Shown here: positions 1-64,000 of the stretch, piece after piece
Layout: every line of letters starts with the position of its first letter
Position numbering within the stretch: the stretch's first letter is position 1
Source: Microbotryomycetes sp. JL201
Taxonomy: Eukaryota > Basidiomycota > Microbotryomycetes
Direction: 5' to 3'
DNA length: 64,000 nucleotides
Assembly (NCBI GenBank): GCA_033819885.1
Contig: JAQYUZ010000059.1
Location: forward strand, 1-64,000
Translations under genes and position numbers: made by a program
The notes under the pieces: generated by a model
What the model was told of the DNA's origin: nothing
Seen by the model: the letters and a program-made list of their open reading frames with translations, nothing else
Databases searched by the model: none

Positions 1-185
1 CCCCCCCCCCCAATCCCCGATCTGACACAGCTCGCCTTGCAGTCTACCGAGCACGGAGACCGCTCGAGTCTGACGCGGATGCTCTGGCGAAAGCCCGTCG
101 AGAAGCTGCCGGTGAAGTTGTGGACGAGCCAAAGCCCCACAGGCCTGGCCGGCGGGAGTTGGCGACGGACGACTTGGTGCGTTGA
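1..185 (+). CDS. 3' end of an unidentified gene (partial)
   Basis: An acceptor-like CTTGCAG ends at base 40. From there one frame stays open to a TGA at 183-185 and encodes about 47 residues rich in Arg, Ala and Glu (it begins YRARRPLESDADALAKARRE and ends ATDDLVR). The composition looks like a charged helical C-terminal tail, which is why I prefer it to the other open frames here. The rest of the gene lies left of the window or is hidden in the C-rich start. No domain is recognisable and no function is proposed. Confidence 0.35.
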   Translation, partial: PPPNPRSDTARLAVYRARRPLESDADALAKARREAAGEVVDEPKPHRPGRRELATDDLVR

Positions 186-441
186 CATCGGTGGCGTCTC
201 GCGATCCGGCCCGTGCTCACGCATGACCTTGACATATGTGCAGGCCATGTCTCGATTCAAGCAACGGCAGCAGCAGCAGCTCAAGAGGTGAACATGTATG
301 TACCAAGGCAGTTTCAGCGTGCGAGGGCTCGCGAATGTGGTTATTTTGTTGTAACCGATAAACTCCGAACTGCGTTAAGTCCGCCGCGACCTCAAAAAGC
401 CCACAGACCTGGTGCGCAGGCTCTTGCAAGCGCATTCTACC
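186..441. other. Intergenic region upstream of glutaryl-CoA dehydrogenase
   Basis: No credible coding exon. It holds a short CAG run near 267-281, presumably in the promoter or leader of the dehydrogenase gene. Confidence 0.5.
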
Positions 442-2667
442 ATGCTGGGCCTTGTGCGATCGACTACGGCGCCGCGTGTTGTTTTGGGTCTGAGGTTTGC
501 CTCGACCCAGGCTGCTGTTCAGCCCGAGACTGTGCTACAGAGTGCGTGTCGGACCCATTGTGCGGGGGGTCACGCGCCGCCGCCTGCGCCGGTCTGCGCA
601 TCGCGACTGACATTCAACCTGCGCAGAGACGACAAAGAGCTTTGCGCCTTACGAGTGGAATGATCCGCTCAAGGTGGAGACGACAATGCTCACAGAGGAC
701 GAGCAGGCCATCATGTCAGTTCCGCCTCGGCGCCGTCGGGCGACGGTCTCGCCACTCATGAACACAAGCAGCTCACTCGATCAAACAGGCAAACTGCTCG
801 AGATTACTGCTCGGACAACTTGCGGCCACGTGTCCTCGACGCGTACAGGAACGAGCGTGCGTGCTCCTTTCGCAGGCTCGGCTATCACCGGCAGCCGAGA
901 GCGTCCAGCTGAAACTGACCCCGATTTGGTAAACAGATTTCCACAGGGAGATTCTAGAAGAGATGGTCAGCCTTCGGCAGTCGGCACTTCGTCGCACGGC
1001 GTGCTGACGCAATGTTTGCCACAGGGCGAGCTTGGTCTGCTCGGCGCGACAATCAAAGACTACGGATGCGCAGGAGTAAGTCTTACGTCCGTCCAGCCCG
1101 TTTTAAATTCCATGAATTCTGATCCAACGCTGTTGTCACAGGTGTCTTCTGTCGCTTATGGCTTGATCGCACGAGAGGTCGAGCGGGTCGACTCAGGTTA
1201 CAGGTCAATCTGCTGCGCTGTCGAAAGTGGGCAACTATGACGCTGACGAAAGTCTATTTCAGATCCGCTATGAGCGTGCAATCGTCTCTGGTCATGCACC
1301 CAATCAGTCAGTCTCACGCTCTCCACACACGGTGCCACTCTTAACCGCTTCCTTGCTCTAGACGCCTTTGGCAGTGCTGAACTCAAGGAAAAGTATCTGC
1401 CTGATCTCGCAAAGGGCAAGCTTGTTGGGTGCTTTGTGAGTTCAAGCTTTGCTATCTGGAATCTTCGCCACTGACGATTGAGGCGCTTCTCAGGGCTTGA
1501 CTGAGCCCGACCACGGCAGTGATCCCGCAAGCATGGTCACCGAAGCGCGCGAAGTGGACGGAGGCTTCTCGCTTTCTGGAGCCAAGACGTGGATCTCAAA
1601 CTCGCCTATCGCCGACGTCTTTGTCGTCTGGGCAAAGTGTCAGTGGGACGGCAAGATTCGCGGGTTCGTGCTCGAGAAGGTTTGTCCATTGCTCACCATC
1701 GCGGATCATGTGTTCATCTGTTGCCGATTCGCAGGGATGGAAGGGTCTAACGGCGCCCAAGATCAGCAACAAGACTGCTTTACGCGCATCCATCACTGGC
1801 TCCATCTATATGGACGACGTTCATGTGCCTCGCGAGAACGTGCTCGACGTCACAGGTCTCAAGGGGCCCTTCTCGTGCCTCAAGTGGGTCGACTCCACCC
1901 AACCTCTCTTGATCCATCCCGCTGATAAAGCCCGTCTGCAGCAACGCTCGCTTTGGTATTTCGTTCGGAGCGATCGGTGCTCTCGAAGAGGCGCTCGATA
2001 TTACGCGAGACTATGCTTTGCAAAGGTGCGACTCGGTTGAATTCTCGTTTCTTTCGCGCGCTCACCGATTGTTGTACAGGAAACAATTCGGCAAGCCGAT
2101 CGCCTCGTTCCAGTTGATTCAAAAGAAACTAGCGGACGCTTCGATGGAGGCCGCAAGTGAGTTGGACGAAACGCTGTGTATCGTCCTCTCGCTCATCCCA
2201 CACAATCGCAGTCGGTCTCGTGTCTTGTGTGCAGTTGGGCAGGTTGAAAGACAGTGGCAACTGGAGTCCGGAAATGGTCTCGCTCATGAAGCGCAACAAT
2301 TGCTATAAGGTAGGCGTCGTCGCCGCGTCATAGTGGATCGCTCGCGCTGACATCTGAGCTTTCAGGCGACGACGCACACTCGCACGTTGATGGAGGTGTT
2401 TGGCGGCAACGCAGCTGCCGACGAGTGCGTTGACATGAATGATGAACTGGCAGCGAAATCGCTAACGCGTCTTTCTCAAGGTATCACATTGCTCGGATCG
2501 CAGCCAATCTGCACGTCGTATCGACCTACGAGGGTGAGCGCCGGTTTCTTCTAGTCGTCGCAGCGTGGGAGTCGGTCCTCATCTGGTTGTTTTGGCGCAC
2601 AGGCACATATGATGTTCACTCGTTGATTCTGGGACGGGCGATTACTGGTGTGCAGGCGTTCCAGTAG
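442..2667 (+). CDS. Glutaryl-CoA dehydrogenase, mitochondrial
   Basis: FAD-dependent acyl-CoA dehydrogenase family enzyme that oxidatively decarboxylates glutaryl-CoA to crotonyl-CoA in lysine and tryptophan breakdown in the mitochondrial matrix. The ATG at 442 opens a basic, Ser/Arg-rich presequence ([14 protein letters not shown]). About ten short introns split the rest. Exons spell family landmarks in order: the [13 protein letters not shown] helix, [44 protein letters not shown] (acyl/FAD-binding loop), [37 protein letters not shown] and the C-terminal [19 protein letters not shown], whose Glu is the catalytic-base position in this family. Stop TAG at 2665-2667. The long stretch of family-specific matches makes the assignment firm; individual exon ends are by eye. 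Confidence 0.9.
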
Positions 2668-3070
2668 ACGTGATCAGTGAACCTCCTATTTTACTTGAAA
2701 ATTGTTACCCTGCATAAATCTGATATTTGACAGCGACTTGAAGCGACTTTGTCATGATGGAACATGCGGATAGGAGCTGCCCGAAAAAAAAAAAAACATT
2801 GGTAACGCAGCCGAGGGCCGATGTCGCCATCGCTGAGGTGAGCGCGAGAGGCCCTGGCGCGTCGACTCGGCCAAAGCTTCTTTGCTCATCTGACCACTCC
2901 TGCTCCATAACACACGGTCGAAACTCTTGCTCGTTTGATTGATCGTGTCGATCTCGTCTCCTTCTGTGTGACTCGGCACTCCTCGATTGCTTGCCAACCC
3001 GCACACCTGGGGTTTTTCGTTGACGACGCGACTTGGGCCCATCTCGCTCGCTCGTCTGACAAAAATCACA
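2668..3070. other. Intergenic region with an A13 tract
   Basis: Contains the 3' end of the dehydrogenase transcript and the PAPS reductase promoter. A run of 13 A lies at 2784-2796. No coding exon is supported; open frames here start at non-ATG codons and show no protein-like pattern. Confidence 0.5.
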
Positions 3071-4003
3071 ATGTCGGTAGAGATCGTTTCAGGTTCATCA
3101 ACAGACACGCAGCCCGTGCCATCTACAAGCACCATGCCGTCATTTGACGCCACTCGACTGGCAGAATACAATGCTCAACTGGCATCTGCGACTCCGCAAG
3201 AGATTCTCGCGTGGGCGATCGACCACTTGGGCCGCGATTTGTGGCAGACGACCGCGTTCGGATTGACGGGTTTGGCCGCCACAGACATGGTTTCGAGGAT
3301 TTCAAAGCGACGGAAGAGTGACAAACATCTCGTTCCAATGATCTTTATCGACACGCTGTACCACTTTAAAGAGACTCTGGCGTTGATCGACAGAGTCGAA
3401 CGCAAGTACAACACTCACGTACACATCTTTACGCCACCGGACGTGTCGACCGTTGACGAATTTGAAGACAAGTATGGTAGAGAACTGTGGAAGTCGGACG
3501 AAGACACGTATGACTACCTCGTCAAAGTCGAGCCTGCCAGGCGAGCATACGCTCACTTGAACGTCAAGGCCGTCATCACGGGTCGGAGACGGTCTCAAGG
3601 CGCAGACCGCGCTACGCTCGAGCCGCTCGAGCTCGACTCGACCGGACTCGTCAAGGTCAACCCGCTGTGCAGATGGTCGTTCGATGACGTCAAATCATAC
3701 ATTGACATGGCCGGCGTGCCTTACAATGAGTTGCTCGATAGAGGGTACAAGTCCGTTGGCGACTGGCATTCGACGGCTCTGCCGAGCGAAGCTGGCGACG
3801 AACGGTCAGGACGGTGGGCTGGCGACAAGAACAAGACAGAGTGCGGCTTGCACAAGGATTACTTCAAGATGAAGAAGGCATTCGAAAAGAAGAAGCGAGA
3901 GCGAGAACTCGCAGAAAAGGACAAGGCGCGAGACGAAGAAGACGGTGACGAGTCGGTTGACGTGGCAGAAACGTCCGTCAAGCTCGACGAACTTGGGTTA
4001 TAA
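3071..4003 (+). CDS. MET16: Phosphoadenosine phosphosulfate (PAPS) reductase
   Basis: Reduces 3'-phosphoadenylyl sulfate to sulfite with thioredoxin as donor, a step of assimilatory sulfate reduction in the cytosol. The gene appears intronless, unusual for this window, and gives about 310 residues, near the fungal norm. The start chosen is the ATG at 3071 (context ATCACAATG); the frame is open further upstream but without an ATG. Visible motifs: TTAFGLTGLAATDM (PP-loop region), DTLYHFKETL, the KVEPARRAYAHL and RRRSQGADRA segments, and the signature ECGLH with the catalytic Cys near residue 258. The last 40 residues are a Lys/Glu-rich extension. A mitochondrial-type thioredoxin gene lies about 9 kb away, but no specific partnership is implied. 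Confidence 0.93.
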   Translation: MSVEIVSGSSTDTQPVPSTSTMPSFDATRLAEYNAQLASATPQEILAWAIDHLGRDLWQTTAFGLTGLAATDMVSRISKRRKSDKHLVPMIFIDTLYHFKETLALIDRVERKYNTHVHIFTPPDVSTVDEFEDKYGRELWKSDEDTYDYLVKVEPARRAYAHLNVKAVITGRRRSQGADRATLEPLELDSTGLVKVNPLCRWSFDDVKSYIDMAGVPYNELLDRGYKSVGDWHSTALPSEAGDERSGRWAGDKNKTECGLHKDYFKMKKAFEKKKRERELAEKDKARDEEDGDESVDVAETSVKLDELGL

Positions 4004-4149
4004 GCTTACGTCAATAGACATTCGCCCCCCCGCATAGCCTCTGAACTCTTCTATCATAGATCATCATTATCGCACAAAACTTTGTTGAAACCAACGAGAC
4101 GATTTCTTTAGTTAATATCACAACATTGTTCCGCAGCACAAGTCTACAT

Positions 4150-5160
4150 TCAGCTGTTGAAGATTTTGCTGTGCAATTGATCGTGCCGGGCAGCGAGAAT
4201 CTCTGCCAAAGGCCAAGTCGTTGCTGGCTCTTGATCCTCGTCTTCCGACGAGCGTTTCCACCAAAGTCTTTCGTCAGGCGCCGACGGCTCTACGTCCTGC
4301 TCGACACGCAATTTGTTGCCATACTTCTCTAGAGTGGCTTGAACGATTGGCCTGACGTCGTGCAGGAGCATGCGGTGAGCCACGTAAGGCCCAACAATGT
4401 TGAGCCTGATTCCTGACGACAGCAAGCTGCGAGCGTGCAGAAACATGAACAAATGCTGGGCGGCGCCTTTACATTTCATGATCAGCTTTATGTCTTTGCT
4501 CGCTCGATCGGGCAAGCTGACGTACCCAGTGACATGCCGAGTGCGCTCGTCAAGACTCCAAAGCCGAGTGGCAAATGTCCGAACGACTTGCCCGCTCGAA
4601 TGCTCGTTCGCAACGCTTGCACGAGCTGCTGTTGCTTTGGCTTCTGTCCCGCTTGTATTGTTGCGTCGTACTCGACTGGAGCGAGTGCTCGCTCGTACAA
4701 AGTCAGGAGTGCGACGCCTTGTGCGGTCGAGGCGCGCCTTGCAACGTGATTCAGCGTCATGGCTTCGATATGTTGATCAAGGTCAATCAAAGACTCGAGC
4801 GCTGCGTCAACGTCGCTCGTCGCTCGTGCATGTAGAGCCTGGTTGCTCGGGTCGTCGCTCAACCCAGCGACTCTGGCGTGACTGGCCGCAACGAAAGCCA
4901 AGTTCAGCCTAGCGTACGCGTCACACGACTTGCGAACAAAGTTGAGTATGCCGCTCGGCTTGTCTTTGCTGCCATCTGACGAGAGCAGGCCGTGTTGAAC
5001 GTAGCTCTCCAAGCTCGACGATGCAACAAAGCCGCCCGTCGGCAGATTACTGTGCGCGACTTTGTCATTATAGCTCTTAGTCACGACTGCGAGGTCAACG
5101 GACTCGCCTGTCGGACAAGAGCAGGAGCAGGTAGCTCTCTAGCGACGCATCCGTGCTCAT
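4150..5160 (-). CDS. ureF: Urease accessory protein UreF
   Basis: UreF helps UreD/UreG deliver nickel to apo-urease in the cytosol. Three exons. Exon 1 starts at the ATG at 5160 (MSTDASLESYLLLLLSD) and ends at 5108. Exon 2 continues as SNLPTGGFVASSSLESYVQH, the conserved UreF start, and runs through the helical core to SALGMSLG. Exon 3 encodes LHARSLLSSGIRLNIVGPY and the C-terminal TTWPLAEILAARHDQLHSK, ending at the stop at 4150. Joining exon 1 to exon 2 in frame (D-S-N-L-P) requires an intron at 5107-5050 that begins GCGAGT and ends CACAG, a GC-AG intron with otherwise perfect consensus. The second intron is GT-AG and splits a Gly codon. No other urease gene lies in the window. Confidence 0.92.
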
Positions 5161-5299
5161 TCAGCGAGCGGCAGCAAGCAGAGCAAAATTTCGTATTCAG
5201 AATGTTACAACAGCTGGTTCGGAAGCAAGAAGGGTATGGAGCATGTACAAATCATGAGAACCGAGACTTGTTAAGCAGCGACATTGCTCTTGGAAAGTC

Positions 5300-5890
5300 T
5301 CAGGCAGGCAAGTCTTCCTCGTCTTCATCGACCGGACGCTCAATCTCGGGCATGGAAAAGGTTCCTGCACGGAGGAATGAGCTGTCAGTCTACTTGAGCG
5401 TCGGAAGAGACATCGAGGTCTCGCGAGACAGAACTGACCATCGCCACCTCGGAAGCTGACGCCTATCTCTGCGGCTTGCTCTCTACGCGCGCGGAAAAGA
5501 CGGCTTGATATCAGTGCTGGGCTAAAGGTCACGGTGATGACCACGGTTTTGTGCTCACATTCCCCATTTGTCTGCGCCACTCTTGTCGTCCTTGAGCCTC
5601 TCCCATTGCTCCTCTTGGCCATCTGCGTTTTCGTCATCCAGTCTTCGCCAGAGGGCCATTTCGTCTTCTGAAGATGGCAAGTCGGAGATATCGTCGGCAG
5701 CAGTGGCCTTGATGGCTTCGAACAGTTGAGCCTTGAGCTCCCCGAGCTTGGTTGAGGGCTTGATGGGCACAAAGATTGTGGCTGGGCAGGAGCACGGGCC
5801 CGTTAGGAGCTACGTCAACCTCTGGAATCAAGCGCAAGCCTCACTCTTGGCAAACTTGCACCGCACGCAAGTGAGCGGGTGCCGTCGAAC
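5300..5890 (-). CDS. Small uncharacterised protein, possibly ubiquitin-like fold
   Basis: Four exons can be joined in frame. They give HPLTCVRCKFAKTTIFVPIK, then STKLGELKAQLFEAIKAT, an acidic-aromatic stretch with WRRL and WERLKDD, then IGVSFRGGDGTFSMPEIERP and an acidic end DEDEEDLPA with TGA at 5300-5302. The pattern (short basic strand, strand, KLGELKAQL helix, later strand) resembles a ubiquitin-like beta-grasp fold as seen in many short conserved fungal proteins; that is inference. The first coding exon is not settled. A candidate is the ATG at 6083 (MAW), spliced in phase 0 to the acceptor at 5891. It is divergent from the NDUFA8 gene, so the two may share a promoter. Function unknown. 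Confidence 0.6.
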
Positions 5891-6332
5891 CTGAGCAGAC
5901 CAGAGAGAGTGAGCTCAAGGCAGTAAACAGTAACAGTCGTGCAGCTCCTGTTGCGTGACGAACCATGGTGGTGCTCTGCGAGCTGAGTGCGATTGTGGAA
6001 GGGGAACTCGGATGGCACGAAGGCAAAGCTCGAGCGTCGCGCCGTTCGTTGCTTCCGTACCACGGCCCGGTCACCCAAGCCATGGTACGTTATGCGCGCG
6101 ACAGCGTTCAACATAACTACAACACTGACAACTGCGCGCTCCCGCCGTAACAGTCAACGCATCGTGAAGCCAAGTACGTCCAATCCGCTTGCTGCCGTTT
6201 CAGACGAATGCTCACGCCCTCGCTGTTCATTCGCGCAGGTTTCCGAGCAAGGAATATGTCGAGTGAGCCTGGCAGGCAATCGTGTAACATTCGAGCCAGT
6301 GCTGACCGCCGTCGCTGCCCAGTCCGACGCCG
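5891..6332. other. Divergent promoter/leader region between the small unknown and NDUFA8
   Basis: Probably holds leader exons and introns of both flanking genes. Two CCATGG palindromes (about 5963 and 6080) supply ATGs on both strands, so the first exon of the minus-strand gene, and perhaps a leader exon of the plus-strand gene, may lie here. Nothing else is supported. Confidence 0.4.
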
Positions 6333-7065
6333 ATGCCAAAGGACGTGCCTCACGTCGACGAACTCGGCGTGACGTCTGCACCGCTCAAGACGGCATCCTT
6401 CTTTATCGGGCAGTATTGCAAAAAGTACAATGGTGCGTCCACGTGCCGCCCTGGCGCACAGTAACGGATTCGCGTCGACCGCGAGCGTCTACCCGTGATG
6501 GGCTGGGCAACACGCGCTGAAACATGTCCCGCTTGTTCACAGAGGATTTCATGCTGTGCAAGGCAGAGGACAGGAACCCGGAACATTGCCTGAAGGAGGG
6601 TCGCAAGGTGACACGGTGTGCCCAAGACTTGTCAGTCGCTCCAGGGTTGTACTACACCATTCGGCACCTCGTGCTGACTCCAGTGTGCCGCAAACAGGAT
6701 CATGAAGGTCAAGTCGACGTGCCTAGAAGAATTCAACGCACACTGGCAGTGTCTCGAGCGCAACAACCAGGTTCGTTTCACCGATGCCATTCCGCTCTGA
6801 CCAAGAGAGCACTGACCAGCTCGCGCCTCGATATTTCAAGGAATTCTACCTGTGCCGGAAGCCCGAGCGGAAATTCAACGACTGCGTTTACGAGAAGCTG
6901 GTGAGCCAACAGAACGCAGATAATTCGCCACGATGCACGGTCTGATGCTTGGAATCTTTTGCAATGACCTCTCAGAATCTGAAAAAGAATATTCCGGGAT
7001 CACCAGAAGGTCAGCCGCAGATTCACGAAAAGACGTGGCCGATCTACGGCGCCATCCAAAAGTAG
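6333..7065 (+). CDS. NADH:ubiquinone oxidoreductase subunit NDUFA8-like (complex I, CHCH domains)
   Basis: Accessory subunit of respiratory complex I facing the intermembrane space. From the ATG at 6333 the exons read MPKDVPHVDELGVTSAPLKT, FFIGQYCKKYN, EDFMLCKAEDRNPEHCLKE, GRKVTRCAQDL, KVKSTCLEEFNAHWQCLERN, EFYLCRKPERKFNDCVYEKL and finally NLKKNIPGSPEGQPQIHEK, ending at TAG 7063-7065. The spaced Cys pairs are the twin CX9C CHCH signature of NDUFA8 (fungal 19-21 kDa subunit). Length (about 140 residues) is slightly short but the order of blocks matches the family. An upstream leader exon cannot be excluded because acceptor-like CCCAG precedes the ATG. Convergent with the homoaconitase gene. 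Confidence 0.88.
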
Positions 7066-7355
7066 ACTATGCGCTAGCGCCAGCGTCGCAGCGAGTGCAG
7101 CGCATTCGGAACCATCGCAGACGACGCTTTGCGCGCCAACATCTTGTAATCATAAGCGTTTTTCTTGGCATGGCCGTCCCTAACTTTGGTGGCAGGCGAG
7201 TTCGAGATATGGCACAAGTGGCCATCTTTCCTGCTTTGCAGCTTAGCATTGTACAACAAGTCTACCCTTCAAATCCTTTCTCTGACCCATCCCTCTAGAC
7301 CGCCGGCTAGACAGTAATCATATCAGCAAGCAAGATACGCTCGGCACATTGGCTA

Positions 7356-9699
7356 TCAATCGAACTCACCCAGCCACATTTCTTGCACACTCGAACCAAC
7401 ACGACCAACGTTGTATTGTTTGATGACAGGTCCATCTTGAGATTCTTTGACGGTCACTTTGCCGTCTCCACCGGCGACTTCGACCCAGTAATTCGTTTCA
7501 ATCGTCAACTTGCCATCCTTGCCGCCTTGATTGCGCTTGCCATCCTTGGCAAACTTTGACGTCAAGTCTTCGATAAATTCTGGACATTCGACGCAAATCA
7601 AAGCGTTGTTGATCGAGTTTCGTTTGAAAATGTCTCCGAAAGAGCCGCACAAGACGAGCGGAACGCCTGACGACAGCAGGGCAGTCGCGGCTTGTTCTCG
7701 AGAGGAACCTGTTCCGAAATTGTAACCCGAAGCCAACAAGACTCCTTGCCCTGTCGTGCGATCAGGCTTTGTTGAAGGTCGCAAGGTCGACATCAAAGAA
7801 GCAAACGCAGGGTCATAGTTCTCCATGACGACATCTGCTTGCTTTTCGAGTGTAATATCGTCTTGATATGTGTATTTGCCGGGGTAAATGCCGTCCGTGT
7901 TCAGGTTGTCCTGTGGCGCAAACAGCAAAGGACCAGAAAACACCGGCGGGAACGACGGCAAGAGTGCATCGCTCGGTGCAGCAGAGTCGGCAGACACGGA
8001 TCCGGTCATCTTGTGCTCGACAATTTCAATCTGAGGAGTGTCCGAGGTAGGGTTGGCTCCCGCGATCTTGGGTCCTGTGATGTAGCCTGCGACGGCAGAC
8101 GCTGCCACAACCTCCGGCGACGCAAGGTATGCGAGCGCCTTTGGGCTGCCCATCCGGCCTTTGTAGTTACGGTTCGTGGCAGAGATGCCAACTTCGCCGT
8201 CTTCGAGCAATCCGGTGCCCAAGCCGATGCAAGGACCGCAGCCCGCTGGCAACACCTTGACGCCCGACTCGAGCAGCGTAGTCCAGTCTCCAGCCGCCTC
8301 AGATTCCTTCTGAACTACAGATGACGCGGCCGCGACGTAAAACTCTACGCCCTCTGCAATCTTTTTGCCTTTCATGACCTCGGCGGCCCGCTTCAGATCG
8401 GACGCGCGCGAGTTTGTGCAGCTGACGAGGTACGCCTTGTTGATTTTGATTTGTTCCTTCTCTAGAACGGGCAACGGGGTTGCTACTTTGACAGAGTTAG
8501 GACCGGAAACGGACGGCGATAGGGACGGCAGGTGCAGTGTCAGCGTCTTCGAGTAATGTGCGCCGTCGTCGGCAGTGATTGGGTTTGCAAAGACCGACTC
8601 GAGGCGCTCCTTTGTCAAACGAGGGTGAGGCGTATTCGGGATTGAAGATGACGCGCCAGCAAACTGGAACTTGCGCAACTCTAGCTTCTTGAGCTGACTC
8701 TCGTACCATTGCCTCAAGACATCGTCGACGGGAAACACACCGACGAGTGCTCCCCACTCTGTCGTCATATTGGAGATCGCCAAGCGTTCATCGACGCTCA
8801 ACTGGGCGATGCCTGTGCCACCAAACTCGATCGCGTGATTCAAGACTTCGTCCTTGTTGAAAGTGCCGCACAAGGCGATAATAATGTCTTTGCCCGTAAC
8901 GCCAGCAGGCAATTCGCCCTCAAGATTGACCTTGACGATTGGAGGCACTTGCCACCACGTTCTCTGCGTCGCCCACAGGGCTGCTGCGTCCGTTCTGTTC
9001 AACAGCGCTGTCAGTACAAAAGGTCAAATTTGCAATCTGCGAAAATCACCGCACCGAACAATGGGCGTGCCAACACAGCCAACTCCACCGTACATGTTGC
9101 TATGACTGTCACTGGCAACCGTCATAACGCCAGGGAATGCATAGCCTTCCTCGATCATGATCTGGTGGCCGATACCTCGTCCTGCAGGGTAAAAGTCGAC
9201 ATCCTGCTGTCCTGCAAACGCCTCGATGCGAGCATACTTTGCCAGATTGGCTTGCGAGCGGTTCTGCACGTCGTGGTCGAGCGTAAAGACGGTCTGACGA
9301 GGGTTTGAGATTTTCGTTGCTCCGATAGACTTGAATCTAAAAGGCGAGACCGCACCAGAGTCAGTCATCAGTGGCGCAAACCGACACGAGCTCTGCCGAC
9401 TCGCTTTGAAATGACTGGGCCCGTATTGTCCTGCACGAAAGACCCTCAGCATTCACGACAGGCGGCGTCAGGGTCAGTCTCAAACGTACATGAGTCATGA
9501 CGTGTTGCGGCTTGATCATGACATAGTCCCCTGCTCTCACAACGGCGCCGTCGCCGAGTCCGACCGCATGTCGCTGTACCACCTTTTCAACGTACGTTTG
9601 CGCCGGTAAGCTGGTCGGAGTGGCCAACCATCGTCGCAAAGACGATGCCAGGGCCGCCATTCGCGGTGCACACGGTCTCAGTCGTCCGGCAACAATCAT
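7356..9699 (-). CDS. LYS4: Homoaconitase, mitochondrial
   Basis: Converts homocitrate to homoisocitrate in the fungal alpha-aminoadipate route to lysine; 4Fe-4S enzyme of the mitochondrial matrix. The ATG at 9699 opens an Arg/Ala-rich presequence followed by [18 protein letters not shown]. Later blocks: [40 protein letters not shown] and [19 protein letters not shown] (first cluster-ligand Cys), then one long exon from about 9001 with [20 protein letters not shown] and [14 protein letters not shown] (remaining ligands), [15 protein letters not shown] and the swivel domain with [15 protein letters not shown] 27-base exon (DNTGPVISK) is followed by an intron at 9404-9337 that starts GCGAGT and ends TTTTAG, a GC-AG intron needed to keep frame. 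CTNSRASDL and the GRMGSP spacing favour homoaconitase over aconitase. Confidence 0.93.
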
Positions 9700-9960
9700 T
9701 TTGGCGTGCGTTGACTCGGCGCACACGAAAGAGTCACGAGCTGCAGGAGGTTAGCAGCGCGTCGTGAAGTGCTTTGTAAGCTCGCGTGGGTCCCGCTTGA
9801 TCTAGTGGACTGATTTGACGTGAGCGGTCACTTGCTGAAAAGCGTCGACTTCAGTTTAGCCACTTCGCGATTCGCGCGTAAGATAAACCTATAATGGCAA
9901 GCAACAAGAGCAAAGCAGAGCAATCCGCAAACATACATCACTTATAGTCTCGGAGCATGC

Positions 9961-12219
9961 CTAATCACCAATAACGATCACGCCCACAGAATCGCCGCTT
10001 GCGCTCTTCGCCGCTCGGTTCTTGCTTGGAGCCATAACTCGGCACGCATCATCGCTCGAAGAATCGTCGCTCGACAAGAGCTCAAGCGTGTTGCGGCCCG
10101 TTTCGATAAATCTGACCGGAGCGCCTTCCTTGTTCTTCTCGGACGATTTCTGCTCGCTCCGGCAACGCGGCATCCTCTGCCTACTCGACCTCGGAGCGAA
10201 AGGGTCAGACGATGAGAAGATGCTTTTTCGATTGTCAAACGCCGCGCGTATCTCCTCGTCCGAAAACTCTTCGCTGTCATTGTCCGGAGTGGGCGTGCGA
10301 GCTCGCCTCACGCGCTCCACAAAGTCGGCCTTGGTTTGTTCTGCAACCGAAAGCAGAGTCGACTGTCCTTTCGTTTGTTGTGCAGCGGATTCGCGGCGCA
10401 CAGACGGCTTGGTCGGAGAAAGGTAAGATGAAATCTTTTGGTTCCTCTGTGACGTTGGGGGGACTTTGCTCTTCTGAGGCGACGCAGACAGACCGAGGCG
10501 CCGTCGTTCCTCGCGTTCGGCTTTTCGGGCTTGGACGGCAGCAGCCTCTTCCGCTTTGCGCCTCTTCTTTTCCTCGCGGCGGTGCTCCCAAGCATCTGCC
10601 ATCTCTCTGAAGAGCGGATGGCTCTTGATCAGCTTAACAGGAACGTCATGTCGCCAGTCGCCAATCTGTAGATCCTTGAGTTCTGCAGTCCGCCTTCCTG
10701 TGCCTACATTGTGTGGTCCGTCCGGCCATTTGTCAATCTCTGGCAAGGCGAGGCGAGTCGTTCTTGCAACGACGTCTTTGTCCATTTCAACAGTATAGCT
10801 GTCCACGTGACCACTGCATATTTTCGTTTGGCGTTGGACAATGTTGCAGACAACTGATCCCGTCGGTACGCTGAGACTGAATTGCGAGAGCGAGCGAGGA
10901 ACATTCTTGTCGATGGCAATGGCGGCCTGTCGGATCTCTCGGTGCACAAAATAGGGGTACAAGCTGCGACAGAGCGTTGTCTCGACTTCTTTCTTGCTCC
11001 ACTGAAAGGTATCGATGCACCACAACACGAGATCGGCGACAGGAATGTCTTTGTCAAACTCTGTTATTGGTTGACGTTTGTGTCCATGTACGGGAGGGTC
11101 CAAGTAGGCATCGAGCACAGGAATGGAAAAGGCGGCAGAGTCCTGACGCAAGGCTTTCGCTCCAACAAAGTTGCGCTGGCTAGACATTTTATGGGTGTTT
11201 GTTTCCAATTCGACGGCAATGCGCTCTTTCCAGTCTTTCAGGAACAGTTGAAATCGTCCTGGCTCGTGCCGAAGCTCGTTGTATTTAGCCACGAGCTCCG
11301 GCCCAAGACGAGGTGCATCGTCACCAAAGTCGCACCTCGCCAGCGCCTGAGCTCCTGTCATCCCGATTTTTCCGACTCCGTTTCCGGCGTAGTCGGCTCC
11401 GGTAAGCAGGCCAATCAGGACAAATGAGGCTCGATCAAGCCCCGTCAAGTGTTCAATGTGCTTTAAAGTATAGATCCGGTACGAATGGTCCTTTTCGTAT
11501 GGAATGCCGTCAGGCGCATCTTCGCAGACATGGGGGTGCAGCGGTCGAATGTCCTTGTTGCCCGAGAGTCCGAGAGAGTTGTGCCGCAGAACCTTCGGTC
11601 CGCCGAACAGAAGAACGTCGCTGTCATCCTGAGTTGCCCAAATCAAAGTTGAGCTTGCAAGCTGAGCTGACGTACTCGTGTTGACTCACACTTAGAATGG
11701 CATCAATCTCCCCTCGATTCGCCATGAACGCCAGTTCCGCCTCTCCGTCGCCTTTCGCCACGAGCCAGGGAAGACCAAGTATGTCGAGTAGGCGCGTGAG
11801 TAAAGAGTGTGGACTTCTGGTCGGAAAAGGAGAACGGATCCGCCTTGCCTCTGCTTCCGTGGCGGGAGGTGTGGGCGAGTTCTTCCAGGCTGGCTTTTCA
11901 TGACCGTCGAATACAAAGATGGGCAGCACGCCGTGGCACATCAGGCCGAGAATTCGCAGAAAGAGGATTCTTACGTCTGCATTGCTATTCATGCGCTCGA
12001 CTCGTCAGTTGCGAGTCAGTCAACACGCGCGAAACCCACTCACACTCCCCACTTATCCGGCGTGTTGCGAACATGGTAGTGCCAAGCAGTGGCATCGATA
12101 CCCAAGCGGAACCCGTGGTACTCGTTGCGATTAAAATGCATTGCAGCGAGATGCTGAATCGTCGAGTGGTCGACAGCATTCAGGTCCTCAATCACCTTCC
12201 ACAGTGCTGTGACGCCCAT
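9961..12219 (-). CDS. YEN1: Holliday-junction resolvase, Yen1/GEN1 type (XPG/Rad2 family)
   Basis: Structure-selective nuclease that cuts Holliday junctions and other branched DNA in recombination repair. The ATG at 12219 gives MGVTALWKVIEDLNA, the invariant N-terminal start of the XPG family. The N-domain continues with GFRLGIDATAWHYHVRN and GVLPIFVFDGHEKPAWK; the I-domain has AKGDGEAELAFMANRGEIDA joined by an intron to ILSDDSDVLLFGG, preserving the acidic metal ligands. ADYAGNGVGKIGMTGAQALA is the helix-hairpin DNA-binding element. A long, basic, Ser-rich C-terminal region follows (about 250 residues, with SSDDSSSDDA near the end), consistent with the disordered, phospho-regulated tail of Yen1. 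PFVFDG-type spacing and the long tail favour Yen1/GEN1 over FEN1 or Exo1. Stop at 9961. Confidence 0.85.
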
Positions 12220-12666
12220 GACGAGGCGCTCAGGCGTAGTCAAGGCCGATGTAGCGCTTCACAGCGGCATGGCCGGAGTGAGTAAGGCGGACAAGGTAGG
12301 GCAGCCTTCGGGGCCAGAGCGCCAGCTTGTCCAGTGAAGACCCTAAATCCCGTGTAGCTGATCAACTGAGTTGATTGCGTTCCTGAGCATACCTTCAGAA
12401 GCGTGCTCCTCGTTCGCGGCATTCAGCTGTATTTTCATCATTCGCGCTGCCAAAGTCAACGGTTGTGGCGGAGGAGCCTCCTCATAGATATTCAGACAAG
12501 CGGTCGATCATACATTCTGGGATTCTCGGCGAATCCTTGCGCCCCGCGCTCACCGAGGAGCATCTATTGTCGATTTCAGAAGCAGACTGCCATAGATTTC
12601 TGTTCGAAGTAGTTGTTGCATCAAATGGTTATGAAACGATAACCACATCTCGTCCGGCGCTCAATA
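12220..12666. other. Intergenic region between thioredoxin and Yen1 genes
   Basis: Both neighbours are on the minus strand, so this holds the thioredoxin 3' end and the Yen1 promoter. A 71-codon plus-strand frame (12465-12680) exists but lacks any recognisable protein pattern. Nothing else is supported. Confidence 0.45.
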
Positions 12667-13207
12667 TTATCGACCGCTGATTTCTTCTAAGAACGCTTGC
12701 ACGCGTGGCGCAGGTAAAGCGCCAGTGAATTGCCCGACGGGCTCACCGTTCCTGAACGCGACGACGGTCGGGAGCGCCCTGATTTTATACTTCATTGCCA
12801 GCTCTTGCTGGTCGTCCGTGTTGACAGTCATGAGGTCGAATTTTTCAGACTCGGGCTTGACGAGTTGCTTCAGAACTGAGACCGAAGAAGTTTGCGGTGC
12901 AGGCAAAGCGAAGATCAGCGCTGAGTGATGTGTTGCACATGATCTTTCGACATCGCCTCGCTTTGCTAAGCTGCTTTTGCCACTGATCGCTCGGAACCCC
13001 GAACTTACGCGGAGTGAGCGCTCGGCAGGGCCCGCACCAGTCGGCGTAGAAATCGACAAGAACAGTCTTCGATCCAGACACTGCTTGCGTAAATCGCTCA
13101 GGAGAGGCGTCGAGGATGTGTTGTCGACCGGTTGCCGTCGCATGGAACTGTCGCGAAGAGCTCGCCAGGACCCTGGACAGTGTTCGGGCGGTGGGTCTCG
13201 AGATCAT
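12667..13207 (-). CDS. Thioredoxin, probably mitochondrial
   Basis: Small dithiol redox protein. Two exons. The ATG at 13207 begins a Ser/Arg/Thr-rich leader (MISRPTARTLSRVLASSSRQ) typical of matrix import, followed by ILDASPERFTQAVSGSKTVL and the active site DFYADWCGPCRALTP. A GT-AG intron interrupts the Pro-Leu after the active site; exon 2 resumes LLKQLVKPESEKFDLMTVN and carries the cis-Pro loop IRALPTVVAFRNGEPVGQF before the C-terminal helix. Stop at 12667-12669. All canonical catalytic residues are present. Length (about 150 residues) equals a thioredoxin domain plus presequence. Confidence 0.93.
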
Positions 13208-13811
13208 TACTGGTGATCCAGAGACGAGTGAGGGGGCAGTGGACGGAAGAATGGCAAGTTGAGAGCGTTCTCTCTCGCTCGCTCTGAATCGTAGAGCCGT
13301 CCTGCTCCGTGCCAGAGTGTTTCAATTATCATGGGAACGCGGTTCTCTCATTATGTACAAACAATCGAGGGCGAGTGCTGCTAGGAATTACAAGGGAACT
13401 TGGCCCACTTTTCTGATCTCGCCTCGCGCCCGAAAAGTGAGCCACAACAACACACGTGTGGTAATAATGTCGGTCTGACCGCACAAGCTGCACCCGGGTG
13501 AACACATACTATCTGTCAGAGGTGTTTCAATGAACAGAGACGCGTCCAGCGGACGCTGCGGATTGCGATCAGACCATGTTGGTCTGTCCCAGCAAACCAG
13601 CTCTGCCGACCGTTGAAAAGACTCGTGTGAAACACAAAGCAGGGGCCAGCCAAGCAAAGAGAGGCGCCGTGCCTCGAGGGCCAGGCACCTCCTCGGGGAC
13701 TTGGTAGAAAGCCAAGAAGCGCGTGCGTGACGTACTTGCTCGTCTTTCACGCTCCTAACACGCCGGCCTCGCATTTCACAGCCGTAGATCTGGCGCGTAG
13801 AGCAAGATCTG
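13208..13811. other. Intergenic region (divergent promoter)
   Basis: Lies between the minus-strand thioredoxin start and the plus-strand hydrolase start. A 153-codon minus-strand frame (13388-13849) overlaps the hydrolase's first exon and has no protein-like conservation pattern, so it is treated as chance. No other feature seen. Confidence 0.45.
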
Positions 13812-16222
13812 ATGCCGGTCGTTGAAGCTCTGCATGCTGGCAGGCGCACACCTCAGGCGGCGACCTTTCGAATTGGGTTGCCCGCAGCGTGAGTCCGTCA
13901 CGAAACGTGACATATACGCAGTGGTGCTCAAGCAATTCATGGATCCTGGAACAACCTCCTACCGCCCTGCTGTGCGTATTTGCGCCGTAAACTGACCACT
14001 GCTTTCGCGCTTTGGCCTCGCCCCTTTCAACGCGCAGCTGGCTCGCAATTGCCGCTGTCTGGTGCTTGACACCTTTGTCATGGCTGTACACGATTTGGTT
14101 CATTGCCACGTGCTCTCCAGCTCTGGCTCGAGGTCGACCGACACCAACAACGCTCGCGCTGGCGCTTCAATCCGTCATCTTCGTCTTCACAACCGCAGAG
14201 GTCATATTCTCCATCATTTACAGGTGGATGGCCATCCGAGCGAACCGTTTACGACCGCCCCCTCGGTATACACGAAAGTTCCTGCGGAGCGTCTTGAAAA
14301 GATCACTGGAAGCTGGCTTAACGATCGAAGAGGCAGAGCATGAAATAGAACAAGAGGCTGTAGCCGAGCTCAAGTCCCGCAAGCTGTCGGAGAAACTCCG
14401 TCGCAAGCTCAGCGGACGGGGAAGGAGAGCGCGGGCCTCCAGTAGTGGGCAATACGAGCTGAGGACAAGGGTCAACAGCGGTGGAGATGGCGCTACTACC
14501 CCAGAACTGGGCAAGGAGCTACAACTTGCATCAGAGCCGATCTCTTCCTCGGAGAAGTCAGCGCTTGAAGCAGTCGGCAATCCGATACAGCCACCCGCTG
14601 CCGCTCGCCGAGAAAGAGATCTCCGAATTAGAGGCGAAGACGAAGGCTACAGGTCAACTGAGAGTCTGGGTGGACGCTCCATCACAAACGGCTTCAAAAA
14701 GCAATACACTTCATCCTTCGCTGACTCGACCCTGACTCCTGAGGACGCTCGCGCTGTCGACTTTCGCTCGTGGCTCATCCATTGGTTTCTTGGCACGAAT
14801 TCGTTCGAAGACGTGCGTCGCGACAACATAGCTGAGTGGCTAGCGTGGAGCCTCTATGGGGTCACGCTCGAGCAGCTCGAGCAAGAGAGGGAAACGTGGA
14901 TCGCGAATGGCAAGCCGCCTCAACAGCACGTAGACGGCCAGCCTGACGAAGACGACGACGGTCTCGATATCACGCAGGACAAGCTTGGCCTCGTTGGTAA
15001 GCCGCGCAGCGTGCCCATCCTGTGACGTTTCTGACTGAATTGTCCCTCAGAGCATTGCATCGAAATGATTGAGGCCCGAGCGGCGTGCAAGTTTGATTCG
15101 GGCCGTAACCCGCACATCAAGACGATCCGTCTCACACTGGATCCCGTTCGGGTCACTCAGCGACCGCTGTTGCTTTACAGTAAGTCTGAGAGGGCCTTGT
15201 CGCAGGCCTTTGCTGATGTGTTACTCGCAGTGTTCGTTGCAGCGCTGCAGCTCATTGTCACGCTAAAGCTTAAGGCACGCGGGTTTACCGAGATTCGCGA
15301 TGGCGACACTCGTTATTTGATCCGCATCCCGAAAGGCTGGAAGCCATCGCGGCAGTGTCCCGAGTCGCACCGCCCATTCATGTTTGTACACGGCCTCGGC
15401 ATGGGTGTTGTGCAGTACGCCTCGATGCTGTCGTACCTCTCGTCCGTCAAGACGCTAGCACATCGTCCGATCATCATTCTCGTCCAGCCGCACATCAGCA
15501 TGTCCATCTTCACCAAGTATCATCGACTGCCGCCCTCAGAGTCGACGTGTTGTGCGGGCATTGAGCGCATGGCAAAGTCGTGGGGTTTTGACAAGTCGGG
15601 CATGACCATTCTCAGTCATTCAAACGGTACAGTGAGTAGCTTTTGGGGATCGATTGGCCGCAGGCTCCCTGCTGACAAAGTACTGTCCCAGATCGTACAT
15701 GCATGGATACTGCGTAACCTGCCGCACCTCGCCATCCGCAACGCATTTGCCGACCCAGTCACATTCCAACTTTGGGAGCCATGGGTGTGTCGCAACTTTC
15801 TCTACCAGTACAAGAATCCAAAAGAGCCGATGGAGTACATCATGCGCTATTTCGTCGCGCGCGAGCTCGGCGTTGCGTTGCTGCTGCAGCGTCATTTTGA
15901 TTGGTCGAGCAATTTATTGTGGCCGACAGAGATACCGAACGTTTACTCGCCTTGGCATACGAGCATCTTTTTGTCGAGCGAGGACGCGATTCTCAATGCG
16001 GAGAGGATGCGGCGTTACCTCCGCTCACACGGTATTCGAGAAGTCAGGCGCGGCGAGAACGTCGGACCAGGCAGAGGAGGGCTGAAAGTGCATCATGGCA
16101 AGAAGCACGGTGAATCGATGATAGGAGGATCAGGTCTCGCCTTTACTCAGATCATGGCGTGGGTGACGAGCGAAGCGAGCGAGAGTGGACTTGCCGAGGG
16201 CGATACAAGTGCAGCGGAATGA
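13812..16222 (+). CDS. Membrane-anchored alpha/beta-hydrolase (tandem copy 1, intact)
   Basis: Probable serine hydrolase of unknown substrate. The exon at 13812-13888 (MPVVEALHAGRRTPQAATFR) joins in frame, across an intron ending CGCGCAG, to two hydrophobic helices (WLAIAAVWCLTPLSWLYTIW and SVIFVFTTAEVIFSIIYRWM). A charged, Ser-rich linker of about 200 residues follows, then a second domain. The hydrolase core starts near GWKPSRQCPESHRPFMFVHG; HGLGMG supplies the oxyanion loop and ILSHSNGT is the nucleophile elbow (S-H-S-N-G, a variant of GxSxG). SSEDAIL and HHGKKHGE provide plausible acid and His. Introns at GLV/EHC and LLY/MFV are shared with the pseudogene downstream. Stop TGA at 16220-16222. 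The first exon is inferred from phase only. Confidence 0.75.
15332..15774 (+). repeat. 443-bp identical tract, copy A (inside the intact hydrolase)
   Basis: Matches 17347-17789 base for base as far as I can read: all three forward frames and the reverse frames translate identically. It starts at AAAGGCTGGAAGCC and ends at CCAACTTTG. Sequence on both sides is homologous but clearly diverged, so this is a homogenised block inside an older duplication, not a fresh duplication. Confidence 0.9.
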
Positions 16223-16572
16223 GGCATCAGGACATGGGTCATACATAGCAAACAGTCTCCCACATTGTTGTATTTACACGGCCAGGAACCTCATGACTGA
16301 AAGTGCTGCGAATCTCTGTGCTTCACATTGGAGTAGGTCACTGCGCTGAGTCAGTGTTGGTGAGCGGACGATTCGCCATCGCAAATCAGGAGCTTACTCC
16401 ACAGACTTCCGAAGAGCCGTCCCGCCACTCGGTGGCTTTCCTGCACCACCGCAATCATGCGGACAAGAAGCCCGTCCAGACTTGATTCAGTCCCAACTCT
16501 GGCCTCACTCGGTAGGCGAGTGGCGATCACGCTCTGCGAAAGCTACTGAGCGCTCACCACGTTTCTCTACAG

Positions 16573-18168
16573 CTGGCTCATTATCGGTCTGTTTAGATCG
16601 TTCACGCCTCTATGCTTCATTTATCTGCTTTCTTGCCTACTTCGGAGACCGCCTGCGTCACTCAAGGAAGTGATTTTCTGACTGTGGCCCGTGGCAGAAG
16701 TTGTATTCTATCTCGTTCACCGTTGGCTCGCAATGAAAGCTAACGCGTTGCGAGCGACGAAGACATCCTGCGCAGCTGTTCTCGAGCGGGTCTTTGAACA
16801 ATCCCTCCTCGAAAGTCATCCACTTCGACTTGAGACTGATTTGTGCTGTTGCGACGCACATGTGTCAGAGTTTCGGCAATGGCTGTTACAATGGTTCATA
16901 GGCGCAGACGATATCAGGCAGATCCACAGAATGGACATTGAAGCTTGGCTCTCTTTGAGCCTATTTGGTGACGGCCAGATACCAATGGGCACGTAAGCCG
17001 AATCAATCAGTGAGCATAAAGATGCCAAGGTTGGGCAAGACCTCATCCGCTCTGCAAGTAGCAGACTTCATGGATCTAGTGCGAAAGCGAGCAAGATGGG
17101 CTTTTGCTGAGGGATACAATCCCCGGGTGAAAAGTATTAGATTGACGTTGGATCCAGTGCGCGTGACGCACCGCCCACTCTTTCTGTATGGTGAGGCGAG
17201 CTTGTGTTTGTTTTCGCTCGACTTTGCTGAGTGTGACCTTTGCAGTGGCTATCGCAGTGGCGCAAATGATCGTGACAAGAAATCTTCAGCGGCGCGGATT
17301 CGTTGAAGTACGTAATGGGAGCACGCATTATCTTGCTCGACTACCCAAAGGCTGGAAGCCATCGCGGCAGTGTCCCGAGTCGCACCGCCCATTCATGTTT
17401 GTACACGGCCTCGGCATGGGTGTTGTGCAGTACGCCTCGATGCTGTCGTACCTCTCGTCCGTCAAGACGCTAGCACATCGTCCGATCATCATTCTCGTCC
17501 AGCCGCACATCAGCATGTCCATCTTCACCAAGTATCATCGACTGCCGCCCTCAGAGTCGACGTGTTGTGCGGGCATTGAGCGCATGGCAAAGTCGTGGGG
17601 TTTTGACAAGTCGGGCATGACCATTCTCAGTCATTCAAACGGTACAGTGAGTAGCTTTTGGGGATCGATTGGCCGCAGGCTCCCTGCTGACAAAGTACTG
17701 TCCCAGATCGTACATGCATGGATACTGCGTAACCTGCCGCACCTCGCCATCCGCAACGCATTTGCCGACCCAGTCACATTCCAACTTTGAGAGCCCTGGG
17801 TTTGCCTATCGTTCCTGTATCAGGCGCCGAGAGCACCAATGGAATACATCATGCGCTATTTTGTTGTGCGCGAGCTTGGCGTTGCTCTCGCCATGCAACG
17901 CCACTTCAGCTGGTCCAGTAACGCGTTGTGGCCCGATGAAGTCCCGAACCTGGGGTCGCCGTATCAGACGGCAATATTCTTATCGGGCGATGACCGGATC
18001 GTCAATGTCGAGCGCGTGCAGCGGCACCTGATAGCGAATGGTGTGCGCAATAAAGCAAACCACGGAGGGTTGCGGGTGTACAAGGGCAAGAGTCACGGAT
18101 TGTCGCTGAGATGCGGAGACGTGGTCATGCTCAATGACGTGCTCGAGTGGCTCAGTAGCGAGCATTAG
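16573..18168 (+). pseudogene. Tandem copy 2 of the membrane alpha/beta-hydrolase (pseudogene)
   Basis: Paralogue of the gene just upstream, about 2.0 kb downstream in the same orientation. After an acceptor at CTCTACAG it reads WLIIGLFRSFTPLCFIYLLS, later VVFYLVHRWLAMKANALR and FRQWLLQWFIGADDIRQIHR, matching copy 1's membrane and linker-end segments, but the Ser-rich linker is largely missing. The later exons (KSIRLTLDPVRVTHRPLFLY, then RRGFVEVRNGSTHYLARLPK) keep copy 1's intron position. Two in-frame TGA codons break it: 16679-16681 in the second hydrophobic segment, and 17788-17790, where copy 1 has TGG just at the end of the identical tract. Beyond that the frame stays open and homologous to the stop at 18166-18168. 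The mostly open frame suggests recent inactivation. Confidence 0.8.
17347..17789 (+). repeat. 443-bp identical tract, copy B (inside the hydrolase pseudogene)
   Basis: Partner of 15332-15774 at a constant offset of 2015 bases. It spans the oxyanion loop and nucleophile elbow of the catalytic domain. The first mismatch at its right end is the G-to-A change that makes the in-frame TGA. Confidence 0.9.
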
Positions 18169-18580
18169 AGTACGGGGCCGTGCGCAATGACGTCTGTACG
18201 CGCGCTGTAGCCTATGTAATAGGACTGTATGTTGGGCGATCGGCCGTGCGTAAGCAAGGTGGATGTGCCTTGGTATCCAGGAGAGGCGAAATAATCAGAG
18301 TGCGACCTGAAGCGACTGGCGTTTGTCTTCCCCCCACTCGCCGCGTCTCGCTCGGATCACGTCTTGAGCGTCACGAGCAGCGACGGTGCATCGAGCGGCA
18401 TCCGTTACTTCAGAGCGAGAGTCTAGCCAGCTAGCGGGTGCTGCGTCTGCTTCGACACGCGTATCTCCTTTCCTCCTTGCGCAGCACTTGGCTCGGGTCG
18501 GCAATGGTGCGCAGGCCTGTCTATTTACTTCTTCCTGTCACCAACTGACTTTGGCCCGCCGCTCGCGCTGTCATGCACAG
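18169..18580. other. Intergenic region and unresolved 5' end of the Gid8 gene
   Basis: Must contain the first coding exon of the downstream Gid8 gene, since the exon at 18581 follows an acceptor (ATGCACAG) and has no in-frame ATG. The short ATG frame near 18504 (MVRRPVYLLL) is one candidate but I could not join it convincingly. Confidence 0.35.
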
Positions 18581-19897
18581 TCCAAGAAGCCAGTTACGAC
18601 GCCAGAAGAATGGTCAAACCGCCTCGCAGGCGTTGCCATTTCGAAAGAGTGAGTGCAGCGCTTTTTCCTCGGCGACCGCACGAGAACGAGCCACGGGTTG
18701 GACGGGGCCGCACAATACAGGGATGAAACTATATCAGAAGTGGGAATCTCTCCATAGCGCAAAGCGCAACGAGGACACAACATTACTTCGCAGCTGAAAA
18801 TCGATGCGGCCCCCCGTTTTGGTCAAGAAAACGGTGTCGAAAAGACACACAACGCTGACGTGAGGGTTGCGCGCGATCCGCAGAGACATGAACGCAATCA
18901 TCGCCAACTACTTGTTTACGGAAGGCTACTCTGCAGCGGCGAGAAATTTTACGCGCGAGGCCAACATTCAACCGCCAATCGACCTCGAGAGTATTGAAAG
19001 CCGCATGGCGATACGACGCGCCGTTCAGAGTGGACAGGTCGAGAATGCAACCATCATGGTCAACGAGCTGGATCCAGAGGTGAGCCTTGCACGGCGCAAG
19101 CCACGGCGTACACGCGATCAGGTGGACGGGCAACGATTATACATTTCTATGCACCACTCTCAGAGATACCGTCCACATGGTTGTAATTACCGCTCGGATC
19201 TTGGCATCTCTTTGATGATTATAGAGACAACCACAAACGTCAACGATGAGCTCGTCCACCCGTTCGCAGTCTCGCGCCAGTTTCTGCGGTCCCTGTCGGT
19301 GTGAGCAGGCGCTGACCCCGTTGACGCCTTTTGCAGATCCTGGACACCAATCCAACTCTACATTTTCATCTGCTGCAGCTCCAGCTCATCGAGCTGATCA
19401 GGCACGGCCGCATCGCTGAAGCGCTATCCTTTGCACAACTCGAGTTGGCTCCCAAGGGCGAAGAGAATCCTCAGTTCCTCAAGGAGCTGGAACGGACCAT
19501 GGCTTTGCTTGCATTCGAGCTACCAAAGCTAGCGGCGACCGGTGGCACAGTTGTGACAGCACCTGCGCCTGTTCCAAGTACGACCGGGAAGCGATCAAAG
19601 AGTGGAGCTAGCTCGGCCACGGCATCCGCTGCAGACGCAGCGCCACCGCCTATGCCAGAGGCCATCTCGTCCTTGCTTGATCAGAGCCAGCGACTACGGA
19701 CAGCCGCCGAACTCAATGCCGCCATTCTATCCGCGCAGTCGCACAGCAAAGATCCCAAGCTGCCCGGCCTCATGAAGATGCTCGTGTGGGGCGAGACAAT
19801 GTTGGCAGAGAAAGGAGCAGAGTTTCCTAAGTGGGACTTTCACCAGTTGCTGGCCCCTTCAAGATCGATTGACGACCCGGAAGCGATGATGTTATAA
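18581..19897 (+). CDS. GID8: GID E3 ligase complex subunit 8 (LisH-CTLH-CRA protein)
   Basis: Scaffold subunit of the GID/CTLH ubiquitin ligase that degrades gluconeogenic enzymes in yeast. Exons read KKPVTTPEEWSNRLAGVAIS, then DMNAIIANYLFTEGYSAAAR (LisH), ESIESRMAIRRAVQSGQVE and LDPEILDTNPTLHFHLLQLQ (CTLH), then RHGRIAEALSFAQLELAPKG and the CRA region to the stop at 19895-19897. A Ser/Ala/Pro-rich insert sits in the CRA half. The intron at 19081-19336 is 256 nt, several times the local norm. The first coding exon is missing from this call and lies upstream of 18581. The LisH-CTLH order and the near full-length match make Gid8 more likely than Gid7 or RanBPM homologues, which carry extra WD40 or SPRY domains. 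Confidence 0.87.
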
Positions 19898-19970
19898 ACG
19901 GCGATGGCTTTACATGATTTTTGCTGTACCCTCAGTTACTTGTTGTTCAAATTCTCTACACTGCTTTGGC

Positions 19971-21902
19971 TTAGTGTACCAACTGGAAATCCAGTCGCCT
20001 GTTCCCTTCGTCCTTGGTTGTCTGGAGATAGTGTGCGCGCTCGTCTGGAGACATGCCTTCCCATTTGCTGCTCTTGTAGCGATTGCGAGCAATGAAATAA
20101 ACTTTGGCCAGACCGAATAAAGCAATGTTGGCGGCGGCAACGCCAAGCAGTATTCTATTGCCTTTTTCGTACAAGGGTTTATCGTCTTGGCGGTAGACAT
20201 TGCTCGAGATGATGGATCCGGCTACCAAAGCGAATGAGCATGAGCCTGTCTGCAGAAATGTCGGGCGAAGGCTGGTACTGACCTTGAACACACATGTTGT
20301 ATAAGCTAGCAGATACACTTCGCGTTCGGACCGATCCACTGTTGGCCGAGTTCCATGAGACGAGAACTTGTCGCCGAGTGCAGAGTACAGTCAGCGCTTG
20401 TCAACTCGACTGCCCAACTTTGAAGACGACTAACTGGGATGTGGATACGGATACGCGAGTAGGAGCGACAGCAGGGCGTACTTTACCCACTTGCCCGCGT
20501 GTGGTACAGCAACGACGACGCTCAGTATGATGAGCATACACCACGAAGCAACGCTCGACATGAACGTCCGTTCTTTGATTCTCTTGGAGGCGTAGCTCAG
20601 TACGAGATTGTTGATCATAAACAGGACGAGGTATGGGATCTGTAATAGATTGGTATGGAAGACGCTGAAGCCAATAGAGCGTAGAACGAGCGTAAAGTAT
20701 GCTTGTACCGTTCCCACAGGAATGAAGACACCGAGACCCTGAGAACAAGGGTTAGCTCAAAGAAACCTGTCTCCATCGCGGACTGCGTATCTTACGAGAA
20801 GGTATAGCGGCCAGTGATCAAAGTCGGTCAAGCTTTTCCACAGCTGCTTGAACCCGATCGCCTCGCGGTTGTGCATACTTGCTTTTTGCGGGTCATCCCT
20901 GAGTACGCGCATGACAATGATTGTTTCCTCGCGCTCTGTGAACCAGCCCTGCGATCCGCGGAACCAGCTTCGCGTCTGCGTCGGCGATGCCGGGAGCCAT
21001 ACTGCAGCAAACAGACCGATGGCAAAGGTAATAAGACCTTCGATGAGGAAGAGGTACCGCCATCCTTCCCAACCATTTACGCCGCGAAGTGGCAAAATGG
21101 CTGCAGCCAAGAAGCTGCCAACCACTTGAGTGGCGGATAAGCACACCCAAAACCACGAGAGACGCATGGCGAGCTCTGCTGCGGTGTAAGTATATGAGAG
21201 GAACAGAATGATGTCTGGGACTGATCGAGCTGTCAGCAAGCATGTGTCGGTCTACGTATACATATCAGTAGCTCACTAAAGCCTCCTTCTAGCGCCCCGA
21301 GTAGTGCTCGAGTCGCATAAAATCCCCTGACATCCCGGATGGTGCATTGAAGAATTGCCACCAAAGACCAAGCCATCATTTGTACAGGGACCCAAACGTC
21401 TACGCCCAACCACTTCGAGATTAGCTGGGACGGTAGCTCCATGAACAAAAAGCAGACGTAAACTGGGCACTCCTGCGAGTCAGTTAGGGAAGCGCTGGGC
21501 GTTTGAATTGAGGTTCCAAAGGGTTTGTCCAGTATTGTACTGATTCGTAGTTATGTTCAAATCCGCGAGCATGTTGTCTGACAGAGCGTTGGAAATGTTG
21601 CCACGGTCTAGCTGCAGTGCTGCAAAGCACAGACAAACGAACGAGAACAGCCTCAGGTCGCATTTGCGAACAACGGCTGCATCTTCCTCCTTCGTCCAGC
21701 GAGCTTTTGGGTCGAAGCGATGCCTTGACTCGTAGTTCGGCGGCGGCTCATAATATTTGGCAAGTTTGTCGTCGTCAAAGACTGACGGGACGAGCCATGC
21801 CTCGTCTTCCACTGAAAGCTTCAGGCTTGCGTCTGATTTGGGCGTGACCGCACCGCCACTGTCAACCGAGCTGGAGCTTGCGGGTTTCGACAGTAAACCC
21901 AT
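19971..21902 (-). CDS. MFS permease, Dal5/ACS (anion:cation symporter) family
   Basis: Plasma-membrane transporter of the fungal allantoate-permease family, which carries organic anions, vitamins, dipeptides or sulfonates. The ATG at 21902 opens a hydrophilic N-tail, then ARWTKEEDAAVVRKCDLRLF and the first helix region with DRGNISNALSDNMLADLNIT. Later: LPSQLISKWLGVDVWVPVQM, ALLGALEGGFIPDIILFLSY, GWRYLFLIEGLITFAIGLFA, SLTDFDHWPLYLL and the family-typical end AYPYPHPILVSWNSANSGSV, SIISSNVYRQDDKPLYEKG and HYLQTTKDEGNRRLDFQLVH. One junction is irregular: between TLWNL and YVCFLFMELPSQ frame can be kept only by removing 21508-21463 or so, which would begin AT rather than GT. Either a mutated donor site or a sequence error is likely. 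Divergent from the TauD-type dioxygenase gene. Substrate not predictable from sequence alone. Confidence 0.82.
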
Positions 21903-22477
21903 GTCTGCTGTCGGTGTCTTGGCACAAGACAACGAAACAAACGACTTGGAACGACGCTGCATGGCTTGGGGCACGTCATTGTTGGCCACTGTCCAATCAA
22001 AACTGCGTAAGCCGGCCCCGATGGTAAAGAGCACGCCTTTATCGACGAGAAAGACTCAGAATGACACACCATCAGTGCTTGCTGGAACCTCATGTTAGCA
22101 TCAGACTCCGCGTCTGGCTGCGCATGCACGACCTGCGCACGAGACTGTCACCATCTCGAGTGCTGCGATGCGTCTAATACGAGCTTGGGTCCAAAGCATG
22201 TCAACAAACTCCTGCTTTTCCGCTACTGCGGCTCTGGTGCTATTACCAATATTGCTGACCGTGTGCTGACAGTTTGGGAATGGCGTTGGCGATCACGCCA
22301 CTTTGCGCCATCGTCGGCTGTCGAGCCGGTTCCCGGCGCGGTCTGATGTCGAATTGGCGATGATGGAATAAGGTGGTAAACAGGCGACATGTTGCAAGAT
22401 GCTGTGACCGCAGTCAACACGTCGTCTTCGGCAAGGGTTGATGCGTTGAGACAGCCTTTCTTCCTCCATTACAAACC
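21903..22477. other. Divergent promoter between the permease and the dioxygenase
   Basis: 575 bp separating two divergent start codons, so both genes are likely co-regulated from here. I could not pick out a convincing known operator by eye. Confidence 0.5.
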
Positions 22478-23689
22478 ATGAGCTCAAAAACAGCCACCTC
22501 GACTACTGTCGACCAAATCTCGTCTCGAGTCGGATCGCTTGCTCTGCGTGGATCGTACGAGCCATTGCAGAGGACGGGCATCCTGGACGACAAGAGCAAG
22601 TACGACTTTGTAGAGCTTACGCCCGTCATCGGCCGCCGTTACGATAATGTCAAGGTCACCGACCTATTGAATGCATCAAACTCAGATGAATTGCTCCGCG
22701 AATTGGCGATCGTGGTCGCTGAACGTGGCGTTGTCATCTTCAAGAACCAAGAATTGACGCTCGAGCAGCAGACCGAGTTTGGTGACAGACTTGGTCGACT
22801 GTCTGGTCGACCTGCAGAGTCGGGACTTCACATCCATCCTACCGAGCGCTCCTCGGAACTACCTGACAACATAAGTACGATCGACTCTGCCCGGCTCGCC
22901 CATCGCGCAAAGACTCGTCACCTGCAGTCACAGCTTGCGTCTCGAGGCTGGCATTCGGATATCACCTTCGAGAAGGTGCCGTCAGATATTGCCTTGCTCA
23001 AAATTCACACTCTGCCGGAAACCGGCGGTGACACGGTAAGCAGCTGACTCAGTGCGCCATGTACGCATTTGAGGACTTCGCTCTGACTGATCATTCAAAC
23101 TCAGCTCTGGGCCTCTGCATATGAACTTTACGACCGGCTCAGTCCAGCCTACCGAGAGTTTCTGGAAGGCTTGACTGCCACGCATGACGGCAATGCGTTT
23201 CACGCTGTCGCTGCAGCGTGCGTCCCCATCTTCTGTCTTCGCTGCCGAGCGAAGCGCCAGACTGACACGCGGGTTTTCAGCGAAGGAGTTGAAGCTTACA
23301 CCAAGGTCCGAGGCCACCCTCTGAACGAAGGGCCCGACTTTACCGCCATCCATCCAGTCATTCGCACTAATCCAGTGACTGGGTGGAAAGGGGTGTTTGT
23401 CAACAACGTCTTCACGAAACGCATCAATGAGTTGACAAAGGACGAGTCAGACCAGGTGCTAGAGTACCTAGCTAGGCTCGTGTCGCAAAATCATGATCTG
23501 CAGGTCCGCCACAAGTGGGACAAGAACGACCTTGCTGTTTGGAGCAATGTGTCCACTTTGCATTCGGCCACGTTCGATTACGGCAACGAGAGAAGGACAG
23601 GAGATCGCGTAGTTTCGCTCGGCGAGAAGCCTTACCTCGACAAGGCGTCCAAGTCGCGTCGCGAAGCACTGAATCAGGTCGTTGCGTAG
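22478..23689 (+). CDS. TauD-type Fe(II)/2-oxoglutarate dioxygenase
   Basis: Non-heme iron oxygenase of the taurine/alkylsulfonate dioxygenase family (yeast Jlp1 type), which releases sulfite from sulfonates; some relatives act on herbicides or other acids. The ATG at 22478 sits after TTACAAACC. Exon 1 runs to LPETGGDT, with the iron-binding H-x-D in RGWHSDITFEK; exon 2 encodes LWASAYELYDRLSPAYREFL; exon 3 has RTNPVTGWKGVFVNNVFTKR, NVSTLHSATFDYG with the distal His and the 2-oxoglutarate Arg in the following RRTGDRV. Stop TAG at 23687-23689. Length (about 370 residues) and motif order are normal for the fungal family. The adjacent divergent permease suggests uptake plus oxidation of the same compound; this is inference. 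Confidence 0.88.
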
Positions 23690-23800
23690 TTGACAAAGAC
23701 GATGCATTCCCGAGGCAGTGTGGAAGAAGAGTTTAGAGTGATGATGTCAACAAAGAGCCAAGCTTCAGTACGTTTAGGTCGTCGCAGTCGCCTTGCTGCT

Positions 23801-24432
23801 CTACGAGTCCATTTGCACATATGAGGACGGAAACATGCCCGTCTGCCCATTGAGCTCTCCTCTCCACCAGTCTGTGCTAACTACAGGCAGCGTAAGAGTT
23901 TGGTTTGTCCTGAAAGATCCCGCTGCGAAGACTCACTGTGCTCGAGTACTGTGATTCGGTCGCCCTCTTTGAAGGCCAAGTCCTCTGCCGTCTGTCCCTC
24001 GAAGTCGTACGCAGCCGTGGCCGTTCCCAACCCGCGAAGTTGTTGACGTGGCGGCGGTCTTGGGGGCGCTTGCGCTTGCGCAACATGTGGCTGTGTCGGG
24101 GCCGGTCCGAGGCTGGAGCTCACTGCCTGTTGACCTGCTGCCTGCTCGAATGCTGCCTTGTACTGCGGCCTCGTCGCAAAATATTCGTCGAGTAAGGCAA
24201 AGAATGCGGACTTTTCACTCGGATCAAGGTTTGTGAACACTGGGGCGCCCTGTGAGCGTCCTCCGTTGGCGGTCACAGACCTCGAGACGGGTGGCAAAGC
24301 TCCCGTGCCCGAGCCTGCCCTTGAACGCGGCGGTGCCGGTGGAGGCGGTGCCGAGCTCGACGCTCCTGATGAGTGGGCGTTTGATGGCGAGCTAGTTCGA
24401 TTCGGCGCAAACTGGTTGTCGATCTTGTTCAT
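23801..24432 (-). CDS. SH3-domain protein (Lsb/Pin3-like)
   Basis: Two exons. From the ATG at 24432 comes a Pro/Ser/Ala-rich region (SSAPPPPAPPRSRAGSG), then NLDPSEKSAFFALLDEYFAT, a second Pro-rich stretch (APPRPPPRQQLRG) and the SH3 domain TATAAYDFEGQTAEDLAFKE, GDRITVLEH. A GT-AG intron splits the next codon, and exon 2 gives NWWRGELNGQTGMFPSSYVQ then MDS and TAG at 23801-23803. ALYDF-type start, double Trp and the PSSYV end are the classical SH3 ligand-binding positions. Such fungal proteins bind Las17/WASP or other Pro-rich partners at actin patches; that role is inferred. The DEYFATRPQYKAAF block outside the SH3 may be a small helical domain. An upstream exon is possible. Confidence 0.8.
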
Positions 24433-24739
24433 TGCTCCAATTCTGACTGCCTCTGACTTTGCTTTTGCTGTAGGTAACGTGCGAGCGGCAATGACGTTAG
24501 TGCTTGGCGCGCGAGCGCTCTACCTGTGGATGAGAGCGCACCTTGCGACGCGAATGAAGAGCTGTCGGGACATGTGCAGGACAGTTGTCAGCATGCCATG
24601 TTCAAGCGCGGCTCGGCAGGGGTAGGGAGCGTGCAATTTGTCCATCTCGGCGAGACGAGCGGAATCGGAAAGGCAAGGCTGTCTCCTTCACAGTGCAGCT
24701 TCTCAACATCCCGACCACGACACACTCTCCTTCGATATC

Positions 24740-26048
24740 ATGGCTTCCGTCAGCAGGACGATGGTGCAGCGAGCCTTGCACCGTGCCTTTGCAACGCATG
24801 CATCCTCGACGAGCTCGGCAGGCGCTTCTTCTGCCTCGGCCCAGGCCAGCCGACAGCAGCACGCGCCGAACCCGTACCTCGACGGCACATCGTTCTCTGC
24901 TGCCGCCGAGCTGCACCAAGCATCGCGCCGCGCGTCGCAGGACCACGTCGGACCGTTTCCACTGCCGCCAGGCGCCTCTGACGCCGACCGCGAGGCGAGA
25001 ATCAGAGCCGCATCCAGGAAATGGAGAGACTTGGGAAGGGCAGAGAAAGTAGGCGTCGCGTGGCAGCAGACGACGAGCTTGATTGTCGTAGTCGCAGGCG
25101 GCAGCCTCGCCTTGCTCGTCCTGTACGCGACAGGCACAGAACTATGGAGCGAGGCGTCACCTACAAAGATTTTTGAGGATTGTGTCGACAGAGTCAAGCA
25201 ATCTGAAGAGGTGAGCACTTATCAGTCGCAGGTGACTTGGGTCTCTGACTAACTCGAATCATTTTCACTCTCAGCTGAAGACTATCCTCATCGAACCTCT
25301 GACGTTCCACGGCGCCAACTCTTCAAGCAGACTGAGACGAAACAGACGCCCGTCTTCTGCCTTGACGACAGCCGACGACGGATCAGAACTGATGCAAGTT
25401 CGGTTCTGGGTCGAAGGCAAAGCACCTGCCACAGACGGACAGGACGAGAACAAGGTTTGGTGGGACACGGTTAAAGAATGGGTTGGACCACTCGTATGGG
25501 AAGACAGCTCCAAGCCTGGGTCATACAAGCCTCGCCCGACACATCCGCCACCGAACCCGCCTCCCGAGCCCATCGTGGACATGCGGGACGACAGTTGGTC
25601 GACTTGGCTCAGAAACGGTCTAGGAAGCGTATTTGGAGGACTTGTGCCAAACTTGAAAGGGCCAGGCCAAACTGCTGGCTCATCAGCAACTATACTCAAG
25701 CGAGCCCGCAAGCCAGCACTGGGCGAGTACACAACCGGAGAGGTCGTTGCTGAGCTCAAAAAGGTAAAGTCACGTCTTGCTCACCGCAAAAGCGCCGCAC
25801 TCACGGCAGCTGTCTTTGCAGGACCCGAACACGGGCCACTTTGTTTACCAACAGCTTTGGGTGGCTATCCCAGGTGCGCGTAGCTTGGCTCTCTCGAAAC
25901 TCGTGAAAGCGCTGACTCTTCGATGCCACTAGACGCACGGCATCCTAACGCGTATCGGATAGACATCAACACCAACATAGTCGGCGAGCCTCAAAAAGGT
26001 CTCGACAGGCTTCGTTTCTGGCGCAGATCGACTACCGTGGCAGCTTGA
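24740..26048 (+). CDS. TIM21: Tim21-like subunit of the TIM23 presequence translocase
   Basis: Inner-membrane protein that links TIM23 to the TOM complex and to respiratory supercomplexes. The ATG at 24740 begins an import presequence (MASVSRTMVQRALHRAFATH). A transmembrane segment follows the basic-acidic linker (TTSLIVVVAGGSLALLVLYA). The intermembrane-space domain starts SPTKIFEDCVDRVKQSEE, continues LKTILIEPLTFHGAN and later shows FWVEGKA, WWDTVKEWVGPLVWED and LKKDPNTGHFVYQQLWVAIP, then HPNAYRIDINTNIVGEPQKG, ending TGA at 26046-26048. An unusual Pro-rich insert (PTHPPPNPPPEP) plus about 80 residues enlarges the domain compared with yeast Tim21. The order of TM and conserved blocks supports the call. 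Confidence 0.83.
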
Positions 26049-26162
26049 TGCAATACGATTCGTCGGCTTCATGAGAAACGCAGACCGAATTTCTTTGCAT
26101 GGCAAGGATGTACAAGCTACAGGCCCATCTACGAAAAGAATGCGAGCTCAGAACGTTCGTCT

Positions 26163-29100
26163 TCATGCGTCTGAAGCCCAGCAGACAATCAGCCACCAGA
26201 CAACGAAGCAAGATACAGTGCGCAGCTCACAATAGCTGGATCCCATCAACAAATCGTGTAGATCTTGCAATTGGGATTCTGTGAAAGCTTTTTGATCTTC
26301 TTGCCAGCTAGAACGCGTCGCACAATGTCAGCAATGACCATCTGAGATCGACGCTTGGAGACGGACCTGTCTGTGTGACTTTGTTTAAACTGAGATAACA
26401 TGGCCCTGACCGTCGTGGACAGTGGCACGGGAGAGGCAGAGTGCTTCAACGCCGTCTCGAGCAGAATAGCCGGTATGAAAGGCGGGACTTCATAAGGGAA
26501 GGCAGCGACAAGTGAGGAAACTCCGAGCACGGCAGAATCTGACAAACAATCAAGTTCAGCAAGAATCAAAAGCTCAACCGTCGAGAACTTACGAGCGGCG
26601 ACGAGCGCCTCGTGATAGCCCGGATCCTCTACACCGGCCTGGTTCCGTCGTTTAGGAATCTTGGTCGTACGAATGACGCGCATGAATCGGCTCGACAACG
26701 TCAAGATGGCCGATCTCTGTGACGATCTGACGATACCCGACAAAGTATGCGCCGCCGCTTCTCGAACTTCAATCTTCGGGTCGCGCAACTGGTCGCAAAG
26801 GACCTCCATTAGTTCGACTATGCTGAGATTGTCGAGCAAGAAGATGTTGTGAAAGTAGAACACTGGCCCAGATTCTTTGTCAGTCCTGCACGTCAGTTGC
26901 TCGTGTTTCGCCACGATAACTCACTCTGAAGCGGTTGCATGACGTCGAGACGCGTTCGCCAGTTGGGCGAATTCTTAAGCAGATCCACAAGCTGCGACAT
27001 GAGTGGCCCAACGAGCTCGATCGGGTATTGCAGGCAGGTGCAGGCGATAACTACGCGAGATGCAGTCTTGCGCAGCTCCTGCCAATGACAATTGTCAGAC
27101 GATATTCGCCAATCGTCAGAGACTGTATGCTCACGTCATTGTCCAGGATTTCTTGCATCCTGAAGAATTCAGGAAGCAGCTTGGTGATGAAAGGGTACAT
27201 TGTCGAGACGCGGAAATCGGAAACGCTCGACCAGATCCAAAGCAGAACTGGCAACGCCACGATCAGTCCAAGAACTCGAGTTCCGCTAATGTAGGGACTC
27301 ACTGGACGAAGCTGCCCTGTCATACGCCTGCGTGCCCTGCGACGCTGGCTGACGTTGCTCGTACAAGCTCTGCAGTTTCACCTTGAACCCGTCTATCATT
27401 TGCTCGTACTCAGCGTCGACCGTGATGAGACTATGCGCTTCCTTGGCAGTCTCGCAAGCTCGCAAAAACTCTTGGACAGAGGGGAACGACGGATGAAGTC
27501 GCAGCTCGGTCAAGTTGCGCAGATTTTCCGAGACGGCGCCCCGCACCTCTTGGTACGAGTGGTCAATGAATTGCGAGTACATCTGTGCGGATGTGTGTCA
27601 GATCGAGAGGCGTAATTGGAGGCTTCAGAGTCGGCTCACGTCAATGTACGGCTTGGACCACGGCGTAAACCACCAGCCGAGGGATTTGATCGTCGTGCCG
27701 ACAAGATCCTGCTCCTTGGATGTGTTGAAGGCCTCCGACGACTCTGGATCGATCGTCAAAGAAGTCAAGTAGTCGACCAAAGGCTTGTTGCGTCGCGGAT
27801 CTCGGGCGACCAGGATGTATTCGGCGCACATCTCCCATCCGACCTGAGTTTCTGGCGTGATGCCCTCGAAAATCGTGGGCAGCTTGGGCGCCAGCCAGTC
27901 CCATAGCTTGCGTTGCTTGACGAGCGGCCAGTGCTTTGAGCCACGAACCATGCCACCAATGAGCTCGCCGCAAGCTCGTTGCTTATGTCGATCCGCCTTC
28001 TCAGTAATGAAGCTGTCAAGGATTGGCAAAACGTATTGGAGAGGCTCGTCCTCGAAAACTTGGAAGATGGATTTGACGACGGTAATGGCGTCGGCCGCCA
28101 AATACTGTTCGGGAGGATGTCAATTCGTACTGCAGATACGACAAAACTCGGGCACGTACATCGTTCGACTTTTCCTGTGCCAAATGTGCAATGAACGTGT
28201 CCCACCATGAAGACTGCATCGTAATCTCTCGAAGCTTCTCCATTGTGTCGGAAGAAGACGTGTCCCATGTGATTGCCGACTCGGTCTCGTGGGGTGCTTT
28301 GTAGAATCGCACCGAGTCACCCCAGACCAGCCATCCCGTGCTTTGCTTGTCAGTCAGCATCCTGGGTATCAAAGTTTGTTCAGCAGGGTGGACGGTCGTA
28401 GCCATTGTTCATGCTCACGTGTCCGGAGTCAGCGGTTGTTTGAAGGCGGCAATGAAATTATCTGTAAAGTCGGCCGGCAAAGGCTGCTCCAGCTTGACAG
28501 TCTGTCGCAAAGGGTTCCGGGTTTGCTGCAGGAGGAGCCGCTCTGGAGAGCCGCCACTCATCGTGCGTAGCTTGACGAAGTGCAAAACTTTCGTGAGTCT
28601 AATAGACAGACTAGTCAGGCTTGCTTCGTCGCAATTTACGAGTGCAGACTGACGCCAAGGTAGCGTGAGTGCGCTGATGGGGCAGATCCGAGATGAGCTG
28701 CTCAGCCATGTAGGCCGTGACATCCGCTCGAAGAGGCTGCAGGAGGTGATTTGAGCCGAGAGATAAAAAAGGGTGCTGGCGCAGAGAGACTGACTTGGTC
28801 TCGTCGAATCAAAGCTCGCAGGAATCTGGTTGCTGTGAGCGCATATCTCCAATGCGTCTGTGGTGCGCGAGCAAATTCGACAAGTCGCGGCACCTGTGCA
28901 CGGCGTAGTATTCAGATCGCACATTCCAGGGCACCCCTCATTCTCACTCACCAAAGCGTCGTACGAAGCATTCTTCTGATCAATCCGCGCTTGCGCTTTC
29001 AGGGACACGCGGTTGAGCATCTCTGCGTCTTCAGGCACTGAGATGAGCTTCTCAAGCTGCGACGCCGCGTTGCGCAGGTCCTCGGAATCGACGGATGCGC

Positions 29101-32100
29101 GCAAGGCTACAAATGGTTGTGAGAGGAGAGACTATGTTAAGTATACCCTAGCAAGCTCACAGGATGGCTCTGCCAAGCGGATCACATAATCGTGAGAGAC
29201 CGTCTTGACGAGGTTCTGGACTGACGGCCGCTCTTGGTGTGAGCAAGCTAGGATGGCATCGATGTATGCAGGAGCATATTTAGGCCGCCAGTCGAGAATT
29301 GCGAAGTTTTGCACAGCCTGCAAGCGAGACTGAGGATCTGCCATTTACAGAAAAAAACAGCAGGCTTCTCACCTTGCTGCCCAGAACGTAGAGCGCTCCC
29401 TTCATCTCGTCGTGATGAGCTCCGGCTTTCAGCAAAATATTTAGCCAAGATGATCAGGGTGACAGTGCATGTGCTAACTCACTCTTCAGCGCGTTGTAGA
29501 GGCGATCGTAGATCAATGTCCGGGTACCGTCAAAATAGTGAACTAGGTTTCGATTGTCAGTACCAGCTTTTGCTTCGGAGCCAGCGGGCTCACTAATTTG
29601 GTCCAAACATTTCTGTGCAGATCGTCGAATTTGCAAGTACAGACTCAGCGATAATTCGCACACGTCCGAAATCAACTGATCATCATTTGGCGTCCTCTGT
29701 CGATAAAAAGAGTTGAGACGCAAACGGGATGCGTGATACAAGCTCGCCCGCCGGACCCAGACAAATCTGATAAGTGCTCGCGTCAGGGCCTCATCTGCTT
29801 CAAAAAGATAGCGTGAACGAACCTGGGAAATTGCTTCTGGTTCCGCGTCGTGCGCGTAACTTGCAGCGAAAAGTCGTACGCCCGCTTGACCATGTTGTAA
29901 TGCGAGTGATCCACGGGGTAATCCAGCATGTAAACACGAATCGTCGAGATGACCATCTTGACGCTGTCGATCGAATCCTCCCGACCGTGCTGCCGAATTG
30001 TCTGCACAGCCGAGTGCAGCAATGCTCCAACTCTTGCTCGCAATTGTGCAACGATCTGGAACCTTGTGTCTTCGTGATTTGTCAACGGGATGCCGCAATT
30101 GACGTTGTGGTAGAGAGAAATGAATTCAGGATCTTCATCTCTGTTCGGAAGCAGAAAGGTTAGCGCCGCTCCAGCAACCGCGAGACAACCTTGTCCTCAC
30201 CCTACATCGCTTGCGGGCTGTCCACGTTCCTTAGGCTGTCCGAGCCAGATGAGCCCTGGTATGCCCGACAAGGCACTGCGAACAATATTGAGGTGCTTCA
30301 TTTCCAAGGGTCGTCAGCTGCATGGGAAACCGGCAAGCTCATAGCAATGTGAGCTTACGCGGCAAAAATCATTTGTCCAGACTTCGCTGCGATCCCGCAT
30401 GCCTTCCACCGAAAGTAGTTGCTCAATCTTGTCGACGGCAGGCACGACGAGGTCTCTCAACAGCTCAACTGCCCAGTCGATCTCCGCTTTCGATGGAACA
30501 TGCCAATCGATTTTCACGTCCTTGACCTCGTACAGTTTCCCCCATCGCTCGTGGTGTTTCTTTTGCCACTCTATCGTCAAGGGGACCATTCAGTAAAGCG
30601 AAGATTTGCGCCGAACCCCCGCTGCTCACCAGGACTCGACCACTCGTCTGGATTGACGCATCTGTAATCCTTGACCCAGTTGTTGCTCGAAGAAATTAAA
30701 ACCATAGCCAGGATTCGGCCGGCGGTAGTGTATCCTCGCTCGCTCTTGCAGTGGTCTAACATGTATGTAATCAATGAGTTGAGCTTATCTTTGTATGTCA
30801 GAAGCTGTCACAATAGGCCTAGATTAGTCTGATTTCTGGATCACGCATGCATTGAGACTGACATGCGCTCCGGCATTCGTTATCGCGCCAGTCAGGATGC
30901 CGAGCCACCAATGAAGTGTGACATCCGACTCGATAGGCGTGTTCGTTGAGGTTGTGCGTATGGAGGACGCTCCACTTTCGATTTCGAGACGAATATGCGT
31001 GTCGCAAACGTCAAAGCACTTTTGCAAGGTCGCAGCAGCATTGGCTCGAGCGAAGCATGACAGAAGCTGGGACACTGCGCGGGCCGAGTTTGAACGAGCT
31101 GTAGTCGAGATCTCGCGGAAGACAATGTCGAGAGCCAGGTCGAACATGGGTGGGGAAAGGTGCGAGCAAATGAAGTCGGAAGCAGCCTGCAAGCCCATAA
31201 ATTAGCGTGGTCTACTGCTTCGATGGTGCTAACGCTGACCATAATCATCTGAGTCATTTGATCCTCCAGCTTGCCGCCGTTCCGACTGCCCTTGCCAGGC
31301 TCGGGCAGGGCATCGAAAAGAGTCAAGACTTGGCGGAAGTAATTTGACACCCAGTCTGGGAATCCCGCTGTTGACATCCGCACAAGTTCGTCTTCTTCGC
31401 GTCGGGTGAGTTGCGCTTCACCGTTGACGGCAAGTCGAGGCGCGTCCATGTCGCCGTCAACGACCATTGGCTCGATGCCTTCAACGAGTCCGACGTCTGG
31501 CCGTGTGAGATCATCAATCATGATGTTTGACACTGCCTGTATGATGAACATTGCGGTCGACATGGTCTTGAGAGGGTCGTTGACGTCCAATCCAGGTAAG
31601 CAAAGTTCAAGCAGCGGCAAAAGGTGCTTGGCGCCAGGAGCATAGTTGTCTCGAGACACCAAGACTGGTGCTGTAGCGCCCAGAGCGTTGATGACTGCCG
31701 TTGTACGATGCGTCTGATAGCGTAGCCGCTCAGTGGCATGTGAATGGAGCCCTTCTCATCTGACTCACCTCTAGCAGGCCTTCGAGAGCTGGGACCGACC
31801 GCTCGAGAATCGCAGGCAAGATCAGATCTGGTTCGAGTAAGCTCAGAATCTTGAGTGCTTGCTGGGTGCAGGCCATCGTGAATGCGTCGCGCGAAAACAT
31901 GGACAGCAGTGCGACAGTTTTCATTGTTTTCACAAATTCGAGCCTGATGCCAGGTGTCAATCGCCAAGCTTGGCGTGTCTTGCACTCTGGCTTGCGCTCC
32001 TCCTGCAAAAATAGCAAGGCGTGATCAGAGTCGCCGCCATAGGACGGCTTTACAGACGCCACTCACTGTCCATCGTCGATGGAATTCCCACGTCACGTTT

Positions 32101-34029
32101 TGCAAGAAGCGGGCCTGCAAGCAACGTGGTGTCAGAAAGACATTCAACAGTGCAGCTCTTTATTCAACTTGCCAGTTTTGGCGCCCATGTGCCGTAATTA
32201 CTCGGGTGGAAGTAACTCTCAATTGCCTGTATTAACTTGCCCAGAGCATCGAGCGCCTTGGATCCTCCGAGGTACGACTGATTTTTGAGAGTGGATTGCA
32301 TGCCCTCAGCTGGCGTTGCCGTGCCTGTTGAGCCACTAGGTCGGGAATCTTCCGACATCGAGCAGATTATGACGGTGGCGAACGACTCCAGCTGATTCGC
32401 TGGGCGCTGCATGGTCAGAGAAACCGAATTGGCATTGTCATCCGACTGCATGAAAGCATTTGCAACCACTCCTTGGCCGCCCGTCTTGCTGCCGCCGCCC
32501 ACAGGAACACCTAAGAGGGCGTTTGTCAATGTCAAGTGGCTGCGCTGTGCCAGATCGTCAACATACCTAATGAGCGCAGACACTTGGTCATGATGAAGGC
32601 AAACTGGTTTTCAGTGAAGATACCAACATCCTTTCGGATGCCGTTCCATTGCGTCGTCGCCTTCGCTCCTCCAAGTAAGTAGTCACTTGGCTGTGGAGGT
32701 TCCACTTTCGTTTCAAGCATATTCTCGACCTTGATGCGCTCCTCGACATAGTCTCCCCTCTCTTTTGCGATTTGTCGTAATTCGTCAACGATGTCTGGGT
32801 CGCTTCGCACCGGATCGAGGTGAAGTCGTGACAGCCGATCGACGAAATCGAGCCACTGCTCGTCCCACATCTCAGAATTGAATCCTCCTTCCCACAGCTT
32901 GAAGACGGCATTGAGGTAGTATTGGGGGTGAGATAGTGGCAGAAAGTGCGTGCAGAAAGCCTGAGTCGCGAGGAACGAGTTGAGCGAAGGCGACAGCCGT
33001 GGCAGGAAAGTGTCGAGCATAGCCGGGATCTCGTGTGGTGGAAAGAAGCGCTGACTGAATTCTGTCAAAGACAGCAAAGTTGTCGACACGTTTCTGGATG
33101 CCGAGGGTCAGGTTTCAGCTGATCAGGAGTCGGAACAGAAAAACCTCACGTCATTCCAGTCTTTCGGGTCTTAGGAAACAGCTCCTTGTCGAGGATTGAA
33201 AAAAGTTTGCGCCACGGAAGCTGCAAATCGGTGATGTCGATGCGTTTGATCGGCTCGAGCAAGGCCACTGCTTGGTTGGTAGCCACCTCGACCAATCTCG
33301 CGTCCATGCCCGGGAGGACTGAGCAGCAACAGGCACGTCGATTAGCCGGCCATGAGCCAAACAAACCTTTGACTGACCGGCCAGCTCGAAGTAAAGTCGC
33401 ACAAGGCGCGCTCGAACCTCTCGCCGCATGGGGTATTTGAGCGAAATCCAGCTATAGTAAGGGATATAAGCATGAGCCGGTCAGGCCGGATCTCAGACCC
33501 ACCATTCCAAGCGATGGTTCCATTCTAAGGGATTTGAAACGGTCAAAACGGCCCCGTGGCTTCAAGACTTTGGATTACTCACGGAGGAAACCGACATCGC
33601 TAAATGATGATGTTCCGTCAGCTGAGTCAAGCGCGGACCGACATGAAGAGCACGCCTACTAATCTTTTGCGCGTACGCAGTCAATCAGCCGTCGTACGAT
33701 CTCTTCAAGTCTGCGATCCATCTCCTCAAGCGTTTCTACCTCGTACGGCAAGTTGCGCTGGTACTCGAGTTGACTTTCGCGTGGCTTCTCCTTGGGCTTT
33801 CTGAGCTTGGATCGCTTGAATGGGCCCTTGAGCGCTGCCGCTTGCGGCGTTGATGGCGCAGAGCCACCTGGAGTGCCAGGGAGAAGCAGCTCGTCGATCT
33901 CTTCATCCTCAATGTCGTCTACGGGCGCTTGCTGGACGGACAATGGCCTCAAAATGAGACGAATGTATAATAGCGTCTGTATCATGTGCTCACTTCTGGC
34001 GAGTCTACTTCGAGGCGGTCATCCTCCAT
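26163..34029 (-). CDS. BLM10: Proteasome activator Blm10/PA200
   Basis: Single-chain HEAT-repeat activator that caps the 20S proteasome in the nucleus and promotes ubiquitin-independent peptide and histone turnover. The largest gene here, nearly 8 kb with many short introns. The N-terminal exon likely starts at the ATG at 34029 (MEDDRLEVDSPE), followed by an acidic stretch and RNLPYEVETLEEMDRRLEEI; the first junction could not be joined cleanly. HEAT-type segments follow, e.g. HEIPAMLDTFLPRLSPSLNS, NDPLKTMSTAMFIIQAVSNI and HSYQEVRGAVSENL. Near the end are LRDPKIEVREAAAHTLSGIV and VAAFPYEVPPFIPAILLETA. The last joins give FKQSHTDSWQEDQKAFTESQ, LQDLHDLLMGSSY and, across a final intron at 26230-26171, Y-A-stop (26170-26163). 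The C-terminal SYYA is the HbYX motif that docks into the proteasome alpha ring. Confidence 0.9.
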
Positions 34030-34077
34030 TTGAGCTGCGACAAGGTCAAGGCACGTGATCAGCTATGAGGCCCAACG

Positions 34078-34708
34078 ATGGCGCGACGAGTTGCAGAGGA
34101 GCCACAGCTCCACCAGCCGGCGCAGACTGGCGTGCTGATCGCGATTATCTCAGTGCCGTGCAGACCGTGACGTCGTCGTCAGCTCTGAGCAGGTGCGACG
34201 CGCGCACGACCTTTCAAGGGACACGCAAGCGCACGCCAGACTTCGTCGGCAGACGTGCCAGACAGAACAGATTGACACAGTGATATTGACAGTGCCCTCT
34301 TACCAGCCGATACGTCTGGCCGAGCTCTGTTGCATGAGGACGAGCTACGCCCGACGAACATGGCGTCGAGCGGAGACGAAAGACTTGAGGCAGGCCGTAG
34401 GGGAGACCTCTCCAATCTAGAGGTCAGAGGCACGACTCACTTTGGCAACGGGGGCTTGCGCGTCCCGGGCTGACGCGTTCAAAGCCGAAGTGGGGGAAAG
34501 GTAAGCTCTTCTGCGCTCCTTTCACGTGCTCAGACACAGCTCGCCCAAACAGCCGTCTGCGCCTGAGTCGTTTTGGAAGCGGCTCGCCCGTCTTGCAGCA
34601 TCTGTCGCATCACGCAAGACTAGTTTTCTGCTGGACGACGCACGGGCCTCGCGCACAGAAGCAATCGCCAGTACACCGTACGGATCTGCATGCACGGCCG
34701 CCCGATGA
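34078..34708 (+). CDS. Possible small spliced gene of unknown function
   Basis: Weakly supported. An ATG at 34078 opens MARRVAEEPQLHQPAQTGVL followed by a short hydrophobic run. Further on, an exon after an acceptor at CCAATCTAG (LTLATGACASRADAFKAEVG) joins in phase across a good GTAAGC-CTCAG intron to a basic segment (PESFWKRLARLAASVASRKT) that stays open to TGA at 34706-34708. The middle could not be resolved. If real it would overlap the next gene's start by 19 bases. No family recognised; the stretch could equally be non-coding promoter between Blm10 and the phosphatase. Confidence 0.25.
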
Positions 34709-35706
34709 ACTGTGACCAGCAGATTGATACCATCATGATTTCAGACAGCGATGATGATACGAAAGTGCCTTCGGCCATGGAAACGGGTTCGTCGATGCCG
34801 AGTATACTAGCAAAGAGCAGCGTAGGACATTCTCTGACGTTCATTCACTGCCAAGGCACTGCTGACTCCCTTCAATATGGTCCTGCGAGCTCACGATCTT
34901 CCTCGCCGAGGCCAGAAAAGCTGGCAGAAACGCCACCGCTCGCAGGTTTGGATACCGACCGCGCCGATAATGAAATGCAACCGGCCTTGAGTCGATTTCG
35001 GTGGATCCACCTCTCCTCACACCCGACCGTTCTCTACGGAAGAAACTTTCAGCCGCATGTTCTGGAGCAGCCTGCAAGAGTGGCCGCATTTGATCTCGAT
35101 GGAACGCTGATCAAGACGAAATCTGGCAACACATTCCCAGATAATGAGCACGACTGGAAGCTCTGGAGTGACCGTGTCAAGCAGAAACTATCGGTCCTGA
35201 GCAAGGCGGGGTAAGTGGCTTGCGGCAGCCTTGACACAATATTTTCACTGACGCAGCGCAAAAGTTAATCTATTGCAATCATCTCCAACCAGAACTACAA
35301 GGGCAAGCGCCGCGAATGGATCCGCATAAAAGTGGTCAACATTTGCGCCGCGCTACAAGGGCCCTTACGGGCGCTTGCTGCTCTAGAGAAGGACAAGTTT
35401 CGCAAACCCGATGTCGGCATGTGGAAATTACTGTCTACGAATATTGAGGAAGAAGCCGGGGTCAAGGTGGACAAAGCCGCTTCTTTCTTTGTTGGCGATG
35501 CCGCAGGTCGCTCAGGCGATCACTCTCGGGGGGACATCGGTGAGAGCGGATTCAGGAATAATCTCATCGCCACTCTGACTTGTTTTCATCATTACGAAGA
35601 CATGGCTGAGGATGTTGGCCTAATTTTTTACACGCCGGAAGAATTCTTCAACGGAGCTCGAGAAATTTGTGTCTCTGTCCAACTACGCCGCAATGGGTCT
35701 TATTGA
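34690..35706 (+). CDS. Polynucleotide 3'-phosphatase (Tpp1/PNKP phosphatase domain), possibly disrupted
   Basis: HAD-family DNA 3'-phosphatase that cleans strand-break ends for repair. The ATG at 34690 leads a Ser/Asp-rich tail, then FRWIHLSSHPTVLYGRNFQP and motif I VAAFDLDGTLIKTKSGNTFP, with DWKLWSDRVKQKL. After the intron the second exon gives IAIISNQNYKGKRREWI (motif II), ALAALEKDKFRKPDVGMW and SFFVGDAAGR, then, across another intron, DVGLIFYTPEEFF. No kinase domain follows, as in yeast Tpp1. The intron at 35211-35264 (GTAAGT to AAAAG, 54 nt) restores the right frame but places TAA (35266-35268) where relatives usually have an aromatic residue (G-Y-x-I-x-I-x-S-N-Q); the alternative acceptor at 35256 shifts frame. 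So it is a pseudogene, a strain mutation or a sequence error. The C-terminal end is also uncertain. Confidence 0.72.
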
Positions 35707-35721
35707 CGATTTCAAGTGTAC

Positions 35722-36243
35722 TTATGGTGTTGTTGAGATTCTATTGTATATCGCACGAGCCCGAGGCCTGCTACTGCGTCTGAAAAGATTACACTTTGTG
35801 CGACGAAGACGACCGACCCACTGTTGCCACACGTCCACGCCTTTCTGAAAGCCCGACGGCGCAGGAAATACTTCTGGCAGATCGGAGCGGTCCGAATTGG
35901 ACAAGGGAGAGATGACGTGAGGGAGAGGGTTTATTGGCCGTCTCGCCCAATCTCCGACGATGGGCATGCGGACGAAAGGCGTGGGGCATGCGCGGCAAAC
36001 TGCGGCGCCGTCACGGACATAGGCGAGGCCCTTGCACGGCCCTTCGAAGGTCAAAAACTCGATCGGAACCCCAAGGCGGTAGAACGGGCAGGACTTGAGT
36101 GAAAAGCTGGATTCGTGCAAGTGTTTCCTGGCTGACCGAGAATACTGGAGCTATCCGGATCTCACCAACCCGAGAAAGTCCCCGCATTCTTCAGGATAGC
36201 CCACTCTGATGTACATGGCGAGCGTGTAAAAATATGTTGACAT
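35722..36243 (-). CDS. Uncharacterised Cys-containing protein
   Basis: Two exons by inference. The ATG at 36243 gives MSTYFYTLAMYIRVGYPEEC and GDFLG; after an intron of about 60 nt ending GAATCCAG the frame continues FSLKSCPFYRLGVPIEFLTF, EGPCKGLAYVRDGAAVCRAC, PTPFVRMPIVGDWARRP and a basic C-terminal tail to the stop at 35722. Four Cys in 30 residues, several Trp/Phe and an even amino-acid spread look like real protein rather than chance. There is no clear signal peptide. The 5' splice site is either a weak GTTGGT (keeps frame) or a strong GTGAGA six bases later (shifts frame), so the model is provisional. No family recognised. Confidence 0.4.
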
Positions 36244-36470
36244 CTATCGCTCGAGCCGCGCTGCACACAGTTACGGTGCAGGCTTGTAGGTCAAAACGGC
36301 GAAAGCGGCGAGCGTCCTGGATTAGACCAGGTAGGCCCCAGATGACTGAATCAAACTGCATTGCGAATAAACATAAGAAGCAAGGAACAGGGATACACAA
36401 ACTTGTAACCGATAATCATACAAGCCATGTGAGTAGAGGTTCAAAGCAGTGTCTTTTCGTCGAATACCGA

Positions 36471-37439
36471 TTAAGCCGGCGCAGAGGCAGCTACCACATG
36501 TTCTGATCTGGCATCGCTCGTCTGCGCCATGGTGTGACTGTTGACAGCATTGAGCAGCATCTTGAGTGACGGCGATTTGTCATCGACATTTGACGTTGGG
36601 GAAGCCCGAGCTGCCTGAGCGAGCATGGCAGAGTGGCGGGCAGGAGGTGATTGCGACTTGCGTGTGGCAGGAGGCGGCATCGCGTGCTCGCCTTTGATGG
36701 TGTGTCCTGACCTGGGCGCGATCGTCGCGGTTTCTGCAGGGACATTTTTCTGCAGCGCCTGTTGTTGATGCTGAGCGTGGTGCACGTTGCGCTGACACTT
36801 GTTGCGGAGCGCGGCCATGACATCTTCTCGTGAGGGTTTGCCTGCGCCTGACGTGGCCGATGCCGAGCGCTTGAGCTTCTTGGCAGACGAGTCTGAAGAT
36901 TCCGATCGCGATGATGACGCATCAGAAGGTGCTCGCGAGCGCTTCAGAGACTCTGGTGGCGTTGACACATCCGATCCAACGCTTGGCCGTGGAGGATACG
37001 TATGGTACGGAGATAGCGGTGAGTGGTCAGCCGGTGGCGATGTTGGCGAGTATGGAGGGGCAGCGTAATGTTGCTGAGCTTGTTGCGCATAGTAAATTTG
37101 CGACAAGACGAGAGTGTGTTGCACCTTGAGTTGTTCGGCTTTGAGCGCAGCATCGGCAGCCAACCGCTGATTTCGGGAGACGCGCCGAGCCCCAAGTCAG
37201 CGCGCGGTCTTGGCGGAGCCCGATAAAGCCTGCCGCGGCAGGGCCAATGCAACACTCACCTCGTCTTCCTTCTCTTTGGCTTTCAGAATAATCTTGAGCA
37301 GCTCGACATCATTCTGACCGTTCTGTTGAAAAGCGGCCAAAATTGACACCAAGCTTGGGGAGCCTTGAGCCAAATTTGGCGCAGTCGCTGTAGCGCACGT
37401 GTCCGTGGCAGGAGCGGGGCGTTGGAGGTGTGAGGTCAT
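36471..37439 (-). CDS. Uncharacterised low-complexity, probably nuclear protein
   Basis: Two exons joined in phase: the ATG at 37439 opens MTSHLQRPAPATDTCATATA, then SLVSILAAFQQNGQNDVELL and KIILKAKEKEDE, and after an intron ending GAAATCAG, RLAADAALKAEQLKVQHTLV with a Gln/Tyr-rich stretch. The rest is Ser/Pro/Ala-rich with a basic cluster (SAKKLKRSASATSGAGKPSR), suggesting a nuclear localisation signal, and ends at the stop at 36471. The amphipathic LLKIILKAKEKEDERLAADAA region may form a coiled coil. Many fungal regulators with disordered tails look like this; no DNA-binding domain is visible, so no function is assigned. Confidence 0.6.
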
Positions 37440-38127
37440 GTTGCCTGGCAATCGAGTTGTTCCGTATGTACTTTGTCGCTCGGTTGTTTACGGGGCAGCG
37501 GCGAGAGCAAGTACCAAAATAAGTGATCGAGAGGCGCACGAAGCGGCCGGGAGCCGGGCGCAAGATGCTAGAGTTGCTGGATGCACTCGTGTCCGAGTGA
37601 TCACAGCTCGAAAGTGTCGAACTGAATGTTGCGGGAAGAAGAGCAGAAGCGATGGAAGGTGACCTGCAATTGCGGCTTCCAAGGGCGCCGCGTCTCTTGG
37701 CAAGTCCAAGGTCGCTTCGAGTCTTGGCGAAAGCCAAAAATAATCGCCGAGCTCGACCAAAAAAAAAGGTCTCGGCATGCAATCAATGATGACATGCGAT
37801 AAGTCGGTTGAGCACAGAATAAGTATGCATGAGGGTTTGAGCATTTCGTGGCATCCATCAGAAGTGGTCGCCACGTGGGCACTGGCGGCGCGGACTGCCT
37901 TCGCGCTGCAAGCGAGTTTCAGACGTCGACGTCGACGGAATTCCAGCCTGCCCCTTTTTTCGTTTTCCACCTGTACATCATTGCAACTATGTGATCCGAG
38001 CTCGACAATGGCCGATTGGCTCGCAACGACCCGTTGCAGCTCCGAGTTTGGCGTCGCATGGTCATTCATTATCGCTAAAGTTCATATCTGCGCACTTAGA
38101 CAAAGGAAAGCTACGTCATACTGCAGC
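37440..38127. other. Long intergenic region with an A/T-rich homopolymer and one chance-like ORF
   Basis: 688 bp between two minus-strand genes: 3' end of the Cys-rich gene and promoter of the low-complexity gene. A run of A lies at about 37759-37767. A 193-codon minus-strand frame (38069-37488, ATG start) spans most of it; it is rich in Ala, Leu and Arg, has no recognised domain, and I leave it uncalled. Confidence 0.4.
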
Positions 38128-40159
38128 TCACAGGCCAAAGACCAAAGTCGCGAGAACCAGCAGAGCGTAAAGTGAGACGCTCGGAGCGATCGACCCAGCC
38201 TTCGAGGTAATGATTCGGCGGGTGGTTGGATCAATGCGGCTGCCTTTGAGTGTGACTGTGCTTCCTGCAGCATAAGTCTTTGTTGACAGAACGGCTTGTC
38301 CACCTCGTGAGATGGTCAGCACTTCCTCGACAGGCTGTGAGATGACGGTCGTCGTTCCTCGTTCCGTGCCTTGATCTTTATCATTACCGATACTCGGATT
38401 CACTCTTGGCGTATCACCCGGCTTACTGGCTGGGTTGGCGCACTGGTTGTTCGTGCAGCTGCTAGAGCTGCACATGCGATCTTCGCTGCAAGCCGCGCCG
38501 ATTGCTCGCTGATTGAGACGCTCGCAAGCGTAGGTCGCCGCGCTGCCGCTGGCCGAGCCCTGTGCAAGACAATATCCTGACGCGCACGCTGCCGAGTCTT
38601 GCGGTTCACACTTCTCGCCATCAGGCGCAGGTCCGGTCGGTGGCGGGGCACATTTGGCTGTGGCAGAATCGCAGACGCCTGCGACAGCGGTCTCAAGTAA
38701 GCACCTGCCTCAAATGTGCTTGCCTGATTGGATGAGAACCTGCCTGAGCTGCATTCTGCACCCGCCGTGCACGAGTGACCGTCATCGTAAGGGGGACGAG
38801 CGATGCAATATCCGGGCGTCCCCTCGCAAGTCATCGAACCCTTACACTGGGCAGAGTTTGCGCAATGCTCGCCCTCCTCCAGGGTGGCAGAAATGCTTTG
38901 TGGGTCCGTGCAGGACGACTTGTAGCAGAACGAGCTATCGCATTCGCCGTCACCGGAATCGCCCGAGCAACCCTGGCCGAGACCCGTCTTTGGCGACGCC
39001 GACGAGCACGTTCCAGAAATGCAGTTGTTTTGACAGTTGAGGCTGTCAAAACAACTCGCTCCATCAGGCTGCAAGCTTTTGCTCGAGTCCCTTGGGTCCA
39101 CGCAGACACCTTTGTCGCACCATGGCTGGTACAGACCGGAGCAGTCCGCTGAGCCGCTGCAGGAGTCTCCGTCCGCGCCACCTTGCTGTACGCAGATCAA
39201 TTTGTCGGTGGCGGACGAACAGTCCGCATCTGCTGCACAGATGCACTGAGGGTCCGCGTACCTCTGTGCGGCGCATTTTTAGCCCGCCGATTACTCTCGG
39301 TCCCAGTGGCAATGGCTCACACTTGCGCACATGTCGGCAGTTAGGCAGTGAAAGTTTCTAGCGATTGTCTTTGAGACCTTGGCCGGGTCAACGCAAGTCT
39401 TGTCTTCGCGGCAGAACTTGCTCGCGCAGTCCGAGTCTTGTGTGCAAGTGGCGTCCTCCCCAAGAGATCCGGGGCTGACGCCACCTGGCGGCGATTTGCA
39501 GACGAGGTCGTCTGTTTTAGAGCTGCAGTCGCCCTGTTCCGCGCAATTCTCAGCCCCTTACACACAACTCCGCGATAAGATCGGTACTCACCCCGTCTTT
39601 GCACGCGCAGACACTGCCTTGGGTGAACTGAGCACGATCCGCTCTGCATCAGCGACGTCACAGGCACGTGGAAGAAATTGAGCTCACGCCCTGACACGTG
39701 CGAGTGTCTACGCAATGCTCTCCCGGAGGCAGCTGACCGAGAGCGTATGCAACACACACTCGACCGTCAGCTGTTGATGGCGTACTGCCGCCAAGACCGA
39801 GGCCTGCGCGGTTGCACAGTGTCGTTGCACATTCTTCGTCGTAGGTGCAGGAATCGCCTTCCGCAAGAGTCCCAATGAGTGGGACCACTGGGATCCTGAC
39901 ATAGCAGTGAACTCGATTGTGAGACTTTCTTGCCGGAAGGACTGGCTTTGACTACTCACTCCTGACATTCGCAATCGCTTGCGCCGTTGCACTTGGAATT
40001 TGTCGATAATGATACACAGTAAGCACATTCTGCAGTCCCCGCATCCTGGTCCGTACAAGAGGAGCCTGGCCAACGAGGACGGAGGATGGGGGTGGCGAGT
40101 GCTGTGGCCGCTGTGAGGACGAGGACGAGTGCGAGACAGAAACGGCCTAAACGCATCAT
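38128..40159 (-). CDS. Secreted cysteine-rich, GPI-anchored surface protein
   Basis: The ATG at 40159 starts a clear signal peptide (MMRLGRFCLALVLVLTAATA) followed by TPILRPRWPGSSCTDQDAGT. Several exons then carry repeated cysteine modules such as EGDSCTYDEECATTLCNRAG, GEHCVDTRTCQG, DGDSCSGSADCSGLYQPWCD, DGASCFDSLNCQNNCISGTC, LGQGCSGDSGDGECDSSFCY, EGEHCANSAQCKGSMTCEGT and DGHSCTAGAECSSG. Each unit follows G-x-x-C-x(5-8)-C-x(4-8)-C, like short disulfide knots. The last exon has a Ser/Thr-rich stalk and a hydrophobic end (SIAPSVSLYALLVLATLVFG) after small residues, the mark of GPI attachment. Likely a cell-wall or surface protein; binding partner unknown. Similar modules occur in fungal proteins annotated only as Cys-rich. 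Internal exon ends are approximate. Confidence 0.78.
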
Positions 40160-40162
40160 GTG

Positions 40163-40196
40163 TTGGCTGAGTGTTTCAATTGGCTGAGTGTTTCAA
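40163..40196. repeat. 17-bp perfect tandem duplication in the leader of the Cys-rich gene
   Basis: The unit TTGGCTGAGTGTTTCAA occurs twice back to back (40163-40179 and 40180-40196), immediately upstream of the minus-strand start codon at 40159. Probably a polymerase-slippage duplication in the 5' leader. Confidence 0.9.
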
Positions 40197-40484
40197 GGTG
40201 TGGGTGCAAACGGAGCAAGAAAGAATGGAACCCGGAAGAGGGGCGGGGGGCGGTTGTCTTGATGAGCTCTGGGGAACTCTTCACGGCTGCAGCATCGCAA
40301 CCCGGCGCGTGAAAATGACCGGAGTCTCACAGGGCAAGTCATAAAGGTGCACACACCTTGCTGCCGATTCCCGAAGTGATTGGCCCTCTGTTCCGGCTTC
40401 CAAGGCACATCCGGCCCAGCAAGTTGATCACGTGCCCCTGCACTCAGGAACGCCCAGGCGAGTACAAGCTTCAGCTCCGTTTCA
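40197..40484. other. Divergent promoter of the Cys-rich and DysF genes
   Basis: Less than 300 bp separates the leader repeat from the plus-strand start at 40485. No coding exon or recognisable operator was seen. Confidence 0.4.
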
Positions 40485-42906
40485 ATGGCAGCGACGCCGT
40501 CTACCAAATCATCAGCAGCCAATGATGCAGACGAGTTGTCCGCACCTGGTGTCGTGTATGGCGCGGCAGACGAGGACGACGTCATCGACATTGCCACGAT
40601 CAGCGAGCATCTGCAGCACCATCGCAAGCGGCACCGGGTGGCTAGATCTAGGATGCAGCTCGTTAGCCGCGAGCTCGTCGACGCCGCCAGCGAGAGGCCG
40701 GTTGTGGGTGACGATTTCTTTGTTGACCCAGACGCTGTCCAACGAGACACGCGACGCCTGAGGGTACACTTGTCAATTGCTGGGGTCCAAGGAAGAGCAA
40801 ACAAGACAATCAAACGCTTCACGGGCAAGCGGGGGGCAAAATTGGAAGGCCAGGCTCGGCCGGCTGCTAAGGGCCAGCACACCTTGGATGACCGAAACAT
40901 GGCGGCAACAGCACCAGTCTATGGAGCCATGCCTAACGTCACGGAATCCCCGACCGGCTCCTCAGATTCACTCTCGTCGGCAAGCACGAGTCTCGCCTCA
41001 ACAAGCGCCACCCCTGCACTCAATTCTGACAATACGCCATCTTGGCTTATGCCTTCGTCATCTTCGATTGAGCCATTATCGAGAGCACCGACCCTACCTA
41101 CTCTGGCCGAGCAGCCGTCTTCGCTGCTCTCGCAGCCTTCGTCCGGACCAGCAGACCGCGACGCACCCTCTCGGACCTTGACGCTGGACGGAAATCCAGA
41201 TACTTCTCACAAACAAGGTAAACTGTTCAAGCTTCGACCAAGCCAGGTCACCCAGAGTCTGGCGAGGCGAAGACACCGGCTGGCGAGGCGAGACACGCAA
41301 ATGACGGAGCCAGAAGAAGATACCCTGGAAAAGGTCTTGTTTGACGCAGGCATAGTGACACAAGAGTCAGAGAGGGTCGTGACAGACATATTATACGAGC
41401 ACCAGAGAGGGTACGTGTGCTATGTGGGTCCTTTCTGCGAGTTTTGACGAGAATTGCGCACAGTCTGGTCTTGTTTGGCCTGCCTCAATTCTCTGCCTCG
41501 GCGCTGCTGCAAGTAGATCCTTCTCCGTGGACAGACCATAAGCTCAGGTGAGCTGTGACAGTATGCTGTCCTGTTCAATCAACTGACTCGTAGCCAGGAA
41601 CTCGCCGCTGTCGCGTCACGACTTTTCACTTCCGACTCCTTTCTGGTTTTGGATCGACCGTGAGTGGATGGTAGACATGTGAGTACCAGTCAGATCAAGC
41701 GGACCGCGCAGCTGAGTTGTCGCACTCAGGAGCGGTGATGTGGACGAGCAGGGTGAGTTCACTCGACGCATATTGACAGCGCGAGTTACTAAACGCCTGC
41801 TTCATACAAGGCTGGACCTACGCCGTGAGATTCAGGTCAAAGTATTGGCGTGGCTTGCCGGAGACGTGGCGATCCTTCGTACGCCGACGTCGCTGGATCA
41901 GGAGACGAATCTACGTGCCAGTCCCGGTGCTTCATGCCCATCCTGCTCCCGAGACGAGCAAAATTGACTGGTCACTAGACTATAGCCCTCCGACGAGCTT
42001 TCTGTCGGCATGTGGCACCCTGCCATTACCGGTGTCAGAGAAGGAGGAGATTTACCGATGGGAACACGGGAGACAAGTTGACGCAAAGGCACCGTTCTTG
42101 CTGTGGACCTCCGTGAGCAATCGAGCAAATAGGCTTCGAGGCTCTGATGACTCCGGGCCGGAAGTGAAGATCTGGAGACGGGCAGTTGTCGAGATTAATT
42201 TCCACCGAGCTTCATGCTTGATGCGGCAGTGCAGACTCGATCGTGAGAAGATTGCCTTGTGGCGATGGTGGCTCGGATTCGGGCCGCCCTCGGATGAGAC
42301 GGATGAAGCGGATGACTCACAAGCTTGCGAGATGGTTTCAGAAAATATACACTATCCCCAATCGAAAGGAAGAAAAGCCAGCCTACAGCTTCCGCACTCG
42401 AAACCGCCTCCGATCGTAGACGTTAAAGATTTCGGCGATAATAAGAGCGAATTCGTCCCCGAAGACGTATGGGACCTTCTTGAGAGCAAGGCAAGTAGAG
42501 CGCGCCCGTCGCTTTCGACACTGCATCTGAATTGACACTCGCTATTCGACAGCTGTACGACATTCTCGGCCTGTTCGAATTCCAAGTCTCTCGGATTCAT
42601 TTCTTGCATCTCGTACTCACCCAACATCCTGCTGCTCACAAGCATGCAGAGCTGTCTACGCCGCACATGTCCGCCGACCCCACCGAACGCAGGCGCAACT
42701 CGTCTCGACTATTTTCCGAGGACTTGCGAAGCAAAATTGATTTCTTCAACGACGTTCGAATGCTGATGGACGTCTATCAAGGGGAGCTCAAGGACGAACT
42801 CGAAGCCATCCAACCACGTGAGATCGGTCAAAGTACGGTGCCGCAGCGGAAAGGAAGGCGAAGCACAAACGGCAAGGCTTCTTCAAGGAGCAAACCGCTA
42901 TCGTGA
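40485..42906 (+). CDS. DysF-domain membrane-contact protein (Pex30/Spo73/mug65-like)
   Basis: Fungal DysF-domain (peroxin Pex23/Pex30, Spo73, S. pombe mug65) family; members act at ER-peroxisome or ER-prospore membrane contacts and in lipid supply. The ATG at 40485 leads a long disordered N-half (Ser/Pro-rich) with VVGDDFFVDPDAVQRDTRRL. Then ILYEHQRG joins to FGLPQFSASALLQVDPSPWT and HDFSLPTPFWFWIDREWMVD, the N-terminal DysF block, and GDVDEQGWTYAVRFRSKYW plus FVRRRRWIRRRIYVPVPV, the C-terminal DysF block with its Trp/Arg signature. Further exons hold ASCLMRQCRLDREKIALWRW and LYDILGLFEFQVSRIHFLHL, helical segments seen in mug65-type proteins. Stop TGA at 42904-42906. No transmembrane segment is obvious, which favours Spo73/mug65 over Pex30. 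Confidence 0.82.
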
Positions 42907-43133
42907 AATGTTGTTGTTATAACATGGCTTGGAATCTACGAGAGCATACACGAGAGCGTCATGATTGGTCGTGAGAGCTACAATGAAAGACATAGATGCG
43001 GAGGAGTAACAATCCGAGAGGTCACGGTGAGGAGTTGTTCGAGCTGTCGCTGTCAGACCCCGAGTCCGGTACAACGCCGATTCCTGGCGAAGTAACCGAT
43101 GATCAATCAGCACTGGCATAAAGAATACACCTT

Positions 43134-44469
43134 TCAAAGCTTACCCCGTGCGAGTGGATGTCTGTTGAAAACTGTTCTCGGCGCCTTTTGACCGACCTGA
43201 CCTGCAGCTGCTCGTCTCACTGCTGCGGCTGCGACCGTTGCAGAGCTCTCATCGGAAGAGGAGTCGGAATCGGGTCGGTCTGCAGCCAAATGTACAGGGT
43301 ACGAGGGCTGACCGGGCGGCGGCAGCGAGGCGCGCGCCACCATCTGGGTCGATGCTGGAATCGGCGTGTACTGTGGTATGCTCGGCGATTGTGTTGCGTT
43401 CGGGGCCGACAAGGTCTTTGCGAGCGGGTGCGACCCGATCTGAGTGAGGTCGAGCGTGCCAAGTTTGTCTTGGGTGCCGTGGTCAGCGGGTGTCTTCACC
43501 CCATCAGCGATATTTCTCACCTGTTTTGGCTTTTTTCGGTCTGCCGCGACCGTTGGCCGAGCCGGAACGCTTCCGGCTGTTTGGTCCGACGTTTCCTGCA
43601 GAAGCCAAACCTCAGGGAAATGAGCCATGCTGGTGCGTTCGCTGTGACTGACGTTTGATAGACTCTTCATCCGATGCATATGAGCTCGCTCGGCTGCCAG
43701 GCCCGATACTGTGGCAATTGACGGCTGTCAGCTAGGTGACATCTCTCCGGCAACAGAGTTTCTCACCTGGCAACGCCGCTCGTGGGAGGCCTGTGGCCAG
43801 TCGGAGTTGCACCTCCTGCCGCCGCCCTTCGGTCTCCTCGAGACGACCGGCCTCCTGCGCCTCCGAAACCCATACAGCCACTCAAGTGGCTGGCGTACCT
43901 CGCCACGCCAATCTACAAGATCAGACAATGCATGCTCAGCTCCCAAAAGCAGGGGCAAAGTACCAGAGACGAGCTGGAAACATACCATTCTGGAGCAATT
44001 GAGACACTCGAGTGCGACCGTCTCATACGAGCTTGGCTTGTGAGGCGAGTGGCCAGGCGCTGGGCTCGATCCTCGTGAGCTTGAAGCACCGTTCTTGGAG
44101 CCAGGAGGTGCGAGCAATGAGTTGCCGTTCTGTGCGTGCAGTGATTTCGCGCTGGAGCATGGCATCAGGCGAGCGTGTCAGCGAGTCGGAACAGACCGAC
44201 CTCGGCGCTCATGTTTGCATGCCACGTACGCATTGACCCTGCACTGCCGCTGCCACGCGAGCTTGTGCTCCTCGATAGCGATGTCCCTGACGAGCTCAGA
44301 CACGAAGCTGCGGTACAGCGCGGCCGTCTGCCGATCGAGAAAGTGACCAAGCCGAACCAGAGCATCACTCGCATTGTCAGCATCAATTTCGGCGGATTAT
44401 CAAGTGTTTGACCCATAAGACAATCGAACTGACCAACTCCGTGACGCTCGGGTCGTCCGCACCCGCCAT
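43134..44469 (-). CDS. SGF11: SAGA deubiquitinase-module subunit Sgf11 (ATXN7L3-like)
   Basis: Zinc-finger subunit that anchors the Ubp8 module to nucleosomes for H2B deubiquitination. A likely start is the ATG at 44469 (MAGADDPSVTELV). A helical exon reads SDALVRLGHFLDRQTAALYR and SFVSELVRDIAIEEHKLAWQ, matching the N-terminal Sgf11 helix that packs in the module. After a Ser-rich linker the zinc knuckle is YETVALECLNCSRM, then across an intron IGVARYASHLSGCMGF, giving C-x2-C-x(9)-H-x3-C, the Sgf11 C2HC finger with its R-[YF]-A-x-H-L core. The C-terminal half is Lys/Pro/Ser-rich with an Asp/Ser acidic patch (SDSSSDESSATV). Join of the first exon is provisional. Divergent from the permease at 44737. 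Confidence 0.82.
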
Positions 44470-44736
44470 CGTAGGCGATGACCGCGATGGCAGAGACAGA
44501 TTATAATCACCGTGCACAAAGACTTGTCTCCTGCTGGGAACGTAAATGTCACAAACTTTTGAAAGCTTCACGAGCGCCGCACGCATTGTGCGCGTGCAAT
44601 CCAGCGCCTGGTCCTATGCAGAAATTCCCCGGCTCGCGGCCCGATGTGCGAGCTATTTTTGTGCGTGCTAAGCTGCGAAGTGCGGAGACCTGTCTTGACT
44701 CGTACCTTCTTTGCTGTCCGTCCCCCGACCCGTAAA

Positions 44737-46663
44737 ATGAGCAGTGAACCACAACCATCGCTTTCAGCGCCGTCAGCAGACAAGCCGGTCGTTGCCACTT
44801 TGGATGGCGACAGCATGGGCCAAGGCCAACTAGACTATGCGGCTAGCGAAAAGCTGAAAGACGACGCCGGTTAAGCATCTACAATCGAGGAGCGACGAGT
44901 CGTCAGGAAATTGGACGCCGGCGTCATGCCGCTCGTGTGCCTCTTGTTCTTATTCAGCTTCCTCGACCGAAGCAGTGAGCTTCGCACTTCTGATTCACCT
45001 GAATCCTGTGGGTGCTGACGCATTTTCATCGATACTCTGGGGCAGATATCGGCAGTAAGCTCGTAGGAGCACAGTACACCCGTGACAGCGCTCAGTCTGC
45101 TCTATCTGTGCAGATGCGAATACGGCGGGCCTGAGTTCTCATTTGAACCTTTCCTCGGGTCAATTCGATAACCTTTTGACGTGAGTTACACCGTAGGCTT
45201 GTCGAACCTTTGTGCTCATCATTTTCGCCACCAGTCTGTTCTACGTCGGTTACGTTGTCGGTCAACGTGAGCTCAGAGCCCGGCATCAAAATCCTAACGC
45301 AGCGCGCTTTACTGACAACGTCATATCAAAAGCGACAACTCTCTTGTGGAAAGCCATCCCGCCGCACTTGTTTGTGGCTTTTTTGACGTTCATGTGGTCC
45401 GCTTTGGCGCTTCTGCAAGCTGCCGCCACAAACTTTGGAGGCATGGCCGCCTTGCGATTGCTTCTCGGTATTGCCGAGACAGCATTCGCCCCAGGAGTGA
45501 CGTATTACCTCAGCTTCTTTTACAAGAAGAACGAGGTCGGCTTTCGGCAAGGCATCTACCTCTCTATGGCGCCACTCGCAACGGCTTGGGCAGGCGCGCT
45601 GGCCTATGCCATCACACATATTCGGTCTTCGGTCGAGACGTACAAGCTTCTGTTCATCATCGAAGGCGCTCCAGCTTTGCTCTTGGTCCCGATTGTCTAC
45701 TTTCTCTTGCCAGATCGTGCGTCAAAAACGCGTTGGCTAACACCGCGCGAACAAGACATTGCCCGAGACAGGGCATCGGCAGACGGTGACAACGGAAGAG
45801 AAGGCGGCATCCAGCTCAAGGGGATTACGGAAGGACTCAAGGACTATAAAGCATACATGCATGCGATCCTATACTTTTCACTTAACGTCAGCTACTCGTC
45901 ATTGCCAGTTTTTCTCCCTACCGTGAGTCGGACAGAAACTCGCGTTTGAAAACACGAAACAGACCTTGTTTTCCATTGTGCAGATCATCGCCGAGATGGG
46001 GTTTTCGTCTATTCGAGCGCAGGGACTGTCTGCGCCACCGAACCTGGCCGCATTCTTCGTCGTCATCCTCGTCACATTCATCTCTGACCGCATTCAAGAC
46101 CGAAGTATCCTCATCATTCCCTTGTCCCTCGTCGGGGCTGCAGGGTACCTCATTCTGGCTTTGGCAAAGTCTGTCGCGGCGAGATACTTTGCAGTGTACC
46201 TGTGCGCCGTAGGCGTCTTCCCTTGCATCGGACTCATGCTTCCGTGGGTCGCAAACACTCATGAGGATGATTCAAAGAGAGGAGCCGGCTTCATGCTTCT
46301 CAATCTGATTGGCCAGTGCGGACCTTTTCTAGTACGTGCTTTTTTTAAAGGGAGCGCACTGCGACTGAAACAATCATCAAAACAGGGCACCCGTCTGTTT
46401 CCGAAACCACAAGGTGTAAGGCTTTTGAATATGTAAACAGAGAGAGACACTGACACTGAGCCAAACACAGCCTTACTACGTCAAAGGCATGTCTGTCTGC
46501 GCCGCTTTTCTGTTCTTTGTGGCGATCGTCGCTTTTGCTTTGCGAATGTGAGAGGGCTCATCGTATTCTTCAACGCGTCCGAACCAAGACTGACAGCTCT
46601 GTGATTAGGCTCTTGGTAAAAGAGAATCGGTCACGCACAGACGGTTTCAAATACACGCTGTAA
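44737..46663 (+). CDS. MFS permease, Dal5/ACS family, with an in-frame stop near the N terminus
   Basis: Second organic-anion permease of the Dal5 type. The ATG at 44737 opens MSSEPQPSLSAPSADKPVVA and, in the same frame, YAASEKLKDDAG, then TAA at 44872-44874, then STIEERRVVRKLDAGVMPLV and CLLFLFSFLDRS without any intron. Both sides look like the family's N-tail, so the TAA seems to be a nonsense mutation, a sequencing error or a true boundary with initiation at the ATG at 44926, which still keeps the first helix. Later exons are intact: NIGNANTAGLSSHLNLSSGQ, FDNLLT, FYVGYVVGQP, FAPGVTYYLSFFYKKNEVGF, LFIIEGAPALLLVPIVYFLL, FPCIGLMLPWVANTHEDDSK and the end RSRTDGFKYTL with TAA at 46661-46663. 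Substrate unknown. Confidence 0.78.
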
Positions 46664-46963
46664 CGCAATGTCTCGACGGGAAGAAGGATATATGGGTTGA
46701 TCTGCATTCACATCAGAGCGATTGAAACGCGAAAGACAGTCCGAAAGTTGTACGCTGAAAGACGAAAGGGAAACGAAAATGTTCTGCGCGCTTTATCGGT
46801 TCTTGCGCAATGAGGGTTTGGCCCAGAAATACTGCACAGGTTTTGCAGTTCGAGCACCGCGAACTCGCTTGACAAATGGTTCAAGCGCTTCAACCCGAGA
46901 CGCCGATGGACTGTGCGAGAGTGGTGTCACTTTTTACAGTAAAGTCTCGAAATCTTCCCGAAC

Positions 46964-48346
46964 TCACTCTTGGTCTGGAACGTAGAAATAGGCTGGCAAC
47001 AGCGGATGGCCTGACGCGTCCTTCAAGCCGGCATTGTCAATCCTGCCAAAAAACGGTTCCTCGAGCATGACTTTTTCGACCACATCCCACCACTCCTCAA
47101 CAGCTCGGTCTTCCCTCTCTTCACTCTGTTCGTCCGATCCTCTGCCGTCTTCGAGCACGTCCCACATACCGCCTGCTTCCCTCAGCAGAGCACGGCAAAC
47201 TTCTTCGACACCGACCGTCGACCGTGGCGAAAACACAATGGCGCTGGCAATGAGACCAGGCAGGTCGAGCGAGAGGCGGTTTTGAATTTCGACAGCTCGC
47301 GAGGACATTGCTCGATTCGGTGGCCGGACAGGTGAAGATGCCAAATCCGACAACGCAGACAGCGCCGGCGAGGAAGGATTGTTTGGACGACCATCTGCAA
47401 GCTCAGAGTCACTAAAGTCTCCGTTCAGCAAGACGACCTCTTGTCTTGCGGGTATCGGAGCAGGTGTCGGAACTGGGGTCGTCATTGGTGCCTCTGACGG
47501 TGCGATCCTGATGCTTTGCTTCCACGAGTAAAAGTCGAATTCGACGAGCTGACCTGCTGCGACGTCAACGACGGCGTTTGTGCCTCTCCGCCACCGTTTC
47601 CCGTCGAGGCGCATGCCGTTCTGGCCGACGACACGCACAGAGAGTGCAAGTCGGCCGAAAAGCATGGCATGTGCTTTGAGTTGAGCGATACAGTGCACTC
47701 GTGACGCATGAATGGCGTGCTTGGGCATGACGACCGAGTGGACGGCCACGACGCCATCGCCTGGCTGCACAGCGACAGCTCGTCGCCTTGTTTTGCGGCC
47801 GAATTGCATTGCGACTCTTCTCTCGAGGCTTATCTCGTCTTGATCGTGCGTGTAGACCTTTGTCGGCATGAGACACGTGACTGGTGTTGACGCGACTGGT
47901 TTCGCCGCCTCTTTGCCGTGCGCAGCAACGGGCGCGATGGCACGCGGATGTGCATGCATGGCCGACATACTGGCACCAGCAGTTGGGTCGTCGTCGCTAG
48001 AAGGCTTGGCTGTGGCATCCGCCGTGGGCGAGGTCGGCGCGTCGTATGGCGCGAACCTGTGCGAGACGAACGGCGACGATGAGCGCACGCCAGCCACGGG
48101 CGACGACGACATTGAACAGGACGCAGCTGTGTCGCCCAGACAAAGACATCGAGTGTTAGCATCGCCGGAGCCTGCTCGAGACTGTGACGACTCGCCCATG
48201 GCTCGTTTAAGCTTGAGTTTGCTCGGGAGCAGCTCGCCGTCCCACGCCAAGTCACTGCTCGGATGCACGCGAGTCACGGCGGAAACAGCGTCCTTGGTGT
48301 CGTATGCACACACGACTGTCGCCCGGTTCGTCACGTCGTCGAGCAT
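46964..48346 (-). CDS. FHA-domain protein, fungal type
   Basis: Single exon of about 460 codons if the ATG at 48346 (MLDDVTNRATVVCAYDTKDA) is used; an ATG at 48199 (MGESSQSRAGSGDANTR) is the alternative. After a Ser/Pro-rich region the FHA-like core reads VMPKHAIHASRVHC, ALSVRVVGQNGMRLDGKRWR and GQLVEFDFYSWKQSIRIAPS. The S-R-V-H and N-G-x-x-x-x-G-x-x positions correspond to phosphothreonine-binding residues. The C-terminal block (VGVEEVCRALLREAGGMWDV, PFFGRIDNAGLKDASGHPL, ending YFYVPDQE) resembles the conserved tail of Tos4/Plm2-like fungal regulators, and this is inference. Likely nuclear, reading phosphorylated partners in cell-cycle or damage control. The coding strand's overlapping long frame on the plus strand is a shadow. 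Confidence 0.75.
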   Translation of the reverse strand: MLDDVTNRATVVCAYDTKDAVSAVTRVHPSSDLAWDGELLPSKLKLKRAMGESSQSRAGSGDANTRCLCLGDTAASCSMSSSPVAGVRSSSPFVSHRFAPYDAPTSPTADATAKPSSDDDPTAGASMSAMHAHPRAIAPVAAHGKEAAKPVASTPVTCLMPTKVYTHDQDEISLERRVAMQFGRKTRRRAVAVQPGDGVVAVHSVVMPKHAIHASRVHCIAQLKAHAMLFGRLALSVRVVGQNGMRLDGKRWRRGTNAVVDVAAGQLVEFDFYSWKQSIRIAPSEAPMTTPVPTPAPIPARQEVVLLNGDFSDSELADGRPNNPSSPALSALSDLASSPVRPPNRAMSSRAVEIQNRLSLDLPGLIASAIVFSPRSTVGVEEVCRALLREAGGMWDVLEDGRGSDEQSEEREDRAVEEWWDVVEKVMLEEPFFGRIDNAGLKDASGHPLLPAYFYVPDQE

Positions 48347-48532
48347 CTTGCCAGGAGGGCAAGCGAGCAAGGACCAAACTCGCTCGGCGCGCGCGCGCGC
48401 GGGCGCCAACGCGCGACCGATCAAAACAATCAAGCTCGGGCCTCTCTCCTTATACACACGTGCAAGTGGGTTGCATAGACGGCTATTGCGTACTGTTGAC
48501 AACAAAGAAAAAATCAAACTTTGCATTCGATA

Positions 48533-51464
48533 TTAGTCGGCTCGCCGAACGGCGGCGGCAGCTTGCATAACGCGAGCCCACTGCTGCGTAGCAGTGCCTT
48601 GTCCAAGAGGATGCCGAGGCATCTCGAATCGAATGCTGCCAGACCAGAATGGACCCTCGCCCGCTTGTTGTCGCCCACGAGAGCGCAGCCTAAAGGGATG
48701 TGCTTCAGTCGTGAAAACCCAATCGTCAAGCGAGAGCAAGTCGAGAGGCGAGAACAGCAAATAGTAATATTTGAAGCTGCACGGGCATGAACCACAAAGG
48801 ATCCATGTCATTGACGTTTGTACTTAGGCACGCGCTCGAAAAAGTTCGACTCACGTCTCGGAAAAGACAAAGCTCTCGATGCCAGTGTCCTCGTGGACCG
48901 GCTTGTCCGAATTGATCTCGTCCACGTTCGCCAGCCCATGCTCGACTATTGTGGCCTTTATCCAGTTCGTAAACATGGTCCATCCCTTGTCCTGAAAACA
49001 CGTTGAGCGTCAGCCACCGTTCTCATGGTCAGAAACAAACGCATGTCGGCCGACCTGATATCCTCGATCTCCCGTGATCCGGTACAAGTAAAACAGCGAC
49101 TCGATAGTCTCAGGTCTCTGTATCGACCGAAATTCGCCCGAACGAACTCCGGTCGGGTCGCCTTTGATCGCTTTTGCCTCCGAGCCATCTTCCATTTTGA
49201 CCTTTGTCCACCGATCAGGATCGTGCGGGGACCACAGATGCAAAATCTCTGCACCGAGCCCAGTTCTAGTAGAATCGTACGCCCAGACGCAGGCGTTCAT
49301 GAATTGCTTGGCTGTCACAAGGTCGTGTGCTCGGTCGAGCAGTCGTGCACCAAGCGCGAGCATACCAGCGGCAAACGCGGTCAGATGGTCTGCCATGTTC
49401 TCATTCTCTCGTCAGTGCAACCTTGCCTGTGTTTGCGGGAGTCTTGCCCGACTCACCCAGCTTGGGCTGATTGCGAGAAAGAGTGATCAGTCTTTGCAGA
49501 TCAGCTCGGCAAAACAGGCAACACACGCACAACTAGGCCTGTAACTAGCTTGCCTCCGCGATTCTCGTTGAAATGTAGGTCCGAGAACGTGACGGCATCG
49601 TCCAAACCTGGCACGACCGTGATCGGATGCAGGAGCACTTGACGTGCAGAGTCCATCGCAGCCTTGTACATTCGCGAATACTGCTCGGCCTGTCCATCTA
49701 ATAGTTGATGCATCTTGAGCAAATATTCGTAATAGCTATCTGCCTGACCGCCCATCGTATAAACGCCGGGCAGGAAACGCTGTTCTTCGGGATCTGAAAG
49801 CGCACCCAATGATCAACATTCGAGCAGTCGCGCTTCGGGCAAGCTTACTAATTTGCGTCGGGAACAGATGAGGCACTCGTTCTTGCGCTTTAAAATTATC
49901 GAGAGTGTCCATGGCACGAGAGATCTGTCGACATAAGTTGACATAGATGAGCGTCATTGACTTTGAAAATGAGCGGAACTAGTAACCCACAGTCTCAAAA
50001 TAGATGGGATCGCCGGTGATCTGACTCAGCCTGGTAAACTCCATCGAGACACTACCGACTTCTGCAATGCAGACCTGTCCGGTGACGGCGCCATCTGGGT
50101 GCAATCCGAGTCGATACGTAGGTACAAGCAAACCGCTGCGCGTTGACATGCTCGGTAACAGCCAGTCGCCTAGCTCAATAGCCCGCTCGAGCATCAAAGG
50201 GTCACCTGAAAGGTCGTATGCACTGATCATCGAGCCGAGATAGCGAATCACGGTTTCGAAAGTAGGAATGCCAGGCGGAGAGGCGAGTGGAGCTGGCATG
50301 CCAACGAGCGTCCCTTGACCTTCACCGACAACCGGCAAATTATCTTGAGATGGATAGGCATAACGGGTTGGATCCGGCGGAGAAAGGTAGGTAAAGTCGA
50401 CGCCTGCCACGTGCTCTCTGGCAAGTAAATATTCTTCTTCAAGGCCCATCACAAGGAGCGTGTCACTGTTTAAGGTGTCAGATCACATCTCGACTGATTG
50501 ACACACGCGCCACTCACAGAGCGTCAAAAATTGTAGCTCCCCAGCCGGAGAACTTGTCAGTCGCCGACGCGCTCAGTGGTCGAAGCTCATCATGACCCCA
50601 AGCATGCGCTTTGTAGTCTGTGAGAAAAATTGAATTGGAGGAGTAACTCATTGTCGCAAGAAAGCACTCACTCTCCCACACGTGTAAGAACGCTCGACGG
50701 ACCCATTCTCTCCTTTGAGAATCTTGCGCTTTCTGCGCAGAAGATAAGTCGTCTGCTACGTGCAATTGCACACGAGGCATCATCACGGCATTGTCCAGAC
50801 TGCGCATTTTCCACCAAGTCGGTCCACGAAATAGCTTGTCGCGTGGGATTTGCAGAGGCCGGCCGGTCGTGTCATTGAAGCCTTCTCCCTTGCGTAGATT
50901 TTTACGTCTCCAATCTCCTCGAGACAGTGCAAAGACTCGAAATGCCCGTTGAACTGTGTCTTCCGGCACTTGAAAAGGAATCGCAGGCCGTTTGGTGCCG
51001 AGGCCAATCCTGTTCCTGAGCTCTTGCATGCCCTCAGTTTCCGCCTCAACTCCGAGCGTCCCTTGAGCAGGAGGGAACCTATCGCCAGACAACCAGCGTA
51101 CTACAATATCCGAGTTTAAGCTCGACCAAGGGTCAGGCCAGCTCGGTGGCAACGGGTGCCTAAATTGAGTACCATTGCGCCATGCAAACACGGGGAGGTC
51201 TGGATATGGATCGAAAGCCGCAGTAGAGTTCGTGCGACCGTTGCTGACTGTCACATGGCCTGACCTCGTCCTGAGAGCCGAATGGTACAGGATGACCAGC
51301 CATAGGCTCATGCCACCGAGCAGCGTAGCTAGTGCGAGTCGAAAGCTGCCGAGCGATCTGACATAGTGCTGTAGCGTTGCTGTCCATGGCAAGTGTCCGG
51401 CTGCTCGACTGATTGAGCTCGAGTCGGCGGCATTCAGGCGGCTGTAGCTGTGCTCGCGCGTCAT
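48533..51464 (-). CDS. Alpha-1,2-mannosidase, glycoside hydrolase family 47
   Basis: Trims alpha-1,2-mannose from N-glycans in the ER or Golgi, inverting and Ca-dependent. The ATG at 51464 starts a short cytosolic tail followed by a signal-anchor helix ([20 protein letters not shown]), i.e. type II topology. The catalytic domain begins near [13 protein letters not shown] and [14 protein letters not shown], followed by [147 protein letters not shown] and the Ca-ligating [14 protein letters not shown] near the end. Those are the GH47 signature blocks in the right order; the acidic catalytic residues lie in ETIES and related blocks. Stop at 48533. Confidence 0.92.
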
Positions 51465-51619
51465 GACGGGAGCACTGACGGCTGCAGTAGCCAGCCGAAG
51501 CTGTGCGCTTCGTAGTCAAGTCACGCTCAAGAGGCGATGGAGCTGCGCGAACGCGGTCAAGGGGCGCCGAGGCCCGAACCGCGCGACTCACACGAACTCG
51601 ATTGCACGATTTTCGTACT

Positions 51620-54348
51620 CTAAGCACCTGGTTCAGTCCGTAGTCCACCGACAACTGCATCAACCTTGACCAAGACTTCCTCCCATTCTTTTGCTGGGTC
51701 CGAGAGGTGAGTGATGGCGCCCCCGGCGCCGAGCGACAATTCTGTAGATCAAAGTCAGTACTTTCTAACATACGACGAGCGCCTCAAACACAAGAGGCTC
51801 ACCGTCGCCACGGAGAATTAGGGTTCGAATGACGACAGACAAGTCCGTTGTTCCGTCAAACGCCACGTACCCGAAAGCTCCTGTAGCGCACGCGTCAGCT
51901 GGAGTACTGGGGGACTTGCCAGCTCAGAGCTCACCCGAGTATACGCCTCTCGACTGCCGTCCTTCGAGATCGTGCAAGATTCTAAGAGATCTTAGCTTTG
52001 GTGCTCCAGTCATCGATCCGGGGGGAAACGCTTGCTCAACGGCCTGAACAGGCCCGACACCAGGTTTGAGCTTTCCAACGACGCTAGTCACGAGCCTTTC
52101 ACAAAGCTTGATCAGTATCGAGCACGAGTCAAACTAGGAAACTTGAGGCACTCACTGATGAACAGTCTCGTAGGTCTCGACGACCATCAAATTGGGTACT
52201 TGCACACTCTCGACTTCACAAGAGGCGAGCAAGTCATTCCTCGACAGGTCGACAATCATAAGGTTTTCTGCACGCTCCTTCTCGTCTGCTTCAAGCGCTT
52301 TTCGTCGCCGCTCGTCCTCTTGTGGATCGTGCCGAACACGTTTGACAGTCCCCTTGATTGGCTTCATCTCAATCCAACCTTCTTTATCGATGTGCATGAA
52401 TCGCTCTGGCGAAGACGACAGCAATGCCAGGTTTGACATGGGCAAACGAAAGTAAGACGAATACGGTGCCGGGTTGCCATTCCTCAGGCCAAGGTATAGA
52501 TCGAACGGGTCTTGTGCGACATCGGCGGAAACCTTGCTTCGGAATTGTGTCGTGAGGCATAATTCGTACGTGTCGCCCGATCGTATCCGCGACTGAGCTT
52601 CTTCGATAGCTTCAATGTATTGCTCCCGACAGACCGAAGGTCGAGGGCGACTCAGCCAAGGTGATCCAACATTCACATTATCCACCCACTCATCGTTTGA
52701 TGCTGCTTGTAAAAGGGCAAAGCTTGATGACAGTTCGCTCGTCCAAGCGTCCCATTCTCTCTGACTCAGTCCGAAACCAGCCAAGTCGTGGGCATCGGTC
52801 TCGTCAAAACAATCGTCTTTCACGAGAGCGCTCGCGGACCAGGAATCACTTTCGTGGTCGAATGTCAAGATGGCGCTTGCAAGCGCAAACTCTGCCTGTG
52901 GAGGCTCCGGATCTGCCTGCTCTCGGCGGGACAGTGGCATCGATTCTTCCCTCATTTCGTATCCGAAGAACCCAACGAAACCTAATGGAGGAGTCCGTGT
53001 GGGATCGGAATGCGGAGTCGTTTTCTCCTTCAGGCGCTGTTGAGCTCGATCAAGGTGTGTAAAGAAAGAGTGACCTTGATCCAGAACCATCTCGGTAGAC
53101 TTCAAATCCCGATCTCGAATAGTGATTGTCCGGGAGTGAGCCGAGTACGACCATGTCGCAGTTGGCTGGAAGAGATGCGAGGACTGAGGTTTGCCGCTGG
53201 CCTAGCCACGAAGTGTGTCAGATGCATGATGACTCAGCGATTTCGAAACACATACCCTGGCAGAATCCAGCCAGATCTCGCCAAGCCGGTTCTTGCCTTT
53301 GACAAATCGTCTAAAGACGTGCTCCGGTACAAGCCCTGTAAGATTGCCTATAACCGTGCTCTGCACGCGCCACAGAGGCGAAGGCAATTGTCGAGATTTC
53401 ACAACACTTTCCAAGCTCGTCGAAAGTCTTGTGATGTAATGTGGCAGAGCTCTTTGCGCGGTCTTGTTGATCGTGCGCAAGTGTCGCAGAGCAAGTCGTA
53501 GAAAGTTGGACAGCGTGCGGGCGCCAAAGCGAGAGCACACGGACTACGAGGGATTCAAGTCAGCATTTGCTGTCTCCGAGACTGGCCACGCTCACCTCAA
53601 GGTGGTACTGAACGCCCCATAGCGGTTTCGTTCGGTGTCGCAGAGCCAGAACTTCTTGCTGACCCTGGTTTTCTGCCCAAGCTATCGGTTCCAAGTCGGA
53701 CGGGATCGAGCTAGGGTCTACGGTCAAGCTGTTGTACTGGACCGAGTCAAACTCGTTCGGAACGCCTCCATACAGCTCGTCCGCGGAGTGGCAAACTTTT
53801 GTCATCTGGCCGTGGCGGGGAGCTGCAGCCGGGCGAACCTGTGGAGACAATTGAGTCACGTAAAATCGAGATCATGAATAGACTACTGACTGAAGCTCCA
53901 AATGTAGTTGCCAAACCTTGATGTCCCAGACACAATCCGAAAATGGGCAACTCATCGCCGAACTCTTGAATGAGCCTCGTCGGCCATGAAAAGTCTTGCT
54001 CCTTGTGAGGGGAGCCTGGACCAGGTCCTAGAATGATGCAATCGATGTTGGGAAGGATGCTCGACACAAAATCGGTCCTGTGGCAGCGCGGAAATTCGTC
54101 ATCTGTGAGTGCAAGCTTGTGACTGCCGAGACGGCCCTCCTGCCACTTCCGTAAGCTCACCAGCTAATAGAATCGACATTGACAATGACGACCCTGTCTT
54201 GCCATCCGTTAGCGTGCCACAGCGAACCGCCGTCGAGCTTGACGATCTCGTTGAACAGCGCCAGCAGGTTGCGCGTGTACGAGTCGTGGTGCTCGAGGAT
54301 CAATGTTGTGGGCACATGCTCTGCAGACGAGCTGGGTCCAATCGACAT
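51620..54348 (-). CDS. ABZ1: Aminodeoxychorismate synthase (fused PabA-PabB type)
   Basis: Makes 4-amino-4-deoxychorismate from chorismate and glutamine, on the way to p-aminobenzoate and folate. The ATG at 54348 (MSIGPSSSAEHVPTTLIL) begins the glutamine amidotransferase domain: HHDSYTRNLLALFNEIV, CIILGPGPGSPHKEQDFSWP, FGLCLGHQGLATTFG with the nucleophile Cys, VQYNSLTVDP and LWGVQYHLE. The PabB half follows: FVGFFGYEMREESMPLSRRE, QYIEAIEEAQSRIRSGDTYE, CLTTQFRSKV, SPERFMHIDKEGWIEMKPIK, GTVKRVRHDP and ENLMIVDLSRNDL, then FPPGSMTGAPKLRSLRILHD and GGAITHLSDPAKEWEEVLVK with the stop at 51622-51620. The lysine in PIKGT favours aminodeoxychorismate over anthranilate synthase. Gene order GATase-PabB matches fungal Abz1. 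Confidence 0.92.
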
Positions 54349-54505
54349 GGCTCGTTGGCGTTGCAGACGACGCAAAAACAAATGCAAAGGCTACGGAGCA
54401 TCTGCGTCTCCTAATATTAACATTCCGAAGGCAGTCATCATGTCTCTTCTGTAGATCAATTCAGCTTGTATTGCAGTGTTTCGCTCGAGGAGAAAAAAGC
54501 TTAGA

Positions 54506-57053
54506 TCACGTGACGCAGTAAAAGCTCAACCCCCACCGAGCCTTTTCGACCTCGTCTTGTAGCTTACGATCATCCTGCTCCATCCATTTGTCTTCTTGCG
54601 CAATCTCACTTTGCTTGACCGTCTTCCACAGCCTGTCAAACTTGGCTTTCTTGGCCGCAAGTCGCGACATGGCCCGAGGATCTCCGTTGCCCGTGAAGAC
54701 GATGAGGGCCGTCAACGGAGGCAGAGCGGCATGAAGAGTTGCGACATGCGAATTGAGCTGCTCGAATGCTGCCTTTGCACCTTCATTCCGCGCGCTTGCG
54801 TCTGCAATCTCAGCCGCCTCCACAGAGGGGAGCAGATCCGTCTCTACGACCGGAGCTACGACTGGGTTGGCTGAAGCGGCTTCAGCTGTCGCTCGAACAG
54901 TTCCAGTCCCTGAACAGACGAGAATACATCAGATAACGTTTGATCTCTATACTGCTCGCAGCTCACATTGCAGCTTGTTTGACAACTCCATGAACCGAGC
55001 AATGATAAGTTGATGACCGTCCAAGGCAGACAGCGCGCCTTCGAGAACCTGCAAGCGATTCGAAAAGTTCAAAGTCGGATCCAGGCTGCACAGTCAGGAA
55101 AGCCTACCTCCTGGTCCGATGTGCACCCAATCGCCGTAGACGCTTTCGCTCCGTGCCATTGTCCTGGTGTACCATGATCCACGACAGCCGACCTTTTCGG
55201 GTCTGTTCCGCGAGCGATTCGCTCGAAAATAGTCTCTTGGTCATTCGTAAACTCGCCGAAACCGGGACCTGAAGAAAGCAATCAGTCTTGCACATGCTCT
55301 CAGCGGTGTGGACCATTCACCTTTTTGCATTTTGAGATTCAGCAGGTCAATGCACGTTCTTGCATCTTCTTCCGAATCGTGACCGCCTCCCGCTGCAGTG
55401 CCCGAGTTGCCAGCTTGAATCTCCCGCTTGAGCCACTTTTGTGCCAACCATTTCAAAGAAGCTTTGAAAGGCGGTCCGCGCGGATGCTGGTAAATTACTG
55501 AGGTATCAATAATGTTGGAATGCACGAGCTGTTGCACACAGTATGATCGGGTCAGGCCTCGTCCACGTGGTTGAACAGGCCAGACTCACCTTCAGTACCC
55601 TCAGGTCACACTCTAATGAATGTCCAATGAGGATTGTATTGTAATCAATAATGTCGATCAGGTCGCGCTGGACATCCTCAAGCGTCTTCGTGACCGACGC
55701 AAGCTTTTCCTCAGTCAGTCCGGAGAACCTGGATCGGCAAGACTCAGCCGCAGTCATCAACAACGTTTCTGAATTATGCACTTTGTCAAATAGTCGACAA
55801 TCGGCTTTTCTGGCTTGACCAGCGAGTCGTATATCCGCTGGCCCTTCTGATCGACTATGCTCAATCGAGCAAGTTCGGATCCGTCCTCTGTCAAGCACTG
55901 CATCGGCGTAACTCGCAATCAGTGTCGAACATAACGAGCCGTAGGCAGGTCCATACCATTTCGCAATCGAGACCCAAGACCGTTTTTGGACCGTCGACCG
56001 GCTTCTGCCACGGTGCCTCGATCCAGCCGTCCGATCTCTTCCAGTTGTCAAAGATCATGCTTTCGCGGTCACCGTCTTTGGGCGAACGTGATGGCACGGG
56101 GTACGCTTGATCCTCCATCTGTTCTCGTGTCAGCAGATACACTGCTGGATCGGTCGTCTTTGCGAGTTGTCCCTCTGTCGGACCAATCCGGTCATTTTGT
56201 CTGATCAAGCTCTCTCGTCAGCAAGGAGCACTCACGCTCTTTTCTCGCGCGCTCTCGCCGCTCCTTTTCGCCGCCTGTCAGCGGACAGTTGATAAAGTGC
56301 TGGTACGCGCTGTGCAGCTTGTAACGATCCCCTGGTGCTCTCGTCGGACACGCGTGTGAAAATAGTCGTTGAAACACTGGAAGCTGCGAAGCCGCGCTCG
56401 CGCTTTGTGCGCTGGCGCTCGCAGCGAGCGAGAACGGAAGGTTTGCAGACAATGGAGGCTGCTCAACGCCAAGCGTGGTCGCGGTGATGCCTGGTGCCAT
56501 GACTACGACCACTTTGCGAACGTTTCGCTTGTTCTAGAATGAGTCATAGTGCTCAGGCCCCAGCTGATATAATGGTGCCACCGAAACGAACTTACTGCAA
56601 CATACAACCATTGCTGAGCCTTCTCGTCTGACAGCAAGTGCAAGGTCAGGTCTCTGACGTCCTGTCATATGATTGTGACATGTGAGCGGGATAGGTCTTG
56701 ATTGCGAGTGCAAAAGTTGAGCTGACCTTGACTTGGACGAATCTGCCTTTGCTGAATCCCCGAGTGTCGAATGAAAAGGACGGAGGGTTCTCCTGTTCGA
56801 GAGCGTCAGATTGTGCTGAACGAGTGTACATTGTAGGCGTGTCGCTCACGAGCGCTCGCTGTTCCTCTTTGCGGCGCTTCTTCGCCTTGCCCTTGTCCTC
56901 CAGGCCAGCCTCTGCACCATTGCTCATTCCCTTGAGAGACTGTCCATCGTCACTCATCGTGGTCGGCTGGTGCCGGTCAGCTTGTGCCGAGTCTGCCTTG
57001 CGCTTTTTGGTCGTCGCCGGCGACGAGCCCAGCTGGGCGAGTGGAGCATCCAT
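54506..57053 (-). CDS. REX1: RNA exonuclease 1 (Rex1/Rnh70, DEDDh family)
   Basis: 3'-5' exonuclease that trims 5S rRNA, 7S-derived RNAs and tRNA precursors in the nucleus. The ATG at 57053 begins MDAPLAQLGSSPATTKKRKA with several basic clusters. Middle exons: RFVQVKDVRDLTLHLLSDEK, TREQMEDQAYPVPSRSP and the catalytic start VLGLDCEMV, then a joined ARLSIVDQKGQRIYDSLVKP, FSGLTEEKLASVTKTLEDVQ, TILIGHSLECDLRVLK, NIIDTSVIYQHPRGPPFKAS and HDSEEDARTCIDLLNLKMQK. Asp-x-Glu, Asp and the His-x4-Asp supply all four DEDDh ligands. A C-terminal extension (ALIVFTGNGDPRAMSRLAAK) is shared with Rex1 homologues rather than Rex3. Stop at 54506. Its start codon shares a CCATGG palindrome with a possible start of the divergent kinase gene. 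Confidence 0.88.
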
Positions 57054-57264
57054 GGCAATTTCGGTGGCGAGCACTCGCTGCCTCAATCAACGGCGGAGAG
57101 GTCGCGCGGGGTCAAGAAGTGGCGTCAGGGAAAAGCGATGCTGCAGTGGAGCGGAGGCGTTCGTTCGCTCGTTGCGCTCGAGCCTCAACGCCCACCCGCA
57201 GCAACACGCTCACGCACCGCAATCGGGCGCTCCGTCAGCCCAGAAGAGGCGTGTTCGGCCAAAC

Positions 57265-60200
57265 ATGCCGGTGAGGGCACCACCGACGGCGTCTGCAAAC
57301 GCGTTGGCTCGCGCCAATGCCAAGCAGGCGTCGATCGACCTCGCGCACGGCAGGCGCAACCTCGGCACGAACAGCTTCGTCGGCATCAAAAGGGCAGGTG
57401 ACAGAGGTCCGATGTGAGTGTGCCTTGCACACAACGAAGCTCGCTCTGCCCCAGCTCGCCTGGGTCTCGCCGATCATCGCCCGCTCGGCCCTCGTTCTTT
57501 GCTGATCCTATCTGCGCTCATTCCAGTCACTCTGGCATGCACGATGTTGAAGATGATCCAGACCGACTGTACTACTCGCGCGGACTTGGCGGACTCGACA
57601 GCGCCTCAGAGTCTGCCGATGACGACGATGCATCCTTAGGCGAGGCCAGCAATTCGTGGGGTGACGAAGAGGTCCACACTTGATCACTTGCCTGGCTGCC
57701 TATCACAGCTGACCTCTTGCACGCTTGCACAGGGCAATCCGCTCGACAACGACGAAGGCGAGGACGAGGTGGTGCACGGGCGGCAGCACACGCTCGCGTC
57801 GTCCTTTTATCAACCTCCGGCAGTGTCCTACGATATCTCAAATCCGGGAGCGCCCGAGACGGACGATCCAGAATCTGCGAGCGAGGACGGCGGGCCAGAG
57901 ATTGACGAGCGATTCGAGTGGCAAGACATGCTGTCAAACGTTCTTCAAGGCGACGTGCTCAAAAGCGAAAAGACGAGGCTCTCGACCGCAAGTCTGTCTT
58001 CGACGACACGTTTTGCGAACGGGTTCGGCAGTGGCTTCTCGGCGGGCAACATGAGCAGTCGGCGTCAGCGTGCTTATGCCATCTGGTTGCTCATACGAGC
58101 CAAAATCAGAGGCAGGAGCGCAGAAGAAGAAAGTCGCTTCCTTGAAGAAGCGCGAGCAAAAGTTGACGACGTCATGAACGAAGTGCGGGGTTTCAAGGTG
58201 GTCGACCTCGAGGCGCAACCCGGCTATCCCGTTGTGTCAGACGAGATCAAGCTCCGCAACGCAGAAGACCAGGTGGCCAATCTACTCAAGCGGATTGACT
58301 GGTGCGAGTCTCTCTACCCGTCTCGCAAAGCACTGATGCTTGAAAAGGAGCAAGTCGGAGCGGACGATGTCGAGGCGCGCGTCGACGCCTTGCGCACATG
58401 GTATCAGCTTACGCGCCGCATCAAGATCGCCGTAAGCATTCTCAAAGTGTGGACCGGCGGAGAATGGGAAGTCTTGTCTGCACCAGTCTACCAGAAGGAT
58501 GCGAAGTTGAACCAGCCGGGCGCGGACCGAGGTTTCGTTGCCAACATCGTTCGAGAGGACTCACTACAGGAGACTTTCAGCAAGCGTTTGATCACGGACC
58601 TGTACAACCTCGTATTGACAGTCAAGAACGCGTGGATTGACATGTCCTCCGATTTTGAGTCGATGAACTTACCCGGATTCGCATCGGACCTCAACAGGCT
58701 GGCCGTCTTTCCTTCGCGCATTGCCCAAGAAGCATTGCGCAACATCTTGGAATCTGTTTCCAAGGTCGAAGATCCGAGCGTCGTCCTCATCGACCAATTG
58801 ACGACTGACTTGCGCAAGGGCTTGATGACCGCTTGTCGTATTAAGAAGCAGTATCTTGACTTGCCTGCCGGAGCCTCAACGCTCGGATGGTCTCTGCCTG
58901 AAAAAATTGAGGAGTACGAAGAAACGTTAATCGCCACGCTGCGCTTCTTCTTCAAGCTGCTGCACTGGAAGCTCAAGAGTCCGAGCAAGGCAATCTATTT
59001 CAAAGAGACAGAGATTGTCGAGAACGAGTGGGGCTTCCTGAGCGAGGTCACAGAGCAAATTGAAGAGGGCGATCTACTCGTCGGAGAGCATTTCTGGTAA
59101 GTTGATCAAGACTTGGCCCAAGTGGACTCGCTGACATGTATCTCATCAGTACGCTGACGCACCGGCTACTCGTTCGCGTGCTGAGCTACTTTGAGACGCA
59201 ACTCCAAGTTCTCGAGACTCGAGACATGACGCCTCAAGAGATGCTTCGATGGTTCGCTCAGACGCTCGACAACGTACGCGCACGGCATCGCAAGCTGCTG
59301 CGCTTTGGAAAGTGAGTATCTATTCGATCCGAAACCCGTACGGCATGGCTGACGGCTTCCATAGGGGCATGCTCCAACGATTTGAAAACTCGGCAGAGTA
59401 CACTCTCGACAACATCGATTTTAGTTTGTTCATCAACGCACTGACGGCTTCCGATCACTTCATGATCTACACCGGCACGCTCGAGCGCGAGGGTATATAC
59501 ATGGTCGCCCATCCAGCGCTGCACGAAAGGCCAGATCGGGTGCGGTCAATGCTCGTCAGGTGCTTTAGCAATCAGACCCAAGTTGAACACATTATCGGCG
59601 AGGATGACTCTACACACTACATCCTGCTTCTTTCTCCACGAGATCCTTTCATTTGGAACGGCCGGGTCATGAATTTAGAAATTCCGCGACTCGATTTTGA
59701 CCTGAGAGAGCGTCGCGTACGACTACTTGCAGATGGCCCTTCGATGCGGCTGGCACGTTCTAAAGCACATTTCACCGACATGTTCCCACGGTTCAGAAAC
59801 AATATCATTGTCGAGCAGAAGGCGCACCTCGCTCGCGTACAGCGGGAGATCAAGAAGATTGGACGGGCAGTTTTCAGGCTCGCCGAGACGATATTGGGAT
59901 CGCTCGACAGGGTCCGCGCGGTGTCAAAACGCACGCCAGGCTCGGGGCAGGAGCTCGTCGGCAGCTACTTTTCGTTCGCGGCCGACTTGGGTCAGCGAAG
60001 CATTCGTTATCTCGAACCTGCGGCCCGCAATCGTTACGCGTTGATGCTCATGAAGTTCTCTATATCTTGGATCGCCTTTATCTGCGATGATTGCATACCT
60101 ACAGACCCTCGAACATTCAAGTGGGCCGTGCAGGCGCTCGAATTCGCCATGTTCATCACTCGAGGCGACAACATTCTCAAGCTCAATACGGTCGAATTCG

Positions 60201-61861
60201 CAATGTTGAGGAGCAAAGTCGCCAGTTGTATGACGTTGCTCATTTCACACTTTGACGTTCTTGGTGCGAGGTCGAGTACAGAAGCGAAGAAGGAGCAGGA
60301 GCGCATTGACGCCGCTCGGGTTCAGATGAAAGAACACTTGGCCAAGCGTTTCGCAGAGTTGCAGAGCAACCTCAAGTCAGTTCAAGAGTACGAGCAGGCT
60401 GAGCCCGATGAGTTTCCGTTCGGTCTCGGGGCAGAGAGTCTTGGAACGTTGGCGGACGCGTGCGACCGACGGCTGGAGGCGCTGTCCGAGGTTGAGCAAC
60501 AGCGACAAGAGATTGAAAAGTCCACGAGGATGGTAGGACGCGTGCTGAATCGAGAGACGGCGGAAGAGAACGCGCTCGCTTTCTTGGCATCGTCTTCTTC
60601 CAACATATCAATTCGCTGGCAACAGGGCAAATATATTGGTGCAGGTACTTTCGGCACTGTGTACCTCGCCGTCAACCTCGACTCTGGTCAGGAACTCGCC
60701 GTCAAGGAGATTCGCTTTCAAGCGCTCGCCAATGCCCCGCACTTGATCAAGACTGTTCGAGACGAAATGAAAGTGATGGAAATGCTTCGACATGAGAATA
60801 TCGTCCAGTACTATGGCATTGAAGTGCACAGGGACAAGGTCTACATTTTCGAAGAGTACTGCCCTGGAGGCTCTTTGGCAAATTTGCTGGAGCACGGCCC
60901 TATTCAGGAAGAGTTGATCGTGCAACTGTACGCGCTTCAAATGTTGAATGGTTTGGTATACCTGCACTCCCAAGACGTTGTACATCGCGACATCAAGCCG
61001 GACAGTCAGTCCAATCACAAGTTTTCCCGAGCAATTGCTGACGATCCTGCGGCTCAGACATTCTGCTCGATGCCAATGGCACAATCAAATTTGTCGATTT
61101 TGGTGCTGCGAAAGTGCTTGTCAAGGGTCAGAAGACGCTAGCGGGTCTCAGTCGGATGGCTGCCCAGGGCAAAGGGCACTTCCTTGACGCTGCCAACGGA
61201 GCCATTCCTGGAGCCGAACAGAATTCGTTGACCGGCACGCCAATGTACCTCAGTCCGGAGACGGTTAAAGGAGAAAGGCGAGGCAAAAAGGGAGCAATGG
61301 ACGTGTGGGCTGTAGGATGCGTTGTGCTCGAATGCGTCACGGGTCATCGACCTTGGTCAAATCTCGACAACGAATGGTGAGCAATTCTTCCTCCCGAGCG
61401 CAAGGCGTTCTTTGTTTGACATTCCCTTTCGTTCCAGGGCCATCATGTTCACGATTGGCATTGCTTCGCAGCATCCTCCGCTCCCAACGCGCGATCAGCT
61501 TTCGGAACTCGGAATCGATTTCTTGCGAGCAGCTTTGACCATTGATCCAGATGAGCGTCCGACGGCCGCTGAGCTACTCGACCATCCGTGGATCAAAGAT
61601 TTCCGTGAACAGTTGGCCGCGATGAACGAGGAAGAGTCAGGTGACTCTAGTTCATCACGTGGTCTGTCGCCCGCCCCTTCAAGAGCTTCCTCATCATTTG
61701 GGTCGACTGGTACGACGATCGTGTACGAAGAAGACGAGGAGGAGCAGCAAGCCGAGCAGTCACCTACTCGATATCCCGGGGACAGTACTGTTTCGAAAGA
61801 GGCGAGCTATCCCGAAGGCACGATTCAGGAGGAACCTGAGCCTGAAGACGAAGCGCAATGA
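57265..61861 (+). CDS. SSK2: MAP kinase kinase kinase, Ssk2/Ssk22/Wis4 type
   Basis: Stress (HOG/Sty1) pathway MAPKKK that phosphorylates the Pbs2-type MAPKK after osmotic or oxidative signals. The conservative start is the ATG at 57265 (MPVRAPPTASANALARANAK); an in-frame ATG at 57052 would add about 71 residues. Exons continue GRRNLGTNSFVGIKR, HSGMHDVEDDPDRLYYSRGL, the long conserved regulatory region (RQRAYAIWLLIRAKIRGRSA, RIKIAVSILKVWTGGEWEVL, MLQRFENSAEYTLDNIDFSL, IGEDDSTHYILLLSPRDPF) that binds the response regulator Ssk1, and the kinase domain from GKYIGAGTFGTVYLAVNLDS. Catalytic residues: ELAVKEIRF (Lys), VHRDIKPDNILLD (intron inside), KFVDFGAAK (Mg loop), TGTPMYLSPETVKGE and MDVWAVGCVVLECVTGHRPW. 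A Glu-rich tail ends at 61861. Kinase plus N-domain make this firm. Confidence 0.92.
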
Positions 61862-61944
61862 TTGGCCTGAAATGTTGTATCGCTACTTTGCTCTTTCGTT
61901 GTAGAATTCGGTCGATTCGAGCTTACATGTGTAACAATGATTAC

Positions 61945-61992
61945 ATTCTGGGTCAACAAGGATTGCGAATTCTGGGTCAACAAGGATTGCAA
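61945..61992. repeat. Two-copy 24-bp tandem repeat between SSK2 and HAS1
   Basis: The unit begins ATTCTGGGTCAACAAGGATT and recurs after 24 bases (61945-61968, 61969-61992) with a single mismatch near the end. It lies in the overlapping 3' region of two convergent genes and probably arose by slippage; no coding role is suggested. Confidence 0.9.
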
Positions 61993-62015
61993 ATGCACGC
62001 AAACGTTCTATGGGA

Positions 62016-64000
62016 TCACCGACTCCATTGCTTGCCATTGCTGGCCATAGCTTTCCTTTCTTTAGCGTCCCTGTAAAAGTCCTTCTCCAGCTTCTTGGCA
62101 CCTTCTAGTTCGCGCCTCCTCTCGTTGCCAGAGCCACCCCGTCTCACTTTCACTGCCTTGTTTCGCCGGGACTGAGCTTCCAAATCATCTTCGTCCTCGC
62201 TCTCGCTCTCGTCATCGGACGCATCACTGTCATGCTGTTTGTTCTTTCTCTTCTTGCCCTTCAGTCCAGACCCGACATTGATGTTGACGGCCGGCGGCAC
62301 GCTGAATCCAAATGCCTTGCCAACCTTTGCCAAATCGAGTTGCGTGACGTCAAAGATTGATTTGAGCGAGTAAGAAGCGTATGATTGGATGTACGCCCTG
62401 AAACCGTCGCGAGCAGACTGGTGCAGATAGTAATTCTTTGAGATGAGCTTTTCTAGCTGGCCTTGGACGTTGGCGACCTTGTCCGTCGGAAAGCTGTACT
62501 CGTTCAAAGGAACTTTGGCTGCTTTCAAAAATTTGAGGAAACCCAGTTCGCTCGGCAGCAAGAAAAGCAACGACCGGCCGGCTTTGCCTGCGCGAGCAGT
62601 TCGACCAACGCGATGGATGTAATCGCGCGGATCGTCCGGAGGATCAAATTGAATGATCCAGTCGACTTTGGGAATGTCGAGTCCTCGAGCAGCGACGTCC
62701 GTGCACAGTAGGATGCCGGTGGGCGCATTGCAGAACTCGAAGAAAGTATTAGTCCGCTTTTGTTGTTTTTGCTTGCCCTTTCACGCACGACGATGTTCAG
62801 TAACAGTCTTGCGGAGGATTGCTTCTGGTGAAACACTCACGTGCAGATCCAAGACGGGCACGTCAATGTAATTCAGCAGCTCGCCATGGTACTGGACGGA
62901 TTTGCAACTCGAGAAGAAGACGATGATCTTCTTTTTAAGGTTTTTCCGCAGGAACGTAAAGAGTAACAGGAAGCGCTTGTCTGAATCACACACGACGTAC
63001 CCCTGCTCGAGGTTGTCGGCAGTTGAGGTGTCACGACCTGAATGAACGTTGATGTACAATGGGCCCGGTCGCAGAGAGATGCGGGCCAGATCAGTGACCT
63101 TCGTGGTCTGTGTAGCCGAAAACAGCATTGTTTGACGGTTGTCTACAAACGACGAAGCGATGTGAGCTTTGCATGTGCGACAGTGGGAGTAGTAGCGACG
63201 CTCACCCTTCGGCAACAGGCTGACAATTTGCCTCATCTCATCTTCGAACCCAATTTCGAGAATTCGATCGGCTTCGTCAATGATGAGTTGTCGCAGATTG
63301 TTAAAGACAAAGCCCTTCGTGTTCTGATCAGACCAGGCCAGAGAAGGTGTCAGCGCGTGGGAGACAACTCGTAGCAAAACAATACACTCACCTGGAGATG
63401 GTCCAACAACCTTCCGGGCGTTGCGATCAGCAGATTGACACCCTTGACCAGTTTCTCTGCTTCCGTTTTCCGGTTTGCGCCACCCATGACGATCGCGAAC
63501 GTCTGATTGTGGTGCTCGCACAGCTCTTTGGCAACACCAAAGATCTGCAGAGCCAGTTCTCGAGTGGGCGAAACGACAATAGCACCAGTTCCTACGAAAT
63601 TGACTCTATCAGTCAGGTATGGACAGCCGTTGGACAGAGAGACCAAAGCGTACCGTTTCTTGGTTTGAACTTGAGCTTGTTGAGCATTTCGATGGCCGGC
63701 ACAAGGAAAGCCATTGTCTTGCCGCTGCCGGTCTTCGCAGCTCCGAGCACATCTCGACCGGCGAGCAGTGGCGGAATGCAGCGCGCTTGGACTTCAGTCA
63801 TCGTCTTGAAACCCATCTGGTCGATCGCCTTTCGCGTGCCCGTGCTGAGATCGAGCGAAGCAAAGTCTGTGTTGAAATGCGGCTGTGCTGCTGCATCGTC
63901 TGTCGCCTGTTGGCCTGTCATGAGCGCGAGCGGGTCCTTGTGCGACCGTTCACCGTTTGCCGCCTGTCCATCGTCCGTTTCGAATCCGAAGGCGGGCTGC
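62016..64000 (-). CDS. HAS1: DEAD-box RNA helicase Has1 (5' end beyond the window)
   Basis: ATP-dependent helicase for early 60S and 40S ribosome assembly in the nucleolus. The 5' end is cut by the window edge: codons before 63921 stay in frame to base 64000 ([20 protein letters not shown]), so MTGQQ at 63921 is internal. Motifs in order: [20 protein letters not shown] (Q motif), AAKTGSGKT (I), [11 protein letters not shown] (Ia), [12 protein letters not shown] (Ib), [20 protein letters not shown] (II), TMLFSATQT (III), [20 protein letters not shown] (IV), [20 protein letters not shown] (V) and [15 protein letters not shown] (VI). The C-terminal domain includes [20 protein letters not shown] and [19 protein letters not shown], specific to Has1, then a basic and acidic tail with [19 protein letters not shown]. 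Stop at 62016. Five short introns can be placed. Confidence 0.93.

Follow-up and report, generated by a model that had tools for sequence, protein, structure and literature searches.

Probable recent gene conversion between anciently duplicated tandem hydrolase-like genes, one of them broken, in Microbotryomycetes sp. JL201

The window analyzed here is a stretch of 64,000 nucleotides from Microbotryomycetes sp. JL201 (assembly GCA_033819885.1, contig JAQYUZ010000059.1, positions 1 to 64,000 of the forward strand). It holds two related genes in tandem, an apparently intact copy 1 and a broken copy 2, which are clearly diverged on either side of a tract in which they are identical. The features on which the argument draws are listed below; the 5' start of each copy is provisional.

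14039..16222, + strand: copy 1, apparently intact; predicted exons 14039-14996, 15051-15179, 15231-15631, and 15692-16222
15332..15774, + strand: identical tract in copy 1 (443/443 bases against 17347-17789)
15389..15406, + strand: HGLGMG, oxyanion-loop-like motif within the tract, from the translation of copy 1
15614..15628, + strand: SHSNG, nucleophile-elbow-like motif within the tract (serine codon 15620-15622)
15632..15691, + strand: predicted intron within the tract, copy 1 (60 nt, GTGAGT...CTGAC...CCCAG)
15983..15985, + strand: putative catalytic Asp of copy 1 (FLSSED), outside the tract, from the alignment of the copies
16106..16108, + strand: putative catalytic His of copy 1 (KKHG), outside the tract, from the alignment of the copies
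16574..18168, + strand: copy 2, broken; predicted exons 16574-16992, 17030-17190, 17246-17646, and 17707-18168
16679..16681, + strand: second in-frame TGA, in an upstream exon of copy 2, under the gene model aligned with copy 1
16993..17029, + strand: doubtful intron 1 of copy 2 (37 nt)
17191..17245, + strand: predicted intron 2 of copy 2 (GTGAGG...TTTGCAG), counterpart of 15180-15230 in copy 1
17347..17789, + strand: identical tract in copy 2 (443/443 bases against 15332-15774)
17647..17706, + strand: intron within the tract, copy 2 (60 nt, identical to 15632-15691 of copy 1)
17788..17790, + strand: TGA in frame at the tract's right edge, copy 2; the corresponding codon of copy 1 (15773-15775) encodes tryptophan
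17791..18168, + strand: frame of copy 2 past the TGA, 125 codons followed by a stop at 18166-18168

After predicted splicing, copy 1 reads as an open frame of 672 amino acids. Its three predicted introns (14997-15050, 15180-15230, and 15632-15691; 54, 51, and 60 nt, respectively) each begin with GT, end with AG, and contain a CTRAY branch-like site 18-20 nt upstream of their 3' end. An ORF finder passes through the 60-nt intron of the tract because its length is a multiple of three and it has no in-frame stop; the frames used in an earlier, sequence-only reading of this stretch were drawn without introns, and both genes carry predicted ones. The four exons of copy 2 align with those of copy 1 in the same order. 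Its 37-nt first intron was placed by hand and is shorter than the length limit of the automatic list, and the intron at 17191-17245, also absent from that list, was placed by hand through the alignment of the two copies; its ends are good, it lacks a CTRAY site, and it shares the codon phase of the intron at 15180. A frameshift in copy 2 near 17190 was considered and rejected, since this predicted intron accounts for the change of frame. A processed pseudogene or retrocopy was rejected as well, since copy 2 keeps the predicted intron at 17191-17245, outside the tract; the intron at 17647-17706 could have been carried in by the tract and says nothing independent on that point.

The names of the two motifs in the tract come from general knowledge: we take HGLGMG to be oxyanion-loop-like and SHSNG to be nucleophile-elbow-like. 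The order SHSNG, D, H is common to both copies in the alignment, and the catalytic assignment of these residues again comes from general knowledge. With hydrophobic N-terminal segments judged by eye, the motifs suggest a serine alpha/beta hydrolase. No family match for the protein was found in Pfam, NCBIfam, or PDB sequences (thresholds E 0.1 to 10), and a structure model made from three rows of unspliced window frames had a mean pLDDT of 40.6, too poor to compare. The description of the pair as membrane hydrolases in the sequence-only reading is backed by the motifs and the hydrophobic segments, and not by the Pfam, NCBIfam, and PDB sequence searches.

The two copies of the tract are identical at all 443 bases, offset by 2015, and base-by-base comparison gives abrupt edges from which the identity cannot be extended leftward or rightward. 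Nucleotide identity in the flanking bins is, from left to right, 0.53, 0.56, 0.69, 0.61, and 0.53. The sequence-only reading had described both the shared run and its homologous yet clearly diverged flanks, and the alignment bears it out on each count. The catalytic regions align at the nucleotide level over 1029 ungapped columns; of the 586 that lie outside the tract, 376 are identical. The longest identical run is that of 443 and the runner-up is 17. None of 10,000 column shuffles reached a run of 443, the largest shuffled run being 61. The tract spans the 60-base intron together with part of the exon on each side, and contains no differences at about 90 synonymous sites and 60 intron sites (about 150 roughly neutral sites), which places the 95% upper bound on tract divergence near 2%. 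When the organism's own assembly was scanned for the tract (17,152,241 bases in 92 contigs, very common words skipped), two matches were found among the best-scored candidates, and both are these copies. With the copy 1 protein as query against the same genome, all six matched pieces among the best candidates scored fell in these two genes, and no third copy elsewhere appeared among the scored tract and protein matches.

Divergence outside the tract was measured by Nei-Gojobori counts on the spliced predicted exons. The N-terminal exon (151 aligned codons, many gaps) has a pS of 0.84 and a pN of 0.42, the exons before the tract (75 codons) 0.83 and 0.33, the tract itself (127 codons) zero for both, and the region after it (126 codons) 0.73 and 0.29. 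In bins, pS is 0.88 and then 0.81 approaching the left edge (38 codons nearest), and 0.90 (42 codons nearest), 0.72, and 0.57 (41 codons farthest) moving outward from the right edge. There is no gain in synonymous similarity toward the tract; the lowest pS is that of the bin farthest from it, so saturation is uneven along the gene. The 42 codons just after the tract are conserved in protein (pN 0.15) yet have a pS of 0.90. Among codon pairs for the same amino acid in the catalytic flanks, leaving out Met, Trp, and stops, the same codon was used in 0.346 of 104 pairs, versus 0.370 (sd 0.045) in random draws, and 3691 of 5000 draws were as high or higher than the observed value. Judged on the predicted exons, the catalytic flanks are at synonymous saturation, the duplication is old, and the exchange is recent. 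On these predicted exons pN is low while pS is saturated, so the pair has been under constraint for a long time.

The first mismatch at the right edge of the tract is an A at 17790 in copy 2, and it is this base that makes the TGA; further mismatches follow 6 and 12 bases on, so the true right end of the event may fall a few bases past the first mismatch. The frame of copy 2 past the TGA still carries the Asp (17992-17994) and His (18094-18096) positions. A premature stop in the homologous frame, as in a duplicated pseudogene, is found at 17788-17790 and, under the gene model used, also at 16679. Thirteen candidate in-frame introns were listed that would remove the TGA at 16679 while keeping the exon open; to the author's eye 16587-16697 most resembles an intron, with the weak donor GTCTGT and a branch-like site 20 bases before its end, and this possible weak-donor intron makes the upstream TGA uncertain. 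Over the stop at 17788, a search of introns of 35-150 nt (donors 17707-17788, acceptors to 17899) gave 21 GT/GC..AG pairs of a length divisible by three that would remove it, none of them with a CTRAY branch-like site and all with donors that look weak by eye. The earlier statements that the mismatch turns a tryptophan codon of copy 2 into TGA, that the rest of the copy stays open, and that the copy is broken there all hold, with no convincing intron to remove the stop. The proposal that this stop marks a recent loss holds in part: the downstream region is open and conserved in protein, but copy 2 has the other in-frame TGA, at 16679, farther upstream. A late loss of copy 2 agrees with the long constraint on the pair, although pairwise counts cannot assign that constraint to one copy. 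Repeat-induced point mutation was also considered as the origin of the stop and is unsupported, the changed G being preceded by G and not by T and the repeats having no other differences.

The predicted product of copy 2 ends right after the tract, without the putative catalytic Asp and His, so that the copy is most probably a relic with no activity. It is very improbable that copy 2 is alive through a stop that is spliced out or bypassed, or through a truncated product that is useful. The 125 open codons past the stop and the 21 pairs that could remove it would allow this, but the pairs are poor intron candidates, a truncated product would lack the two putative catalytic residues, and the TGA at 16679 would be a further obstacle.

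Recent interlocus gene conversion, in either direction and with or without earlier rounds, is a highly probable account of the locus, as read from its sequence. About 443 bases would have been copied between members of an ancient tandem pair by a non-crossover event, in which a break in the recipient may have been repaired by copying the neighbor 2 kb away, perhaps by synthesis-dependent strand annealing. The edges of the tract would then correspond to the start of copying and to the point at which the new strand joined the recipient again, and the TGA would be either a mutation after the event, at or just past the edge, or damage that copy 2 already carried and that bounds the tract. The run of identity is far longer than the divergence of the flanks predicts, and it reaches near-neutral sites, both in the 60-nt intron and at about 90 synonymous positions. 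Saturated flanks around a tract with no differences, intron included, argue for recent conversion and against either recent duplication or constraint, so the preference of the sequence-only reading for conversion over recent duplication is strongly supported. That reading had left conversion and unequal exchange side by side; conversion stands, but unequal exchange alone fits less well, and a non-reciprocal copy would be simpler because two diverged genes remain on both sides of the tract. A search for the locus in relatives gave no pattern matches in the viral collection and 11 pattern matches in the prokaryote collection, none of which was confirmed.

Among other accounts of the identity, strong selection alone, keeping the core identical with no exchange, has next to no probability. 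The tract does carry the oxyanion-like and nucleophile-like motifs, but selection on the protein would have to leave some 90 synonymous sites, and the 60-nt intron as well, without a difference beside saturated synonymous sites, and the likewise protein-conserved codons just after the tract have been free to diverge at theirs; constraint without exchange was rejected on these grounds. An artefact of assembly or consensus, in which the core of one copy would have been completed from that of its neighbor or collapsed with it, is very improbable. A repeat of 443 bases does exceed short-read length, but both junctions keep the homology register and the reading frame. If the true cores were as diverged as the flanks, there would be no long common words for an assembler to join, while an assembler that collapsed near-identical paths could conceal a few differences and could not create the contrast with the flanks. 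Repeated conversion, in which the core has undergone many rounds of homogenization since the duplication, the present identity being the most recent, is compatible with recent conversion, is best seen as a variant of it, and is the chief alternative on how the exchange could take place; as the history of this locus it is rather unlikely. A standing patch of identity would supply homology, so that no recombination at about 60% identity would be needed, and the fog-2/ftr-1 pair has a patch of full identity of 70-72 bp beside the converted region (PMC3966223). Against it, there is no shoulder of intermediate divergence in the bins nearest the tract (pS 0.81 and 0.90), a pattern that constant tract limits would nevertheless allow.

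A single event between genes about 60% identical, with the tract as saturated at synonymous sites before the event as its flanks are now, is put forward tentatively, at somewhat below an even chance. Under it, the organism or the locus would copy with little homology at the edges, for instance through template switching guided by microhomology. Conversion is described as occurring mainly above 80% identity and as possible at a low rate below it (PMC3924818); the flank bins here, at 0.53-0.69, fall well short of that level of about 80%, the figure being that of the flanks and not of the tract before the event. The same paper gives maximum-likelihood estimates of mean tract length in yeast of about 50 to several hundred bp, and the 443 bases found here fit tracts of that order (PMC3924818). 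Adjacency is said to favor conversion despite moderate divergence (PMC3966223).

On direction there is a weak lean, a little better than even, toward transfer from copy 1 into copy 2. Codon usage in the tract gives log-odds toward copy 1 of +13.5 with all flanks and +10.5 with the catalytic flanks alone. Held-out blocks range from -5.4 to 8.9 for copy 1 and from -15.1 to 10.3 for copy 2; the value of +13.5 exceeds the ranges of both copies and is poorly calibrated, and that of +10.5 is given as lying inside those of both. The opposite direction, with the intact gene templated by its neighbor, possibly before copy 2 broke, is possible at clearly less than an even chance. Nothing in the tract speaks against it, and because pN is below pS copy 2 may have been functional, and a suitable donor, through most of its history; what stands against it is the same weak and poorly calibrated lean of codon usage.

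Among human disease loci, the two members of the CYP21A2 pair are alike from end to end. That pair resembles the present one in that a working gene and a broken copy lie on one chromosome and exchange sequence (PMC3924818). GBA1 and its pseudogene are likewise a working gene beside a broken copy on one chromosome, with exchange; that pair is described as having high sequence identity, whereas here high identity is confined to the tract (PMC12075325). Ectopic conversion in Aspergillus paralogues includes introns and has introduced stop codons (PMC12844118), and is like the present case in being fungal, in homogenizing introns, and in the stops found in converted genes. Those Aspergillus pairs for which values are given are, however, 94 to 100% similar, while here the flanks are saturated and only a core of 443 bases is identical (PMC12844118). 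Another comparison is fog-2/ftr-1 of C. elegans, a tandem pair of adjacent paralogues with a tract of limited length and conversion that reaches introns; its coding identity of 82% and Ks of 28% contrast with flank bins of 53-69% and saturated synonymous sites here (PMC3966223).

The process itself is known; the mild surprise is the degree, since the flank bins of the two genes are 53-69% identical and an identical core sits between saturated flanks. The locus would offer a clean natural example of conversion between paralogues with no detectable synonymous similarity in their catalytic flanks, in a tract that has sharp edges and encloses an intron. The stop at the tract edge would also have a consequence: recombination inside the tract, deleting the 2015 bases that separate the repeats, would join the front of copy 1 to the broken end of copy 2, and selection should disfavor that deletion because it would yield a broken fusion. 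If the tract was as diverged as its flanks before the event, the case would bear on the minimum homology that a eukaryote needs for ectopic conversion.

The N-terminal part is 139 codons long in the broken tandem gene, copy 2 (16574-16992), versus 319 in the apparently intact copy 1 (14039-14996). A long charged linker in this part of copy 1 is mostly missing from copy 2, and the architectures upstream of the putative catalytic region are therefore very unlike. By eye, the frames a little 3' of the tandem pair (18867-19897) resemble a Gid8-type LisH/CTLH protein, and overlapping minus-strand frames on the 5' side (12667-13207) look like intron-split pieces of a putative thioredoxin gene.

In a family scan of 10 window frames, 8 had a listed family; these include a Colipase match (38403-39200) that falls under Pfam's cut-off. 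Among the other matches were:
2987-4000, PAPS reductase
7359-9002, aconitase
9964-11646, XPG nuclease
50517-51464, glycosyl hydrolase 47
52155-53105, anthranilate synthase
57661-61138, MEKK4-N / protein kinase

Within the catalytic region, the nucleophile-like motif (SHSNG) lies shortly before a predicted 60-nt intron:
15632-15691, copy 1
17647-17706, copy 2
The length of this predicted intron is divisible by 3 and it has no in-frame stops; if retained, it would add 20 residues and keep the reading frame.
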